NCBI RefSeq assembly: GCF_901000735.1
Contig: NC_081542.1
Span: 40,281,321 to 40,345,320, forward strand
DNA length: 64,000 nucleotides
Direction of reading: 5' to 3'
Source of the DNA: Corylus avellana
Lineage: Eukaryota; Streptophyta; Magnoliopsida; Fagales; Betulaceae
Part shown: in pieces, positions 1-64,000 of the stretch
Numbering within the stretch: the first letter of the stretch is position 1
Layout: each line of letters opens with the position of its first letter
Made by a program: the position numbers and the translations under genes
The notes under the pieces: generated by a model
Database searches by the model: none
Told to the model about the DNA's origin: nothing
The model's input: only the letters and a program-made list of their open reading frames with translations

Positions 1-560
1 TTAAACTTAGCGCTCATGGGAGGCACCCTATAGTTTATCTTTTTATTTTTTGTTTCGTGTGTTTTAAGTTAATCTTTTTAGTTATCTTTAGTTTTGTTTC
101 TTTTTACTTGTTTTTGTATTTTCTTACTTTGCAGGGACAAGTGTGCTTCAATTCAAGTTTTGGGGTGTGCTATGAAACATTCTTTCCAAGACTATGTCGT
201 CCATCTCCCGAGTACACTCTTTCCTTAATTTAGACACATTGGGGACAATGTGTCATTTAAGTTTGAGTGTATGGGCACACATGTTCACACACACTTTGTC
301 CCAATTTCATGTCATTTGTTTTGTGTGTTTGTTTGTTTATTTGAAAATAAAAATAAAATAAAAAAAAGTTTATGCATGTTCATATTTGCCCTAAAAGTTT
401 GAGTTAATCTAAAAGAATTGTGGCTTAAATTCATCAGTGAGCTTAAAATTTTGAACACATGATCTGATGAGAGAATTTTTTAGCTTGGTTACTTGCTTAG
501 AACAGTTGAAAAATCACATGTTTGATTTGATCACACAAGCATATTAGCACATAATTTGTG
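1..560 (+). mobile_element. Possible 3' region of a Ty3/gypsy (Tat/Athila-like) retrotransposon
   Basis: The first bases contain an AGCGCTCATGGGAGGC-type phrase, and an ACATTGGGGACAATGTG motif lies near 237-253. From memory, such motifs sit downstream of pol near the polypurine tract of Tat/Athila-group gypsy elements. No open frame is retained and no LTR ends are seen, so this is an inferred decayed fragment. The element would continue left of the window. Confidence 0.35.
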
Positions 561-574
561 AGGTATGACATTTT

Positions 575-577
<3 letters not shown>

Positions 578-616
<39 letters not shown>
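578..616. repeat. (TA)n microsatellite
   Basis: About 39 bp of pure TA dinucleotide repeat. Confidence 0.95.
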
Positions 617-619
<3 letters not shown>

Positions 620-870
620 GATCATTGATAAGCTTTTCACTAAGTAACTGGACCTCTTGCCTCAAATGCATTGAGTGTTCACGTCAATAGGTGAAAATTT
701 TGGATTTGATCAATGTCATGGTTAGTTTGGTTTTGTAGCTTTTTTGACTCGAGTTAGTAGGTCCTTAGGGGTGTCTCTACACCTAATGCCCTAAAACCAT
801 CTGGTTTGGGAGTCATTGACTTAACACTCGCTACATGGATCAATTAGAAAGCTTAAGGAAACCAAACATT

Positions 871-1697
871 GCATGCCTATATATTGTTCTCTCTTGTAAC
901 ATTCAAATCATTGAATCAAAATGTAGTTCTTTGTTCTCTTCTTCTTTCCTTTCTTCTTCTTCTCTTTACAAACTTTCTTTCTTTAGTCTGTATTTTCACA
1001 TGGTATCAGAGCAATAAATCCATAACGTCGTTCTAGTTCCTTTTCCGCTGTCTCTCTAACAAGCACCTTAGCCGCATCACATATGTTTGTTGAGTCACAG
1101 GTTGCAAGCTCGCTCCTTCTCCACAGTTACCGCACTCCGACACATCAACCGTTGGTCATCGTAGTGAAATCTAACCATCCATTGTTGGTTTTGTTGGGAG
1201 ATTCAACCACCCCTTGGTATTTGCAGCGAGATCCAACCGCCCCTTAATTGGAAATTCGCATCAAGATCTGACTGCTCCTCAGTATTTTACGACGAGATTC
1301 GACCACCCTTTGGTGTTTTTGTGGCGAGATCTGATCACCCCCAGTAGTTTATGGCAAGATTCAATCGACAAACGGCCAATTATATGTTTTTGTTTATCAA
1401 ACTGAAGGAAGTTCCTACCATCAGTTTGCGGGGAAGTGTTAGAAGATAAAATCTAATCAAGTCAAGCATATCCAAGCAAGGCAACAATCCTATGATTTAA
1501 TCCTCTATGTTTCATAGGATTGCATATTATTCTCTATCACAACCCATGATTCACGCCATGATATATAGGATGCGTTCCCTTCATATGCCTATATATTGTT
1601 CTCTCTTGTAACATTCAAATCACTGAATAAAAATGTAGTCCTTTATTCTCTTCTTCTTCTCTTTACAAACTTTCTTCCTTTAGTTTGTATTTTCACA
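871..1697 (+). mobile_element. TRIM-like Copia element with truncated 5' LTR
   Basis: The 3' LTR spans 1437-1697 (261 bp). It starts TGTTAGAAG after the purine-rich GCGGGGAAG and ends TTTTCACA. The 5' side keeps only the last ~130 bp of the LTR (871-1000), closely similar to 1568-1697. It is followed immediately by TGGTATCAGAGC at 1001-1012, complementary to initiator tRNA-Met. The internal region is only about 436 bp with no coding capacity, which is TRIM size. A target-site duplication cannot be checked because the 5' end is missing. Confidence 0.75.
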
Positions 1698-2265
1698 AAG
1701 GGAACTTTCCCGACCATTTTTTCTTTTCCACAAAATACTCCAGATAATTACACTTAAATGATAGAGAAATGAAACATCATCCAATAAGAAAAGCTGCTAT
1801 ACTATCTGCATATACGAGTTTCAAATTTCATATTTCCCATTTTCGCACTGATGAACACAAATGAAAGATGAGCAGCAAAATAAGTCAAATCATTAAATGT
1901 AGACACACACAAACATTTAAATAAAATCATTTCCACCTATAGATATAATCATCGAGAACACAACTATCAAAGTATGCATAAAAAAAAAAAAAAAAAGAAA
2001 AAAAAAAAGAAAAAAAGTAATGGTACTCTTCACACCAATTTATCACACCAATAAATACAACAAGTCAGCTGGTATGAAATTGGTGTGTTAAGTTGCATTA
2101 CTCAAAGAAATTTGATGTCAAAAGCATAAGCAAGCAAAGATTAGAACCGAATACATGGATATTGAAACAAAATCTAAAAGCCCAATGAACTCAAATAACA
2201 TGCTCACTATTTCAAGACATGGAAACTGAAGTATTACCTTATATATCAAAAACAGGTATAATGTG
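1698..2265. other. AT-rich spacer without a gene
   Basis: This stretch contains a long A/G-interrupted poly-A run (1980-2017). No coding region, RNA gene or clear repeat end is seen. Confidence 0.6.
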
Positions 2266-3840
2266 TGTTAGTATTTTTGTTAGCATAATTCGGTTCTAAA
2301 ATGCAAAGGCTACAGTTCACGGGCTCAAACATTAATATAGAATGCTTAGAATCCAACCCCCACTGTGCTAATATAGTTCATATGTGGAGAGCGTTAAATT
2401 GAATCTCTTAGAGTTTGAGTGATTCCTTTGATAAATCTACGGTTAAGAAGTCTATTGGAAGGGTCTGGTAAAGGAGAATCACGTTGAAGAAGATTGTGAG
2501 CAATGAGGCGAGTTGTAAGCTTATCGATCTTACAGAACCAAGGTCTTGCAAAGGGTTGTAAGTGTTTCTAGTGTCTGTAATCTCTGGATAATCTTTTGAT
2601 AGTGATTCCTGGATTTGGCTGTCCTAGAAAGGTTTTACTTTTAGATCGGTTTCTAAAAGGTTTCATCTTCCTAACCAAAATATATATATCTGGCTCTTTA
2701 TTGCTTTATATATTTTGGTGATTGAATTCTTTATCGCTTCATAGTATTAATTCTGCATAAATTGTGATAAACAAGTTTTTGAAGTCGGCATAGCGTTTTT
2801 CAATTAATATCAGAGCAGGTTCACTCTGTTTGGATTAAATTCCTGAGTGAGATCTTTTGACTCCTTGTTTGCTATGAATACTTCTCAAGGGGAATATGAA
2901 CTTATAAACTCCTTCAATAATTTGTTGGAAAAATTCACGTTTTTAAGACATAAATACACAAATTTATTTCATTGTTTTACAAAGAGGAATGCATTAAATG
3001 AGAGTGGCTAAGCCCTAGTATGATAAGATTTGACTTTTGACTTGATTTTCTTGTCAAAACCTTCTATTGGTGAAACTTTCTCCTCATTTTGTAAGTTGGT
3101 AAATCTTCTCATTGGATGGCTTACACACACAACAAACAAGCATGGGTTGAATTGAACTTTTTTCTTTGCTTGAGTTAAGTAATATGAGTTTCTTGTCATT
3201 TCTAGTCTCATGTATATTTTGCATAATTGGAGCATGTTTGGGATATTCATTGTGAAATACATGAGTCGTTGATGTGTGTATCATATATGTTCATTTGACT
3301 TTTGAAGGGGAGAAGCCTGTATTTTTTTCTTTCCAGTTTCTTGTTGATAAATGAGTCATACATTGAAGGGCAATTTGTGTTGATGTGCCTCCATGATCTG
3401 CATTAAACTTCATGCATTTTTCGTTTATATGTGATCATGAGTTTTTCTTGTGTTATTCATGTTCCACATATGCCTTGATGTATCTTGTGAAGTGTTTTAG
3501 GAAACATGAAGACATTTTGTTATTCTATGACAAAAAGGGGGAGTAAAGATGGAGAGATGATGGGATGTCTCGGCATATTGGTTTTGTCACCGAATTGCCA
3601 AAGGGGGAGTTTGTTAGTATTTTGTTGGCTTAATTCAGTTCCAAAATCAATATGCCGAGACATCCCATCATCTCTCCATCTTTACTCCCCTTTTAAGGTT
3701 TCCTCTTCGTAACCAAAATATATGTGTTTACCTTTTTATTGCTTTATATATTTTGATGATTGAATTGTTTATTGTTTCATAATATTAATTTCGCATAAAT
3801 TGTGATAAACAAGTTTTTGGAGTCGGCATAGTATTTTTCA
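2266..3840 (+). mobile_element. Gutted Copia-type LTR retrotransposon
   Basis: The 5' LTR runs 2266-2802, from TGTTAGTATTTTTG to GTTTTTCA. It is followed by a degenerate tRNA-Met primer site (ATCAGAGCAGG, about 2809). A gag-like start at 2876 stays open for only about 42 codons. The polypurine tract AAAGGGGGAGTT (3600-3611) precedes a 3' LTR at 3612-3840 that begins TGTTAGTATTTTG and ends TTTTTCA. The 3' LTR is internally shortened and carries a fold-back insertion. Flanking pentamers ATGTG and TTGTG match at 4 of 5 positions, consistent with a decayed target-site duplication. No pol is present. Confidence 0.75.
3541..3687. repeat. Perfect 40-bp inverted repeat across the PPT/3' LTR boundary
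   Basis: Bases 3541-3580 (beginning GAGTAAAGATGGAGAGATGA) are the exact reverse complement of 3648-3687. A loop of about 67 bp between them holds the polypurine tract and the first 36 bp of the 3' LTR. The right arm interrupts LTR sequence that is otherwise similar to the 5' LTR. Confidence 0.9.
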
Positions 3841-4089
3841 TTGTGTTTGTTCAAATAGTTGAGGAACTTGCTGCTTGAAGCACCCCTCTGTTTGATTAAT
3901 TAGAAGATTGTCAGACAGACATATAATGAGTGGTTTAAAGAAAAAAACACAAATGAAAGAAAAAAAAAAAACAAAAAACAAATAAAAATAGAAACAAAAA
4001 AGGAGAAGAGAAGAGGGGCATGGAAGCCATACCTCATTTCCTCCCTAAATGCACCCACTATGGTGGCAAATGTGTTCCACATGGTCAGG

Positions 4090-4318
4090 TTTTGGGATAA
4101 TCGGTGATTTAACATGGTATCAAAGCTAAAGGTCTTAAGTTCGAACCTTGACTCTATCATTTACCCTTCATTTAAATTAAATATTTTATGTGTTGTACCT
4201 CACTTATTAAAATGAAGTTTGAGCCCACACGTAAGGGAGAGTGTTAAAATATTAATTAAGTGATTAAATTTATCTCTTCCTATTAGCTTAACCTTCTAAA
4301 ATAATCAATGATTTAACA
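4090..4318 (+). mobile_element. 5'-truncated tiny-LTR (SMART/TRIM-like) element
   Basis: A 77-bp 3' LTR (4242-4318, TGTTAAAATATT to GATTTAACA) is paired with the tail of a 5' LTR ending GATTTAACA at 4114. The tRNA-Met-type primer site TGGTATCAAAGC follows at 4115. The better-preserved relative at 38,927-39,253 in this window supports the structure. Confidence 0.7.
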
Positions 4319-5059
4319 CCACAAAGGAAACCAACGAAAGAGAAACCTAAAAAAGGTTTCAAAAGAAAAGTTTGATTTGAATCTTAACAGCTAGTGCTTA
4401 TGTCCACGCGTTTCCGTTCAAACCAATAATTTCAAAGATTCGAGAAGTTTGATTTTACTAAAACTGATTCAACAATCTCAATTCAATGAATAAATTCTGA
4501 AAGTAATCTACTCAATTCCTATTACATGCAGTACTTATAATTGGTGACATAGTCTAAGGTATTTCAGTCGACTTCTTTACCTGACCAATTCAAACACAAA
4601 ATTCCAAGCCATGCTCTAGTAAGTGCTCTTTTCTGTCACATGCTGTCATGATCTATATTTAGTAATTTATTCCACAATAATAAATACAGATTTCATTAGA
4701 CCCCATATTTTGTAAACATCTTTAAAATATTTTAGAGAGTTTTGATTTAATGCCGAACTGCTGACATTGCAAACTTTATAAATTAACACTTTCTAAAGTT
4801 TAAGGTTATGATTGTAAAAGTGATGAAAGATCAGAAGTGGTAAATAAAGTTTACTCAAGACCATTCATAACTGATTTTGATAAATCCCAAAATATTTTTT
4901 TGATATACTTTTTTAATATTCTCAAAATAATTTTCAATACATATTATTACGTACAATATATCTTCATATTTTTATTAAGTATTATTCTATAAAATTATTT
5001 TTCTAGAATTCTCTAATATTCTCATAATAATTTTCATTGCATATTATTACGTACAATCT
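4319..5059. other. AT-rich intergenic sequence, nothing recognised
   Basis: No sustained coding frame, RNA gene or repeat structure is visible. Two copies of a short ATTTTCATTGCATATTATTACGTACA-like phrase lie near 4930-4955 and 5028-5055. Confidence 0.5.
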
Positions 5060-5470
5060 TCATATTCGACGGGCCGGGTCGAATTTGAAAGAATATGGCA
5101 ATTAAGTTAGTTGGTAGTACAAGTCCTAGGAGCAAATGCCTCCCAAGACGCAAGAACTGTCTTGCAGGTTAAAGGCCCGGGACAAATCATGCATGGATAG
5201 CGCGTCCATACCAAGCCCCATATTAGTAGCCTAAATAAAAGTAAGATTTATTTCATATTTGGCTCAATGGCTTAGTCTATAAATAGGCTCCTATATCAGG
5301 TATGAACCTTAGACTGAATTTTTGGCATTTAAGCATACTTTTCTCCAAAATGTTAACTTAGGCGTCGAGTTCTCTTAACTAGTTATTGGAGCGCAAAGAA
5401 CAAAGGTCGGAAAGCAGAGAACACCCTATTCACGCTGTACCAGAACTCTTCTAACACATAGCATTTAACC
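5060..5470 (+). mobile_element. Possible LTR fragment with promoter-like TATA box
   Basis: Sequence of mixed composition contains a TCTATAAATAGGCTCC TATA-like box near 5277-5292. It then runs through TTAGGCGTCGAGTTCTC and ends near TTCTAACA, resembling the U3-R-U5 end of a Ty3/gypsy LTR. No partner LTR or primer site is identified, so this is tentative. Confidence 0.3.
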
Positions 5471-5975
5471 ACTTTACAGAAGAAAAAAAAGAAAATAAAA
5501 GAAGGATTTGAAGATTTTGGAGCCACGGGTTCAAGGACTTCAAAGCCGTTGATCAATTCTCTTCAAGGTGAGCCTTAGTCAAAGCTCCAAAATTAATTTT
5601 TGTTTTCCATTTCTGTTGTGATTCTCAAAAATTCATTACACAGTTCAACGTCGACTGACCATAGAATTCTCGCCGTTCTCTCACGAGAGTCCATGTTATT
5701 TGGAGTACACCTTACGGCAAAAAAAAAAAAAAAAACAAAAACAAAGCTTTAGATTCCAAGCCCAACAAAAAGCTGCGAGTCGTGTATGTTGTTGGATTTC
5801 AAATCTTTGACTCCAAACCTCAAAGACACTTCTTTTCTCCCTTGAATGACAGAAATATGGTTTGACATTAAAGTTATAGTCTAAAATCATATTAAAATAT
5901 CAATTATTTTAAAAATTAAAAGAAGCAAGAATCGAAAAATTAAATTATTTAATTTATTTTCTATTATAGTCTTTT

Positions 5976-6075
5976 NNNNNNNNNNNNNNNNNNNNNNNNN
6001 NNNNNNNNNNNNNNNNNNNNNNNNNNNNNNNNNNNNNNNNNNNNNNNNNNNNNNNNNNNNNNNNNNNNNNNNNNN
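5976..6075. other. 100-N scaffold gap
   Basis: Exactly 100 N, the conventional size for a join of unknown length. Confidence 0.99.
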
Positions 6076-6252
6076 ATTTGACGGTAATGACTAACGGAGT
6101 GGCCAAATTGCAATTGGTTGGTAGTTTGGAGGGCTACTTTATCACTACTTTTTGAACATTAAGGGGTTAAAATAAAAATGGCTGGTAGTTTGAGGGGCTA
6201 AATTATATTTTTTTCCCATTATTTATTAATTGAATATTAGACCGTATGAAAG

Positions 6253-7010
6253 GGAAAATGATCCTTTTCAGTCCATTTTGGATCGGAGAGTATCCAGTTA
6301 ATAGTCAAGATTTCTTATAAGAAATGTAAGGACCTCAAATTGAACACATGTTCTTATAATAAAAATAATAATAAATTATTATTAAAGTTTAATAAAAAAT
6401 AAAAATAACAATAATAAAATCCATAGAGGTGGCCCAACCACCCCATTGAGGTGACCGGCCACCCCATTTTTAACCACCCGGACTAGGGTGGCCGAAGCCA
6501 CCCCGGTTGCCCTTGGGTGTGGTTCGGCCACCCCCAAAGTCAAACCCAATTTTTTCATTTGGGTTTGCCTTTTGGGGTGGCCTAACCACCCCCAAGGGCC
6601 ACAAGATGGTTGCGGCCACCCCAGACCGACCCTTGGAAGGTGGCCGAACCACCCCAAGGGCCTTGGGGATGGTCAAGGCCAGCACTGTAAATTTTTTTTG
6701 TTTTTTCCATTTGACCCTTCGGGTGGCTCGGCCACCCCCAAGGGCCATCGGGGTGGCATCAGCCACTCTAGACCGGCCGGTCTAGGGTGGTCGGCCACCC
6801 CGGTGGTTAAAAATGGGGTGGTCGGCCACCCCTATGACTTTTATTATTTTTATTTTTAATTTTTATTCAACTTTAAATAATAGTTTATTATTATTTTTTT
6901 TTATTACAAGGACATGTGTTTCAATTTGTGGCCTTAGATTTCTTATAAGAAATTTTGGCCATTAACTGGATACCCTCCAGTCCAAAATGGACTGGAGAGG
7001 ATCCTTTTCC
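6253..7010. mobile_element. Mutator-like MITE with long TIRs and a GC-rich core
   Basis: The left terminus begins GGAAAATGATCC, and the right terminus is its imperfect reverse complement ending GGATCCTTTTCC. The inverted arms extend about 140 bp, including TTTCTTATAAGAAAT on both sides. The flanks GTATGAAAG (6244-6252) and ATATGAAAG (7011-7019) match at 8 of 9, fitting the 9-bp duplication of Mutator-like elements. The core (6425-6835) is strikingly GC-rich and made of interspersed, inverted GGGGTGGCC/GGCCACCCC words. Open frames through it are compositional artefacts. Confidence 0.8.
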
Positions 7011-7124
7011 ATATGAAAGGAATTTGGACGACTTTTCTCTGTCTATTCACTAGCATATCATTATTGTCATTATTTATTGATTGATTAGGTTATGAAAGGA
7101 ATTTGCAAGACTTTTCTCACTCTT

Positions 7125-7156
<32 letters not shown>

Positions 7157-7160
7157 AAAG

Positions 7161-7250
7161 AGGACGAAAATAAGAGAAATTCGAACTAGTGACCTTCACC
7201 TTCGCTTTATGAAGGCAATGCGTTGCCTCCAGCCGATTGACAAAAATTAA
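7161..7250 (-). mobile_element. Degenerate tRNA-derived SINE
   Basis: On the minus strand there is CAATCGGCTGG followed by GGTCACTAGTTCGAATT, resembling the A- and B-box regions of the SINE at 27.9 kb. The ends are not preserved. Confidence 0.5.
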
Positions 7251-7386
7251 AACGTTCTTTTATATGAGTTTGCAATAAATTAATTAAACTTTTTTTTTTC
7301 TTTTATATATATGTGTTTGCAATTTGTTTATTTGTTTCTGATAAAAGATAATTTTGCTTGTCGTGTGGGAAAAAACACAATGGAAG

Positions 7387-9689
7387 TCGTATGATGCTGT
7401 GATCGGCGACATAACCTTACTAGCTAGCCAACCGAATGCAATACGTTGATTTTACAATGCCATTTGCGGAGTCAGGTTTGTCTATGATTGTTCCAATGAA
7501 ACCAAAAGCGTCGGCATGGATGTTTATGAAGCCCTTCACGGTGGGAATGTGGGTGGCAACTGGCGGCATCCTAATATACACAATGCTCGTGGTTTGGTTC
7601 TTGGAGCGTCAACGCAATCCAGAGTTTAATGGCCCTTGGAAGAACCAGATTAGCACTGCGCTTTGGTTCACCTTCTCCTCTCTCTTCTTTGCTCATAGTA
7701 AGTATCAAATATATATATATATATATATAGAGTGTGTGGTTTGGGAATGTTTTAGATGAAAGATTTTAAAGAGTGTAAATAGCAAAGTTATCATTTTTAA
7801 GTCCCAACTCACAATAAACTATTGCTTTAAAATAACCAATAAGTGGGCATATACACTTGTGTGTATGCTCTAGTACAGTGCAAAGTACTAGACACACACG
7901 TGTGTGACGATATAGCTATATCTTAAGCTTAATAGTACTTGATATATTTTAAATATGTATACTTACAATTATTTAGCTTTATATATCTTAAGCTTAGTAA
8001 TTGATTGATATATATAATACAATTAAAGCCTAATTGTATTAAATATAATATGTACTTGCAAATTATTAAGCTTAATAATTGATATATTTTAAATATGTAT
8101 ACTTGCAATTAATTTTATATATATTATCATATTTACATGGCAACGTGCTGATATGACACATTGCCATTTGGTAATGCATTAATTCAACATGTGACCATAT
8201 GATTTTAATATGGTAATGTGTTGTATTTTTACACGTTACCATATAGTGACGTGGCAATAAATGATGAACAGTTGCCACGTCATTAAACCTATATTTTTTT
8301 GTAGTGTAGGGGTTTGATTTGAATCGTACAATGCTTTTAAAATAGATCCAACGATTGAATTTTATATGACTATTAATAAAGTCAACTGTAAGATTAAATT
8401 GAGTTTGATCTACCGGTTGAGATTAAGAAATGGTTACTAACAAACCATTAATTATAATTTTAATCTAGTAGCAAGATTAAGTGTCTGTTAATATCTGATC
8501 GTAATTTACTGTTACAGTACATGTTCTCTCTCCTCTTTCTAGAATAAAAACTCTATTGGGCGCTTTTGTTTGGTTTTGTTTTGTTCAAAATGCAACTAAA
8601 TTAATTGCAAGAGATTTCTAAACTTCTTTGTATCCTCCGAAAATATTTGTTATAACTCGATGCATACAAATTTGTTAGAATTAATGGGAGCAAATAAATT
8701 CTTAAGGAAAGCAAGCCTCATTTCATTTTCTGTTTCGCTTGCGACTTGAAATCACCAATATAGCACGTGGTTTTATATTGCAGGGGAAAAAGTCTATAGC
8801 AACCCGAGTCGTTTGGTGATTGTACTATGGCTCTTTGTGGTGTTGGTCCTGAAATCAAGCTACACCGCTAGTCTGTCTTCAATGCTCACAGTTCAACAGC
8901 TGCAACCCCGTGTAACCGATGTAGAGTGGCTAAAGAAGAACAACATGAAAGTTGGTTGCGATGGTGATTCATTTGTAAGAACATACCTGAAGAATATTGT
9001 TGGGTTCAATCCACTCAACATCTTGAACGTCGCCAGCGAATACAATTACACAGGAGAATTTGAAAACAACAATATCTCTGCTGCCTTTCTTGAGCTCCCA
9101 TATGAGAAAGTTTTCCTCAATAAGTACTGCAATGGCTTCATTGGCACCAGACCCACTACCAGATTTGGAGGATTGGGCTTTGTGAGTAGCAACTCATGAA
9201 TCTTCAACTTCTTTATAATCCAAATCCGCTTCTCCTTTTCTGCAGAAAGTAATAAAATTATTTTCTTTTCTCTCTCTCTCTATGCAGGCATTCCAGAAAG
9301 GCTCTCCAATAGCGAGGGATTTTTCGAAAGCCATTCTGAATCTATCAGAGAATGGTAAGTTAAAGTTACTGGAAAACGAATGGTTGACTCCCATGGACGA
9401 GTGTTCAACCAACATAACTTCCAACAGCACTCAAACCCTGAGCCTCCAAAGCTTTTGGGTGCTCTATCTGATATCCTTTGTCACTTCCACCATTTGTTTT
9501 CTACTATCACTAAATTGCTCACCAATAAATCGTCAGAATCATGAGCATGCATACGAAGGAAATGTAGCTCCAGATGATGGAAGTGTTTGGAAGAAGGCAA
9601 TTAGACTAGTAGGATACTTTCTTATCAAAAGTCCAAGAACAACGGAGCCTGTCGAGTCCTCCCCACCAGCTGAAATTGAAATTCTATGA
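7387..9689 (+). pseudogene. 5'-truncated glutamate receptor-like (GLR) pseudogene, exons 3-5
   Basis: Exons are at 7387-7697, 8784-9181 and 9288-9689, with GT donors and AG acceptors at the same places and phases as the two GLR genes at 47-62 kb. Exon 3 encodes the YDAVIGD segment of the ligand-binding core and the first membrane segments. Exon 4 carries the conserved SYTASLS channel motif and the second ligand-binding half. Exon 5 carries the last membrane helix and the cytosolic tail. No exon 1 or 2 (signal peptide, amino-terminal domain) is found upstream. Exon 3 is 311 nt rather than the 307 nt of its relatives, giving a frameshift near 7430. Exons 4 and 5 remain open. A family member would be a plasma-membrane or endomembrane amino-acid-gated cation channel; this copy is very unlikely to be functional. 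Confidence 0.85.
8120..8306. mobile_element. CACTA-like terminal fragment in GLR pseudogene intron
   Basis: The sequence ends TTTTTTTGTAGTG at 8306, the reverse complement of a CACTAC-type terminus. Short repeated and inverted words (GGTAACGTG/ACGTTACC, GTTGCCACGTCAT) precede it, like CACTA subterminal repeats. No partner terminus is found in the intron. Confidence 0.5.
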
Positions 9690-10895
9690 ACTCCTAACAG
9701 TAGGAAATAGGAAATAGGAAATAATTCAGATTCAGATTAATTTTTTATGTCCATATTATGCAAGCTCTGTTAAAATGTTCATTCTGTATAAGCTGAAGGG
9801 TTGACCAGGAACCAGTATATATATTAATTATATGTAGTGTTGTCCCACATAGGTTATGTATATGTAGTGTCTGTATTATCCGTATATGCAATTATAGGTA
9901 CTATATATTCCATGATTATGATGTTGATCGAATGATGTTTTCCATTATTATCTGATAAAAACTTTTTTGACTTAAATATATGTTGATATAATTCTTGAAG
10001 AGACAATGCTAAGAGCATCAATAGTTTGACATATATATTAAAAGATGAAATTTTCCAACCAGCCCCAAACAATACCTAAAGGAGAGTGAATATGTGTCGT
10101 TTTATAAAAAATATCCCAAATAAAAAATTATAGCACCAAATATAATAAAAGTAGTAAATTATTCGATACAAGAGTGACGAAGTGAAAACCTTTTGAGAAA
10201 CTCATTAAAGGTAAAATTAACCACTTCACGGTAACCAAACCCAAGAAACTCAACCTCTATAGAAGAATATCTTTGTAACCGACACTCATTCCTCGTACCA
10301 AGCAAACAACATGTTTAGACTCACTAAAAGAAGCAACATAAAAGACTTTAATACCATATTAAAAAATTAAAATATCAAAGAGCGAAAAGCGATCATTTTG
10401 AGAATAAGGAAAAAATAGAGAAAAATAAAATTTGAGGTATTAGTTCAGCCTTAAAGGCCTACTTCTACTCTTATAATACCAAATATGACTATTTTTATTG
10501 TATTTGTTGAAATAATGATTAAGCTCCGGTACCGGCCATGTTGAAGTTTGTGGGTAAATATAAAATACGAGAATATATAATAGCGGAAGCAAGAGAGAAA
10601 ATAGAGACAGGGAATTACGGACAGTTCAGTGTTAGACACATATGTCCACCACTCTGAATAGCCTATAGGACTATATTTTGCTCATTGACTTGTTTATTTA
10701 CAAAATTACTGGTGAATTCACTCATCCGCAAAAATGGGTGAAAAATGAGATTAAAAATGATATATTATCATTTCTCATATTATAAATATAAAAAGGTACT
10801 GAGAGAGAATAATACAAAAATTCATAGTGGTTTGGTGGTAGTCCTACATCTATCGTTATAATACCCAATAAGATTACATGTTTGTTATATTGATT

Positions 10896-10896
<1 letters not shown>
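9690..10896. other. Intergenic AT-rich sequence downstream of GLR pseudogene
   Basis: No coding region or clear transposon end is seen. It may contain the 3' UTR of the decayed GLR copy. Confidence 0.5.

Positions 10897-10934
<38 letters not shown>
10897..10934. repeat. (TA)n tract at the viral integration site
   Basis: A pure TA repeat directly precedes TTGTTTTATAAG. The same TTGTTTTATAAG directly abuts viral sequence at 25,603, so this tract marks the unoccupied version of the integration site. Confidence 0.85.
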
Positions 10935-10939
<5 letters not shown>

Positions 10940-11771
10940 TTATAAGAAGTCTTATTTATATAGAGAAAAATATAAAAAAGCCCCTCAAATTACTAGCCGT
11001 TTGCAATATAGCTACACAATGTTCAAAATGTACTAAAGTAGCCTCTCAAACTACCAAATTGTATCAAAAATGCCACTTATTTTTTTATATTCCTATAATA
11101 CCCCTATTCTTTTAACAAATAAAATAATAAAATAATTGTAAAAATAAAAACCAAACAATTTTTTAAAAATATAAGAAAACCAATGGGCGAATAAAAACAA
11201 AACAAAAAAAGAATGTTTTTTTTTTTGAATAAATAATAAATAATTAATCACTGTAGTTAGCCTAAATTACAAATTGTTTTATGTCCTATCAAAGTAAAAT
11301 CAAATGTATGGTTCTTAAGATATTCCAAAAAAAAAAAAAAAATATAGTCCTGAAGTCAAATTCTGTACCTTTGATTTTACTTTAATACAACATGAAGTAA
11401 TTTGTAATTTAAGCCAACTACAATGACTAATTATTTATTATTTATTCCAAAAAAGTTTCTTTTTTTTTTTTTTTTTATTCACCCATTGATTTTCTTGTAT
11501 TTTTTTTAAATTGTCGTACCTTTGATTTTAATTTAATACAACATGAAGCAATTTGTAATTTATATCAACTACAGTGACTAATTATTTATTATTTATTTCA
11601 AAAAACTTTTTTTTATTTTTTTATTTGCGCATTGGTTTTCGTGTATTTTTTTCAAATTTTTTTTTTTTTTTACAATTATTTTATTATTTTATTTGTTAAA
11701 ATAATAGGGGTATTATAAGAATATAAAAAAAATAATAATAATAAGTGGCCTTTTTATACAATTTGATAGTT
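10935..11771. repeat. 837-bp copy of 25,603-26,439, ending at a gap
   Basis: The two segments have the same length and appear identical by eye, including an 11-T and a 16-A homopolymer. It contains the left TIR and body of the MITE at 25,631-26,526, truncated by the gap. Exact identity next to a gap points to an unmerged contig overlap or two haplotypes sharing a flank. Confidence 0.85.
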
Positions 11772-11871
11772 NNNNNNNNNNNNNNNNNNNNNNNNNNNNN
11801 NNNNNNNNNNNNNNNNNNNNNNNNNNNNNNNNNNNNNNNNNNNNNNNNNNNNNNNNNNNNNNNNNNNNNNN
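11772..11871. other. 100-N scaffold gap
   Basis: Exactly 100 N. It separates the empty-site flank from viral leader sequence. Confidence 0.99.
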
Positions 11872-12426
11872 CTAACAGAAGATGTAGATCTCCACATTAT
11901 GACACACAAACTAGACTCATAATCACTCACTGGGTGAAGTCTTAAAGGATCTCATCCTAGGTACTCACTCACTGTGTAAACAGTCTCTGAATAAAGGCTT
12001 CTTCCTAAGACACTAGACTATCTGCACATACCCTTGGCCTAGCCCTTTGGTGAAACTATCCACACATACCCTTGGCCTAGCCCTAAGCTGAAACCAGAAC
12101 TATTCGCACATACCCTTGGCCTAACCCACAGCTCTTCTTCACGCCCTGACGCCAACTCCAGGCTTAAGCGGGACTTACAGATACCTCAACACTGTAGTGA
12201 CGGGGTGGCGAACTACCGTTCCTTACAACAGAGGTGACGGGGTGGTGGACTATCGTTCCAACAAAAGTGACGGGGTGGCAGACTACCGTCTAACAACCTA
12301 GGATCTCGACACAGAGAAAGGTTAACAGGGGGTAAATAAAAAGGAGGAGGCAAAGACTATGCACTCAGGGGGGGAGAAAGAGAGAAGATGTATAATCAAG
12401 GCAGCAAAGAGACCGACAACACTCAC
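11872..12426 (-). promoter_or_regulatory. Caulimovirid leader downstream of the primer-binding site (minus unit)
   Basis: Reading on the minus strand, this follows the primer site and precedes where ORF1 should begin, beyond the gap. It carries three copies of a ~25-nt motif containing GCCACCCCGTCAC (about 12,196-12,285) and three copies of GGGCTAGGCCAAGGGTATGTG (about 12,025-12,125). No long frame is open on the minus strand. Assignment as leader rests on position; the function of the repeats is unknown. Confidence 0.6.
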
Positions 12427-12439
12427 GGCTCTGATACCA
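12427..12439 (-). promoter_or_regulatory. tRNA-Met primer-binding site of the endogenous pararetrovirus
   Basis: The minus strand reads TGGTATCAGAGCC, the standard plant reverse-transcription primer site complementary to the 3' end of initiator tRNA-Met. It lies about 0.5 kb downstream of the viral TATA box, as in Caulimoviridae. The plus-strand unit ends before its equivalent site. Confidence 0.85.
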
Positions 12440-12461
12440 AGGAGGGGGGGGGGTGGAAGCG

Positions 12462-12794
12462 CAGTATGCATATAGATGCCGGGGATGAGGGATAGGTGAT
12501 AATAGATGCAGAACATAAGCAGTTGAAAATCAAAGCAATAGAACCGACCAGTATGGCGGTATGACAATTGATAAAAATAAACAACTGAAAATTAAAACAG
12601 TTGATTTTTCTTCTTGGGAATGTTCATAGTTAACCACGTCCGGTGATGATCAGTATGCATATAGATGCAGGGGATGAGGGATAGGTGATAATAGATGCAG
12701 AACATAAGCAGTTGAAAATCAAAGCAATAGAACCGACCAGTATGGCGGTATGACAATTGATAAAAATAAACAACTGAAAATTAAAACAGTTGAT
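12462..12794 (-). repeat. 144-bp tandem duplication in viral leader
   Basis: Bases 12,462-12,605 recur at 12,651-12,794 with almost no change. They are separated by a 45-bp spacer that starts TTTTTCTTCTTGGG. The plus-strand unit has a single copy of the shared part before it ends at 25,602. Confidence 0.9.
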
Positions 12795-13412
12795 AGAAAT
12801 AGATAACAGATAATCGTTAGAGATTATACAGATAAAAACCTAAGCTTGAGTAAGCGTCAAGACTTACTGAAGTAAGGATAAGAAGAAGGAGAAGAAGAAG
12901 AATGGCTGGAGGATAGAGTGTCTCAAGGAACCTCTCAAAAAAAACCTCTGCCTTACAATGGGGGAGGGGAGCCCGTTATATAGGCTTCAGAAAAGTAGAA
13001 ACAGTAAATTACAATCATTAGCCGCGTCCATGCGGTCAAAGGTAAACAGTAAAAAGTAAACAGTAAAGGCACGTCTGGCGCCAGTCTGAACAGTGAAAGC
13101 ATCAATCTGGAACAGTAGATTGTCGGCACTGTAGTGTCGGCTGACAAATCTTGGACAGTGAGTGAACAGTGCATCTGAACAGTAATCCTGCGCGTGTCGT
13201 CCGGACATGAACAGTAAAAGTGAACAGTGATTTTGCACAGTAACTCCAAGTATAAATGAACAGTGATCCGTCTGAGATCAAGGAGAACCAAATAATCCGA
13301 AACCAGCCGTCCGGGCTAGTTCTGTCGAACTGAACTATACTGGCCGTTTGTGGGGCTAGATAAAACTGAACTTTGAGGACCGTTAAGGGTCCAATTCTTC
13401 TCATGTCTTCAA
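12714..13412 (-). promoter_or_regulatory. Viral common region: promoter and leader start (minus unit)
   Basis: On the minus strand this runs from a GAAGACATG just past ORF2 to a GATTTTC in the leader, and is collinear with 24,862-25,602 on the plus strand. It contains about ten ACTGTTCA or ACTGTT(T) words upstream of a CTATATAAC TATA box (12,975-12,984). A conserved CCCCCATTGTAAGGCAGAGG follows, likely near the transcription start. It would drive the pregenomic RNA. The main difference from the plus copy is a ~42-nt insertion in the latter. Confidence 0.75.
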
Positions 13413-13563
13413 CCCCGAATTATTCTTCATTGTCAGGAGGACCAATAGAATCAAGATAGTTTTGAATCCATTGCTTCTTTTTTGAACAATATTTGGGGAC
13501 AGGAGGAGTAGGTGCAGAAAATGGAACAAAGGCATCATATCTGCTGGTCATAAGCTCAACTTT

Positions 13564-14529
13564 TTAAACAATGGGACCAATTTTTGGAGACATTGTCCAA
13601 GTTTTGCACATAAACCATCGCCTTTCAATTTTCTCTTGATTTCTGGTATATTTCCATTTGAGAAACCAAGGGATTCTGAATTCTCTGGCAAAATAAAGCA
13701 TGGGAGAAAAAATAGGGTTGTAATGAGCAATAAAGCCTTTACAGCCAACATGGGAAGAGAAAAGGTGGAAAGCATAAACAAGAGGACCGGGAAGAACTTC
13801 AATTGTTAGGCCAAAATAATCCCACCAATGTTTGAACCAAGAGGGAAGCTGGCAATCGAAATCTTCAATGAAAGTTATGAACCAAAAGTGTTTGGATTCG
13901 GAATTCTGGTAAAGCATGAAGCGAAACCAGGCATTGACATAGTCATAATATGAGAAGCAAACTGGGGAATTAGAAGATGGAAGAAGCTGAGATGGGTGAG
14001 AACCCCACTCTTCCACAGAGATGAATTTAACAATATAGGCAACAGTCCCGATAGCCGTTAAAGGGTTATCTTTTTTGGGAATATTCCTAAATTTGATGGA
14101 CTTGGTTTTGATCAGAATATCAGTGAAAAATGATAAATCCTTCAAAGGATGCTCAGGAATCCAATGGAAATGAGCCGGGAAATAATTGAAGGCTAACTGT
14201 CCAGGAGTCCTGGAGAGATCTTGGGTCGAAAACAAATATTGGGAGAATGGTAGGGTAACCCAGGGGAAAGACAAAACAATTGGGTTAGAATTTGGTTCCG
14301 TCTGAGAACCTGGTTGGGAGCTAGATTCCGTCTGGGAAACTGAAGCAAGGGGAATATAACCATGAAAAGCAGAAGAATCTGACTGGACAATAAGTGGGGA
14401 TTTCCCAAAAACTGTCGAAGTATGGGTTACAGGTTCTCCAAGAAAGTCAAGGGGAATCATGTCAAGTGGGATGGAGGGGCAAGGCTTCAAAACAGAGTTA
14501 ACCTTTTCCTTTCCCTTGTTGCTGGCCAT
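13564..14529 (-). pseudogene. Endogenous caulimovirid ORF2-like protein (minus unit)
   Basis: This minus-strand frame of about 321 residues begins MASNKGKEKV and overlaps the end of the upstream pol frame by 32 nt. It has a conserved core (HWIPEHP, then YYDYVNAWF and LPSWFKHWWDYFG) shared with the divergent plus-unit ORF2. Biochemical function is unknown; an ORF2 downstream of the polyprotein is characteristic of florendoviruses. Relative to the plus-unit protein it ends early at TAA (13,564-13,566). Minus-strand codons remain open for a further ~40 positions beyond, so the stop may be a nonsense mutation. The start codon follows CTTGCAG by six bases (TGCCAC), a possible 3' splice site also present in the plus unit. 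Confidence 0.7.
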
Positions 14530-16821
14530 TGTGGCACTGCAAGAATTCACGGGTAAGAAAATCAGGTATTGAATTGTTTGAGCCTTTGATGTATTCAATA
14601 TCAAAATCAAAAACACTCAAAATAGCTTGCCATCTGGCAAAAATCTGTTTTGATGCAATATTTTCAACATCTTTTTTCAAAATATACTTGGCAGATTTAC
14701 AATCGATTCGCAAAAGAAATTTTTGATTGAGCAAATCAGATTGAAATTTGGTAATGCACAAAACAACAGAAAGTATTTCTTTCTTAATAGTACTATAATT
14801 AATCTGCGCAGAATTCCAAGAACCAGAATGGAATCGAACAATTTGTTCAGAAGGTTCTGGGTTAGATTCTGATGAAACAACTTGTTTCAGGATACCTCCA
14901 AAGCCAATATCGGAGGCGTCAGTATCTACAATCTTGAAAGAATTATCAGAAGGGATGCCTAGACATGGAAGAGTCTTGACATGGAGTTTGATTTCTTTGA
15001 CAAGAGAGGTATGGGTATCAGTCCAAGGGGGAGGATTGCCTTGCAACCTTTCAAATAAAGGTTTACAATGTTTACGCAAATCCTTGTAAAAATCAGCAAT
15101 ATAATTTAAAGAACCAAGAAACCTTTGAAGCTGGGATTTCTCAGTGATGACATCGGGAAATTTATCAGCAAACTGAATCGCCCTGTCAATAGGACGAATC
15201 TGACCTTTAGAAATATCAAACCCAAGAAATCTGACTTTATCTTGGAAGAGTTTGATCTTTTTGGCAGAAACAACAAGTCCGTTGTATCGAATGGTTTCTA
15301 GAAACGATTTCAAATGTTTCCAGTGTTCATCGATGGACTTTGAGAAAACAAGGACATCATCAATATAAACAATGGTGAAATGGCTGAATGGGTTGAAGAT
15401 ATCGTTCATGATATTCTGGAACTCACTCGGGGCATTTTTCAAACCAAAAGGCATGACATTCCACTCATAATGACCAAAAGGGGTAGTAAAGGCCGTTTTG
15501 TACCTATCACTATCCTTAATCTGGACTTGCCAAAAACCTGACTTTAAATCAAACTTAGAGAAGACAACAGCGTCGTTCAGACGGCTGACCAGATCCTTCC
15601 TATTGGGGATAGGATACCTAATCCACTGTAAAACATCGTTGAGGGGCTTGTAGTTAATGACTAACCTTGGAGCACCTCTTTCTAACTCAGCATTTTTCAT
15701 GACATAAAAAGCAGCACAAGACCAAGGAGACTTACTCTTTCGAATAATACCCTTAGTAAGCAAATCAGCAATTTCTTTTTGACAAAATTCTAAAGTTTCA
15801 GCATTCATTTGAATAGGCCTAGCTTTAGTAGGAATTTTGTTTTCAGAGAAATCTTTAACATAAGGCAAAGAAACAATATGCTTTTTCCTATGCCAAAAAG
15901 CATTAGGAAAATCAGAACAAACAGAATCAACAATCAAGGTATTGAAAACAGAAATTTTTGATTGCAAAAGCTCGTCCGAGAGTTGTTCAGCAATCTTTTT
16001 ATACCTTAATTCTTGTTTGAGGAAATTGAGTTGTTTATGCTTAGCAGAAACTAAATTTAAACAACCGTTATCAATTTCAGATTTAGTAGCAAAAGGAAAT
16101 TTAACTTCAAATCCCATCTTAACAGTTGAGACACCTGTGTCATCAATTGTTATGGGGTAAAGCATGGCAATGAAAGGTAAACCAAGAATGACTTTGTCAG
16201 TCATGTTTTTAACCAAAACAGCAGGGATATGAAAGCAAACATTGTTCTGACAAACATGAACATTGTTTAATTCATACTTGATGTTTAACTTTTCTCCACT
16301 GGCTGAATGCAGCCGTTCTGTGGATTTTTCAAAATATTTGCTGGGGATTAAACCTTCTTGGATGCAATTTAAATCAGCACCAGAATCAATCAAAGCCACA
16401 ACATCAAGGGAAAAATCAGGAGAAACAATGATATGCACGTTAGAATGCCATTTGGGGGGAACAACTTTGTTGATTAAATTGACAAAATGAGTTTTGTCGG
16501 AAACAGAGATGGGGAGTTGCTTATTCTTTTTTAAATCAACCATTTCATTCCTGATATTACGAATCTCGTATTTCAAGTCTGAGACTGTAACTGCTTTGGA
16601 TTTTTGTTTTGAAAATTTTTCCAAAGTTTTCTCAGGAGATGTTTTAGTATTGCTTTGTTCTTCTTGATTAGTCAGAACAGAACAAGTGCTAATACATTTA
16701 TAGTTGATTTTATTAAGAAGAGCATGCTCAAAATCTTTCGTAGGATTGAGAGATCCGTTAAAGATCTTTTGGAGGTTAAATTCCATTTCAATCTTACCAA
16801 AGTTTTGTTCAAGAATTCTGG
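14498..16821 (-). pseudogene. Endogenous caulimovirid protease-reverse transcriptase-RNase H (minus unit)
   Basis: A long minus-strand frame remains open from the head-to-head junction near 16,822 to 14,498. In order it holds a short remnant of the polyprotein (QNFGKIEME near 16,800), an aspartic protease with LIDSGAD (about 16,370-16,400), a reverse transcriptase with YIDD (15,357-15,368), and an RNase H with VDTDAS (about 14,915-14,935). Compared with the plus unit, the coat protein and CCHC knuckle are absent, yet the frame stays open across that joint. The enzyme would copy pregenomic RNA into DNA. The frame also reads about 50 codons into antisense movement-protein DNA beyond the junction, which is not genuine. 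No integrase is present, as expected for Caulimoviridae. Confidence 0.85.
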
Positions 16822-17074
16822 TTATAATATGGAAGAAGGTAGCCATCCTGTTGCTATCATCTACCGTATTTATTACAAGTTGATGAAAACAAATCTTGAT
16901 CCACGTGCTGTGATTAAGAAAACTGGCGAATCGACTCTGTTGATTCAGAGCTCTACTCAGAATGCTCATATTAAAACTCCAAAAATGATTCGGTGGGCTG
17001 AGATTGAACTCCCCAACGAGTGGCTTTTGGAGAATGTTGCAAAACCTTCTCGAGTAGTCAACGATGCCTCTAAT
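16822..17074 (+). pseudogene. Movement-protein C-terminal fragment, cut by gap
   Basis: This is plus-strand viral sequence starting at the head-to-head junction and identical in kind to 19,857-20,108. It includes a GGTGGGCTGAG variant where the second copy has GGTGGTCGGAG. It encodes an ELPNEWLLENVAKPS-type segment typical of the end of the movement-protein domain in plant caulimovirid polyproteins. It stops at the assembly gap. Confidence 0.7.
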
Positions 17075-17174
17075 NNNNNNNNNNNNNNNNNNNNNNNNNN
17101 NNNNNNNNNNNNNNNNNNNNNNNNNNNNNNNNNNNNNNNNNNNNNNNNNNNNNNNNNNNNNNNNNNNNNNNNNN
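17075..17174. other. 100-N scaffold gap
   Basis: Exactly 100 N. Sequence right of it (17,175-20,108) repeats sequence left of it (14,140-17,074). Confidence 0.99.
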
Positions 17175-17564
17175 CTTCAAAGGATGCTCAGGAATCCAAT
17201 GGAAATGAGCCGGGAAATAATTGAAGGCTAACTGTCCAGGAGTCCTGGAGAGATCTTGGGTCGAAAACAAATATTGGGAGAATGGTAGGGTAACCCAGGG
17301 GAAAGACAAAACAATTGGGTTAGAATTTGGTTCCGTCTGAGAACCTGGTTGGGAGCTAGATTCCGTCTGGGAAACTGAAGCAAGGGGAATATAACCATGA
17401 AAAGCAGAAGAATCTGACTGGACAATAAGTGGGGATTTCCCAAAAACTGTCGAAGTATGGGTTACAGGTTCTCCAAGAAAGTCAAGGGGAATCATGTCAA
17501 GTGGGATGGAGGGGCAAGGCTTCAAAACAGAGTTAACCTTTTCCTTTCCCTTGTTGCTGGCCAT
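17175..17564 (-). pseudogene. Second copy of ORF2 N-terminal part, cut by gap
   Basis: Matches 14,140-14,529 nearly base for base. It encodes the first ~130 residues of the minus-unit ORF2 and then ends at the gap. Likely the same locus on another contig rather than an independent insertion. Confidence 0.8.
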
Positions 17565-19856
17565 TGTGGCACTGCAAGAATTCACGGGTAAGAAAATCAG
17601 GTATTGAATTGTTTGAGCCTTTGATGTATTCAATATCAAAATCAAAAACACTCAAAATAGCTTGCCATCTGGCAAAAATCTGTTTTGATGCAATATTTTC
17701 AACATCTTTTTTCAAAATATATTTGGCAGATTTACAATCGATTCGCAAAAGAAATTTTTGATTGAGCAAATCAGACTGAAATTTGGTAATGCACAAAACA
17801 ACAGAAAGTATTTCTTTCTTAATAGTACTATAATTAATCTGCGCAGAATTCCAAGAACCAGAATGGAATCGAACAATTTGTTCAGAAGGTTCTGGGTTGG
17901 ATTCTGATGAAACAACTTGTTTCAGGATACCTCCAAAGCCAATATCGGAGGCGTCAGTATCAACAATCTTGAAAGAATTATCAGAAGGGATGCCTAGACA
18001 TGGGAGGGTCTTGACATGGAGTTTGATTTCTTTGACAAGAGAGGTATGGATATCAGTCCAAGGGGGAGGATTGCCTTGCAACCTTTCAAATAAAGGTTTA
18101 CAATGTTTTCGCAAATCCTTGTAGAAATCAGCAATATAATTCAGAGAACCAAGAAATCTTTGAAGCTGTGATTTCTCAGTGATGACATCGGGAATTTATC
18201 AGCAAATTGAATCGCCCTGTCAATAGGACGAATCTGACCTTTAGAAATATCAAACCCAAGAAATCTGATTTTATCTTGGAAGAGTTTGATCTTTTTGGCA
18301 GAAACAACAAGCCCGTTGTATCGAATGGTTTCTAGAAACGATTTCAAATGTTTCCAGTGTTCATCGATGGACTTTGAGAAAACAAGGACATCATCAATAT
18401 AAACAATGGTGAAATGGCTGAATGGGTTGAAAATATCGTTCATGATATTCTGGAACTCACTCGGGGCATTTTTCAAACCAAAAGGCATGACATTCCACTC
18501 ATAATGACCAAAAGGGGTAGTAAAGGCCGTTTTGTACCTATCACTATCCTTAATCTGGACTTGCCAAAAACCTGACTTTAAATCAAACTTAGAGAAGACA
18601 ACAGCGTCGTTCAGACGGCTGACCAGATCCTTCCTATTGGGGATAGGATACCTAATCCACTCTAAAACATCGTTGAGGGGCTTGTAGTTAATGACTAACC
18701 TTGGAGCACCTCTTTCTAACTCAGCATTTTTCATGACATAAAAAGCAGCACAAGACCAAGGAGACTTACTCTTTCGAATAATACCCTTAGTAAGCAAATC
18801 AGCAATTTCTTTTTGACAAAATTCTAAAGTTTCAGCATTCATTTGAATAGGCCTAGCTTTAGTTGGAATTTTGTTTTCAGAGAAATCTTTAACATAAGGC
18901 AAAGAAACAATATGTTTTTTCCTATGCCAAAAAGCATTAGGAAAATCAGAACAAACAGAATCAACAATCAAGGTATTGAAAACAGAAATTTTTGATTGCA
19001 AAAGCTCGTCCGAGAGTTGTTCAGCAATCTTTTTATACCTTAATTCTTGTTTGAGGAAATTGAGTTGTTTATGCTTAGCAGAAACTAAATTTAAACAACC
19101 GTTATCAATTTCAGATTTAGTAGCAAAAGGAAATTTAACTTCAAATCCCATCTTAACAGTTGAGACACCTGTGTCATCAATTGTTATGGGGTAAAGCATG
19201 GCAATGAAAGGTAAACCAAGAATGACTTTGTCAGTCATGTTTTTAACCAAAACAGCAGGGATATGAAAGCAAACATTGTTCTGACAAACATGAACATTGT
19301 TTAATTCATACTTGATGTTTAACTTTTCTCCACTGGCTGAATGCAGCCGTTCTGTGGATTTTTCAAAATATTTGCTGGGGATTAAACCTTCTTGGATGCA
19401 ATTTAAATCAGCACCAGAATCAATCAAAGCCACAACATCAAGGGAAAAATCAGGAGAAACAATGATATGCACGTTAGAATGCCATTTGGGGGGAACAACT
19501 TTGTTGATTAAATTGACAAAATGAGTTTTGTCGGAAACAGAGATGGGGAGTTGCTTATTCTTTTTTAAATCAACCATTTCATTCCTGATATTACGAATCT
19601 CGTATTTCAAGTCTGAGACTGTAACTGCTTTGGATTTTTGTTTTGAAAATTTTTCCAAAGTTTTCTCAGGAGATGTTTTAGTATTGCTTTGTTCTTCTTG
19701 ATTAGTCAGAACAGAACAAGTGCTAATACATTTATAGTTGATTTTATTAAGAAGAGCATGCTCAAAATCTTTCGTAGGATTGAGAGATCCGTTAAAGATC
19801 TTTTGGAGGTTAAATTCCATTTCAATCTTACCAAAGTTTTGTTCAAGAATTCTGGT
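17533..19856 (-). pseudogene. Second copy of protease-RT-RNase H, frameshifted
   Basis: Near-identical to 14,498-16,821 with scattered substitutions. One base is missing in a short A run at about 18,193 (GGGAATTT versus GGGAAATTT at ~15,160). This splits the frame between the reverse transcriptase and the RNase H. The protease LIDSGAD and RT YIDD motifs are retained upstream of the break. The base loss may be a real allelic mutation or a homopolymer sequencing error. Confidence 0.85.
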
Positions 19857-22800
19857 TATAATATGGAAGAAGGTAGCCATCCTGTTGCTATCATCTACCG
19901 TATTTATTACAAGTTGATGAAAACAAATCTTGATCCACGTGCTGTGATTAAGAAAACTGGCGAATCGACTCTGTTGATTCAGAGCTCTACTCAGAATGCT
20001 CATATTAAAACTCCAAAAATGATTCGGTGGTCGGAGATTGAACTCCCCAACGAGTGGCTTTTGGAGAATGTTGCAAAACCTTCTCGAGTAGTTAACGATG
20101 CCTCTAATCTTGATTACATCCAACAATACATGGATGGATCTGTTAAAATCAATTTTGCTGATTTGGGATATTCAAACAGAATTGAACGTCCCCTGTTGAT
20201 TAACGAACGAAGGAATTCTTTTGCGGGTTCAACAACCTCAGAAGGACTCCGTCGTAGAGATAAAGATGTCGACGAATCCCTTAACGATTCTCCTCATCTT
20301 CATCCCACAGTTAGTCCTGGTTTGAAACTCAAAGGAATTTCCACCGATTCCCAAGTTTCATCTGCTTTTTATTCTACGAAAAATCATCCACTGACGGATG
20401 ACGATCGTGGATCTCTTTCTCCCTCTGCTTCTGATTTTGTTGCTCCTATTCCTTCTGATTTTCCCCATCAGTGTAATGTTATCACTGCCCACATCAAAGA
20501 TTTCTTCTCTGTCATTGATTGGAAAGCTTTGAACAAAGATTTTTCTTCAAAAGAAAATCGTGAGTTGCGGCATTCTTACCGTGCCAAATATTCCCAAAAG
20601 GAACGAGATCGTATCAAGGTCCAATGGGCCGAAGCTATGATCGAGTCCCAGACTCACATTTTGTTTTTTGATTTTCTCCAAAAACATTTTCCGGACGAAA
20701 ATGATTTGAACGTTGTCAAAAAGAAGTTTGTCAGAGAGGATAAATCTGAAATCAGATCTTCCCATCCTCCTACTGAGACCACTCTTCTTAATGTCAACAA
20801 CATGGTTATCAAGTGTTCCCCTTTCAAAACTCATGATAAGGACCCTATCACGAACGATAGGAGAATCATCGAGCAAAACAATTTTATTTCCGAATCCATT
20901 CATATCATAGGTCAACAGTTAGATCGGATTGAAGATAAACTTCCCTCTTCTTCCTCTGATTTAAAGTTTTCCCCTGTTCCCCCAAAGATTGAAAAACCAT
21001 TGATTTCTCTCCCTGATTTAAAGAAATCTCCTGGTTTAAAGACCACTTCTCAGAAGAACACTGAGAAAGTGAACAAATTGCTTGCTGAACTGACCGAGTT
21101 AAAAACGACTCGTGCCAGTACCTCTGGTCAGAATTTTGCCATGGAAAAAGCTTTTTCCACTGATTCTGAATCCTCTGCTGATTCCACAGATTCTGACATC
21201 AAAGTTCTTGAACAAAACTTTGGCAAGATTGAAATGGAGCCAAAACTCCAAAGGATCTTTGACGGATCTAGAACTTTCAATCAGACAAAGAATTTTTATC
21301 CAAAACCTACCCCTCCTGATTTACAATTTGAGGAGAGGTTTTTGCAAACTCAATTTTCTGTTTCTGCTGATAAGCTGTATGAATGGAACATTGATGGTTT
21401 ATCTGAGCAAGAACTGCTCAACAAGATGAATCACATGGCCATGGTTGCTAATGCCTACATCTCAAACCACAGTAAAAGTCAAACTGATATTGTGGATTTA
21501 CTTGCTACTGGTTTTTCTGGTACCCTTCGGAATTGGTGGGATAATTATCTCACTGAGGACAGAAGAAACCAAATCAGGAAAGCAGTAAAATGTGATGAAG
21601 AAGGTATACCCATTTTCAATGAGGACGTTGGCATGGGTGAACCTGATGGTGTTAACACCTTGATTTATACAATTATCAAGAATTTTGTTGGAACTCCTTC
21701 CAACATTACTTCTCGTATTTCTGATTATTTGAACAATCTTCGATGCCCTACTATGTCTGATTATAGATGGTATCAAGATGTTTTTCTTTCCCGTGTTATG
21801 ATGAGGTCTGATAGCCAAAAACCTTATTGGAAAGAAAAGTTTATTGATGGATTGCCCTCATTATTTGCTCACAAGGTTAAAGATGAATTGATCAGTACTG
21901 ACACTGGTCTTATTGATTTTGAAAGATTAACCTATGGAGATTTATTCTCCACAGTGAAAAAACTTGGTATTAAGATGTGCATCGATCAAAAAATGATCCG
22001 ACAGCAGCTTAAGAACGCCAAGAAAGCTAAATATGAAATGGGAAATTTCTGCGAACAATTCGGTTTGCCTCCTATTGCTCCTTCAAAGAAGCATAAGAAG
22101 AAAACAAGAAAAGATTTTGCGAAATCTTCCCCTCCATATTACAACAGAGCTAAGATAAGAAAATTTAACAAACCTAAATTTTCTAAACCTCCCAAACGGA
22201 GTAAAAGCTCTAAATTTGAAAAATATTTTTCAAAAGATAAATGTTTCAATTGTGGAGAAGCAGGACACTATGCTGACAAGTGCCCTAAACCTCCCAAAAA
22301 GATTAAACAAGAGATTAATGCTTTAAACATCAAGGACGATGAAAAGCAAAAGATTTTCAGAATTTTCCAAAACAATGGGTTTTCTGATTATTCTTCTAAT
22401 GATGATCTTCCATCCTCTTCGGATTCTGATTATCATTCTGATTCTTCTGTTTATGAAAATTGTTATAAATTTGAGAACTGTAACGGTTCTTGCTGCAACA
22501 CAAAAACTTGTTCAATGATGTCTAAATCAGAAGAACAAGAAGATTTGCTTTTAACTTTGATTTCAAAAATTGATAATCCTGAGTTAAAAGAAGAGTATCT
22601 TAAAAAACTTAAGAAACTCATGTTAAAAGATTTTGAAAAACCAGCTACTTCCAAAATCTCTCTTGAAGACACTTTGAAACGTTTTTCAAACCCGAAAAAC
22701 AAAGTGCTTACGGTCTCAGAGTTGCAGCATGAGATCAGTAACATCAAGAAAGATATTGTGAAATTGCAGACTGACCTGCAAGCTGTGAAAACTGAAAACA

Positions 22801-23786
22801 AAGATTTACAACAACAGCTTCTGCTGTTAAATCTTAACAAATGTTTTCCAGAAAGTGCTTCCAGTAACGAAGACACAAAAATTTCTGAGCATGATGATGA
22901 GGCTGAATCCACCCATAAACCTTTTTCTGATGAGGTTAAGGTTGTCAGTATGATTTCTAAAGTTGTTCCTCCTAAATGGTATTCAAAAATTCATATCCGT
23001 ATTTCTGATGAATATGCTTTTGATGCTATTGCTTTAATTGATTCTGGTTCTGACTTGAATTGCATTCAAGAAGATTTTGTTCCCAAAAAATATTTTGAAC
23101 CTTCCACTCAAAGATTAAATTCTGCTAGTGGAAACAAGTTGCATATCAAGTATGAGCTCGGTAACATTCATATTTTTCAAAAGGATGTTCGCTTTCATAC
23201 TTCTGCTGTTCTTGTCAAAAACATGAAAGAAAAAGTTATTCTTGGCATGCCTTTTCTTTCTTTGCTTTATCCATTTTCTGTTGATGAGGTTGGTGTTTCT
23301 ACTGTCAAATTTGGTACTAAAATTCAGTTCGAGTTCGTTTCCAAATTTGAGATTGATATTAATAGGTTGATTAATAGGTTTTCAGGACTAGAGTCTGATG
23401 AGTACCCTACTCCCATTAGGACTTTATCTTGTTTAAACACTCCCCCTGACGGTCGTGTTTTACCTACTGTTCATACCTGCACCCAGCACATGGCGCATAT
23501 TATTATAACTGTTTTACTTTGCATCAAAATAATTTTAAAATTATTTTGTGATATTTTAAAGATTTTTGCATCTTTATTCCTCATTTCTTTCCTTTTGAAA
23601 TTTTGCAGTGCCACCATGGCAGGCAAAAAAGATAAAGAGAAAGTTACTTCCAAGGCTCTGACCATCAAGTCAGAGTCTTCCATTGTTCCCATTGCCATTT
23701 TCATCTGTTGCCCTAACCAACAGATTCACCCCTTTTTGTCCTGGTTCCCAGGTTTCATATTCCAGCACTCTTGCTGCCCCCTATGA
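19857..23786 (+). pseudogene. Endogenous caulimovirid polyprotein: movement (C-term), coat, protease (plus unit)
   Basis: This is the largest open frame in the window. It formally opens at 19,689, but the first ~55 codons are antisense of the minus-unit pol, so viral sequence starts at the junction near 19,857. In order: movement-protein C-terminus (ELPNEWLLEN); a spacer with EQNNFISESIHIIGQQLDRI; a coat-protein-like domain with GTLRNWWDN, VNTLIYTIIKNFVGTPSN and YWKEKFIDGLPSLFA; a basic stretch; and a CX2CX4HX4C zinc knuckle (22,242-22,283). An acidic segment, a coiled-coil-like region and an aspartic protease with LIDSGSD (about 23,034) follow. There is no reverse transcriptase. After about 23,400 the frame runs into AT-rich spacer and the start of ORF2, so its last ~130 codons are probably not viral polyprotein. 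The N-terminal part of the movement protein is missing. Confidence 0.85.
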
Positions 23787-24873
23787 TCCCTTTGCGGATC
23801 CTTCCCAGAAACCCCCTGTCAAGTACGACCGGACGTCGTCAAAATACATGACCCTCCCCTACTCCCAAAATTTATTTTTTGTTGAGTTAAATCGGGTTTC
23901 CCCTTCCCTTACCCCCGGAGATATTGCCGTCTCCTATTTTCCTCCAAACTTTCATTGGATTCCTGAACATCCTTCGAAAAATTTGGCTTATTATTCTGCT
24001 ATCCTGAAACAAACAGGTTCTGTTTTCTTCAAGGTCATCCCTGATAAGATTAACCTCCAGAAAACAATTTACCACAGTGTTTATTTCAAGAGAATTATTT
24101 CGGAAAAAGAATGGGGTAATCACCCTTCTGATTCCAGGTCCCTGAACGGGTTTAACATCCCCTGTAATTATTATGATTACGTGGATGCCTTTTTCAAATT
24201 CTTGCTTCATCAAACCTCGAAATTTGAACATTCTTGGTTTGTCAGTTTTGATAAAGAATTTTCTGGTATTCTCCCTCTCTGGTTCTCCAGGTGGTGGAAC
24301 CAATTTGGTTGTCTCCCTGATATTCTCCCCCTCCAACTTGTTGATGCCTTTCAAATTTTCAAAGGCCATTACAAGGTTGATTCCTATGGAGCAAAGTTTC
24401 CAACTGTGCTTCATTTTGTTAAAAAATTCAAGATTCCTTGGATTCTGAGATGGCAATACCACCTCTCGGAAGACAAAATCCAAAGGCATTGGTATATCAA
24501 ATGGTGGGATAAATACTCACAAAATGATTCCATTGTCCTTGAGGTTAAAAACATGGCTCGCGCTCCCAAGGCCCTTCCTGCCCCAAAGGCGTCTGCCCTG
24601 TCTAATTTGTTGATTCCTCCCAGTGCTTTCTCATCTCCAAAACGAGAAAAAGAAAGTTCCCCTGCTTCCCCCCATTCGGCTTCTTCAAGCTCTTCAAAGA
24701 AGAATTCTTCCAAGAAGAAAGAAATGATTGAAGCCTTGCTTGCTGCCCTGGATACTTTAGAAGATGATGAAGACGAGACGTCCAAACCATCTGCTGAGAA
24801 GCCCATCCAGGTTCCACCATATTTTGAAGACTCACAAGACTACTACCCCTACCCAGGGGCTGAAGACATGTGA
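23616..24873 (+). pseudogene. Endogenous caulimovirid ORF2-like protein (plus unit), frameshifted
   Basis: The start at 23,616 sits in an excellent context, GCCACCATGGC, eight bases after TTTTGCAG. The first ~25 codons (MAGKKDKEKV) then shift frame near 23,690 relative to the remaining ~390 codons, which run to TGA at 24,871-24,873. The core shares HWIPEHP, YYDYVDAFF and LPLWFSRWW with the minus-unit ORF2. Overall similarity is much lower than between the flanking non-coding regions. The C-terminal third is Ser/Lys-rich and then acidic, and is not matched in the shorter minus-unit protein. Function unknown. Confidence 0.75.
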
Positions 24874-25602
24874 AGAATTGGGCCCCTAATGGTCCTCAAA
24901 GTTCAGCTTTATCTAGCCCCACAAACGGCTAGTTTTCTCAGGTTTTCTCCTGAAGACTGGCTTCATGACGGCCAGTATAGTTCAGTTCTACAGAACTAGC
25001 CCGGACGGCTGGTTTCGGATTATTTGGTCCTCCTTGATCTCAGACGGATCACTGATCATTTATACTTGGAGTTACTGTGCAAAATCACTGTTCACTTTTA
25101 CTGTTCTTGTCCGGACGACACGCGCAGGATTACTGTTCAGATGCACTGTTCACTCACTGTTCAAGATTTGTCCGCCGACACTACAGTGCCGACAATCTAC
25201 TGTTTCTAATTGATGCTTTCACTGTTCAAACTGGCGCCAGACGTGCCATGACTGTTTACTTTTTACTGTTTGCTTTTGACCGCATGAACGCGGCTCATGA
25301 TTGTAATTTACTGTTTTTACTTTTCTTAAGCCTATATAACGGGCTCCCCTCCCCCATTGTAAGGCAGAGGTTTTTTTTTGAGAGGTTCCTTGAGACACTC
25401 TATCCTCCAGCCATTCTTCTTCTTCTCCTTCTTCTTATCCTTACTTCAGTAAGTCTTGACGCTTACTCAAGCTTAGGTTTTTATCTGTATAATCTCTAAC
25501 GATTATCTGTTATCTATTTCTATCAACTGTTTTAATTTTCAGTTGTTTATTTTTATCAATTGTCATACCGCCATACTGGTCGGTTCTATTGCTTTGATTT
25601 TC
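24862..25602 (+). promoter_or_regulatory. Viral common region: promoter and leader start (plus unit)
   Basis: Collinear with 13,412-12,714 of the minus unit. It holds an ACTGTTC-word cluster (about 25,070-25,320), a CCTATATAAC TATA box at 25,331-25,340, and CCCCCATTGTAAGGCAGAGG at the expected start region. The leader then runs to GATTTTC. It has a 42-nt insertion near 24,922-24,965 not present in the minus copy. It ends abruptly at 25,602 against host DNA, before the primer-binding site. Confidence 0.75.
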
Positions 25603-26439
25603 TTGTTTTATAAGAAGTCTTATTTATATAGAGAAAAATATAAAAAAGCCCCTCAAATTACTAGCCGTTTGCAATATAGCTACACAATGTTCAAAATGTA
25701 CTAAAGTAGCCTCTCAAACTACCAAATTGTATCAAAAATGCCACTTATTTTTTTATATTCCTATAATACCCCTATTCTTTTAACAAATAAAATAATAAAA
25801 TAATTGTAAAAATAAAAACCAAACAATTTTTTAAAAATATAAGAAAACCAATGGGCGAATAAAAACAAAACAAAAAAAGAATGTTTTTTTTTTTGAATAA
25901 ATAATAAATAATTAATCACTGTAGTTAGCCTAAATTACAAATTGTTTTATGTCCTATCAAAGTAAAATCAAATGTATGGTTCTTAAGATATTCCAAAAAA
26001 AAAAAAAAAATATAGTCCTGAAGTCAAATTCTGTACCTTTGATTTTACTTTAATACAACATGAAGTAATTTGTAATTTAAGCCAACTACAATGACTAATT
26101 ATTTATTATTTATTCCAAAAAAGTTTCTTTTTTTTTTTTTTTTTATTCACCCATTGATTTTCTTGTATTTTTTTTAAATTGTCGTACCTTTGATTTTAAT
26201 TTAATACAACATGAAGCAATTTGTAATTTATATCAACTACAGTGACTAATTATTTATTATTTATTTCAAAAAACTTTTTTTTATTTTTTTATTTGCGCAT
26301 TGGTTTTCGTGTATTTTTTTCAAATTTTTTTTTTTTTTTACAATTATTTTATTATTTTATTTGTTAAAATAATAGGGGTATTATAAGAATATAAAAAAAA
26401 TAATAATAATAAGTGGCCTTTTTATACAATTTGATAGTT
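25603..26439. repeat. 837-bp copy of 10,935-11,771 (host flank of virus)
   Basis: Host DNA immediately right of the viral end. In the other copy the same bases follow a (TA)n tract instead of viral DNA. Confidence 0.85.
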
Positions 26440-26526
26440 TGGGGAGCTAATTTAGTATCTTTTGAACATTGGTGGGCTATATTGCAAACGACTGGTAGTT
26501 TGGGAGGCTTTTTTTATGTTTTTCTC
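25631..26526. mobile_element. Non-autonomous DNA element with ~115-bp TIRs
   Basis: The left end GAGAAAAATATAAAAAAGCC and the right end (reverse complement GAGAAAAACATAAAAAAAGCC) are followed by matching arms. These arms contain TACTAGCCGTTTGCAATATAG on the left and TACCAGTCGTTTGCAATATAG on the right. The 896-bp AT-rich body contains internal near-repeats and no coding region. The element sits in TA-rich DNA, so the target duplication is ambiguous. Related end sequences occur near 6080-6230 and 63,190-63,290. Confidence 0.75.

Positions 26527-26578
<52 letters not shown>
26527..26578. repeat. (AT)n(AG)n compound microsatellite
   Basis: An AT repeat runs directly into an AG repeat. Confidence 0.95.
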
Positions 26579-26579
<1 letters not shown>

Positions 26580-26657
26580 ATATGTGGTGTAGGTAAGATA
26601 AGCCATTGAAGTCAAATATTATAATTATGGTTAGAAATTATGGATCCTATTGAATAC

Positions 26658-27669
26658 ATTAAAATTGTAATCCTTTTTTTTTTTAAGAGGAAAACATTTC
26701 AGTCACATTCATTCAAAGATAATACGAGCATAAAGCTCTTACAATACAGAACAAAAAGCTCTAAAGCAATCATAGCCGAAGCTACGAAGTTACAAATGTT
26801 GAAGATGACGTCAAAGATACAACCATTCCAATCTCAAACAAGATCCGCTAACTCATGACTAATCTTTAGATATAACAACATATCTGCTCTAGACAGACTC
26901 ATTCTAATGCATAGGTAGCTCTTATTCCTCGACCTGAGAGTAGAAAACTCCCATGCCAAAACACTTTCTCTTCGACCCGAAAGCCAAAATATAGATCTCA
27001 TCTACAACTCAAGGGTTTGGACCTTAAACAAATGCCTCATGGATCAACAAGATAACATAGCCTTATTACAAGCAACAAAACAACAAGAAATCTAAAATAA
27101 GGAACAAATAACAGCGGAAAAAACAACAGAAACCGAAAAATACAGGGAAAATGAAAGCAAAAAAAATTATAAAGCCAAAAAATAGGAGCACACTAGGCAG
27201 ATGACGGCGGCTTGCTGGAAATAGAAGATGGCGTTGGAAGCAAATAGGGCCTGTGAAACGTGGTGGGGGGGCTCGATAACAGACCCGGCAGTGGACGGTG
27301 GATGACAAAGCGGCGCGGAGGAGATCAGCGGCACACTCAAAGAATTGGGGGTAGTTTGAGTGAATCCCGCAAGAATGACACCACAAAGTGTGCCAAAAAC
27401 ATACAAACAAGCAGAAAACAAAGACAAGCAAAAGGGAAAAAAGAACGGGAGCAAAGAGGGGAGGAGGGAAGGGGAAGAAAAACTAGGGAGGAAGAGGGGA
27501 GGAGGAGGAGAACAAAAGTTCTCCTCCTCTAGGCGGCACTCTCTGCTAGGAGAAGAAACCCTAGCATTAATTATTGAACTACAATTTGAATAAGACTTGA
27601 AAACGAATATAAAGAGAACAATGGAAATTTATAAACAGATAAGTTTGTAATTATTAAAATTGTAATCCT
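26658..27669 (-). mobile_element. LINE-mobilised insertion with 17-bp target duplication
   Basis: The flanks at 26,658-26,674 and 27,653-27,669 are identical (ATTAAAATTGTAATCCT). The insert has its poly-A on the left, read as poly-T on the plus strand, so it is a minus-strand product. Its 5' part includes AATGCTAGGGTTTCTTCTCC and a pyrimidine-rich leader. It encodes no reverse transcriptase; short frames (for example 27,066-27,431 minus) are unconvincing. It is either a deleted non-autonomous LINE or a retrocopied transcript. Confidence 0.8.
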
Positions 27670-27838
27670 GAACAAATATAGAATAAAATGTTATGACTAT
27701 TCTAGCACGACTCTACATCTGTCAATTTAATGCACCTTAATTTGTATCCTATTACTCACATCCTCCACCTTAATTTAATGCACCTTAACTTAGCATATAG
27801 AACATGCTAAGCTAATTCACACTCAAATTTAAAGCTCT

Positions 27839-27984
27839 ATTATTTGAGGAGTCTTTTTTTTTTTTTTTTTTTTTGACATATCTGCACAAGAAGGGGAAGA
27901 TGGATTCGAACTAGTGACCTCCGCTTCATTAGGCGTGGTCCCAGCCGATTGAGTTACTTCTTGGGGACAATTATTTGACGAGTC
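27839..27984 (-). mobile_element. tRNA-derived SINE
   Basis: The minus strand reads TAACTCAATCGGCTGGG (A-box-like), then GGTCACTAGTTCGAATCC (B box), then a 3' tail of at least 18 A residues. Flanks at 27,839-27,853 and 27,970-27,984 match at 14 of 15 bases. It is not a functional tRNA, as no cloverleaf can be drawn. Confidence 0.8.
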
Positions 27985-28144
27985 AAGCTTGAAGATTGAA
28001 TAAATCAAAATTAGTTTTTGATATATCCATAGATAAACGAATAAAATTTATTTCATGTTTTATAAACATTATTACAACCGAAGGATACTTAATTAATTAG
28101 ACAATTCTTTGACGCAGTGTTTGACGCAGCCTTATATTAGTGAC

Positions 28145-28340
28145 CTAGTGGTCAAGGGTGGCAAAATGGGTACCTAACACGACTCGATTATGACCCGCGG
28201 ATACTCGTTACACGATTAGCCTATACCTAGACATGACCCGTTTAGCTAAACGGGTAATTGAGTCTGACACGATTATGACACGAAAATAGCCGGGTAACCC
28301 GACACGACCCGTTAAAACTTAAAACCCTAAACTATAAAAT

Positions 28341-28371
<31 letters not shown>

Positions 28372-29118
28372 AATTGTAATATATGAAGAGAACCCATTTA
28401 TGGAAATGAGGGAAGAGAAAGGAACAAGAGGGCAATTGCTGCTATGGCTCGTAAGAGCAAGAGGATTAGGGATCTTGGTTTTGGTTTGGGCTTTGTGGGT
28501 CTGTGACTCTGTGAAACGCCATTGCAATTGCAAAGACCGAGAAAGAAGGTCTCTTTCCTTCCTTTTTCCTCTTTGTTTTTTGTTTTTTTTTTTTTTTTGG
28601 GGGGTGGGGGGCAGAGCGAGAAAATTTAGTTCAGTGCTCATCCTTACTATGCTTATAAACCAGTAGAAAATCTCCATACCAGTAATCTCTAAAGCTTTGT
28701 TTGTTTGGCAGGAAATATCGGTGAGGACGGCGACGGTGAGGAGGGAGACCCGAGTGATAGAGAGCCGAGACTCGAGAGGGAGAGTCGGGAGACGCCGAAA
28801 CGGAGGGAGAGTGAGAGTCTGAGAGACCGAGACTGTCACTTGAGAGAGAGAGAGAGAGCGAGCAGAGATCAAGTGACGAGTGAGAGAGGCAGAGATCTGC
28901 TTTGCCTTATCCTGAAGAAGAAAGAAGAAGAAGAAGAAAAAAAAAAAACCCCCGGGTCTAGTGGGTCGACCCGTCAGGTGGACCCGTCAGACACGAAATT
29001 ATCGAGTCTTAATCGGGTAGACCCAATTACGACCCGAACCCAATAAGCCTAAACCCAATACCTTTTTTTTTATGTCGGGTTCGCGGGTTGTGTCAAAATT
29101 GCCAGCCCTACCAGTGGT
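28145..29118. mobile_element. Non-autonomous hAT-like element
   Basis: Termini CAAGGGTGGCAAAAT (from 28,153) and the reverse complement TAGGGCTGGCAATTT (to 29,110) flank 958 bp. Both subterminal regions contain repeated ACCCGACACGACCCG-type words. The flanks CTAGTGGT (28,145-28,152) and CCAGTGGT (29,111-29,118) match at 7 of 8, the hAT target length. The core is AG-rich, and its open frames (28,327-29,046) look compositional. Confidence 0.75.
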
Positions 29119-29493
29119 GGCAAAAGCTTTTGCGATGTGGACAAAAGTAGCACTCTTGGGACAGCTGGGACTCACGAACACCATCCATGAAGGGGACTCC
29201 CTAAAGGTTGTGCAAGCGGTAAAAGGGAGGAGAGGAATTGGTCGAAATTTGGGAATATGTTGGAGGAAACAAAGGAGATGCTTAAAGGATGTCACTCTAG
29301 GGATATTCAACATGTGAGGCGAACGACAAATGAAGCTACTCATAGGGGAGAAAAAATGGTGGTTTCACTCAATGTAAGTCAGCTATGGTTAACTTTGACA
29401 CCCCTTTACATAAGGGATATTGTAATTGCTGAATCTGTTATTCTTGATTAATGGAATCATTCAATTTCCCTCAAAAAAAAAAAAAAAAAAAAA
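29119..29493 (+). pseudogene. LINE 3' end with RNase H remnant and poly-A
   Basis: The translation retains an IHEGDSLKVVQAVKG segment and, after a frame change, HVRRTTNEATH. Both resemble the C-terminal RNase H of plant L1-type elements. A run of about 22 A follows at 29,473. It is 5'-truncated and frameshifted; the upstream part is missing or replaced by the hAT. Confidence 0.7.
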
Positions 29494-29542
29494 ATCTTTG
29501 AATATAGTTAGAATTAATGTAGGTCATAGATATGTACTAACA

Positions 29543-30372
29543 GAGGTAGAAATTAATAGAAGTTTCTTAAGTAAAAATTGCATTAATTAATAGGTTTCAT
29601 GGCTGGGTGATGAAAGTCAAACATAAAAATTGTTTATAAAACATGAAACTGTAGGGTATTCCTCATACATCTATTAAGGTCTTTTTCCGGGCAAGAGGAT
29701 GCTGTTACATATTGATATTCCTTGACACGCAGGCATGGATGGAACTAGAGGCTTCGTTTGGCAAGAGCTAGTTATTATTCATAAAAAAAATTTAAGTCCT
29801 AACATTTTTACTTTTTACATCACATTAATCATTATAAAATAATTTTTTTTTTCCCTTTTACATACCAAACATTTAATTTTACCTTTTTTTTTTTTCATAT
29901 CAATTAGTTTTTGCTATAATTCCAAACAACAAACAGTTGCAGGCCAATGCCAAACGGAGCCTCTGAGAAACCCTACATTTGACTACTCTGTTTCCACTAG
30001 GCTTTCAAAGGTAACTTTCTTGGAAGAATCACAGCGTAAACCCTACCAAATTCAAACTTTGTCAAATATCTAATCCTTGTCTATGTTAAAAAAAGTAGTT
30101 AGATAAAATAATAAAAGTAGATTTTTTAGTTAAACTTTAGAGTAGATTTTTTGGTTAAACTTTAGAAAGCTCGGTGGTAATGCTCTAAACAAAGGTAGAA
30201 ATAGAAGTTTCTTAAGTACAATTGTTTTAATTAATAGTTGTATTGGTTTGTTGATGAAAGTCAAACATAAACATCTTGACACATATATTTATAAAACATG
30301 AAATAAGAATTGTTATAAAACATATATGAAACTTTCAGGTTTATTAATATTTAAGGCCTTTTTCCAGGCAAG
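29543..30372 (+). repeat. Diverged local direct duplication
   Basis: Sequence 29,543-29,695 (from GAGGTAGAAATTAATAGAAG to TTTTTCCGGGCAAGAGG) recurs diverged at 30,192-30,372 (AAAGGTAGAAATAGAAG to TTTTTCCAGGCAAGAG). Confidence 0.7.
29747..29964. mobile_element. Small MITE between the local duplicates
   Basis: AGAGGCTTCGTTTGGCA (29,747-29,763) and its one-mismatch inverse TGCCAAACGGAGCCTCT (29,948-29,964) bound 218 AT-rich bases. The target duplication is unclear. Confidence 0.6.
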
Positions 30373-32249
30373 AGTGATGGATAATTTATGATGAAATGGA
30401 TGAATGTGAAAATGAGAATGGAAATGGTATTGATAATGAACTCCAATTAGGGTTGGAGACAGTAGCGGAGCGAGGGTTTAGGGAGGGGGGGTCACAGTTT
30501 CTTTTTTTTTTTTATGTATAAAAATAAATAAATAAAATCAAAGTTGAACAAAATTAATTAAAAATATTAAAATGTAATTAAAGCAAAAATTAAATATGAA
30601 AAAATTAGATTATATTTTAAAACATATAAATGTAACAAAATTAGATTGTTCATTTAGAATTTGATTGGAGCTCAATGGAATCGTTGTTGTTATCTATAAT
30701 CTCTAATAACTATAATTATAAATTTCATATAATTAAAATATGTAACAAAAATCATATACACTACAAAAATCAGAAATTTAATTGACATGGCAAATAGTAA
30801 CTCATGTTTGTCACGTCAATAATTTTTGACGTGACTAAATAAATACGTCAATAAACACTTTATTGATGTGTCTAAATGCCATGTCAATAATTTTTGATGT
30901 GCCATTATGACACGTCAATAATTATTGACGTATGTAAAAGCCAAGTCAATAATTTATTGACGTGAAGAAAGGGCACGTCAAAAATTTTTGATATGTTATT
31001 TTTAACGCGTCAAAAAATTTTGACGTGCCATTATTCCACACGTCAATAATTATAATTAATTATAATTATAATTAGGTAGTAAATTAATTATACAATATGT
31101 ATCAAAAAAAATTAGGTAGTAAATTAATTTTAATTGGTATGATAAATTAATTTTATCATATTGATATAAGTTAATTGGTATATATGTATTGTATACCGAT
31201 TAATATTATCATGCATAAATCAAACATTTCATTAATATTAATATGAAATGAAATGATAGCCATATTAATATGATATGATAGCATCATGCATAAATCATTC
31301 TAGTAATATTATGATGGATAAATCACTCTAGTAATATTAATATGATAGCCATATTAATTTTTAAAAAATAGGACATACAGGATACATTTATTTTATAAGA
31401 CCCGCAAACCCCACATGAACCCGGCCAACACAAAATATGTGTTCGGCGAGTCCTTCACTTATCTCAATTGTTCATTGATCCTACGGTGGAAATGCCTTGA
31501 AGCTAGATCTGATTCTCGGTGAGTGGATTATTGAGCCCTCACGAAAAAATGGATTTTATTATATGTACACCTAGAATATTAATTTATTTATTCTCTAATT
31601 AGTTTTAAGTATATTGTATTTATAATGTGTTATATAAGAGAAAAAAAATGATATAAATTAAAAATTTAAAAATTTATCTTTCCATTATTGCCGTGTCTAC
31701 TTATGACAAATGTGACACGTCAAGAATTTCTTGACATGTCCACATGTGGCACGTCAAGAATTTCTTGACGTGTCCTGTGTTGACACGTCAAGAATGCTCT
31801 TCGAGAACACGACTCATCCTCGACTATGTCACATTGACACAAATTCACCGATACATTATGTTTAACTCGGACGAGTTCCTTCAACTACGGACGTAAGTCG
31901 TGTTAGTAGTCTATGCAAGTTCAATATCACCTTGCACCCTTAGTTGTGAATTATAGTAGAACTAATTTCGTATTGTAGGATGCACATGGATACACTTAGG
32001 CAATCATGCGATAGGGGGCGAACGACAGAGGATTAGTTGAAAACCCAACATTATGAGTTGTTTTACAATTAGTACGTTGACTACGTAAGACTACCGTGAA
32101 GTTTAACTATTACAGTCTGATTATATTTACTTATGGTTCATAACAACTAACAAAACTAACTTCTTTATGGTCAATTGTACATAATATACTCATAGGCCGA
32201 TCGATTGGACGATCGACGTAGGAAGAAAATAGGTGACAAACTGGTAATG

Positions 32250-32812
32250 CATTGTAGAGGGCCGAAGGAGACAGCTACCAGATATAACAGATATGTAGTT
32301 AACGGGAAGCTCTTTCGCTCTCTTGCATTCGATGCCAGAAAGAGAACGTAGAACAACGGCGTGTGCGTGCCGACTGTTGATGGTGAAACGTATTACGGGA
32401 AGTTAACAGAAGTAATTGAGGTGGAGTAGTTCGACAGGACCAAGTACGTTCTGTTCAAGTGTGATTGGGCGGACAAAACGAGGAACAGGGGGTACAAGGT
32501 AGACAAGTATGGCATGATGCTTGTCAGCTTCAAAAAACTTGTCCACTGGGGCCAGCAAATTACTGATGAGCCGTATGTGCTAACGTCACAAGTTGACCAA
32601 GTCTTTTAAGTTGAAGATGAAATGGACTCTGATTGGGCTTGTGTTGTAAGGACTAAACCTAGAAACATATACGGTCAGGGTGAAGGTCCTGATGATGAAT
32701 GTGCCAACTACCACGAGTGTAAGCCACTCATATTGACCAGCAATAATGAAGTGGATCCGCAGGATGACATTGACTACATCCGACCAGACTTAGATCAAAT
32801 ATAATCATATAT
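32250..32812 (+). pseudogene. CACTA-associated DUF4216-like protein, decayed
   Basis: Translation shows GETYYGKLTEVIEVE, then FDRTKYVLFKCDWAD, VDKYGMMLVSFKKL and EPYVLTSQVDQVF. These match the DUF4216 domain that accompanies plant En/Spm transposons. A TAG (near 32,426) and a TAA (near 32,607) interrupt the frame. The last intact part (32,622-32,804) encodes DSDWACVVRTKPRN. It is duplicated on the minus strand near 57,350-57,960. Confidence 0.75.
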
Positions 32813-32902
32813 GGTCCAAAAAAATAAAATTATATATGTGGTGCATGTTTTATCTATTGTATACATAATTAATTGGGTGCATGATGTGTTTCACAGGTAG
32901 AT

Positions 32903-34698
32903 ATGAGTACCAGGAGGAAGAGTAGACAACAGAGGTTCTCACAGGTAGACGACCAGAGGTATAGACTAGTACTTCTAGAGCATGTGGAAGGGTAGACCCA
33001 AATGGGGTATCAATCTTAGTCATCTCCATACGACACGGACCGAGAGTATCATACGCCTACTTCGCTGTCTACGATGAGCGAGTTAGGGATATGTTCACAT
33101 GGCCATGTAGAGCAGTTATTCCCCCCCGCATATATAAGTTATGTAGTTAATATTGAATTCCAAATAATTAACATCAGTAATTATTAATGTGTTAGGCATC
33201 GATCGAGATGGGTACACCCACATTCAAGTGGTGACCATTAAACCATTGAACAAGACGTGGGATGTCCCCAACAGGCAAAAGGTCGTGTGCGAGTACAATA
33301 GAGCGTAGCAGCCCGTAGGATTTAGTGGGTTGAAATTTCGAAGGACGACCGACAATATCATAAGGAGTGGAAATTATGTTAGATTACGGGACGACTAGAC
33401 GGAGGTACCACCCCGTATGAAGAAAGATATATGGGACGCCTTGATAGTATGATTAAACTCTCTGTTATATTTTAGCATGTGTATTTCATTATGTCAAACA
33501 CTGTTAATGCACGAATTATACGCCTTACTTTTTTAACTTGTGTAGGCGGACTTCTACATCCCGTCTGAGTACAATCTCGATGCTATAAAAAATGATACGT
33601 TCCGAGATATGGGCGTGAAGCTGAAGAGTAGGAGACACTCAGTGAAAGATGCGATAAAAAATTCAGCCGAGCAACACTCCTGACACCGTGAAGGCGAGAA
33701 TGGGTCAAGATGTCGTTTCAAAATACAACGCCTATTACTTGGATGTGTTGTTAGATAAATGGTGCGACCCGAAGAATCGGGTAGGTTACGAGTGTAGTTT
33801 CATTAATTGTAATTGTGTTAGAGCTAACATATTAAGAATAGTATTTGTGTAGGAGTATACTGCTTATATGAAGGCATTGCTAGCAAAAAACAACACACCT
33901 CACTACACTGGGTCGATGAGCTTTGCTAGGGCGACACATGAAGAGATATTTGTCTTATTTACCGCATATATATAGATATATATACGTATCTAACTGTATG
34001 TTTATTTATTTATTTATTTATTTTTTTGATATTTTTTTTTATGCAGACCTTATCTTTGGGCACTACTCCTACTCGAGCGCAAACTTACATCTCGACACAC
34101 AAGAAGAAGGATGGTGACTATCCAAATGATGTGGTCAGGGAGAGATGTGTAAGTACTCACCGATATATATTTTGATAAATTATTTATGATTAACCTTCTT
34201 TATATGAGATACTAACTTGTTGTTTAACGTACAGGAGAGGATGAAGGAATTGATACCCACTAACCCGGCATTGACGTTGAGCGTGACTGAAGGGACGGTA
34301 CGGTGGACACCGAATGACGCGTATGCTCAGGTGGACGGAAATAAGCCTGAGTATCCTAGCAGGGTCCGACAAGTGGGTCCGAATGTTCTACCGGTGCAGG
34401 GCAGCATACATTCGTACTATACACCATCCCAGGCACAGTCGCAGAACCCTGGGGGAACTCCTTGTTCTCACAAATGACGGATAAGATTAGAGAACTTGAA
34501 AAGGAGCGAACACAACAAAGACGTGCGATGGATGAGATGATCAAACAGATTGAAGAACAAAAAGCTCAGATAGTAGAGAAAGATGCCATCTTTGAGGCCT
34601 GTTTCCGCCAGCTTGAGGCCATGCTCGCGTCGACCTCTGGATCCGCGCCCGACATAGGTAATGATATATTTCTGTTGTTTTTGTTATTCTTTGGTTAA
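32903..34698 (+). pseudogene. En/Spm-type transposase (Transposase_24-like), decayed
   Basis: A start at 32,903 (MSTRRKSRQQRFSQVDDQRY) is followed by broken exons. Pieces include an FYIPSEYNLDAI segment (about 33,545), THKKKDGDYPNDVVRERC (about 34,095-34,148) and a final coiled-coil-like piece ending near 34,655 (EKERTQQRRAMDEM). Such C-terminal pieces match the plant transposase_24 family from my knowledge. Stops and frame changes make it non-functional. Confidence 0.65.
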
Positions 34699-34889
34699 CA
34701 TGATTATAGCCCGTATCGATCACTTTAACGATTAAAATTGTGTCTCCACAAAAGTCTAAGTTAGAAACGCATTGTTTCCATGGTTCATTTTAGAACTAAT
34801 GTATATTTGCATCACTGAATATCTGTGTTTTGAATTTTTTATTGATTATCATTGCTTCACAACTCATTTGAAGGTAATGCAGATAAGGC

Positions 34890-35860
34890 ATTACTTGACC
34901 GAGACCTAACCGAGACCCCGCTTGGGACCTGACCGAGACCTCGCCGGGACGTGACCGGCACCCACCCAGGACCTGACCGAGACCCCGCCCGGGACCTCCC
35001 CTGGACCTCCCCGAGACCTCACCAAGACTTGACCAAGACCTGCCTGGGACCTGCCCGAGACCCGCCTAGGACTTGACCAGGACCTGCTCAGGACCCGCCC
35101 GAGGACCTCACCGAGACCCACCCGGGACCTCGCCGGGACCTGACTTGGACCCGCTCGAGACCCTGCGACAGAGACCCACCTAAGACCCGACCGGACCTGC
35201 ATGGGACTTGCATGGGACTTGCCCAGGAATCGCCCGGGACCTACCCGGGACTTCGCCTGGACCTCACCGGGACCTGCCCGGGACTTGACCAGAACCTGCC
35301 CGAGACCCGCCCGGAGCCCACTGAGACCCGGCTAAGACCCGACCAGACGTACCTAGGACCCGCACGGGACCTGACCGGGACTTGATTGGGACCCCGCCGG
35401 AACTTGCCTGGGACCCGCCCAAGACCTGCTTAGTCGGGTCCTAGTTAGGTCCCAATCAGGTTTCAGTGAGTCCCAGGCAGGTCCAGGGCGGGTCCCAATC
35501 AAGTCCAGGTCAAGTCTAGGGCAGGTCTCGAGCAAGTCCGATCGGGCCGTGGTCGGGTCCTAGGTGAGTCCCAGTCAAGTCCCGGGCAACTCTCGACGAG
35601 GTCCTAAGCAGCTCCCGGTGGGCGGATCCTACTCAAGTACGGGGCGGGTCTTAGTCAAGTCCTGAGCGGGTATTTTTATATTTTATTTTTAAAATTATTG
35701 TATATTAGTATTTATGTTGTGAATATAAAAACTATTTGTGATTTTTAGTGCATGCGCCAAACGCCGGAAATATTGTCATCGTAAAATATTTTCCTGTAAA
35801 ATGATTTTCCTGAAATATTTTATGACAAAAAACATTTTACGCCGAAACATAAAAAAATAA
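34890..35860. repeat. GGGACYTGMCC minisatellite with orientation switch and MITE-like end
   Basis: A degenerate 10-11-bp unit (GGGACCTGACC, GGGACTTGACC) fills 34,900-35,430. Near 35,430 it flips to the complementary orientation (GGTCCCAGGCAGGTC) until 35,670, so the two halves can fold back. A terminal block with AAAATATTTTCCTG and CATTTTACGCCGAAACA ends near 35,850. Arg/Ser/Pro-rich frames through it are repeat artefacts. Confidence 0.85.
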
Positions 35861-36360
35861 AAAAATAAAAAAATCTCACATAACTTCAAACTTACTGTCA
35901 CGGTGTCAGCCTCCCTCTGTTTTTTTTTTTTTTTTTTTAATTGAGTAAGGAAGGTGTCAGCCTCCCTCTTGTGTCAAGTGGATATGCGTTTTTTTTTTCC
36001 TTTAATTTCACGGTGTCAGACTTTGAGTTTTGTCAAGTTTACGCGTAGTGTGTCCCAGTGTTGCTTAAATTAGACGCAATTTGCTATAGAAAAGCGTACC
36101 GTTTGTATTAAATAAGACGCAGCATTTTCTTAACACTCCTAAAGGTACTAATTAAACTGATATTTATTCATAGCAGTGTCTTCTTCCTTCAGCAGTTGTG
36201 ATATGAAAGGTGGCGTGGTGGGTTCTAATAACAAACATCAATAGATTATAACTCTACTTAAACTAAAATTTTATAAAGAAATTAAGGAAAAAAGGGACAA
36301 AAAATCACTCAAGAGTGTTGCATATTCATAAACTGATCAAAATACATACACATGTCTTAC

Positions 36361-36773
36361 AAATTAGGTATGCTATATTTATAACAATAGGCACTTTGAG
36401 CAAAAGTAAACCTAAGCTTATTAATAAAGGGAAATTTCAAAAAAAATTAATTTAAACCTTCTGTTACTAATTTTTGTCAAATTGGACGGAAATCTTTAAA
36501 ATTACGTAATTACCCTCAGGCTTTTTTTAAAAAATTTTCGTCCAATTTAATAGAAATTAGTAACGGAAGGTTTAAATTGAAATTTTTTAAAATATTGGGG
36601 GGGTACATTGCCAATTTTTAAACTTTAGGGTTCGAATTGAAAAACTCCTGAAACTTCAGGGGGTAAAGTGAATTTTCCCCTTTTCCCTTTATTATTCTAG
36701 AAATTTCCATAATAAGCTTAGATTTACTTTTGCTCAAAGTTTGCTTATTGTTATAAATACAGCATACCTAATT
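36361..36773. mobile_element. Fold-back MITE with ~75-bp arms
   Basis: The left arm (GGTATGCTATATTTATAAC...CTAAGCTTATT) and the right arm (inverse, ending GTTATAAATACAGCATACC) pair. A second inner pair around AACCTTCTGTTACTAAT and ATTAGTAACGGAAGGTT nests inside. No coding capacity. Confidence 0.75.
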
Positions 36774-37162
36774 CAAAGATATACAAAGTCATGTTTCATA
36801 AGATTTGGCTAAGTCCAATGTTTACTAGGTAAAAACGGTGTTGAAAAGCTAATTCAAAGATATACAAAGTCTTGTTTCACGAGGTTTGGCTAATTTTATT
36901 ATTTACGTTATTTAAATTATGATTTTTTTTTTAAATAACGTAAATAATAAAATAAAATATATTTTATTGCTGGATTATTTGATTTGTTGGAATAAAATCT
37001 TCATTAAAGTCCCCAATTGAGCAATCAAGTCTTTCCTTATTGGATTATTAGCTTTATTTTCGTCCAGCTTTTCAATCTTCCATTTGCAGCCCATTTTGAC
37101 CTAGTAAACATTGGAATTAGCCAAACCTTGTGAAACATAACTTTGTATATCTTTGAATTAAC
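36773..37162. repeat. Nested inverted repeats adjoining the MITE
   Basis: An outer pair near 36,773-36,834 and 37,099-37,162 (TTCAAAGATATACAAAGTCA versus its inverse) encloses a second copy of the same phrase near 36,852. It also encloses a near-perfect AT-rich palindrome at 36,893-36,952 (ATTATTTACGTTATTTAAA and inverse). Confidence 0.75.
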
Positions 37163-37876
37163 TTTCCAATACCACCAAGGTGCTCAAATCCATTATCCAA
37201 AAATCGAGTGCGAATTTAATATTTTTAGTAAAACTCGTCATGTGTGAATTTAACCAAAATGGGTAAAACTGGCTTGCATCAAATCCCTAATAAACAATGA
37301 CATAAAAACTAGCTAGAAGACATAAACAATGACGAACCATGAATCAAACGTGTTATGAACTGCCAGTCCTCTTAGAAAATGATTCCAGTACATCTAAGGG
37401 TGGGCAAACGAGGGCGGAGAAAAATTTATACAAGGAATTTTCTTTTTTTTTTGTTTTTTTTTTATTGGCTCGGGGGCATGTGCCCCCTTCTCGACCTCCC
37501 CTCCCTCCACCTCTGGCTGGAGATAAACCACAAGTAAATCCAATTGGGGCTGGATTCTTTGACACGCAACCATTGATGGAATTTGAGGTCTCTATTTCCG
37601 CTTGGCTTTCAAAGCTGTCTTTCCTGGAAGAATCACGTACAACGTATACCCTTCCAAAATCGAACTTTCTCAAATGTCTAATCCTTGTTAAATATCCAAA
37701 CAGACGTTTGGAGACTTTCACTATAACGATCACTAATTAACGGTGGTGAATCTTCACTCGATCATTGCCAAGAAAATTCAACTCCATACAAGACAAAGTC
37801 AAAGAAGCAATATTCCACACTCATATTCTTCCAGATAACGCGTTTTCTTCATTCTCAGATGATGCAAATACTTTTC

Positions 37877-37884
37877 TTATATAT
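37877..37884 (+). promoter_or_regulatory. Candidate TATA box of GLR gene 1
   Basis: TTATATAT lies about 92 bp upstream of the ATG at 37,976. Position is plausible for a plant promoter; no other element supports it. Confidence 0.3.
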
Positions 37885-37975
37885 GTTGAGCTGGGATGAT
37901 GCACATAGAAGATGTTGAAAAGGTTGTCTGATCTATTACTAAAGCCAAAGCAGTATTCGACGTCTCATCTACCCT

Positions 37976-38267
37976 ATGCTGTACCGTCAGATGCAAGTAA
38001 TTAGCTCGGCTCCGAGAGTTCGGTTGCTCTTCCCTACACTGATATTTGTTCTTCTTGCGGCTGTGATCTTCTTCTATGGAGCTGAAGCAAACAATAAGGA
38101 AGTTACGGGTATAGGTGTTATCATTGATGTTAAAACCCGTATGGGCAAAGAAGAGAAAACAGCCATGGGAATCGCAGCTCAAAACTACAACAGTAATACT
38201 TCGAAGACTCACAAAGTGCTTCTCCATTTCCCGGACGCCCTTAGAGTAGCTACTGTAGCTTCAATCG
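37976..38267 (+). CDS. Glutamate receptor-like gene 1, exon 1
   Basis: Encodes the first 97 residues. There is a short basic start (MLYRQMQ), a hydrophobic signal-peptide core (LLFPTLIFVLLAAVIFFYG), then IGVIIDVKTRMGKEEKTAM, the opening of the amino-terminal ligand-binding (periplasmic-binding-like) domain of plant GLRs. The donor is G|GTAAGTTG at 38,268, in phase 1. The next compatible acceptor is at 47,104, where G plus CT restores Ala and continues [15 protein letters not shown] as in other GLRs. The start is chosen because an extra base upstream breaks any longer frame. A near-identical exon lies inverted at 51,805-52,096. Confidence 0.8.
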
Positions 38268-38284
38268 GTAAGTTGTGTTTATAA

Positions 38285-38926
38285 CTTAAGAGACATTATA
38301 TACATGATTCTTTCAACTATTTTCTTTTTCAAATCTAATAGATCTACTATTGAATTTATGGACTCATGTGAATTCCACAAAAATTCAATGATAAATTTAC
38401 TCATTCACTATACGGAAATGATTGAAAAAATAATTTCTCATAAGTCATAACTTACTAGTTGTTAACTTCAAAATATTAATAAGATACATGAACACGGTTA
38501 TATACAATAAAACAAATTTTGCACTGTAAAATGATAAGAACATGCATGCCGGACCACCCTAAAAAAAAAAGGGTCAAAAGAACGTTAAAGGCTTTAAGAA
38601 AAATAAAACGAGAGAATTGAAGGCGACATGTTATACATGGGCTTAGAAAAAAAAAATGACATACAATGTTTAAAACCCTATTGTGCCGCCTTCTTTTTGT
38701 ATTTCTTTTTCCTCCTTTTCTTTTCTTTCATTACCCTTAATATTTTGCATCTTGATTCTATCATTATTTGTTTCTTTTATATTTTATATGTTTTTTTTAT
38801 TTGACACCGTTGACTTTAATTAGTTGGTTTCTATTATGAGTTTCGATCGCTATATCATCATTTTGACAGATTCTATTGTTCCTCATCTTAAAGGTATGAA
38901 ATTTCCATACGACAGTTAGTCCACTC
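38285..38926. other. GLR gene 1 intron 1, 5' part
   Basis: AT-rich intron sequence with several poly-A/T runs. No gene or repeat end is recognised. Confidence 0.5.
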
Positions 38927-39253
38927 GGTTAAAGTATTAAATAAGTGATTAAATTTATATTTTTCTATAAGTTTAACTTTTTGAAAAAAAATTAATAATT
39001 TAACATGGTATTAGAACTAAATTAAACATTGTATGTCATTTTGGGGCTCACCTAGTGTTTATAAAGTATTGAACATTTAAATTGGGCCTCCGTCAATTCA
39101 CCCCCAACTTAAATTAAATATTTCACGTGTTAGGTCTCACCTATTAAAATGGAGTTTGAGCCTACACGTGAGAGGAGTGTTAAAGTATTGAATAAGTGAA
39201 TAAATTTATATCTTCTTATAAGCTTAACTTTTGGGACAACTGATAACTTAACA
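38927..39253 (+). mobile_element. Complete tiny-LTR (SMART/TRIM-like) retrotransposon, 327 bp
   Basis: LTRs of about 79 bp (38,927-39,005) and 76 bp (39,178-39,253; TGTTAAAGTATTG to ACTTAACA) flank a non-coding core. The primer site after the first LTR reads TGGTATTAGAAC, a decayed TGGTATCAGAGC. The pentamer CACTC lies on both sides (38,922-38,926 and 39,254-39,258). The 5' LTR has GG in place of TG at its first bases. Confidence 0.85.
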
Positions 39254-39487
39254 CACTCCACACTTAGTAGTAGTCTCAAACTTGAATTATAACTACTTAA
39301 AAGGAAATAAGGTATCCTTGTTCATGTATAACAATCCATGATTGATAGGAGCTTAATTTATTAGCAAGAACATATTGTACTAGTGTTCATCCTAGTTAAT
39401 AGTTATTGCTTGCGTTGGAGAATATGCTATGTTTTTAATGCAGCATGGGATAGTGAAAAGTTGAATCCACACAGACTAAACTTCACA

Positions 39488-39741
39488 GCATGGGACTTGA
39501 CTGGGACCTGCCTAAGAAATTGTCGGGACTTGCTCGAGGCCTGACCGGGACTTGACCAGGACCCGCTCGGGACTTTCTCGGGACATCGCCTGGACCTGCC
39601 TAGGACTTGACCGAGACTTGCCAGGACTTGACCGAGACCTACCCGGGACTTGACTGGGACTCGCCCAGGACCAGCCCATCACTTGTCCCCATCGAGACTT
39701 GACCGGGACCTGCCTTGGACCTGCCCAAGACCGGCCGGAGA
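39488..39741. repeat. GGGACYTGMCC minisatellite, left of Cassandra
   Basis: About 24 degenerate units; the array resumes at 40,661 after the Cassandra insertion. Confidence 0.85.
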
Positions 39742-40660
39742 TGTGACGTCCCACATCGCCTAGGTATAGAGATGAGGATGTGCTTAAATGTATACTACAC
39801 CCTTAATGACAACAACACATTCTCTTATCCTAGTGGTGGCTAGGGAGGAACAAAGCCTTGAGGGATGCTAGGAGGTCATGGGATCGACTCCTAGTAGGCG
39901 CCAAAGAGGACAATATTGTTGTGGGAAGGGCTCTGCTATGCTGCTGCTGTGTATCTCTGATCCCAAACAACTCGTTTTAAAGCCGTGATGATCATAATCC
40001 CATCAGAACTTCGCAGTTAAGCGTGCTTCTGCTGGAGTAGTACCAGGATGGGTGACCTCCTGGGAAGTTTGGTTTGGGGGAGCCAAAAGCGGACAATATT
40101 GTGTGTCATTGGGGTAGGATGTTACATATGGTATCAGAGCCATAGCCCAACCTGAGATGAGGGGAGCGTGCACAACCCAAGAAGGTCGCTAGCGAGCGCT
40201 CGCTGGGGCAGACACCAAGAATGGGCTAATCCCATGAGGGTCGCCAGCGAGGACGCTGGGTCCTAAGAGGGGTGATTGTGACGTCCCACATCACCTGGGT
40301 ATGGAGATGAGGATGTGCTTAAATGTATACTACACCCTTAATGACAACAACACGTTCTCCTAACCTAGTGGTGGCTAGGGAGGAACAAAGCCTTGAGGGA
40401 TGCCAGGAGGTCGTGGGATCGACTCCTGGTAGGCGCCAAAGAGGACAATATTGTTGTGGGAAGGGCTCTGCTATGCTGCTGCTGTGTATCTCTGATCCCA
40501 AACAAAGCGTTTCAAAGCCGTGATGGTCATAATCCCATCAAAACTCCGCAGTTAAGCGTGCTTCTGCTGGAGTAGTACCAAGATGGGTGACCTCCTGGGA
40601 AGTTTAGTTTGGGGAGCTAAAAGCGGATAATATTGTGTATCATTGGAGTGGGAAGTTACA
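39742..40660 (+). mobile_element. Cassandra TRIM retrotransposon with 5S-rRNA-like LTRs
   Basis: LTRs are at 39,742-40,126 and 40,277-40,660 (385 and 384 bp), both TGTGACGTCCCACATC to AGTTACA or TGTTACA. The primer site TGGTATCAGAGC is at 40,129-40,140, and a purine run AAGAGGGGTGAT precedes the 3' LTR. Each LTR contains 5S-rRNA-derived sequence (about 39,976-40,072 and 40,512-40,608). It includes the internal control words AGTTAAGCGTGC and GGGTGACCTCCTGGGAAGT of plant 5S genes. The flanks GGAGA and AGAGA match at 4 of 5. There is no coding capacity; mobilisation depends on other elements. Confidence 0.95.
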
Positions 40661-41760
40661 AGAGACTTGACCAGGACCCACCCGAGACCCAATCAGATTT
40701 GCCCGAGACCCACCCTGGACTTGATTGGGACCCGCCTAGGACCTGCTGAGACTTAACCGAGACTCGTTCACGACCCGCCCGAGACTCGTCGAAAAATATT
40801 TTTGGCAGAAAACATTTTCCTTGAAAATTTCTTTCTTAGAAAACATTTTCCGGTATTTGGCATGTATAGAAAATCAGGCGAGTCCTCGACGTCGAAAATT
40901 GTTTACGGTAGAAAACATTTTCCTGGAAAACATTTTCGGCAGAAAATATTTTCTAGTATTTGGTGTACGCAAAATCATATTAAACACTAAATTATGAAAA
41001 TGACCCCGTCAGGTCTTGGGTGGGACCTGCCAGGGTCTCGGGCTGATCCCGACGAGATCCTAATAGGGTCCAAGCGGGGTCCAAGTGAGTCATGGGGTCT
41101 TTACGGGACTAAGTTCGGATACTTCTAAGACTTGATCGGGACATTTTCGTAATTTAGGCAACATTTACTTCGACAAAAAATGGTTTCCGTTGAAAAATAT
41201 TTTCAAGGAAGCCGTTTTTCCTGAAGATGTTTTCCCCAGAAAACATTTTACGGCATTTACCGCGTGCACGGAAAATAATTTTAAAATTTTTTTTTATATA
41301 TATTTTTATTCCAATAAGGACCCCGTCGGGACTTGACGGGGACCTCGCTGGGACCTGCCCGGGACTTGACCGGAACTTGCTCGGGACCCTGCCAAAACCC
41401 ACCGAGGACTTGACCGAGACCTCACTTAAAACCGCCCGAGACTTGCCCGAAACGCCACCGGGACCCGCCCTAGACTTGCTTGAGACCCCGCAAAGACCAG
41501 CTCGGGCCCGCCTAGGACTTGACTAGACCTGCCCGAGACTTGCTCGGGACCTCGCTGGGACTTGCTTGGGACCCCACCGGGACTTGACCGGGACCCGCCC
41601 AGGAGTTGCCTTGGACCCACCCGAGACCTGACCGGGACCCTGCTGAGACTTGACCCGGACCTGCCCGGGATCCAATCGGACAAGTCCCGGGCGGGTCCCG
41701 GTCTAGTCCCAGGCAGGTCTCAACAGGGTCCCGGGTGGGTCCCGGGCAGGTCCCAGTCAA
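40661..41760. repeat. GGGACYTGMCC minisatellite blocks with AAAATATTTTCC-type terminal modules
   Basis: Arrays at 40,661-40,790, 41,000-41,140 and 41,320-41,680 alternate with modules rich in GAAAACATTTTCC (40,795-40,960 and 41,155-41,290). Orientation of the units flips at about 41,682. The array is interrupted at 41,760 by the solo LTR and resumes at 44,523. Confidence 0.8.
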
Positions 41761-42459
41761 TGTGACGACCCGCTTGATTAAAACGAGACTATTTTTTTTT
41801 TTTTTTAAACATACCCACAACAACGCAGATTGTCACAGTGGCATGGCAATACCGTAGTATGCCATGAACCCGTGCATTAACCTATTTGACAATATCATAT
41901 ACCACACAGAGCTATATGCAACATCAATAATTCATCAGAGTTTATATCCTTGCAGCAGAATATAAATAACTTAAGATATAACATAACACATCAGAGCTGA
42001 TTAATACATCTAAGTGATTAAAGCTTACATACAAAATAACAAAGTCTAAGCATATACATGTAAGCTCTACAAAAAGGGGACTATTATATAGTCCAACAAA
42101 ATAACGTTTGATGTAACTATGCCTCAAACGTTGTAGTAACCCAAATACATAGCTACTGGGTCATCCTCAATAATCCCCGCACCTGAATCAACATTAACCA
42201 CATCACCTGCACTACGGGAATCACCACCACCCATGATGCAGGCGGATTTGTGAGCCCGCCGTCTCCATGAAATAGAGACGCTCAGTAGTATAGAAATTAC
42301 TAGGCTTTCCAAGTAACCATCATTTGAAAATATACTTACAATTTAATTAGCTTAACAATAAAACATATTGATAGTCATCATTATCATAAAATCATAAGCT
42401 ATGCATGCTCATGCAACATCATCTTTTCATATCATCCATACATATACATATATAATTTC

Positions 42460-42765
42460 ATCTCCTCATAACATCCGCCATGCATATATACATAACATAA
42501 CATCATCTCCTCATAACATTCGTCATGCATATATACATAACATAACATCATCTCCTCAAAACATCCACCATACATATATACATAATATAACATCATCTCC
42601 TTATAACATCCGCTATGCATATATACATAACATAACATCCGCCATGCATATATACATAATATAACATCATCTCCTCATTTCGCCATGCATATATACATAA
42701 CATAACATCATCTCCTCATAACATCCGCCATGCATATATATATACACATAATATAACATCATCTC
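42460..42765. repeat. ~45-bp tandem repeat inside the solo LTR
   Basis: About six to seven copies, some shortened, of a unit containing CATCATCTCCTCATAACATC and CGCCATGCATATATACATAA. Confidence 0.9.
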
Positions 42766-42798
42766 CTTCATATCATCCATGCTCATGCTCATGCTATA

Positions 42799-42956
42799 AA
42801 TGCTTATATACTATTTTATGAATCATTTCATAAAATCATACTCATGATATAAACATCATTTTATCTCATAAGCTCAAAATGCTTATATACTATTTTATGA
42901 ATCATTTCATAAAATCATACTTATGATATAAACATCATTTTATCTCATAAGCTCAT
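42799..42956. repeat. Two tandem 79-bp units inside the solo LTR
   Basis: The unit AATGCTTATATACTATTTTA...CTCATAAGCTCA is present twice (42,799 and 42,878), nearly identical. Confidence 0.9.
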
Positions 42957-44522
42957 AGAAACCTTTCATCAAATATTTCATGAAACATCATTAAATTGGC
43001 AAAGCATCACAAAACACATTTTAAACCTTAAAATATAGTATCTTTTGCCCAGTAAGTAAAATACTTATCTTGTTTAGTTGAGTACCCTCCGGTGAACTCT
43101 TGACTCAACCGCGATACACCTAAGCATTTATAACATAGACACATAATTAAGCTCTATTCTTAGCTTGACAACTCATACTCTATATAAAGATACTTGAGCA
43201 CCACAAGTATCACGTTCTATAGGTCATCTTAAATCTATTCAACTAAAGCCCTTAAAATCCTTTACTTACATTTAATACATATATGTAAGCTAATGCATTA
43301 ATTATCTAATAACTTAGTTATATTGAACTATGATTCTACATCATAATATATTAAATTACTAAATCTTGAGGCATATACATACACTCTAGGTTAAGTATTA
43401 CACTTAACCCTATAATTATCAATTTTCATGGAACCCACGAAAATCTAGGATTAATTAACACTTTAAATGTAATTAACCCATTCAAACAACATTCTTAGTG
43501 TTCACATACCTAAAGCCCCAAATTAATACAAACCATATAAAATTAGGGTTTATGCCCATATTTTACCAATAATTAAAATTGAAGTTTCAACCCATTAATT
43601 TTAACAACCCGGAGCTTAAATCGTGTATAGCAATCTACTGCACATAAAAGCCCAACATTAATTTTTAGGAATTAGGTTTCTTATCAAATTTCTCCAATTT
43701 TCGAGCCTAATTAAAAATCCTCCAAATCATTACGATTTCAAGCTTGGAATCCAATGGGTAGGACAAAACCTTAAAGAGAAACTAAAGATTTTAACAATAT
43801 AACAAAATCTCATTCAAGAACCCTAATTTTCGGACCCAAATCAAAGCCCCACAAATCCAAACAATTTCTAGCTTCTAATCTCACAAACATAACAAAAATT
43901 ACAAGAAAAGACTAGAGTTTTTACCTTACAAGCACCCTTGGCCGAATCCCCCCTAAAATTCGTCACTTTCCTCTTTGTTTTTTTTTTCTTCTCCTTCTTT
44001 CTCATGGCAGTAGCTCCCTCTCTCCCACTCAAGTTCATTCTCTCTCCCACTAGGCCATGTGTATGTGTGTGTGGGAGAAGAATGAGTGAGACAAAGGAAG
44101 AGAAATGGGGAAAAAGGGGGTTCTTTTGTGGGCCCACCAAAAGACTTGTATTTTTTTTGCATTTTTCTTTTAAAACTAAGGAGATAAGGTATCTCTAATG
44201 GCCAATGACAATTTGACATGTGGCATGGGATAAAATTCTATTTCTATTTTGATGCCCCAACTATTTAGAATTGCAAGATTTATCCCCCACTACCTTTAAT
44301 TCATCTTTCTTAATTTATATTTCACCCCTACCATTTATTTCAACTACAATTTACCCATACATATAATTATTTACCAGACTAGGAATTATTATCCTAATAC
44401 CATTAACCCATTTTATTATATCTATTATTCTAAATCATCCCATGTTCAATTTATCTCATTAATTAATTTAGATTACTATGAAATTATTAATAATAAACTT
44501 AATAATTATCTTGGGCATTATA

Positions 44523-45381
44523 GTCAAGTCCCGAGCGGATCCCGAGCAAGTGCTGGGCGAGTCTCAATCAAGTCCCAAGCAGGTCCCAGTCCGCTCCCGG
44601 TCAAGTCCCGGGCAGGTCCCGGTCAAGTCCTTGACGGGTCCCGGGTGGATCCTGAACAAGTCCCAGGTGGGTCCCGATCAAGTCTCGGTGGGGTCCCGAT
44701 CAAGTCTTGGGTAGGTCCTGGCGGCATCTTGGGTGGGTCCTAGGTGGGTCCCGGGCAAGTCCTGGGCGGGTCCAGATCAAGTCCCAGGCGGGTCCCGGTC
44801 AGGTCCCCGGCAAATCCCGGTCAGGTCCCGAGCGAGTCCAGGCAAAGTCCCGGGTGGGTCCCGATCAAATCCCGGTCATGTCCCGGGCAGGTCCAGGCGG
44901 GTTCCGTTCAAGTCCGGTTAGGTCTCGGGCAGGTCCTGCGTGGTCCCAAGCAGGTCTTGGACGAGTCCTGGTCAAGTCCCGAGTAGGTCCCGAGCAAGTT
45001 CCAGCGAGATTCTGGGCGGTTCTTTGCAAGGTCCATCAATTTAAGAATGAGATGCTCACCGTCAGAACCGTAAACCATTTTTCGAAAATTAAAGAAGAAT
45101 TTTTGGTCAAAAGAAAAATATTTTCCATTGACCACTATTTTAGGTCGAAGTAAACACCATAAAATGTGAAAATCATTTTACGTCGAAGTAAACAGAGCTT
45201 TAGAGTTGAATATGATTTAATGAAAAAATATATATAAAAAAAAATATTTTTTAAAAAATTGATTTTCCATGCTCACGCTAAACGCCATAAAATGTTTTTG
45301 GCATAAAATATTTTCAGGGAAAATAATTTTCCAGAAAATATTTTCTGACGGAAACCATTTTACTTCGAAATAAACAGAGCC
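44523..45381. repeat. Minisatellite continuation and TIR-like modules
   Basis: Units in GGTCCCGGGCAAGTCC orientation run 44,523-45,030. They are followed by terminal modules ending CATTTTACGTCGAAGTAAACAGAGC (split: CATTTTACGTCGAAG plus TAAACAGAGC) near 45,193, and a second, similar terminus near 45,381. The long Arg/Ser/Gly frame 44,707-45,153 is a repeat artefact. Confidence 0.8.
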
Positions 45382-45959
45382 TTCTACAAAACTTGAAAAA
45401 ATATAGGAATCATAGGAAAAGTGAAGAAAACAACTCCTTTGGAGTATTCTTATTGAAAACAAAAAATGGCAATAATGAGTAGCCTTTATTACAAAATAGC
45501 CTTTATTAAACTAATGACAAACTCATTTGAGTGAACTTTCTGTCGTACGATTAGTCGCAATCTCACTCCACCGATGGTGCAGCAAACATGAAGCAAACTT
45601 TCTATTTGATTTCCACAGCATCTTGCTTGAGCAACCATTGAGCAACAGTCGAGTAGAAATCTTGCCTCAATTTTTTGTTCTAAGTGAGCCTTGATCAGCA
45701 AGACTCGAGGGAAACTCTTTGTTGCTTTCAAAATCAAAGGCCAACCCTCTAGAAGCTTTCTTCTTTCACTTAAACTTGTCCATAAAGTCTTAGCAAAATG
45801 GTCTACACCATCCTCTCTAGGTTGAATAGAATTTTCCTTCAAATTCACCTAATATAAACCTTCGTGCCATATACGGAAAGAACCCATCAAAATGACACTA
45901 GGAATGAAGGCATGCCCAAGAATCATTCACCTTTCTCATTGGCACTCCAGCACCTGGAG
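45382..45959. other. GLR gene 1 intron 1, 3' part, no recognised gene
   Basis: A minus-strand frame of 119 codons (45,489-45,848) has no recognised domain and is probably fortuitous. Confidence 0.4.
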
Positions 45960-46660
45960 TTTACATACATGCCCTACTTGTCTTACTGATGGAGTGTGAT
46001 GTCGTGGGTGCAAAGACAAATAGCAAGAGAAGGAACAATATTGCTTAAAAACATTGAGTCTATCAAGGATGTAAGAAATCTTCTCAAAACACTTGAGTCT
46101 ATCTATGGTTTAAAGGAAAAATGTTGAAGAAACTCAACTCTGAACTTTCTTATTGATAAAAACTGAATAAATATCAAAAACTACGTTCTTGAAGCTATAA
46201 GCTTGTATTTATAGACCCCAAAACTCATAACCCTTGTAGTAATAGAAATTAGTCGGTTAACAACTCCATGCTGGTTGTTCGAATGGAACATACCTCCATT
46301 CAGACAGTCACAAAATAAAATTGAAATTGAAGTACGTAAACTGAAAACATAACATAGGCGTTCGAATGAACGTCTTGGGAATTATTATGGGAAATTTTCA
46401 ATGTTGGCCGTTAATTCGTTAGGCCGTTCGAACAGGGCATCAAATGGATGCCTTGATAATTACTATGGACAACTCCTGAGAGTGTCCTGTTCGCTTGACC
46501 ATTTGAACGGGCTATCGAACGGAGGTTCCTACGACTGTTTTGATCGCTCCTCATCACAAGTTTGTTCTCTCGTCTTGATTCCTCTAGCTGGCACAGTTCC
46601 TTGGTCCCCCTTCACACTTGCATATGCTACAATCTTCCTCACGAATTCCCAAGCACTTTG
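45960..46660 (-). mobile_element. Possible LTR fragment in intron 1
   Basis: On the minus strand there is a TATAAATACAAGC promoter-like box (46,203-46,215) followed by transcribed-leader-like sequence with AATAAGAAAGTTCAGAG. Upstream are repeated CGTTCGAA words. LTR ends are not defined. Confidence 0.35.
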
Positions 46661-47104
46661 ATCTACATCACTTATAGTAATTCTACAAAAAAGACCACAA
46701 GCCCTAAGTCAGAGGTACACGTATTACATCCTCTTACTCTTACTTCAGCCCCCTACTAAGAGATAACCCTATTCACTTAGGTGTCAAAGTGTCTCCCACC
46801 AGTATTTACAATAAGTCATCCATGTGTCTTTGTTTTGCAAGAACCCTTGACCGGATTAAAGGGGGGTAGTGAACCAAATCAAAAAAATTCATTGTCATGC
46901 ATGGTGCTTGTTTATAAAACAAAGGCTAAGAGTTACAGTCTAAGAACTAACTATCCTTTAATTAATTATAGACTCCCTTACATTTTCATTTACCAATTTG
47001 TTTTAGCATAACAATAAGAAACAAATGGTATTAGGATTAATTGTTCAATACTAAAATGTGCTAACAATGTACATTAATGGAATCTCTAAATTTTGGTATA
47101 ACAG

Positions 47105-49359
47105 CTGAAGAATTCATTAGAGAGAAAAAGGTGAAAGTGATTATTGGCATGCACACATGGCAGGAAGCCGCTGTAGTAGCTGATGTTGGAAGGCAAGCTC
47201 ATGTTCCAGTCATTTCGTTTGCAGCACCAGCTATCAACCCACCCAAAACGTCACTTTGTTGGCCTTATTTGATACAAATGGCTAAAAATGGTTCTGAGCA
47301 AATAAAGTGTATTGCAGATATTGTTCAGGCCTACAATTGGCAAAGGGTCATAGCCATTTATGAAGATGAACCATATGGTGGTGATTCCGGCAAGCTAGCA
47401 GTTTTATCTGAGACTCTCAGAAATGTTGGTTCGGAAATTGAGTACCGTTTGGTTCTCCCACCACATTCTTTGGTGTCCGACCCGGAACATGTTGTCCATG
47501 AAGAGCTGGATAAGCTCCTGAACAAAACAAAGTGTCGGGTTTTCATAGTTCTTCAGTCATCATTAGAGATGGCGACTCATTTGTTCAGAGAAGCCAAGCA
47601 GATGGGACTCGTAGGAAATGACTCAGCTTGGATTATTGCAGACAACATTGCAGATTTGCTGCAATCTGTTAATGACCCTGTTATATCCTCCATGGAAGGT
47701 GCATTAGGAATCAAGACTAACTACTATTCTGAGGATCACCATTTTCATTCACACTTTCAGAAAGTTTTCAGAAGTGAATATCCGGAGGAAAATAACTCCG
47801 ACCCTGGAATTTATGCCCTGCGAGCATACGACAGCATTGGAATTGTTATACAAGCGATAAAGAAAACGGCAAGTAACATTACTAGTACTCCAAAGATGTT
47901 GTTAGAGAATATGTTGTCAAGCAATTTCTCTGGTTTAACTGGAAAAATACATTTTGAAGCAGGCCAGCTCACAGACACTAATAATACATTGACGATTATT
48001 AATGTTGCTGAGAACAATGGGAAGGGATACGAGGAAATAGGTCTTTGGACACCAGAGCTTGGTTTCAGAAAAAGTGAAGAGAAAAATGGAAGTGAAAATG
48101 TTTTTAACACCCTGAAAACTTTGGCCGGCCGTCAAGTAATTTGGCCTGGGCACTTAAACCGGACTCCGAAAGGTTGGGAAATGCCTACTTCTGCAAAGCC
48201 ACTGAAAATTGGCGTCCCGGGAAGAGCAACATTTGAGAAGTTTGTGAAGGTTGAGTATGGGGAGAAACAGAACAAATATGATGGTTTCTGCATTCAAATT
48301 TTCTTGAAGGTGAAAGAGCTCTTAGGGTATGATTTGGCTTTTGAATTTGAGGCGTACAATGGCTCCTACACTGAGCTAGTTCAACATGTCTATGACAAGG
48401 TAATAACTTTAATTTCTAGAACTCCTTTAAATTACTTTTGGTAAAATCGCAATTTGACTTTTAAAATTGTTGTTCGACCTTTAAAATCCTACTTTTTTAA
48501 TAAAGACACGCTTCCTTACCGGTTTAAATATGTAGATATTTTCATGTTTTCAAATTGCTATTGCGGTGTCGAACAAGATACTTTTCTCAATTTTGTTTAC
48601 AAACGTATTTTTGGCATGTATAATTATATCCCACCCATTTGTATTGTGTTTTAAGTACCAGCTGAACATGCCCAAGTAGAATAATCGTAGTTGGTTAACT
48701 TTAACTTGGTGAAACTTTTTTCCTTTATTTTTTTCTCTTTTACAATTATTTGCTCTAACTAGGATTTATATATATGCATGGCTGTGATGTGGGTGAAAAT
48801 ATCACAATAAAAAAGACTTATGATGCTGTGATCGGCGACGTGACTATACTTGCCAATCGGTTGCAATATGCGGATTTTACACTTCCGTATGCTGAGTCTG
48901 GTTTGGCGATAATAGTTCCAGCAAAACCAGAAGGGTCACTATTGACGTTTACCGAGCCTTTCAACTGGAGCATGTGGGCGGTGACTGGTGCCCTCTTGCT
49001 GTACACAATGATCATTGTTTGGCTCCTTGAGCGCAAATCCAATCCCGAATTTGGTGGCACATGGAAGAATCAGATTAGCACTGCACTTTGGTTTACCTTC
49101 TCTTCTCTATTCTTTGCTCATAGTAAGTATCAATATACAGAAAATTCTCTCATCATTTCTCTCTCAACACCTTCTAGTTTTCAAATTCGAGTATCTCTCT
49201 TGCTAGAATACAAACTTTGAAGACATTCTCGTTTGATTTGTTATAACTCAGACTCTGTTTCTAACAACGTAAAATACTTTCCGTCGAAAAATATTTTATT
49301 AAAAAATGATTTCTTGAAAAACATTTTACGGTGTACGTTTCACGTGTACGGAAGATCAC

Positions 49360-49413
<54 letters not shown>

Positions 49414-50783
49414 CATATTAAACTCTAAATTACGAAAATGTCCAGGTCTTAAGCTGTGCGAACCGAGTCCCGCAAAGACCCCACTGCGCCTCACCCGGGA
49501 CCCGCCCGAACCCCGTGTAGACCCTATCAGGACTCCGTTAGGATCAGCCCGGGGCCCTGGCAGGACCCACCCAAGACCCGACATTGACATTTTTGTAATT
49601 TAGTGTTTAAAAGTCTCGACTGGGTCCTGGGCGGGTCTTGTCAATGTCTGTCAATTTGAGAATGAAATGCTCAAAGTCGGAAAATGATTTACGGTTTGGA
49701 AAATAGTTTTGAAAACTATAAACCATTTTCCGAAAATTAAATAAGAATTTCCGGTCAAAAAGAAAATATTTTCCATTGACTAGTATTTTACGTCGCACCA
49801 AACACCCGAAAATACAGAAAACATTTTCCGTAAATCATTTTACGACGAAACAAAAAGAGCCTTAATGCATACCAATTCGCCAGAGTTTTGACTCAATAAT
49901 GAACCTTAAGAACATTTCATTTTTTTCTGTTTTCTGTTTCTGTTATTACAGAAACATTGGTTTACATAGGATTTGAAAGCACTCATAATACCAGAAAAGT
50001 TCATTTTGCAGGGGAGAAAGTCCACAACAACTTAACACGTATGGTTGTTGCAGTGTGGCTCTTTTTGGTGTTGATCCTAACCTCGAGCTACACTGCTAGT
50101 CTATCTTCATTCCTCACAGTACAACAACTGCAACCAAATGTTACAGATATTGAGTGGTTGAAGAACAACAACTTGAAAGTTGGCTGTGATTGCGATTCGT
50201 TCGTATATAAATACTTGCAGAATGTGCTTAACTTCAAGCCGGAGAATATCGTGAATGTCAGCAGTCAAGACAGCTACCCAAAGGAATTCGAAAGCAACAA
50301 TATATCTGCTGCCTTTCTTGAACTCCCGTATGAGAAAGTTTTCCTCGATAAGTATTGCAAGGGATTCATTAGCACCATACGTGCCGCCAGATTTGGAGGA
50401 TTGGGCTTTGTGAGTTGTTTTTGTTTTTGCCTTTTTCTTTTCCATCTATGCATTTTTGTTTGAGTTTTCACCCTTTAGAAATCTTCTTTTGCTCCCCCAT
50501 TCAGGCCTTCCAAAAGGGCTCGCCATTTGCCAGGGACTTTTCTGTAGCCATTCTAAAGCTATCGGAGACGGGGGATTTGAAGGCTCTGCAAGAGATATGG
50601 TTGACTCCCTCGCATAAGTGCTCACCCAACATAACTTTCAGCGAACCTCAACGATTGACCTTCCAGAGCTTTGAGGTTCTCTATCTACTATCTGTTGCCA
50701 CCTCTACCATTTGTCTTGTACTGTCGGTAATATGTCATCGGCGGCAACATCAAGTTGACATCAAGTTGACTCTGAAGGCCTAA
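47105..50783 (+). CDS. Glutamate receptor-like gene 1, exons 2-5
   Basis: Exons are 47,105-48,399, 48,816-49,122, 50,012-50,409 and 50,505-50,783, all GT-AG. With exon 1 they give a continuous reading of 856 residues. Exon 2 completes the amino-terminal domain ([15 protein letters not shown]) and begins the ligand-binding domain ([17 protein letters not shown]). Exon 3 has [15 protein letters not shown] and the first membrane/pore segments ([15 protein letters not shown]). Exon 4 has the channel motif [18 protein letters not shown] and the second ligand-binding half. Exon 5 has the last helix ([20 protein letters not shown]). It looks like plant GLR clade II. The tail is about 50 residues shorter than in gene 2: an insertion after TATGTCATC and a CGA-to-TAA type change produce an early stop. 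Residue C in GCDCDSF replaces G seen in gene 2. Intron 3 carries a MITE. The product would be a Ca2+-permeable amino-acid-gated channel. Confidence 0.85.
49251..49861. mobile_element. TIR element carrying a minisatellite, in GLR gene 1 intron 3
   Basis: The left end is GACTCTGTTTCTAACAACGT. The right end is ACGACGAAACAAAAAGAGCC, its imperfect inverse. Modules rich in AAAATATTTTCC lie inside both ends. A short GACCCGCCC/GGGTCCTGGGCGGG array (about 49,490-49,640) and an (AT)n run (49,361-49,408) occupy the middle. The pseudogene intron at 7698-8783 lacks it. Confidence 0.7.
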
Positions 50784-51013
50784 ACGTTACTTCGGGGAAT
50801 GAGAGCATTTGGAAGATGGTTAGACTCGTAAGATACTTGAGCATCAAGAATCCACAAAGAACTCCAGCTTTGGCAGACACAGATGACAGCTTATTCCAGA
50901 AAATAGCTAAACTTGTAAAATACTTCTATGTCAAGAACCAAAGAAGCGCTCGAACTCGGGCAAATACATTGGGTACGAATGAGACATGTTAGATGAAATG
51001 AATACTCATCGAG

Positions 51014-51113
51014 NNNNNNNNNNNNNNNNNNNNNNNNNNNNNNNNNNNNNNNNNNNNNNNNNNNNNNNNNNNNNNNNNNNNNNNNNNNNNNNNNNNNNNN
51101 NNNNNNNNNNNNN
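51014..51113. other. 100-N scaffold gap
   Basis: Exactly 100 N, just downstream of GLR gene 1. Confidence 0.99.
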
Positions 51114-51804
51114 TAAATTTAATCACTTATTTAATACTTTAACCGAGTGGACTAACTGTCGAATGCAGATTTCATACTTTTAAGATGAGGAACAATAGAA
51201 TCTGTCAAAATGATGATAAAGCGATCGAAACTCATAATAGAAACCAACTAATTAAAGTCAACGGTGTCAAATAAAAAAAACATATAAAATATAAAAGAAA
51301 CAAATAATGATAGAATCAAGATGCAAAATATTAAGGGTAATGAAAGAAAAGAAAAGGAGGAAAAAGAAATACAAAAAGAAGGCGGCACAATAGGGTTTTA
51401 AACATTGTATGTCATTTTTTTTTCTAAGCCCTTGTATAACATGTCGCCTTCAATTCTCTCGTTTTTTTTTTCTTAGAGCCTTTAACATTCTTTTGACCCC
51501 TTTTTTTTTAGGGTGGTCCGGCATGCATGTTCTTAAATCATTTTACAGTGCAAAATTTGTTTTATTGTATATTACCGTGTTCATGTATCTTATTAATATT
51601 TTTAAGTTAACAACTAGTAAGTTATGACTTATGAGAAATTATTTTTTCAACTATCTCTATATAGTGAATGAGTAAATTTATCATTGAATTTTTGTGGAAT
51701 TTACATGAGTTCATAAATTCAATAGTAGATCTATTAGATTTGAAAAAGAAAATAGTTGAAAGAATGATGTATATAATGTCTCTTAAGTTATAAACACAAC
51801 TTAC

Positions 51805-52096
51805 CGATTGAAGCTGCAGTAGCTACTCTAAGGGCGTCCGGGAAATGGAGAAGCACTTTGTGAGTCTTCGAAGTATTAATGTTGTAGTTTTGAGCTGCGA
51901 TTCCCATGGCTGTTTTCTCTTCTTTGCCCATACGGGTTTTAACATCAATGATAACACCTATACCCGTAACTTCCTTATTGTTTGCTTCAGCTCCATGGAA
52001 GAAGATCACAGCCGCAAGAAGAACAAATATCAGTGTAGGGAAGAGCAACGGAGCTCTCGGAGCCGAGCTAATTACTTGCATCTGACGGTACAGCAT
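51805..52096 (-). CDS. Glutamate receptor-like exon 1, second copy (inverted)
   Basis: 292 nt, the same length and donor phase as exon 1 at 37,976-38,267. It encodes the same signal peptide and IGVIIDVKTRMGKEEKTAM opening, with a few substitutions (APLLF for VRLLF, INT for SNT, TAA for TVA in the last part). It has no compatible exon 2 downstream on the minus strand. If the contig is reversed it would serve the exons at 58,942-62,748, giving a 907-residue protein. Confidence 0.75.
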
Positions 52097-54169
52097 AGGG
52101 TAGATGAGACGTCGAAACTGCTTTGGCTTTAGTAATAGATCAGACAACCTTTGAACATCTTATATGTGCATCATCCCAGCTCAACATATATAAGAAAAGT
52201 ATTTGCATCATCTGAGAATGAAGAAAACGCGTTATCTGGAAGAATATGAGTGTGGAATATTTCTTCTTTGACTTTGTCTTGTATGGAGTTGAATTTTCTT
52301 GGCAATGATCGAGTGAAGATTCACCACCGTTAATTAGTGATCGTTATAGTGAAAGTCTCCAAACGTCTGTTTGGATATTTAACAAGGATTAGACATTTGA
52401 GAAAGTTCGATTTTGGAAGGGTATACGCTGTACGTGATTCTTCCAGGAAAGACACCTTTGAAAGCCCAGCGGAAATAGAGACCTCAAATTCCATCAATGG
52501 TTGTGTGTCAAATAATCCAGCCCCAATTGGATTTACTTGTGGTTTATCTCCAGCCAGAGGTGGAGGGAGGGGAGGTCGGGAAGGGGGCACATGCCCCCGA
52601 GCCAATAAAAAAAAATAAAAATTCCTTGTATAAATTTTTCTCCGCCCTCGTTTGCCCACCCTTCGATGTACTGGAATCATTTTCTAAGAGGACTGGCAGT
52701 CCATAACACGTTTGATTTATGCTTCGTCATTGTTTATGTCTTCTAGCTAGTTTTTATCACTGTTTCAAATTCAGAGCATTAGGGATTTGATGCAAGCCAG
52801 TTTTATCCATTTTGGTTAAATTCACACATGATGAGTTTTACTAAAAATATTAAATTCGCACTCGATTTTTGGATAATGGATTTGAGCCCCTTGGTGGTAT
52901 TGGAAAGCTAATTTAAAGATATACAAAGTTATGTTTCACGAGGTTTGGCTAATTCCAATGTTTACTAAGTCAAAATGGGCTGTAAATGGAAGATTGAAAA
53001 GCTGGACGGAAATAAAGCTAATAATCCAATAAGGAAAGACTTGAGTGCTCAATTGGGGACTTTAATGAAGATTTTATTCCAACAAATCAAATAATCCAGC
53101 AATAAAATATATTTTATTTTATTATTTACGTTATTTTTTTAAAAAATCATAATTTAAATAACGTAAATAATAAAATTAGCCAAACTTTGTGAAACATGAC
53201 TTTGTATATCTTTGAATTAGCTTTTCAACACGGTTTTGACCTAGTAAACATTGGAATTAGCCAAATCTTATGAAACATGACTTTGTATATCTTTGAATTA
53301 GGTATGCTGTATGTATAACAATAAGCAAACTTTGAGCAAAAGTAAACCTAAGCTTATTATGGAAATTTCTAGAATAATAAAGGGAAAAGGGGAAAATCCA
53401 CTTTACCCCCTGAAGTTTCAGGGGTTTTTCAATTCGAACCCTAAAGTTTAAAAATTGGCAATGTATCCCCTCAATGTTTTAAAAATTTTCAATTTAAACC
53501 TTCCGTTACTAATTTCTGTTAAATTGTACGAATTTTTTTTTAAAAAAACCTGAGGGTAATTACGTAATTTTAGAGATTTTCATCCAATTTGACAGAAATT
53601 AGTAACAGAAGGTTTAAATTGAAAATTTTTGAAATTTCCCTTTATTAATAAGCTTAGGTTCACTTTTGCTCAAAGTTTGCCTATTGTTATAAATATAGCA
53701 TACCTAATTTGTAAGACATGTGTATGTATTTTGATCAGTTTATCAATATGCAACACTCTTGAGTGATTTTTTGTCCCTTTTTTCCTTAATTTCTTTATAA
53801 AATTTTAGTTTAAGTAGAGTTATAATCTATTGATGTTTGTTATTAGAACCCACCACGCCACCTTTCATATCATGACCGCTGAAGGAAGAAGACACTGCTA
53901 TGAATAAATATCAGTTTAATTAGTACCTTTAGGAGTGTTAAGAAAATGCTGCGTCTTATTTAATACAAACGGTACGCTTTTCTATAGCAAATTGCGTCTA
54001 ATTTAAGCAACACTGAGACACACTACGCGTAAACTTGACAAAACTCAAAGTCTGACACCGTGAAATTAAAGGGAAAAAAAAACACATATCCACTTGACGC
54101 AAGAGGGAGGCTGACACCGTGACAGTAAGTTTGAAGTTATGTGAGATTTTTTTTTTTTTTTTTTAATGT

Positions 54170-55280
54170 TTCGGCGTAAAATGTTTTTTGTCATAAAATA
54201 TTTCAGGAAAGTCATTTTACAGGAAAATATTTTACAATGAAAATATTTCCGGCGTTTGGCGCATGCACTGAAAATCACAAATAGTTTTTATATTCACAAC
54301 ATAAATACTAATATACAATAATTTTAAAAATAAAATATAAAAATACCCACTCAGGATTTGACTAGGACCCGCCCCGTACTTGACTAGGATCCGCCCGCCG
54401 GGAGCTGCTTAGGACCTCGTCGAGAGTTGCCCGGGACTTGACTAGGACTCACCTAGGACCCGACCATGGCCCGATCAGACTTACTTGAGACCTTCCCTAG
54501 ACTTGACCTAGACTTGATTGGGACTCGCCTTGGACCTGCCTAAGACTCACTGAAATTGACCGGGACCTAACTAGGACCCGACTGAGCAGGTCTCGGGCAG
54601 GTCCCAAGCAAGTTCCGGCGGGGTCCCAATCAAGTCCCGGGCAGGTCCCGGTCGAGGCCCAAGATGGTCCTAGGCAGGTCCCGGGCGGGTTCCAGGCAGG
54701 TCCGGTCAAGTCCTGGGTAGGTCCCAATCAGGTCTCGAGTGGGTCAAGGGCAAATCTCGGGTGGGTCCGGTCAGGTCCCGTGTGGGTCCTAGGCAGGTCC
54801 GGTCGGGTCTTAGGCGGGTTTCAGTGAGGTCTCAGTGGGCTCCGGGCGGGTCTCGAGCAGGTTCTGGTCAAGTCCCGGGCAGGTCCCGGTGAGGTCTAGG
54901 CGAAGTCCCGGGTAGGTCCCGGGCGATTCCTGGGCGAGTCCCGTGCAGGTCCCATGCAGGTCCGGTCGGGTCTTAGGTGGGTCTCTGTCGCAGGGTCTCG
55001 AGCGGGTCCAAGTCAGGTCCCGGCGAGGTCCCGGGCGGGTCTCGGTGAGGTCCTCGGGCGGGTCCTGAGCAGGTCCTAGTCAAGTCCTAGGTGGGTCTCG
55101 GGCAGGACCCAGGCGGGTCCTGGTCAAGTCTTGGTGAGGTCCCGGGGAGGTCCAAGGGAGGTCCCGGGTGGGATCCCGGTCAGGTCTTGGGCGGGTGCCG
55201 GCTACGTCTCGGCGAGGTCTCGGTCAGGTCCCGGGGAGGTCCCAAGCGGGGTCTTGGTTAGGTCTCGGTCAGGTAATGCC
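54170..55280. repeat. Second copy of the minisatellite with orientation switch
   Basis: Inverted counterpart of 34,880-35,850. It has a terminal module ACATTTTACG-type at the left, GGGACTTGACT units to about 54,585, then complementary-orientation units to 55,275. Confidence 0.85.
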
Positions 55281-55439
55281 TTATCTGCATTACCTGCAAA
55301 TGAGTTGTAAAGCAATGATAATCAATAAAAAATCCAAAACACAGATATACAGTGATGCAAATATACATTAGTTATAAAATAAACCATGGGAACAATGCGT
55401 TTCTAACTTAGACTTTTGTGGAAACACAATTTTAACCGT

Positions 55440-57265
55440 TAAAGTGATCGATACGGGCTATAGTCATGTTAACCAAAGAATAACAAAAACAACAGAAATA
55501 TATCATTACCTCTGTCGGGCGTGGATCCAGAGGTCGACACGAGCATGGCCTCAAGCTGGCAGAAACGGGCCTCAAAGATGGCATCTTTCTCTACTATCTG
55601 AGCTTTTTGTTCTTCAATCTGTTTGACAATCTCATCCATCGCACGTTTTTGTTATGTTCGCTCCTCTTCAAGTTCTCTAATCCTATCCGTCATTTGTGAG
55701 AACAAGGAGTTCCCAGGGTTCTGCGATTGCGCCTGGGATGGTGTATAGTACGAATGTATGCTACCCTGCACCGGTAGAACATTCGAACCCACTTGTCGGA
55801 CCTTGCCAGGATACTCAGGCTTATTTCCGTCCACCTGAGCATACGCGTGATTCGGTGTCCACCGTACCATCCCTTCAGTCACGCTCAACGTCAATGCTGG
55901 GTCAGTGGGTATCAATTCCTTCATCCTCTCCTGTACGTTAAACAGCAAGTTAGTATCTCATATAAAGAAGGTTAATCATAAATAATTTATCAAAATATAT
56001 ATCGGTGAGTACTTACACATCTCTCCCTGACCACATCATTTGGATAGTCACCATCCTTCTTCTTGTGTGTCGAGATGTAAGTTTGCGCTCGAGTAGGAGT
56101 AGTGCCCAAAGATAAGGTCTGCATAAAAAAAAATATCAAAAAAATAAAAATAAATAAACATACAGTTAGATACGTATATATATCTATATATATGCGGTAA
56201 ATAAGACAAATACCTCTTCATGTGTCGCCCTAGCAAAGCTCATCGACCCAATGTAGTGAGGTGTGTTGTTTTTTGCTAGCAATGCCTTCATATAAGCAGT
56301 ATACTCCTACACAAATACTATTCTTAATATGTCAGCCCTAACACAATTACAATTAATGAAACTACACTCGTGACCTACCCGATTCTTCGGGTCGCACCAT
56401 TTATCTAACAACACATCCAAGTAATAGGCGTTGTATTTCGAAACGACATCTTGACCTATTCTCGCCTTCACGGTGTCAGGAGTATCGCCTCGCTGAATTT
56501 TTTATCGCAACTTTCACTGAGTGTCTCCTACTCTTCAGCTTCATGCCCATATCTCGGAACGCATCCTTTTTTCTAGCATCGAGATTGTACTCAGACGGGA
56601 TGTAGAAGTTTGCCTGCACAAGTTAAAAAAGTAAGGCGTATAATTCGTGCATTAACAGTGTTTGGCATAATGAAATACACATGCTAAAATATAACAGAGA
56701 GTTTAACCATACCATCAAGGCGTTCCATATATCTTCCTTCATACGGGGCGGTACCTCCGTCTAGTCGTCCCGTAATCTAACATAATTTCCACTCCTTATG
56801 ATATTGTCGGTTGTCCTTCGGAATTTCAACCCACTAAATCCTACGAGCTGCTACGCTCTATTGTACTCACACACGACCTTTTGCCTGTTGGGGACATCCC
56901 ACGTCTTGTTCAATGGTTTAATGGTCACACTTGAATGTGGGTGCACCCATCTCGATCGATGCCTAACACATTAATAATTACTGATGTTAATTATTTGGAA
57001 TTCAATATCAACTACATAACTTATATATGCGGGGGGAATAACTGCTCTACATGGCCATGTGAACATATCCCTAACTCGCTCATCGTAGACAGCGAAGTAA
57101 GCGTATGATACTCTCGGTCTGTGTCGTATGGAGACGACTGAGATTGATACCCCATTTGGGTCTACCCTTCCACATGCTCTAGAAGTACTAGTCTATACCT
57201 CTGGTCGTCTACCTGTGGGAACCTCCATTGTCTACTCTTCCTCCTGGTACTCATATCTACCTGTG
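55440..57265 (-). pseudogene. En/Spm transposase remnant, second copy
   Basis: Minus-strand counterpart of 32,903-34,720, with the same broken frames and small differences. The piece 55,652-55,948 encodes ERMKELIPTDPALTLSVTEG. Confidence 0.65.
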
Positions 57266-57349
57266 AAACACATCATGCACCCAATTAATTATGTATACAA
57301 TAGATAAAACATGCACCACATATATAATTTTATTTTTTTGGACCATATA

Positions 57350-57960
57350 TGATTATATTTGATCTAAGTCTGGTCGGATGTAGTCAATGTCATCCTGCGG
57401 ATCCACTTCATTATTGCTGGTCAATATGAGTGGCTTACACTCGTGGTAGTTGGCACATTCATCATCAGGACCTTCACCCTGACCGTATATGTTTCTAGGT
57501 TTAGTCCTTACAACACAAGCCCAATCAGAGTCCATTTCATCTTCAACTTAAAAGACTTGGTCAACTTGTGACGTTAGCACATACGGCTCATCAGTAATTT
57601 GCTGGCCCCAGTGGACAAGTTTTTTGAAGCTGACAAGCATCATGCCATACTTGTCTACCTTGTACCCCCTGTTCCTCGTTTTGTCCGCCCAATCACACTT
57701 GAACAGAACGTACTTGGTCCTGTCGAACTACTCCACCTCAATTACTTCTGTTAACTTCCCGTAATACGTTTCACCATCAACAGTCGGCACGCACACGCCG
57801 TTGTTCTACGTTCTCTTTCTGGCATCGAATGCAAGAGAGCGAAAGAGCTTCCCGTTAACTACATATCTGTTATATCTGGTAGCTGTCTCCTTCGGCCCTC
57901 TACAATGCATTACCAGTTTGTCACCTATTTTCTTCCTACGTCGATCGTCCAATCGATCGG
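57350..57960 (-). pseudogene. DUF4216-like remnant, second copy
   Basis: Counterpart of 32,200-32,812. The same in-frame stops are present, and DSDWACVVRTKPRN is retained near 57,490-57,535. Confidence 0.75.
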
Positions 57961-58172
57961 CCTATGAGTATATTATGTACAATTGACCATAAAGAAGTTA
58001 GTTTTGTTAGTTGTTATGAACCATAAGTAAATATAATCAGACTGTAATAGTTAAACTTCACGGTAGTCTTACGTAGTCAACGTACTAATTGTAAAACAAC
58101 TCATAATGTTGGGTTTTCAACTAATCCTCTGTCGTTCGCCCCCTATCGCATGATTGCCTAAGTGTATCCATG

Positions 58173-58272
58173 NNNNNNNNNNNNNNNNNNNNNNNNNNNN
58201 NNNNNNNNNNNNNNNNNNNNNNNNNNNNNNNNNNNNNNNNNNNNNNNNNNNNNNNNNNNNNNNNNNNNNNNN
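58173..58272. other. 100-N scaffold gap
   Basis: Exactly 100 N, between the inverted contig and the second GLR exon block. Confidence 0.99.
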
Positions 58273-58941
58273 GGCATCAAATGGATGCCTTGATAATTAC
58301 TATGGACAACTCCTGGGAGTGTCCTGTTCGCTTGACCATTTGAACGGACTATCGAACGGAGGTTCCTACGACTGTTTTGATCACTCCTTATCACGAGTTT
58401 GTCCTCTCGTCTTGATTCCTCTAGCTGGCACAGTTCCTTGGTCCCCCTTCACACTTGCATATGCTACAATCTTCCTCACGAATTCCCAAGCACTTTGATC
58501 TACATCACTTATAGTAATTCTACAAAAAAGACCACAAGCCCTAAGTCAGAGGTACACACATTACATCCTCTTACTCTTACTTCAGCCCCCTACTAAGAGA
58601 TAACCCTATTCACTTAGGTGTCAAAGTGTCTCCCACCAGTATTTACAATAAGTCATCCATGTGTCTTTGTTTTGCAAGAACCCTTGACCGGATTAAAGGG
58701 AGGTAGTGAACCAAATCAAAAAAATTCATTGTCATGCATGGTGCTTGTTTATAAAACAAAGGCTAAGAGTTACAGTCTAAGAACTAACTATCCTTTAATT
58801 AATTATAGACTCCCTTACATTTTCATTTACCAATTTGTTTTAGCATAACAATAAGAAACAAATTGTATTAGGATTAATTGTTCAATACTAAAATGTGCTA
58901 ACAATGTACATTAATGGAATCTCTAAATTTTGGTATAACAG

Positions 58942-61900
58942 CTGAAGAATTCATTAGAGAGAAAAAGGTGAAAGTGATTATTGGCATGCACACATGGCAG
59001 GAAGCCGCTGTAGTAGCTGATGTTGGAGGGCAAGCTCATGTTCCAGTCATTTCGTTTGCAGCACCAGCTATCAACCCACCCAAAACGTCACTTCGTTGGC
59101 CTTATTTGATACGAATGGCTAAAAATGGTTCTGAGCAAATAAAGTGTATTGCAGATATTGTTCAGGCCTACAATTGGCAAAGGGTCATAGCCATTTATGA
59201 AGATGAACCATATGGTGGTGATTCCGGCAAGCTAGCAGTTTTATCTGAGACTCTCAGAAATGTTGGTTCGGAAATTGAGTACCGTTTGGTTCTCCCACCA
59301 CATTCTTTGGTGTCCGACCCGGAACATGTTGTCCATGAAGAGCTGGATAAGCTCCTGAACAAAACAAAGTGTCGGGTTTTCATAGTTCTTCAGTCATCAT
59401 TAGAGATGGCGACTCATTTGTTCAGAGAAGCCAAGCAGATGGGACTCGTAGGAAATGACTCAGCTTGGATTATTGCAGACAACATTGCAGATTTGCTGCA
59501 ATCTGTTAATGACCCTGTTATATCCTCCATGGAAGGTGCATTAGGAATCAAGACTAACTACTATTCTGAGGATCACCATTTTCATTCACACTTTCAGAAA
59601 GTTTTCAGAAGTGAATATCCGGAGGAAGATAACTCCGACCCTGGAATTTATGCCCTGCGAGCATACGACAGCATTGGAATTGTTATACAAGCGGTAAAGA
59701 AAATGGCAAGTAACATTACTAGTACTCCAAAGATGTTGTTAGAGAATATGTTGTCAAGCAATTTCTCTGGTTTAACTGGAAAAATACATTTTGAAGCAGG
59801 CCAGCTCACAGACACTAATAATACATTGACGATTATTAACGTTGCGGAGAACAATGGGAAGGGATACGAGGAAATAAGTCTTTGGACACCAGAGCTTGGT
59901 TTCAGAAAAAGTGAAGAGAAAAATGGAAGTGAAAATGTTTTTAACACCCTGAAAACTTTGGCCGGCCGTCAAGTAATTTGGCCTGGGCACTTAAACCGGA
60001 CTCCGAAAGGTTGGGAAATGCCTACTTCTGCAAAGCCACTGAAAATTGGCATCCCGGGAAGAGCAACATTTGAGAAGTTTGTGAAGGTTGAGTATGGGGA
60101 GAAACCGAACAAATATGATGGTTTCTGCATTCAAATTTTCTTCAAGGTGAAAGAGCTCTTAGGGTATGATTTGCCTTTTGAATTTGTGGCGTACAATGGC
60201 ACCTACAACGACCTGGTTTATCACATCTATAACAAGGTAATAACTTTAATTTCTAGAACTCCTTTAAATTACTTTTGATAAAATCGCAATTTGACTTTTA
60301 AAATTGTTATTCGACCTTTAAAATCCTACTTTTTTAATAAAGACACGCTTCCTTACCGGTTTAAATATGTAGATATTTTCATGTTTTCAAATTGGTATTG
60401 CGGTGTCGAACAAGATACTTTTCTCAATTTTGTTTATAAACGTATTTTTGGCATGTATAATTATATCCCACCCATTTGTATTGTGTTTTAAGTACCAGCT
60501 GAACATGCCCAAGTAGAATAATTGTAGTTGGTTAACTTTAACTTGGTGAAACTTTTTTCCTTTATTTTTTTCTCTTTTACAATTATTTGTTCTAACTAGG
60601 ATTTATATATATGCATGGTTGTGATGTGGGTGAAAATATCACAATAAAAAAGACTTATGATGCTGTGATCGGCGACGTGACTATACTTGCCAATCGGTTG
60701 CAATATGCGGATTTTACACTTCCGTATGCTGAGTCTGGTTTGGCGATAATAGTTCCAGCAAAACCAGAAGGGTCACTATTGACGTTTACCGAGCCTTTCA
60801 GATGGAGCATGTGGGCGGTGACTGGTGCCCTCTTGCTGTACACAATGATCATTGTTTGGCTCCTTGAGCGCAAATCCAATCCCGAATTTGGTGGCACATG
60901 GAAGAATCAGATTAGCACTGCACTTTGGTTTACCTTCTCTTCTCTATTCTTTGCTCATAGTAAGTATCAATATACAGAAAATTCTCTCATCTTTTCTCTC
61001 TCAAAATCTTCTAGTTTTCAAATTCGAGTATCTCTCTCTTGCTAGAATACAAACTTTGAGGACATTCTCGTTTGATTTGTTATAACTCAGACTCCGTTTC
61101 TAACAACGTAAAATACTTTCCATCGAAAAATATTTTATTAAAAAATGATTTCTTGAAAAACATTTTACGGTATACGTTTAGCGTGTACGGAAAATCACAA
61201 ATTATATATATATCATATTAAATCATATTAAACTCTAAATTACGAAAATGTCCAAGTCTTAAGATGTGCGAGCCGAGTCCCGCAAAGACCCCACTGTGAC
61301 TCACCCGGGACCCGCCCGAACCCTGCGTAGACCCTATCAAGACCCTGTTAGGATCAGCCCGGGGCCCTGGCAAGACCCACCCAAGACCCGACATTGACAT
61401 TTTTGTAATTTAGTGTTTAAAAGTCTCGACTGGGTCCTGGGCGGGTCTTGTCAATGTCTGTCAATTTGAGAATGAAATGCTCAAAGTCGGAAAATGATTT
61501 ACGGTTTGGAAATAGTTTTGAAAACTGTAAACCATTTTTCGAAAATTAAAGAAGAATTTTCGGTCAAAAAGAAAATATTTTCCGTTGACTATTATTTTAC
61601 GTCGCACTAAACATCCGAAAATACGGAAAACATTTTCCGTAAATCATTTTACGACGAAACAAAAGGAGCCTTAATTAATGCATACCAATTCGCCAGAGTT
61701 TGACTCAATAATGAACCTTAATAACATTTCATTTTTTTCTGTTTTCTGTTTCTGTTATTACAGAAACATTGGTTTACTTAGGATTTGAAAGCACTCATAG
61801 TACCAGATGAGTTCATTTTGCAGGGGAGGAAGTCCACAACAACTTAACACGTATGGTTGTTGCAGTGTGGCTCTTTCTGGTGTTGATCCTAACCTCGGGC

Positions 61901-62748
61901 TACACTGCTTGTCTGTCTTCATTGCTCACAGTGCAACAACTGCAACCAAATGTTACAGATATTGAGTGGTTGAAGAACAACAACTTGAAAGTTGGCTGCG
62001 ATGGCGATTCGTTCGTATATAAATACTTGCAGAATGTGCTTAACTTCAAGCCGGAGAATATCGTGAATGTCAGCAGTCAAGACGGCTACCCAAAGGAATT
62101 CGAAAGCAACAATATATCTGCTGCCTTTCTTGAACTCCCGGCTGAGAAAGTTTTCCTCGATAAGTATTGCAAGGGATTCACTGGCACCATACGTGCCGCC
62201 AGATTTGGAGGATTGGGCTTTGTGAGTTGTTTTTGTTTTTGCCTTTTCCTTTTCCATCTATGCATTTTTGTTTGAGTTTTCACCCTTTTGAAATCTTCTT
62301 TTGCTCCCCCATTCAGGCCTTCCAGAAAGGCTCGCCATTTGCCAGGGACTTTTCTGTAACCATTCTAAAGCTATCGGAGACGGGGGATTTGAAGGCTCTG
62401 CAAGAGATATGGTTGACTCCCTCGCATGAGTGCTCACCCAACATAACTTTCAGCGAACCTCAACGATTGACCTTCCGGAGCTTTGAGGTTCTCTATCTAC
62501 TATCTGCTGCCACCTCTACCATTTGTCTTGTACTGTCGGTAATATGTCATCAAGTTGCTTGTGAAGGCCGAAACATTACTCCAGGCGATGAGAGCGTCTG
62601 GAAGATGGTTAGACTCGTAAGATACTTGAGCATCAAGAATCCACAAAGAACTCCAGCTTTGGCAGACACAGATGACAGCTTTTTGAAGAAAACAGCTAAA
62701 CTAGTAAAATACTTTTATGTCAAGAACCAAAGTAGCGCTCAGGTATGA
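58942..62748 (+). CDS. Glutamate receptor-like gene 2, exons 2-5
   Basis: Exons are 58,942-60,236, 60,653-60,959, 61,824-62,221 and 62,317-62,748, with the same splice phases as gene 1. Domain order matches: amino-terminal domain, ligand-binding domain ([14 protein letters not shown]), [15 protein letters not shown], pore region, second ligand-binding half, last helix. The tail is full ([22 protein letters not shown] onward). Exon 2's last part differs from gene 1 ([18 protein letters not shown] versus [18 protein letters not shown]) in a clustered way. The channel motif reads [13 protein letters not shown], departing from the usual SYTAxL, and ELPAEKVF replaces ELPYEKVF. No exon 1 lies upstream in this orientation; the inverted exon at 51,805-52,096 is the likely partner. 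Confidence 0.8.
61090..61670. mobile_element. Minisatellite-bearing TIR element in GLR gene 2 intron 3
   Basis: Same insertion as 49,251-49,861, with ends GACTCCGTTTCTAACAACGT and ACGACGAAACAAAAGGAGCC, but a much shorter AT run. The insertion predates the split of the two copies. Confidence 0.7.
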
Positions 62749-62783
62749 ACGAGACACGTTAGATGAAATGAATGCTCATTGAG

Positions 62784-62990
62784 GTGGGAGTTCATCATCA
62801 TGTAAATGAACAAGTTTGTTTGACAATCCGCTCGATACTCGTTCGTATAAACTTGACTTAAATTCGATTTGTTTAACATATGAGCCTATTGTGAACATAA
62901 AATTAAGTTCAATTATTGAACGAGTTATATTCAAATAAAATCGACTCGTAAAAGCTCATATAAACTCGTATATATTTATTTTTATTGTAT
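62784..62990. other. Downstream flank of GLR gene 2
   Basis: Contains words such as CTCGTTCG and AACGAGTT that resemble dispersed plant repeats. No gene. Confidence 0.4.
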
Positions 62991-63090
62991 NNNNNNNNNN
63001 NNNNNNNNNNNNNNNNNNNNNNNNNNNNNNNNNNNNNNNNNNNNNNNNNNNNNNNNNNNNNNNNNNNNNNNNNNNNNNNNNNNNNNNNNN
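62991..63090. other. 100-N scaffold gap
   Basis: Exactly 100 N. Confidence 0.99.
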
Positions 63091-64000
63091 AAGACAAAAA
63101 TACCTTTAAAAATTTGAAAAAAAAATTAAAATTTAGTATTTTTATTTTTTTTTTTAGTAATGGTAATTTCATCATTTTTAAAAAATTTAGGGTACATTGT
63201 TATTGTTTTAGTAGTTTGGGCTGTAAATTGTCGTAATTGATAATTTGGGAGGTAGATTGTCATTGGGGTAGTAGTTTGAAGGAGTTAAATAGACTTTACC
63301 CAAAAAAACAAAAAACAAAAATAATTGATTTTGTAATGTTTTGAGGGGTGTTTCGGAAAAACAAAAAATATTAAGAAATATTTTTAGGCAAATAAAAGAA
63401 GGAAAAAAGAAAAAGATTGGTGCTCCATGGTGGCAACAACTAATGTGGTGGTGACCTGACAGCCATGACAGCCACCACGAGGCTGTTGAACAACCTTGAC
63501 AACCACCATGTGCATGGCCTCTGAATACCCCTATTACCACACAAGGTAAACAAGTACCTCACTGGCAGGCACCAAGAGACAGTCGAATAGCCTTGGCGGC
63601 CACCACTGCAAGGCTGCCTAATAAATCAGCTCCGCCATCATTGGGTGGCCGACCACCACCATGCCAGTTGCTATTTTTTTTTTTTTTTAACAGATTTTTT
63701 AATTTTTCTAATATATAATAAGGAAAGTCCACACCTAAAAAATTAAACCTAAAAATTTGGGTGTATGTTTAGTTATTTTTTGAGAAATGCCTTGCGTTTA
63801 TGTATCGATAGTGATTTGTGTGAAGAGTTATGCATTTTGTTTTGAAAAATGTACTGATGGTGGGGGTTACATATGAAAATCTATATGTAACTAATATTTG
63901 AAAATGGAAAAGAGTTTTTGAAAATTTTGTCAAACTCTTAATAAACAATTCAAAACATTAAACTTTTTAAGCCACAACCCTTTTTAGAAAAATATAAATA
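63091..64000. other. Repeat-like AT-rich sequence with a GC-rich patch, no gene
   Basis: 63,185-63,300 resembles the GGTAGTTTGGGAGG-type end of the TIR element at 25.6-26.5 kb. A GC-rich patch at 63,410-63,660 has GGTGGCCGACCACC words like the core of the MITE at 6.3-7.0 kb. No coding region is supported. Confidence 0.5.

What the first reader, a model, noticed from the sequence alone, without database searches (positions are those of the whole stretch)
11872..25602. Head-to-head endogenous caulimovirid units that look like the two components of a bipartite genome
Seen: the minus unit encodes protease, reverse transcriptase and RNase H but no coat protein. The plus unit encodes movement-protein C-terminus, coat protein with CCHC knuckle and protease but no reverse transcriptase. 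Each then has its own divergent ORF2 and a collinear ~0.7-kb promoter/leader region. The non-coding common region is far more alike between units than the protease or ORF2 proteins. Both truncated polyproteins stay open across the missing parts. In the plus unit, the space between protease and ORF2 is a distinct AT-rich spacer (23,400-23,615), not a scar inside RT. Known (from memory): florendoviruses have a polyprotein plus ORF2, and a bipartite organisation has been reported in that genus. Inference: this locus may hold both components of one bipartite virus, joined head-to-head.
Basis: partly seen in the sequence, partly recalled or inferred. Interest (0 to 1): 0.86.

Follow-up and report, generated by a model that had tools for sequence, protein, structure and literature searches.

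The report
Fossil pair of a divided plant virus
Two complementary, gene-deleted copies of an ancient plant DNA virus sit head-to-head in a plant chromosome and are most likely the two genome pieces of one divided virus, a kind of fossil already described in grapevine and rice.

Summary
The two units are real and complementary. The minus unit has protease, RT, RNase H and ORF2 but only a coat stub. The plus unit has the movement-protein C-terminus, coat, zinc knuckle, protease and ORF2 but no RT. Their non-coding region is far more alike (90.9% with gaps counted) than protease (61% aa) or ORF2 (38% aa). This is the component A/B layout of bipartite florendoviruses (Geering 2014) and of complementary grass pararetroviruses (Chen 2017). 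Compound A+B insertions are also in print, so this is a new member of a known kind.

Corrections: 100-N gaps cut the locus, and an unmerged contig overlap probably duplicates the minus unit falsely. The plus 'spacer' looks like a shrunken RNase H remnant. A neighbouring contig looks like the empty TA-repeat insertion site.

Possibly new: all base differences between the two leaders stop at the TATA box (18 of 365 columns upstream, 0 of 269 downstream), as expected if strong-stop DNA moved between components. RT-deleted relatives with a like join exist. The window's two ORF2 genes are not sisters, but ORF2 type does not track component type among relatives. The host-genome search did not complete, so other copies were not counted.

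The parts
10898..10934 (.). (TA)n tract on the neighbouring contig, directly before host sequence that also follows the virus: probable empty insertion site
10935..11771 (.). Host flank, identical to 25603-26439 (0 mismatches in 837 columns), reaching the contig end
11772..11871 (.). 100-N assembly gap
12429..12439 (-). tRNA-Met primer-binding-site-like sequence of the minus unit (motif recalled)
   Evidence: pattern match
12462..12794 (-). 144-base direct repeat (12462-12605 and 12651-12794) in the minus leader
12714..13416 (-). Common non-coding region of the minus unit (promoter and leader)
13564..14616 (-). Minus ORF2 open frame (first ATG at about 14529)
14498..17074 (-). Minus ORF1 on the first contig: coat stub, protease, RT, RNase H, uninterrupted up to the gap; its first part, beyond the junction near 16816, is antisense of the plus movement protein
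17075..17174 (.). 100-N assembly gap
17175..20108 (-). Second contig's copy of 14140-17074 (99.2% over 2935 columns): unmerged overlap, probably not a real duplication
17644..17967 (-). RNase H domain (PF17917)
18246..18713 (-). Reverse transcriptase domain (PF00078)
19103..19540 (-). Minus protease region, alike to plus 22921-23358
19785..19849 (-). Coat N-terminal stub left in the minus unit (87.7% nt to plus 21205-21269)
19845..19856 (.). Head-to-head junction, about 19850
19857..20250 (+). Movement-protein C-terminal part; relative P0044 has about 179 residues before the matching point
20523..20693 (+). DUF7588 domain
21363..21584 (+). Coat-region domain DUF7746 (PF24925)
22239..22289 (+). 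CCHC zinc knuckle
22989..23258 (+). Aspartic protease (RVP)
23358..23575 (+).
23616..24873 (+). Plus ORF2: start codon in frame with ORF1, main open frame 23662-24873 in another frame
24856..25602 (+). Common non-coding region of the plus unit; TATA at 25333; 0 mismatches in 269 columns from there to 25602
25603..26439 (.). Host flank after the virus, identical to 10935-11771

Best explanation
An endogenous compound insertion of the two components of a bipartite florendovirus-type caulimovirid. The minus unit is an A-type component (coat deleted; protease, RT, RNase H and ORF2 kept). The plus unit is a B-type component (RT and the N-terminal part of RNase H deleted; movement protein, coat, protease and ORF2 kept). 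Inferred life cycle: both carried the same promoter, leader and primer site, so RT made by A copied both RNAs and coat made by B packaged both. Exchange between components kept the shared region alike while the proteins drifted apart. Linear pieces of both were joined head-to-head and captured during repair of a break in a TA repeat. Shown: gene content, junction, conservation contrast, RT-deleted relatives. Inferred: joint replication, exchange, capture by break repair.
For: Complementary domains. Non-coding region 90.9% alike with gaps counted against 73% nt in the protease and 38% aa in ORF2. 18 of 365 mismatches upstream of the TATA box and 0 of 269 from it on (Fisher 4.4e-5). RT-deleted relatives: P0013 reads protease end, RNase H piece, ORF2 in one frame; P0041 and P0078 read coat, protease, RNase H piece. 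The two window ORF2 genes are not sisters (p 0.0005), so the units are not two fresh deletions of one parent. Protease dN/dS between units 0.23. Insertion at a TA repeat, the published preference. Published compound A+B insertions.
Against: Only one pair was seen; the host genome could not be searched. Neither unit is whole: the minus unit shows no movement protein before the gap and the plus unit lacks its N-terminus and the primer site. ORF2 type does not track component type among relatives (P0025 and P0030 cross over). The protease tree does not group the plus protease with the RT-deleted relatives (not rejected either, p 0.14). Several spacer comparisons were weak or not significant. Published conspecificity also asks for alike movement proteins, which cannot be tested here.
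Confidence: 0.7

Rival explanations
1. Helper dependence rather than a true divided genome: the plus unit is a non-autonomous virus that borrowed RT from a complete virus, and the minus unit is a deleted descendant of that or another virus.
For: A relative with coat, protease, RT and RNase H in one frame exists (P0042). Commensal partnerships of this kind are in print (abstract). ORF2 lineages of the two units differ.
Against: The minus unit lacks most of the coat, so it could not be the helper by itself; together the two are complementary.
Confidence: 0.17
2. Two different florendoviruses, each damaged at or after integration, that happen to lie side by side; their leaders are alike by one recombination or by selection.
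For: ORF2 genes of the window are not sisters. Both units are truncated at the junction. Selection on leader RNA could also give the identical block.
Against: The RT deletion has a like join in P0013, P0041 and P0078, so it is older than this insertion. A shared control region with divergent genes is the published mark of partner components.
Confidence: 0.08
3. Assembly artefact: unrelated contigs or copies were joined, making a head-to-head pair that does not exist.
For: Six 100-N gaps and repeated contig ends. The differences between the two overlapping copies are patchy: none in a 1115-base stretch.
Against: The junction is inside one contig and recurs in the overlapping one. The viral-host edge matches a clean TA-repeat empty site.
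Confidence: 0.05

Closest known systems
Bipartite florendoviruses, components A and B (Vitis vinifera B and D virus, Oryza sativa B virus, Sorghum bicolor virus; Geering 2014, PMC4241990: passages, section 6 and part 1 of section 12 seen)
   Same: A lacks coat partly or wholly; B has movement protein, coat and protease, lacks RT and the N-terminal part of RNase H, and its polyprotein runs into an ORF2-like extension; near-identical intergenic regions; compound A+B insertions; TA-repeat sites
   Different: ORF2 of the two units differs strongly here (as the paper notes for rice and sorghum); movement-protein likeness is untestable here; no copy number here
Complementary non-autonomous pararetroviruses ePVCVL and ePVCVL2 of grasses (Chen 2017, PMC5491270: abstract, section 8 and passages seen)
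   Same: Complementary RT-less and coat-less units; intergenic regions homogenised while protease is dissimilar
   Different: The authors found no fit with primer sites and favoured nuclear recombination; here the identity step lies at the TATA box
Unnamed JGI relative P0042
   Same: RT 87% and RNase H 84% identical to the minus unit
   Different: Coat, protease, RT and RNase H in one frame; coat 72-73% and protease 55-59% identical, so not the direct parent

Membership tests
Florendovirus-type caulimovirid | Movement protein, coat with zinc finger, protease, RT and RNase H domains in ORF1, in that order | tested here: inconclusive
   Each domain is found, but split over the two units; order within each unit agrees
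Florendovirus-type caulimovirid | Second ORF without homology to known proteins | tested here: met
   ORF2 present in both units; 0 Pfam families; 0 structural matches at E<=0.001 in PDB or BFVD for minus ORF2
Florendovirus-type caulimovirid | Placement in the florendovirus clade by protease-RT-RNase H sequences | not tested
   No labelled florendovirus reference sequence was in hand; relatives came mostly unnamed or from plant gene models
Bipartite florendovirus (components A and B) | Component A: coat partly or wholly deleted, RT and RNase H kept | tested here: met
Bipartite florendovirus (components A and B) | Component B: RT and N-terminal part of RNase H deleted, coat and protease kept, ORF2-like extension | tested here: met
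   No RT hit; RNase H remnant 2 of 2000 shuffles (moderate); ORF2 start in frame with ORF1
Bipartite florendovirus (components A and B) | Intergenic regions above 90% identical | tested here: met
   90.9% over 747 columns with 44 gap columns
Bipartite florendovirus (components A and B) | Movement protein above 87% nt identical between components | not testable with these tools
   The minus unit shows no movement protein inside the window
Bipartite florendovirus (components A and B) | Many copies of each component in the host genome | not tested
   The genome search unanswered in 14 tries (first, last)

The most novel reading that the evidence does not exclude
The two components exchanged their leaders during reverse transcription: strong-stop DNA made on one component's RNA moved to the 3' end of the other's, so everything from the transcription start onward is held identical while the promoter drifts. 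This would make the pair one jointly reverse-transcribed divided genome and names a mechanism other than the nuclear recombination favoured in print.
Probability: 0.35. Interest if true: 0.65.

Novelty: new member of a known kind. Interest (0 to 1): 0.42.

Why it matters
A review says that divided genomes are not otherwise known among reverse-transcribing viruses of this order (passage, PMC10377300), so fossils carry the evidence. This locus adds a pair with both components in one insertion, RT-deleted relatives with a like join, and a sharp identity step at the TATA box. The step turns the open question of how the components stay matched into a simple test on many fossil copies.

Tried and rejected
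Tandem duplication of the minus unit: set aside in favour of an unmerged contig overlap. Two scans of viral contigs, with an RT piece and a coat piece, confirmed no relative. A phage-collection search with the protease region gave one 42-base match. DNA alignment of the plus spacer with the RNase H end of the minus unit was not better than shuffles (229 against a shuffle maximum of 253). The protein comparison with RNase H was (2 of 2000; 0 of 1000 from one point on; 20 of 1000 for a shorter stretch). The same spacer against P0013: 0 of 500 with the ORF2-near end included, 33 of 1000 without it, 19 of 2000 end to end. Against P0041 and P0078 it was not significant (190 and 175 of 500, and P0041 406 of 1000; P0041 288 of 1000). 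A clean split of ORF2 types by component was dropped because P0025 and P0030 contradict it. That the two contig copies are plain neutral alleles was doubted because of 17 synonymous to 3 non-synonymous differences in ORF1. ORF2 fold: mean pLDDT 70.8; 153 PDB and 65 BFVD matches at E<=10, none at E<=0.001. Papers were searched for the organisation and for strong-stop or template switching; one search returned one paper, on HIV-1. Not finding the TATA-box step in print rests on these searches and on the terms counted in one paper.
Full report
What is there. The window is a gapped plant scaffold. Six runs of exactly 100 N cut it into contigs. The locus lies on a short contig (11872-17074) and the start of a long one (17175-51013). 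The end of the first and the start of the second share 2935 columns at 99.2% identity, and both copies run to the contig ends. That is the dovetail expected of an overlap that was not merged, so the apparent second copy of the minus unit is most likely an assembly effect. Two other contigs repeat parts of the long one; the longest shared blocks differ at 99 of 3384 and 58 of 2953 columns, as separated haplotypes would.

The two units. Pfam (ten pieces) finds RT and RNase H only on the minus strand, and the coat domain DUF7746, DUF7588, a CCHC knuckle and the RVP protease only on the plus strand. The minus protease had been cut between two pieces; it is recognised through the plus one (73% nt over 350 columns; 61% aa). 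The minus unit keeps a coat stub of about 22 codons. The next recognisable sequence seems to lie beyond the zinc knuckle (51 of 2000 shuffles, weak). The plus unit starts inside the movement protein: most relatives that reach this point align from its first residues, and P0044 has about 179 residues in front of it. The minus open frame that continues past the junction is antisense of that movement protein. The junction (about 19850) is inside a contig and recurs in the overlapping one.

The plus 'spacer'. The stretch from 23358 on aligns with minus RNase H with a score that 2 of 2000 shuffles reach; six control pieces gave 54, 387, 14, 216, 479 and 113 of 500. A plain DNA comparison did not reach significance, and comparisons with single relatives ranged from 0 of 500 to not significant. 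Three relatives show the layout more clearly: P0013 runs protease end, RNase H piece, ORF2 in one frame; P0041 and P0078 run coat, protease, RNase H piece. By eye, in all three and in the plus unit likeness to RT-bearing units stops at the same protease motif. So the plus unit most likely lacks RT and the N-terminal part of RNase H, the published definition of component B. Its ORF2 start codon is in frame with ORF1, as published for component B, but most of ORF2 lies in another frame.

Relatives. One search listed 120 of 131 significant proteins for a coat-to-protease query. Only candidates of 458-1458 aa and only the 7990 sharing most words were scored, so complete polyproteins are under-counted. 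By pieces, 4 of the 120 hold coat together with at least 150 residues of RT (P0042, P0050, P0057, P0103), and 7 of the 120 hold coat, RNase H and ORF2 without an RT match (P0073, P0095, P0098, P0121, P0137, P0139, P0140). These seven are annotated proteins of Carya (1) and Prunus (6) and may hide introns. Named sources are eudicots such as Castanea, Lithocarpus, Carya, Prunus, Malus, Rhododendron, Cajanus and Arachis. The host itself was not identified.

Trees. Protease tree (40 rows; hits without a protease match or with a span under about 110 residues were dropped; P0041 and P0078 were labelled RT-deleted by hand): both window proteases fall in a supported 10-row clade with P0160, P0041, P0078 and the P0042 group. 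Holding the two window proteases together is not rejected (p 0.62), nor is the plus protease with P0041 and P0078 (p 0.14). ORF2 tree (54 rows; spans under about 140 residues dropped): the minus ORF2 sits in a starred clade of 9 rows, on a long branch. Holding the window pair together is rejected (p 0.0005); the plus ORF2 may go with either clade (p 0.32 and 0.28). This speaks against two deletion products of one recent parent. Against a simple A/B reading, ORF2 type and component type are not tied among relatives: P0013 (in the other clade) is RT-deleted and P0003 (minus-like) follows RNase H, but P0025 (minus-like) has a B-like spacer, and P0030 (in the other clade) has upstream sequence like that of the minus unit (by eye).

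The common region. It begins within about 20 bases of the plus ORF2 stop and runs to the viral end at 25602. Between 24968 and 25332 there are 18 mismatches in 365 columns; from the TATA box (25333) to 25602 there are none in 269, with one T-run length difference (Fisher 4.4e-5, the boundary chosen after seeing the alignment). The minus unit goes on to a primer-site-like sequence at 12439-12429. In this family strong-stop DNA spans from the primer site to the RNA 5' end (recalled), so its transfer between components would produce such a step. Selection on the leader could do so too, and the transcription start is not mapped. Chen and colleagues saw homogenised intergenic regions in grass viruses but no good fit with primer sites and polypurine tracts, and favoured nuclear recombination (PMC5491270); the terms TATA, transcription start and leader do not occur in the text held.

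Selection. Protease dN/dS between units is 0.23, with synonymous sites near saturation; in ORF2 they are saturated. The two contig copies of minus ORF1 differ by 17 synonymous and 3 non-synonymous changes (3 further substitutions outside ORF1 were not classed), and no difference falls in a 1115-base stretch that holds the junction. That is not neutral decay. It suggests that virus-level variants were captured or mixed, by exchange between copies or by the assembler.

Insertion site. At 25602|25603 the virus meets host sequence that occurs again at 10935-11771, 837 of 837 columns identical, there preceded by a (TA)n tract. The simplest reading is that this neighbouring contig is the empty allele and that the virus entered at a TA repeat, the published preference. 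The left viral edge is not in the window. A duplicated flank or a third allele is not excluded: two filled copies and one empty site are more than one diploid locus needs.

Verdict. A new member of a known kind: a compound A+B insertion of a bipartite florendovirus-type virus. The layout, the homogenised region and compound insertions are in print. The step at the TATA box is the part worth following.

Noticed in passing
39742-40660: Two LTR-like direct repeats (385 bases, 94%) about 150 bases apart, each with a 5S rRNA match (Rfam), and a primer-site-like sequence right after the first: looks like a Cassandra-type small retrotransposon (name recalled)..
   Followed up: partly
51114-58172 and 58273-62990: Contigs that repeat 31985-38957 (reversed) and 46436-50951 of the long contig at about 94-98% identity: haplotype copies placed in series by the scaffolder..
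   Followed up: partly
47065-50460: Host gene with receptor ligand-binding (PF01094) and ligand-gated channel (PF00060) domains, probably a glutamate-receptor-like gene (name recalled)..
   Followed up: partly
25621-26535: Inverted terminal arms (117 bases, 78%) frame the host flank, so the virus entered beside a probable small inverted-repeat transposon..
   Followed up: no
13564-14529: Minus ORF2 gives a partly confident model (mean pLDDT 70.8, first 85 residues disordered) with no fold match at E<=0.001 in PDB or BFVD: possibly a fold of its own..
   Followed up: yes
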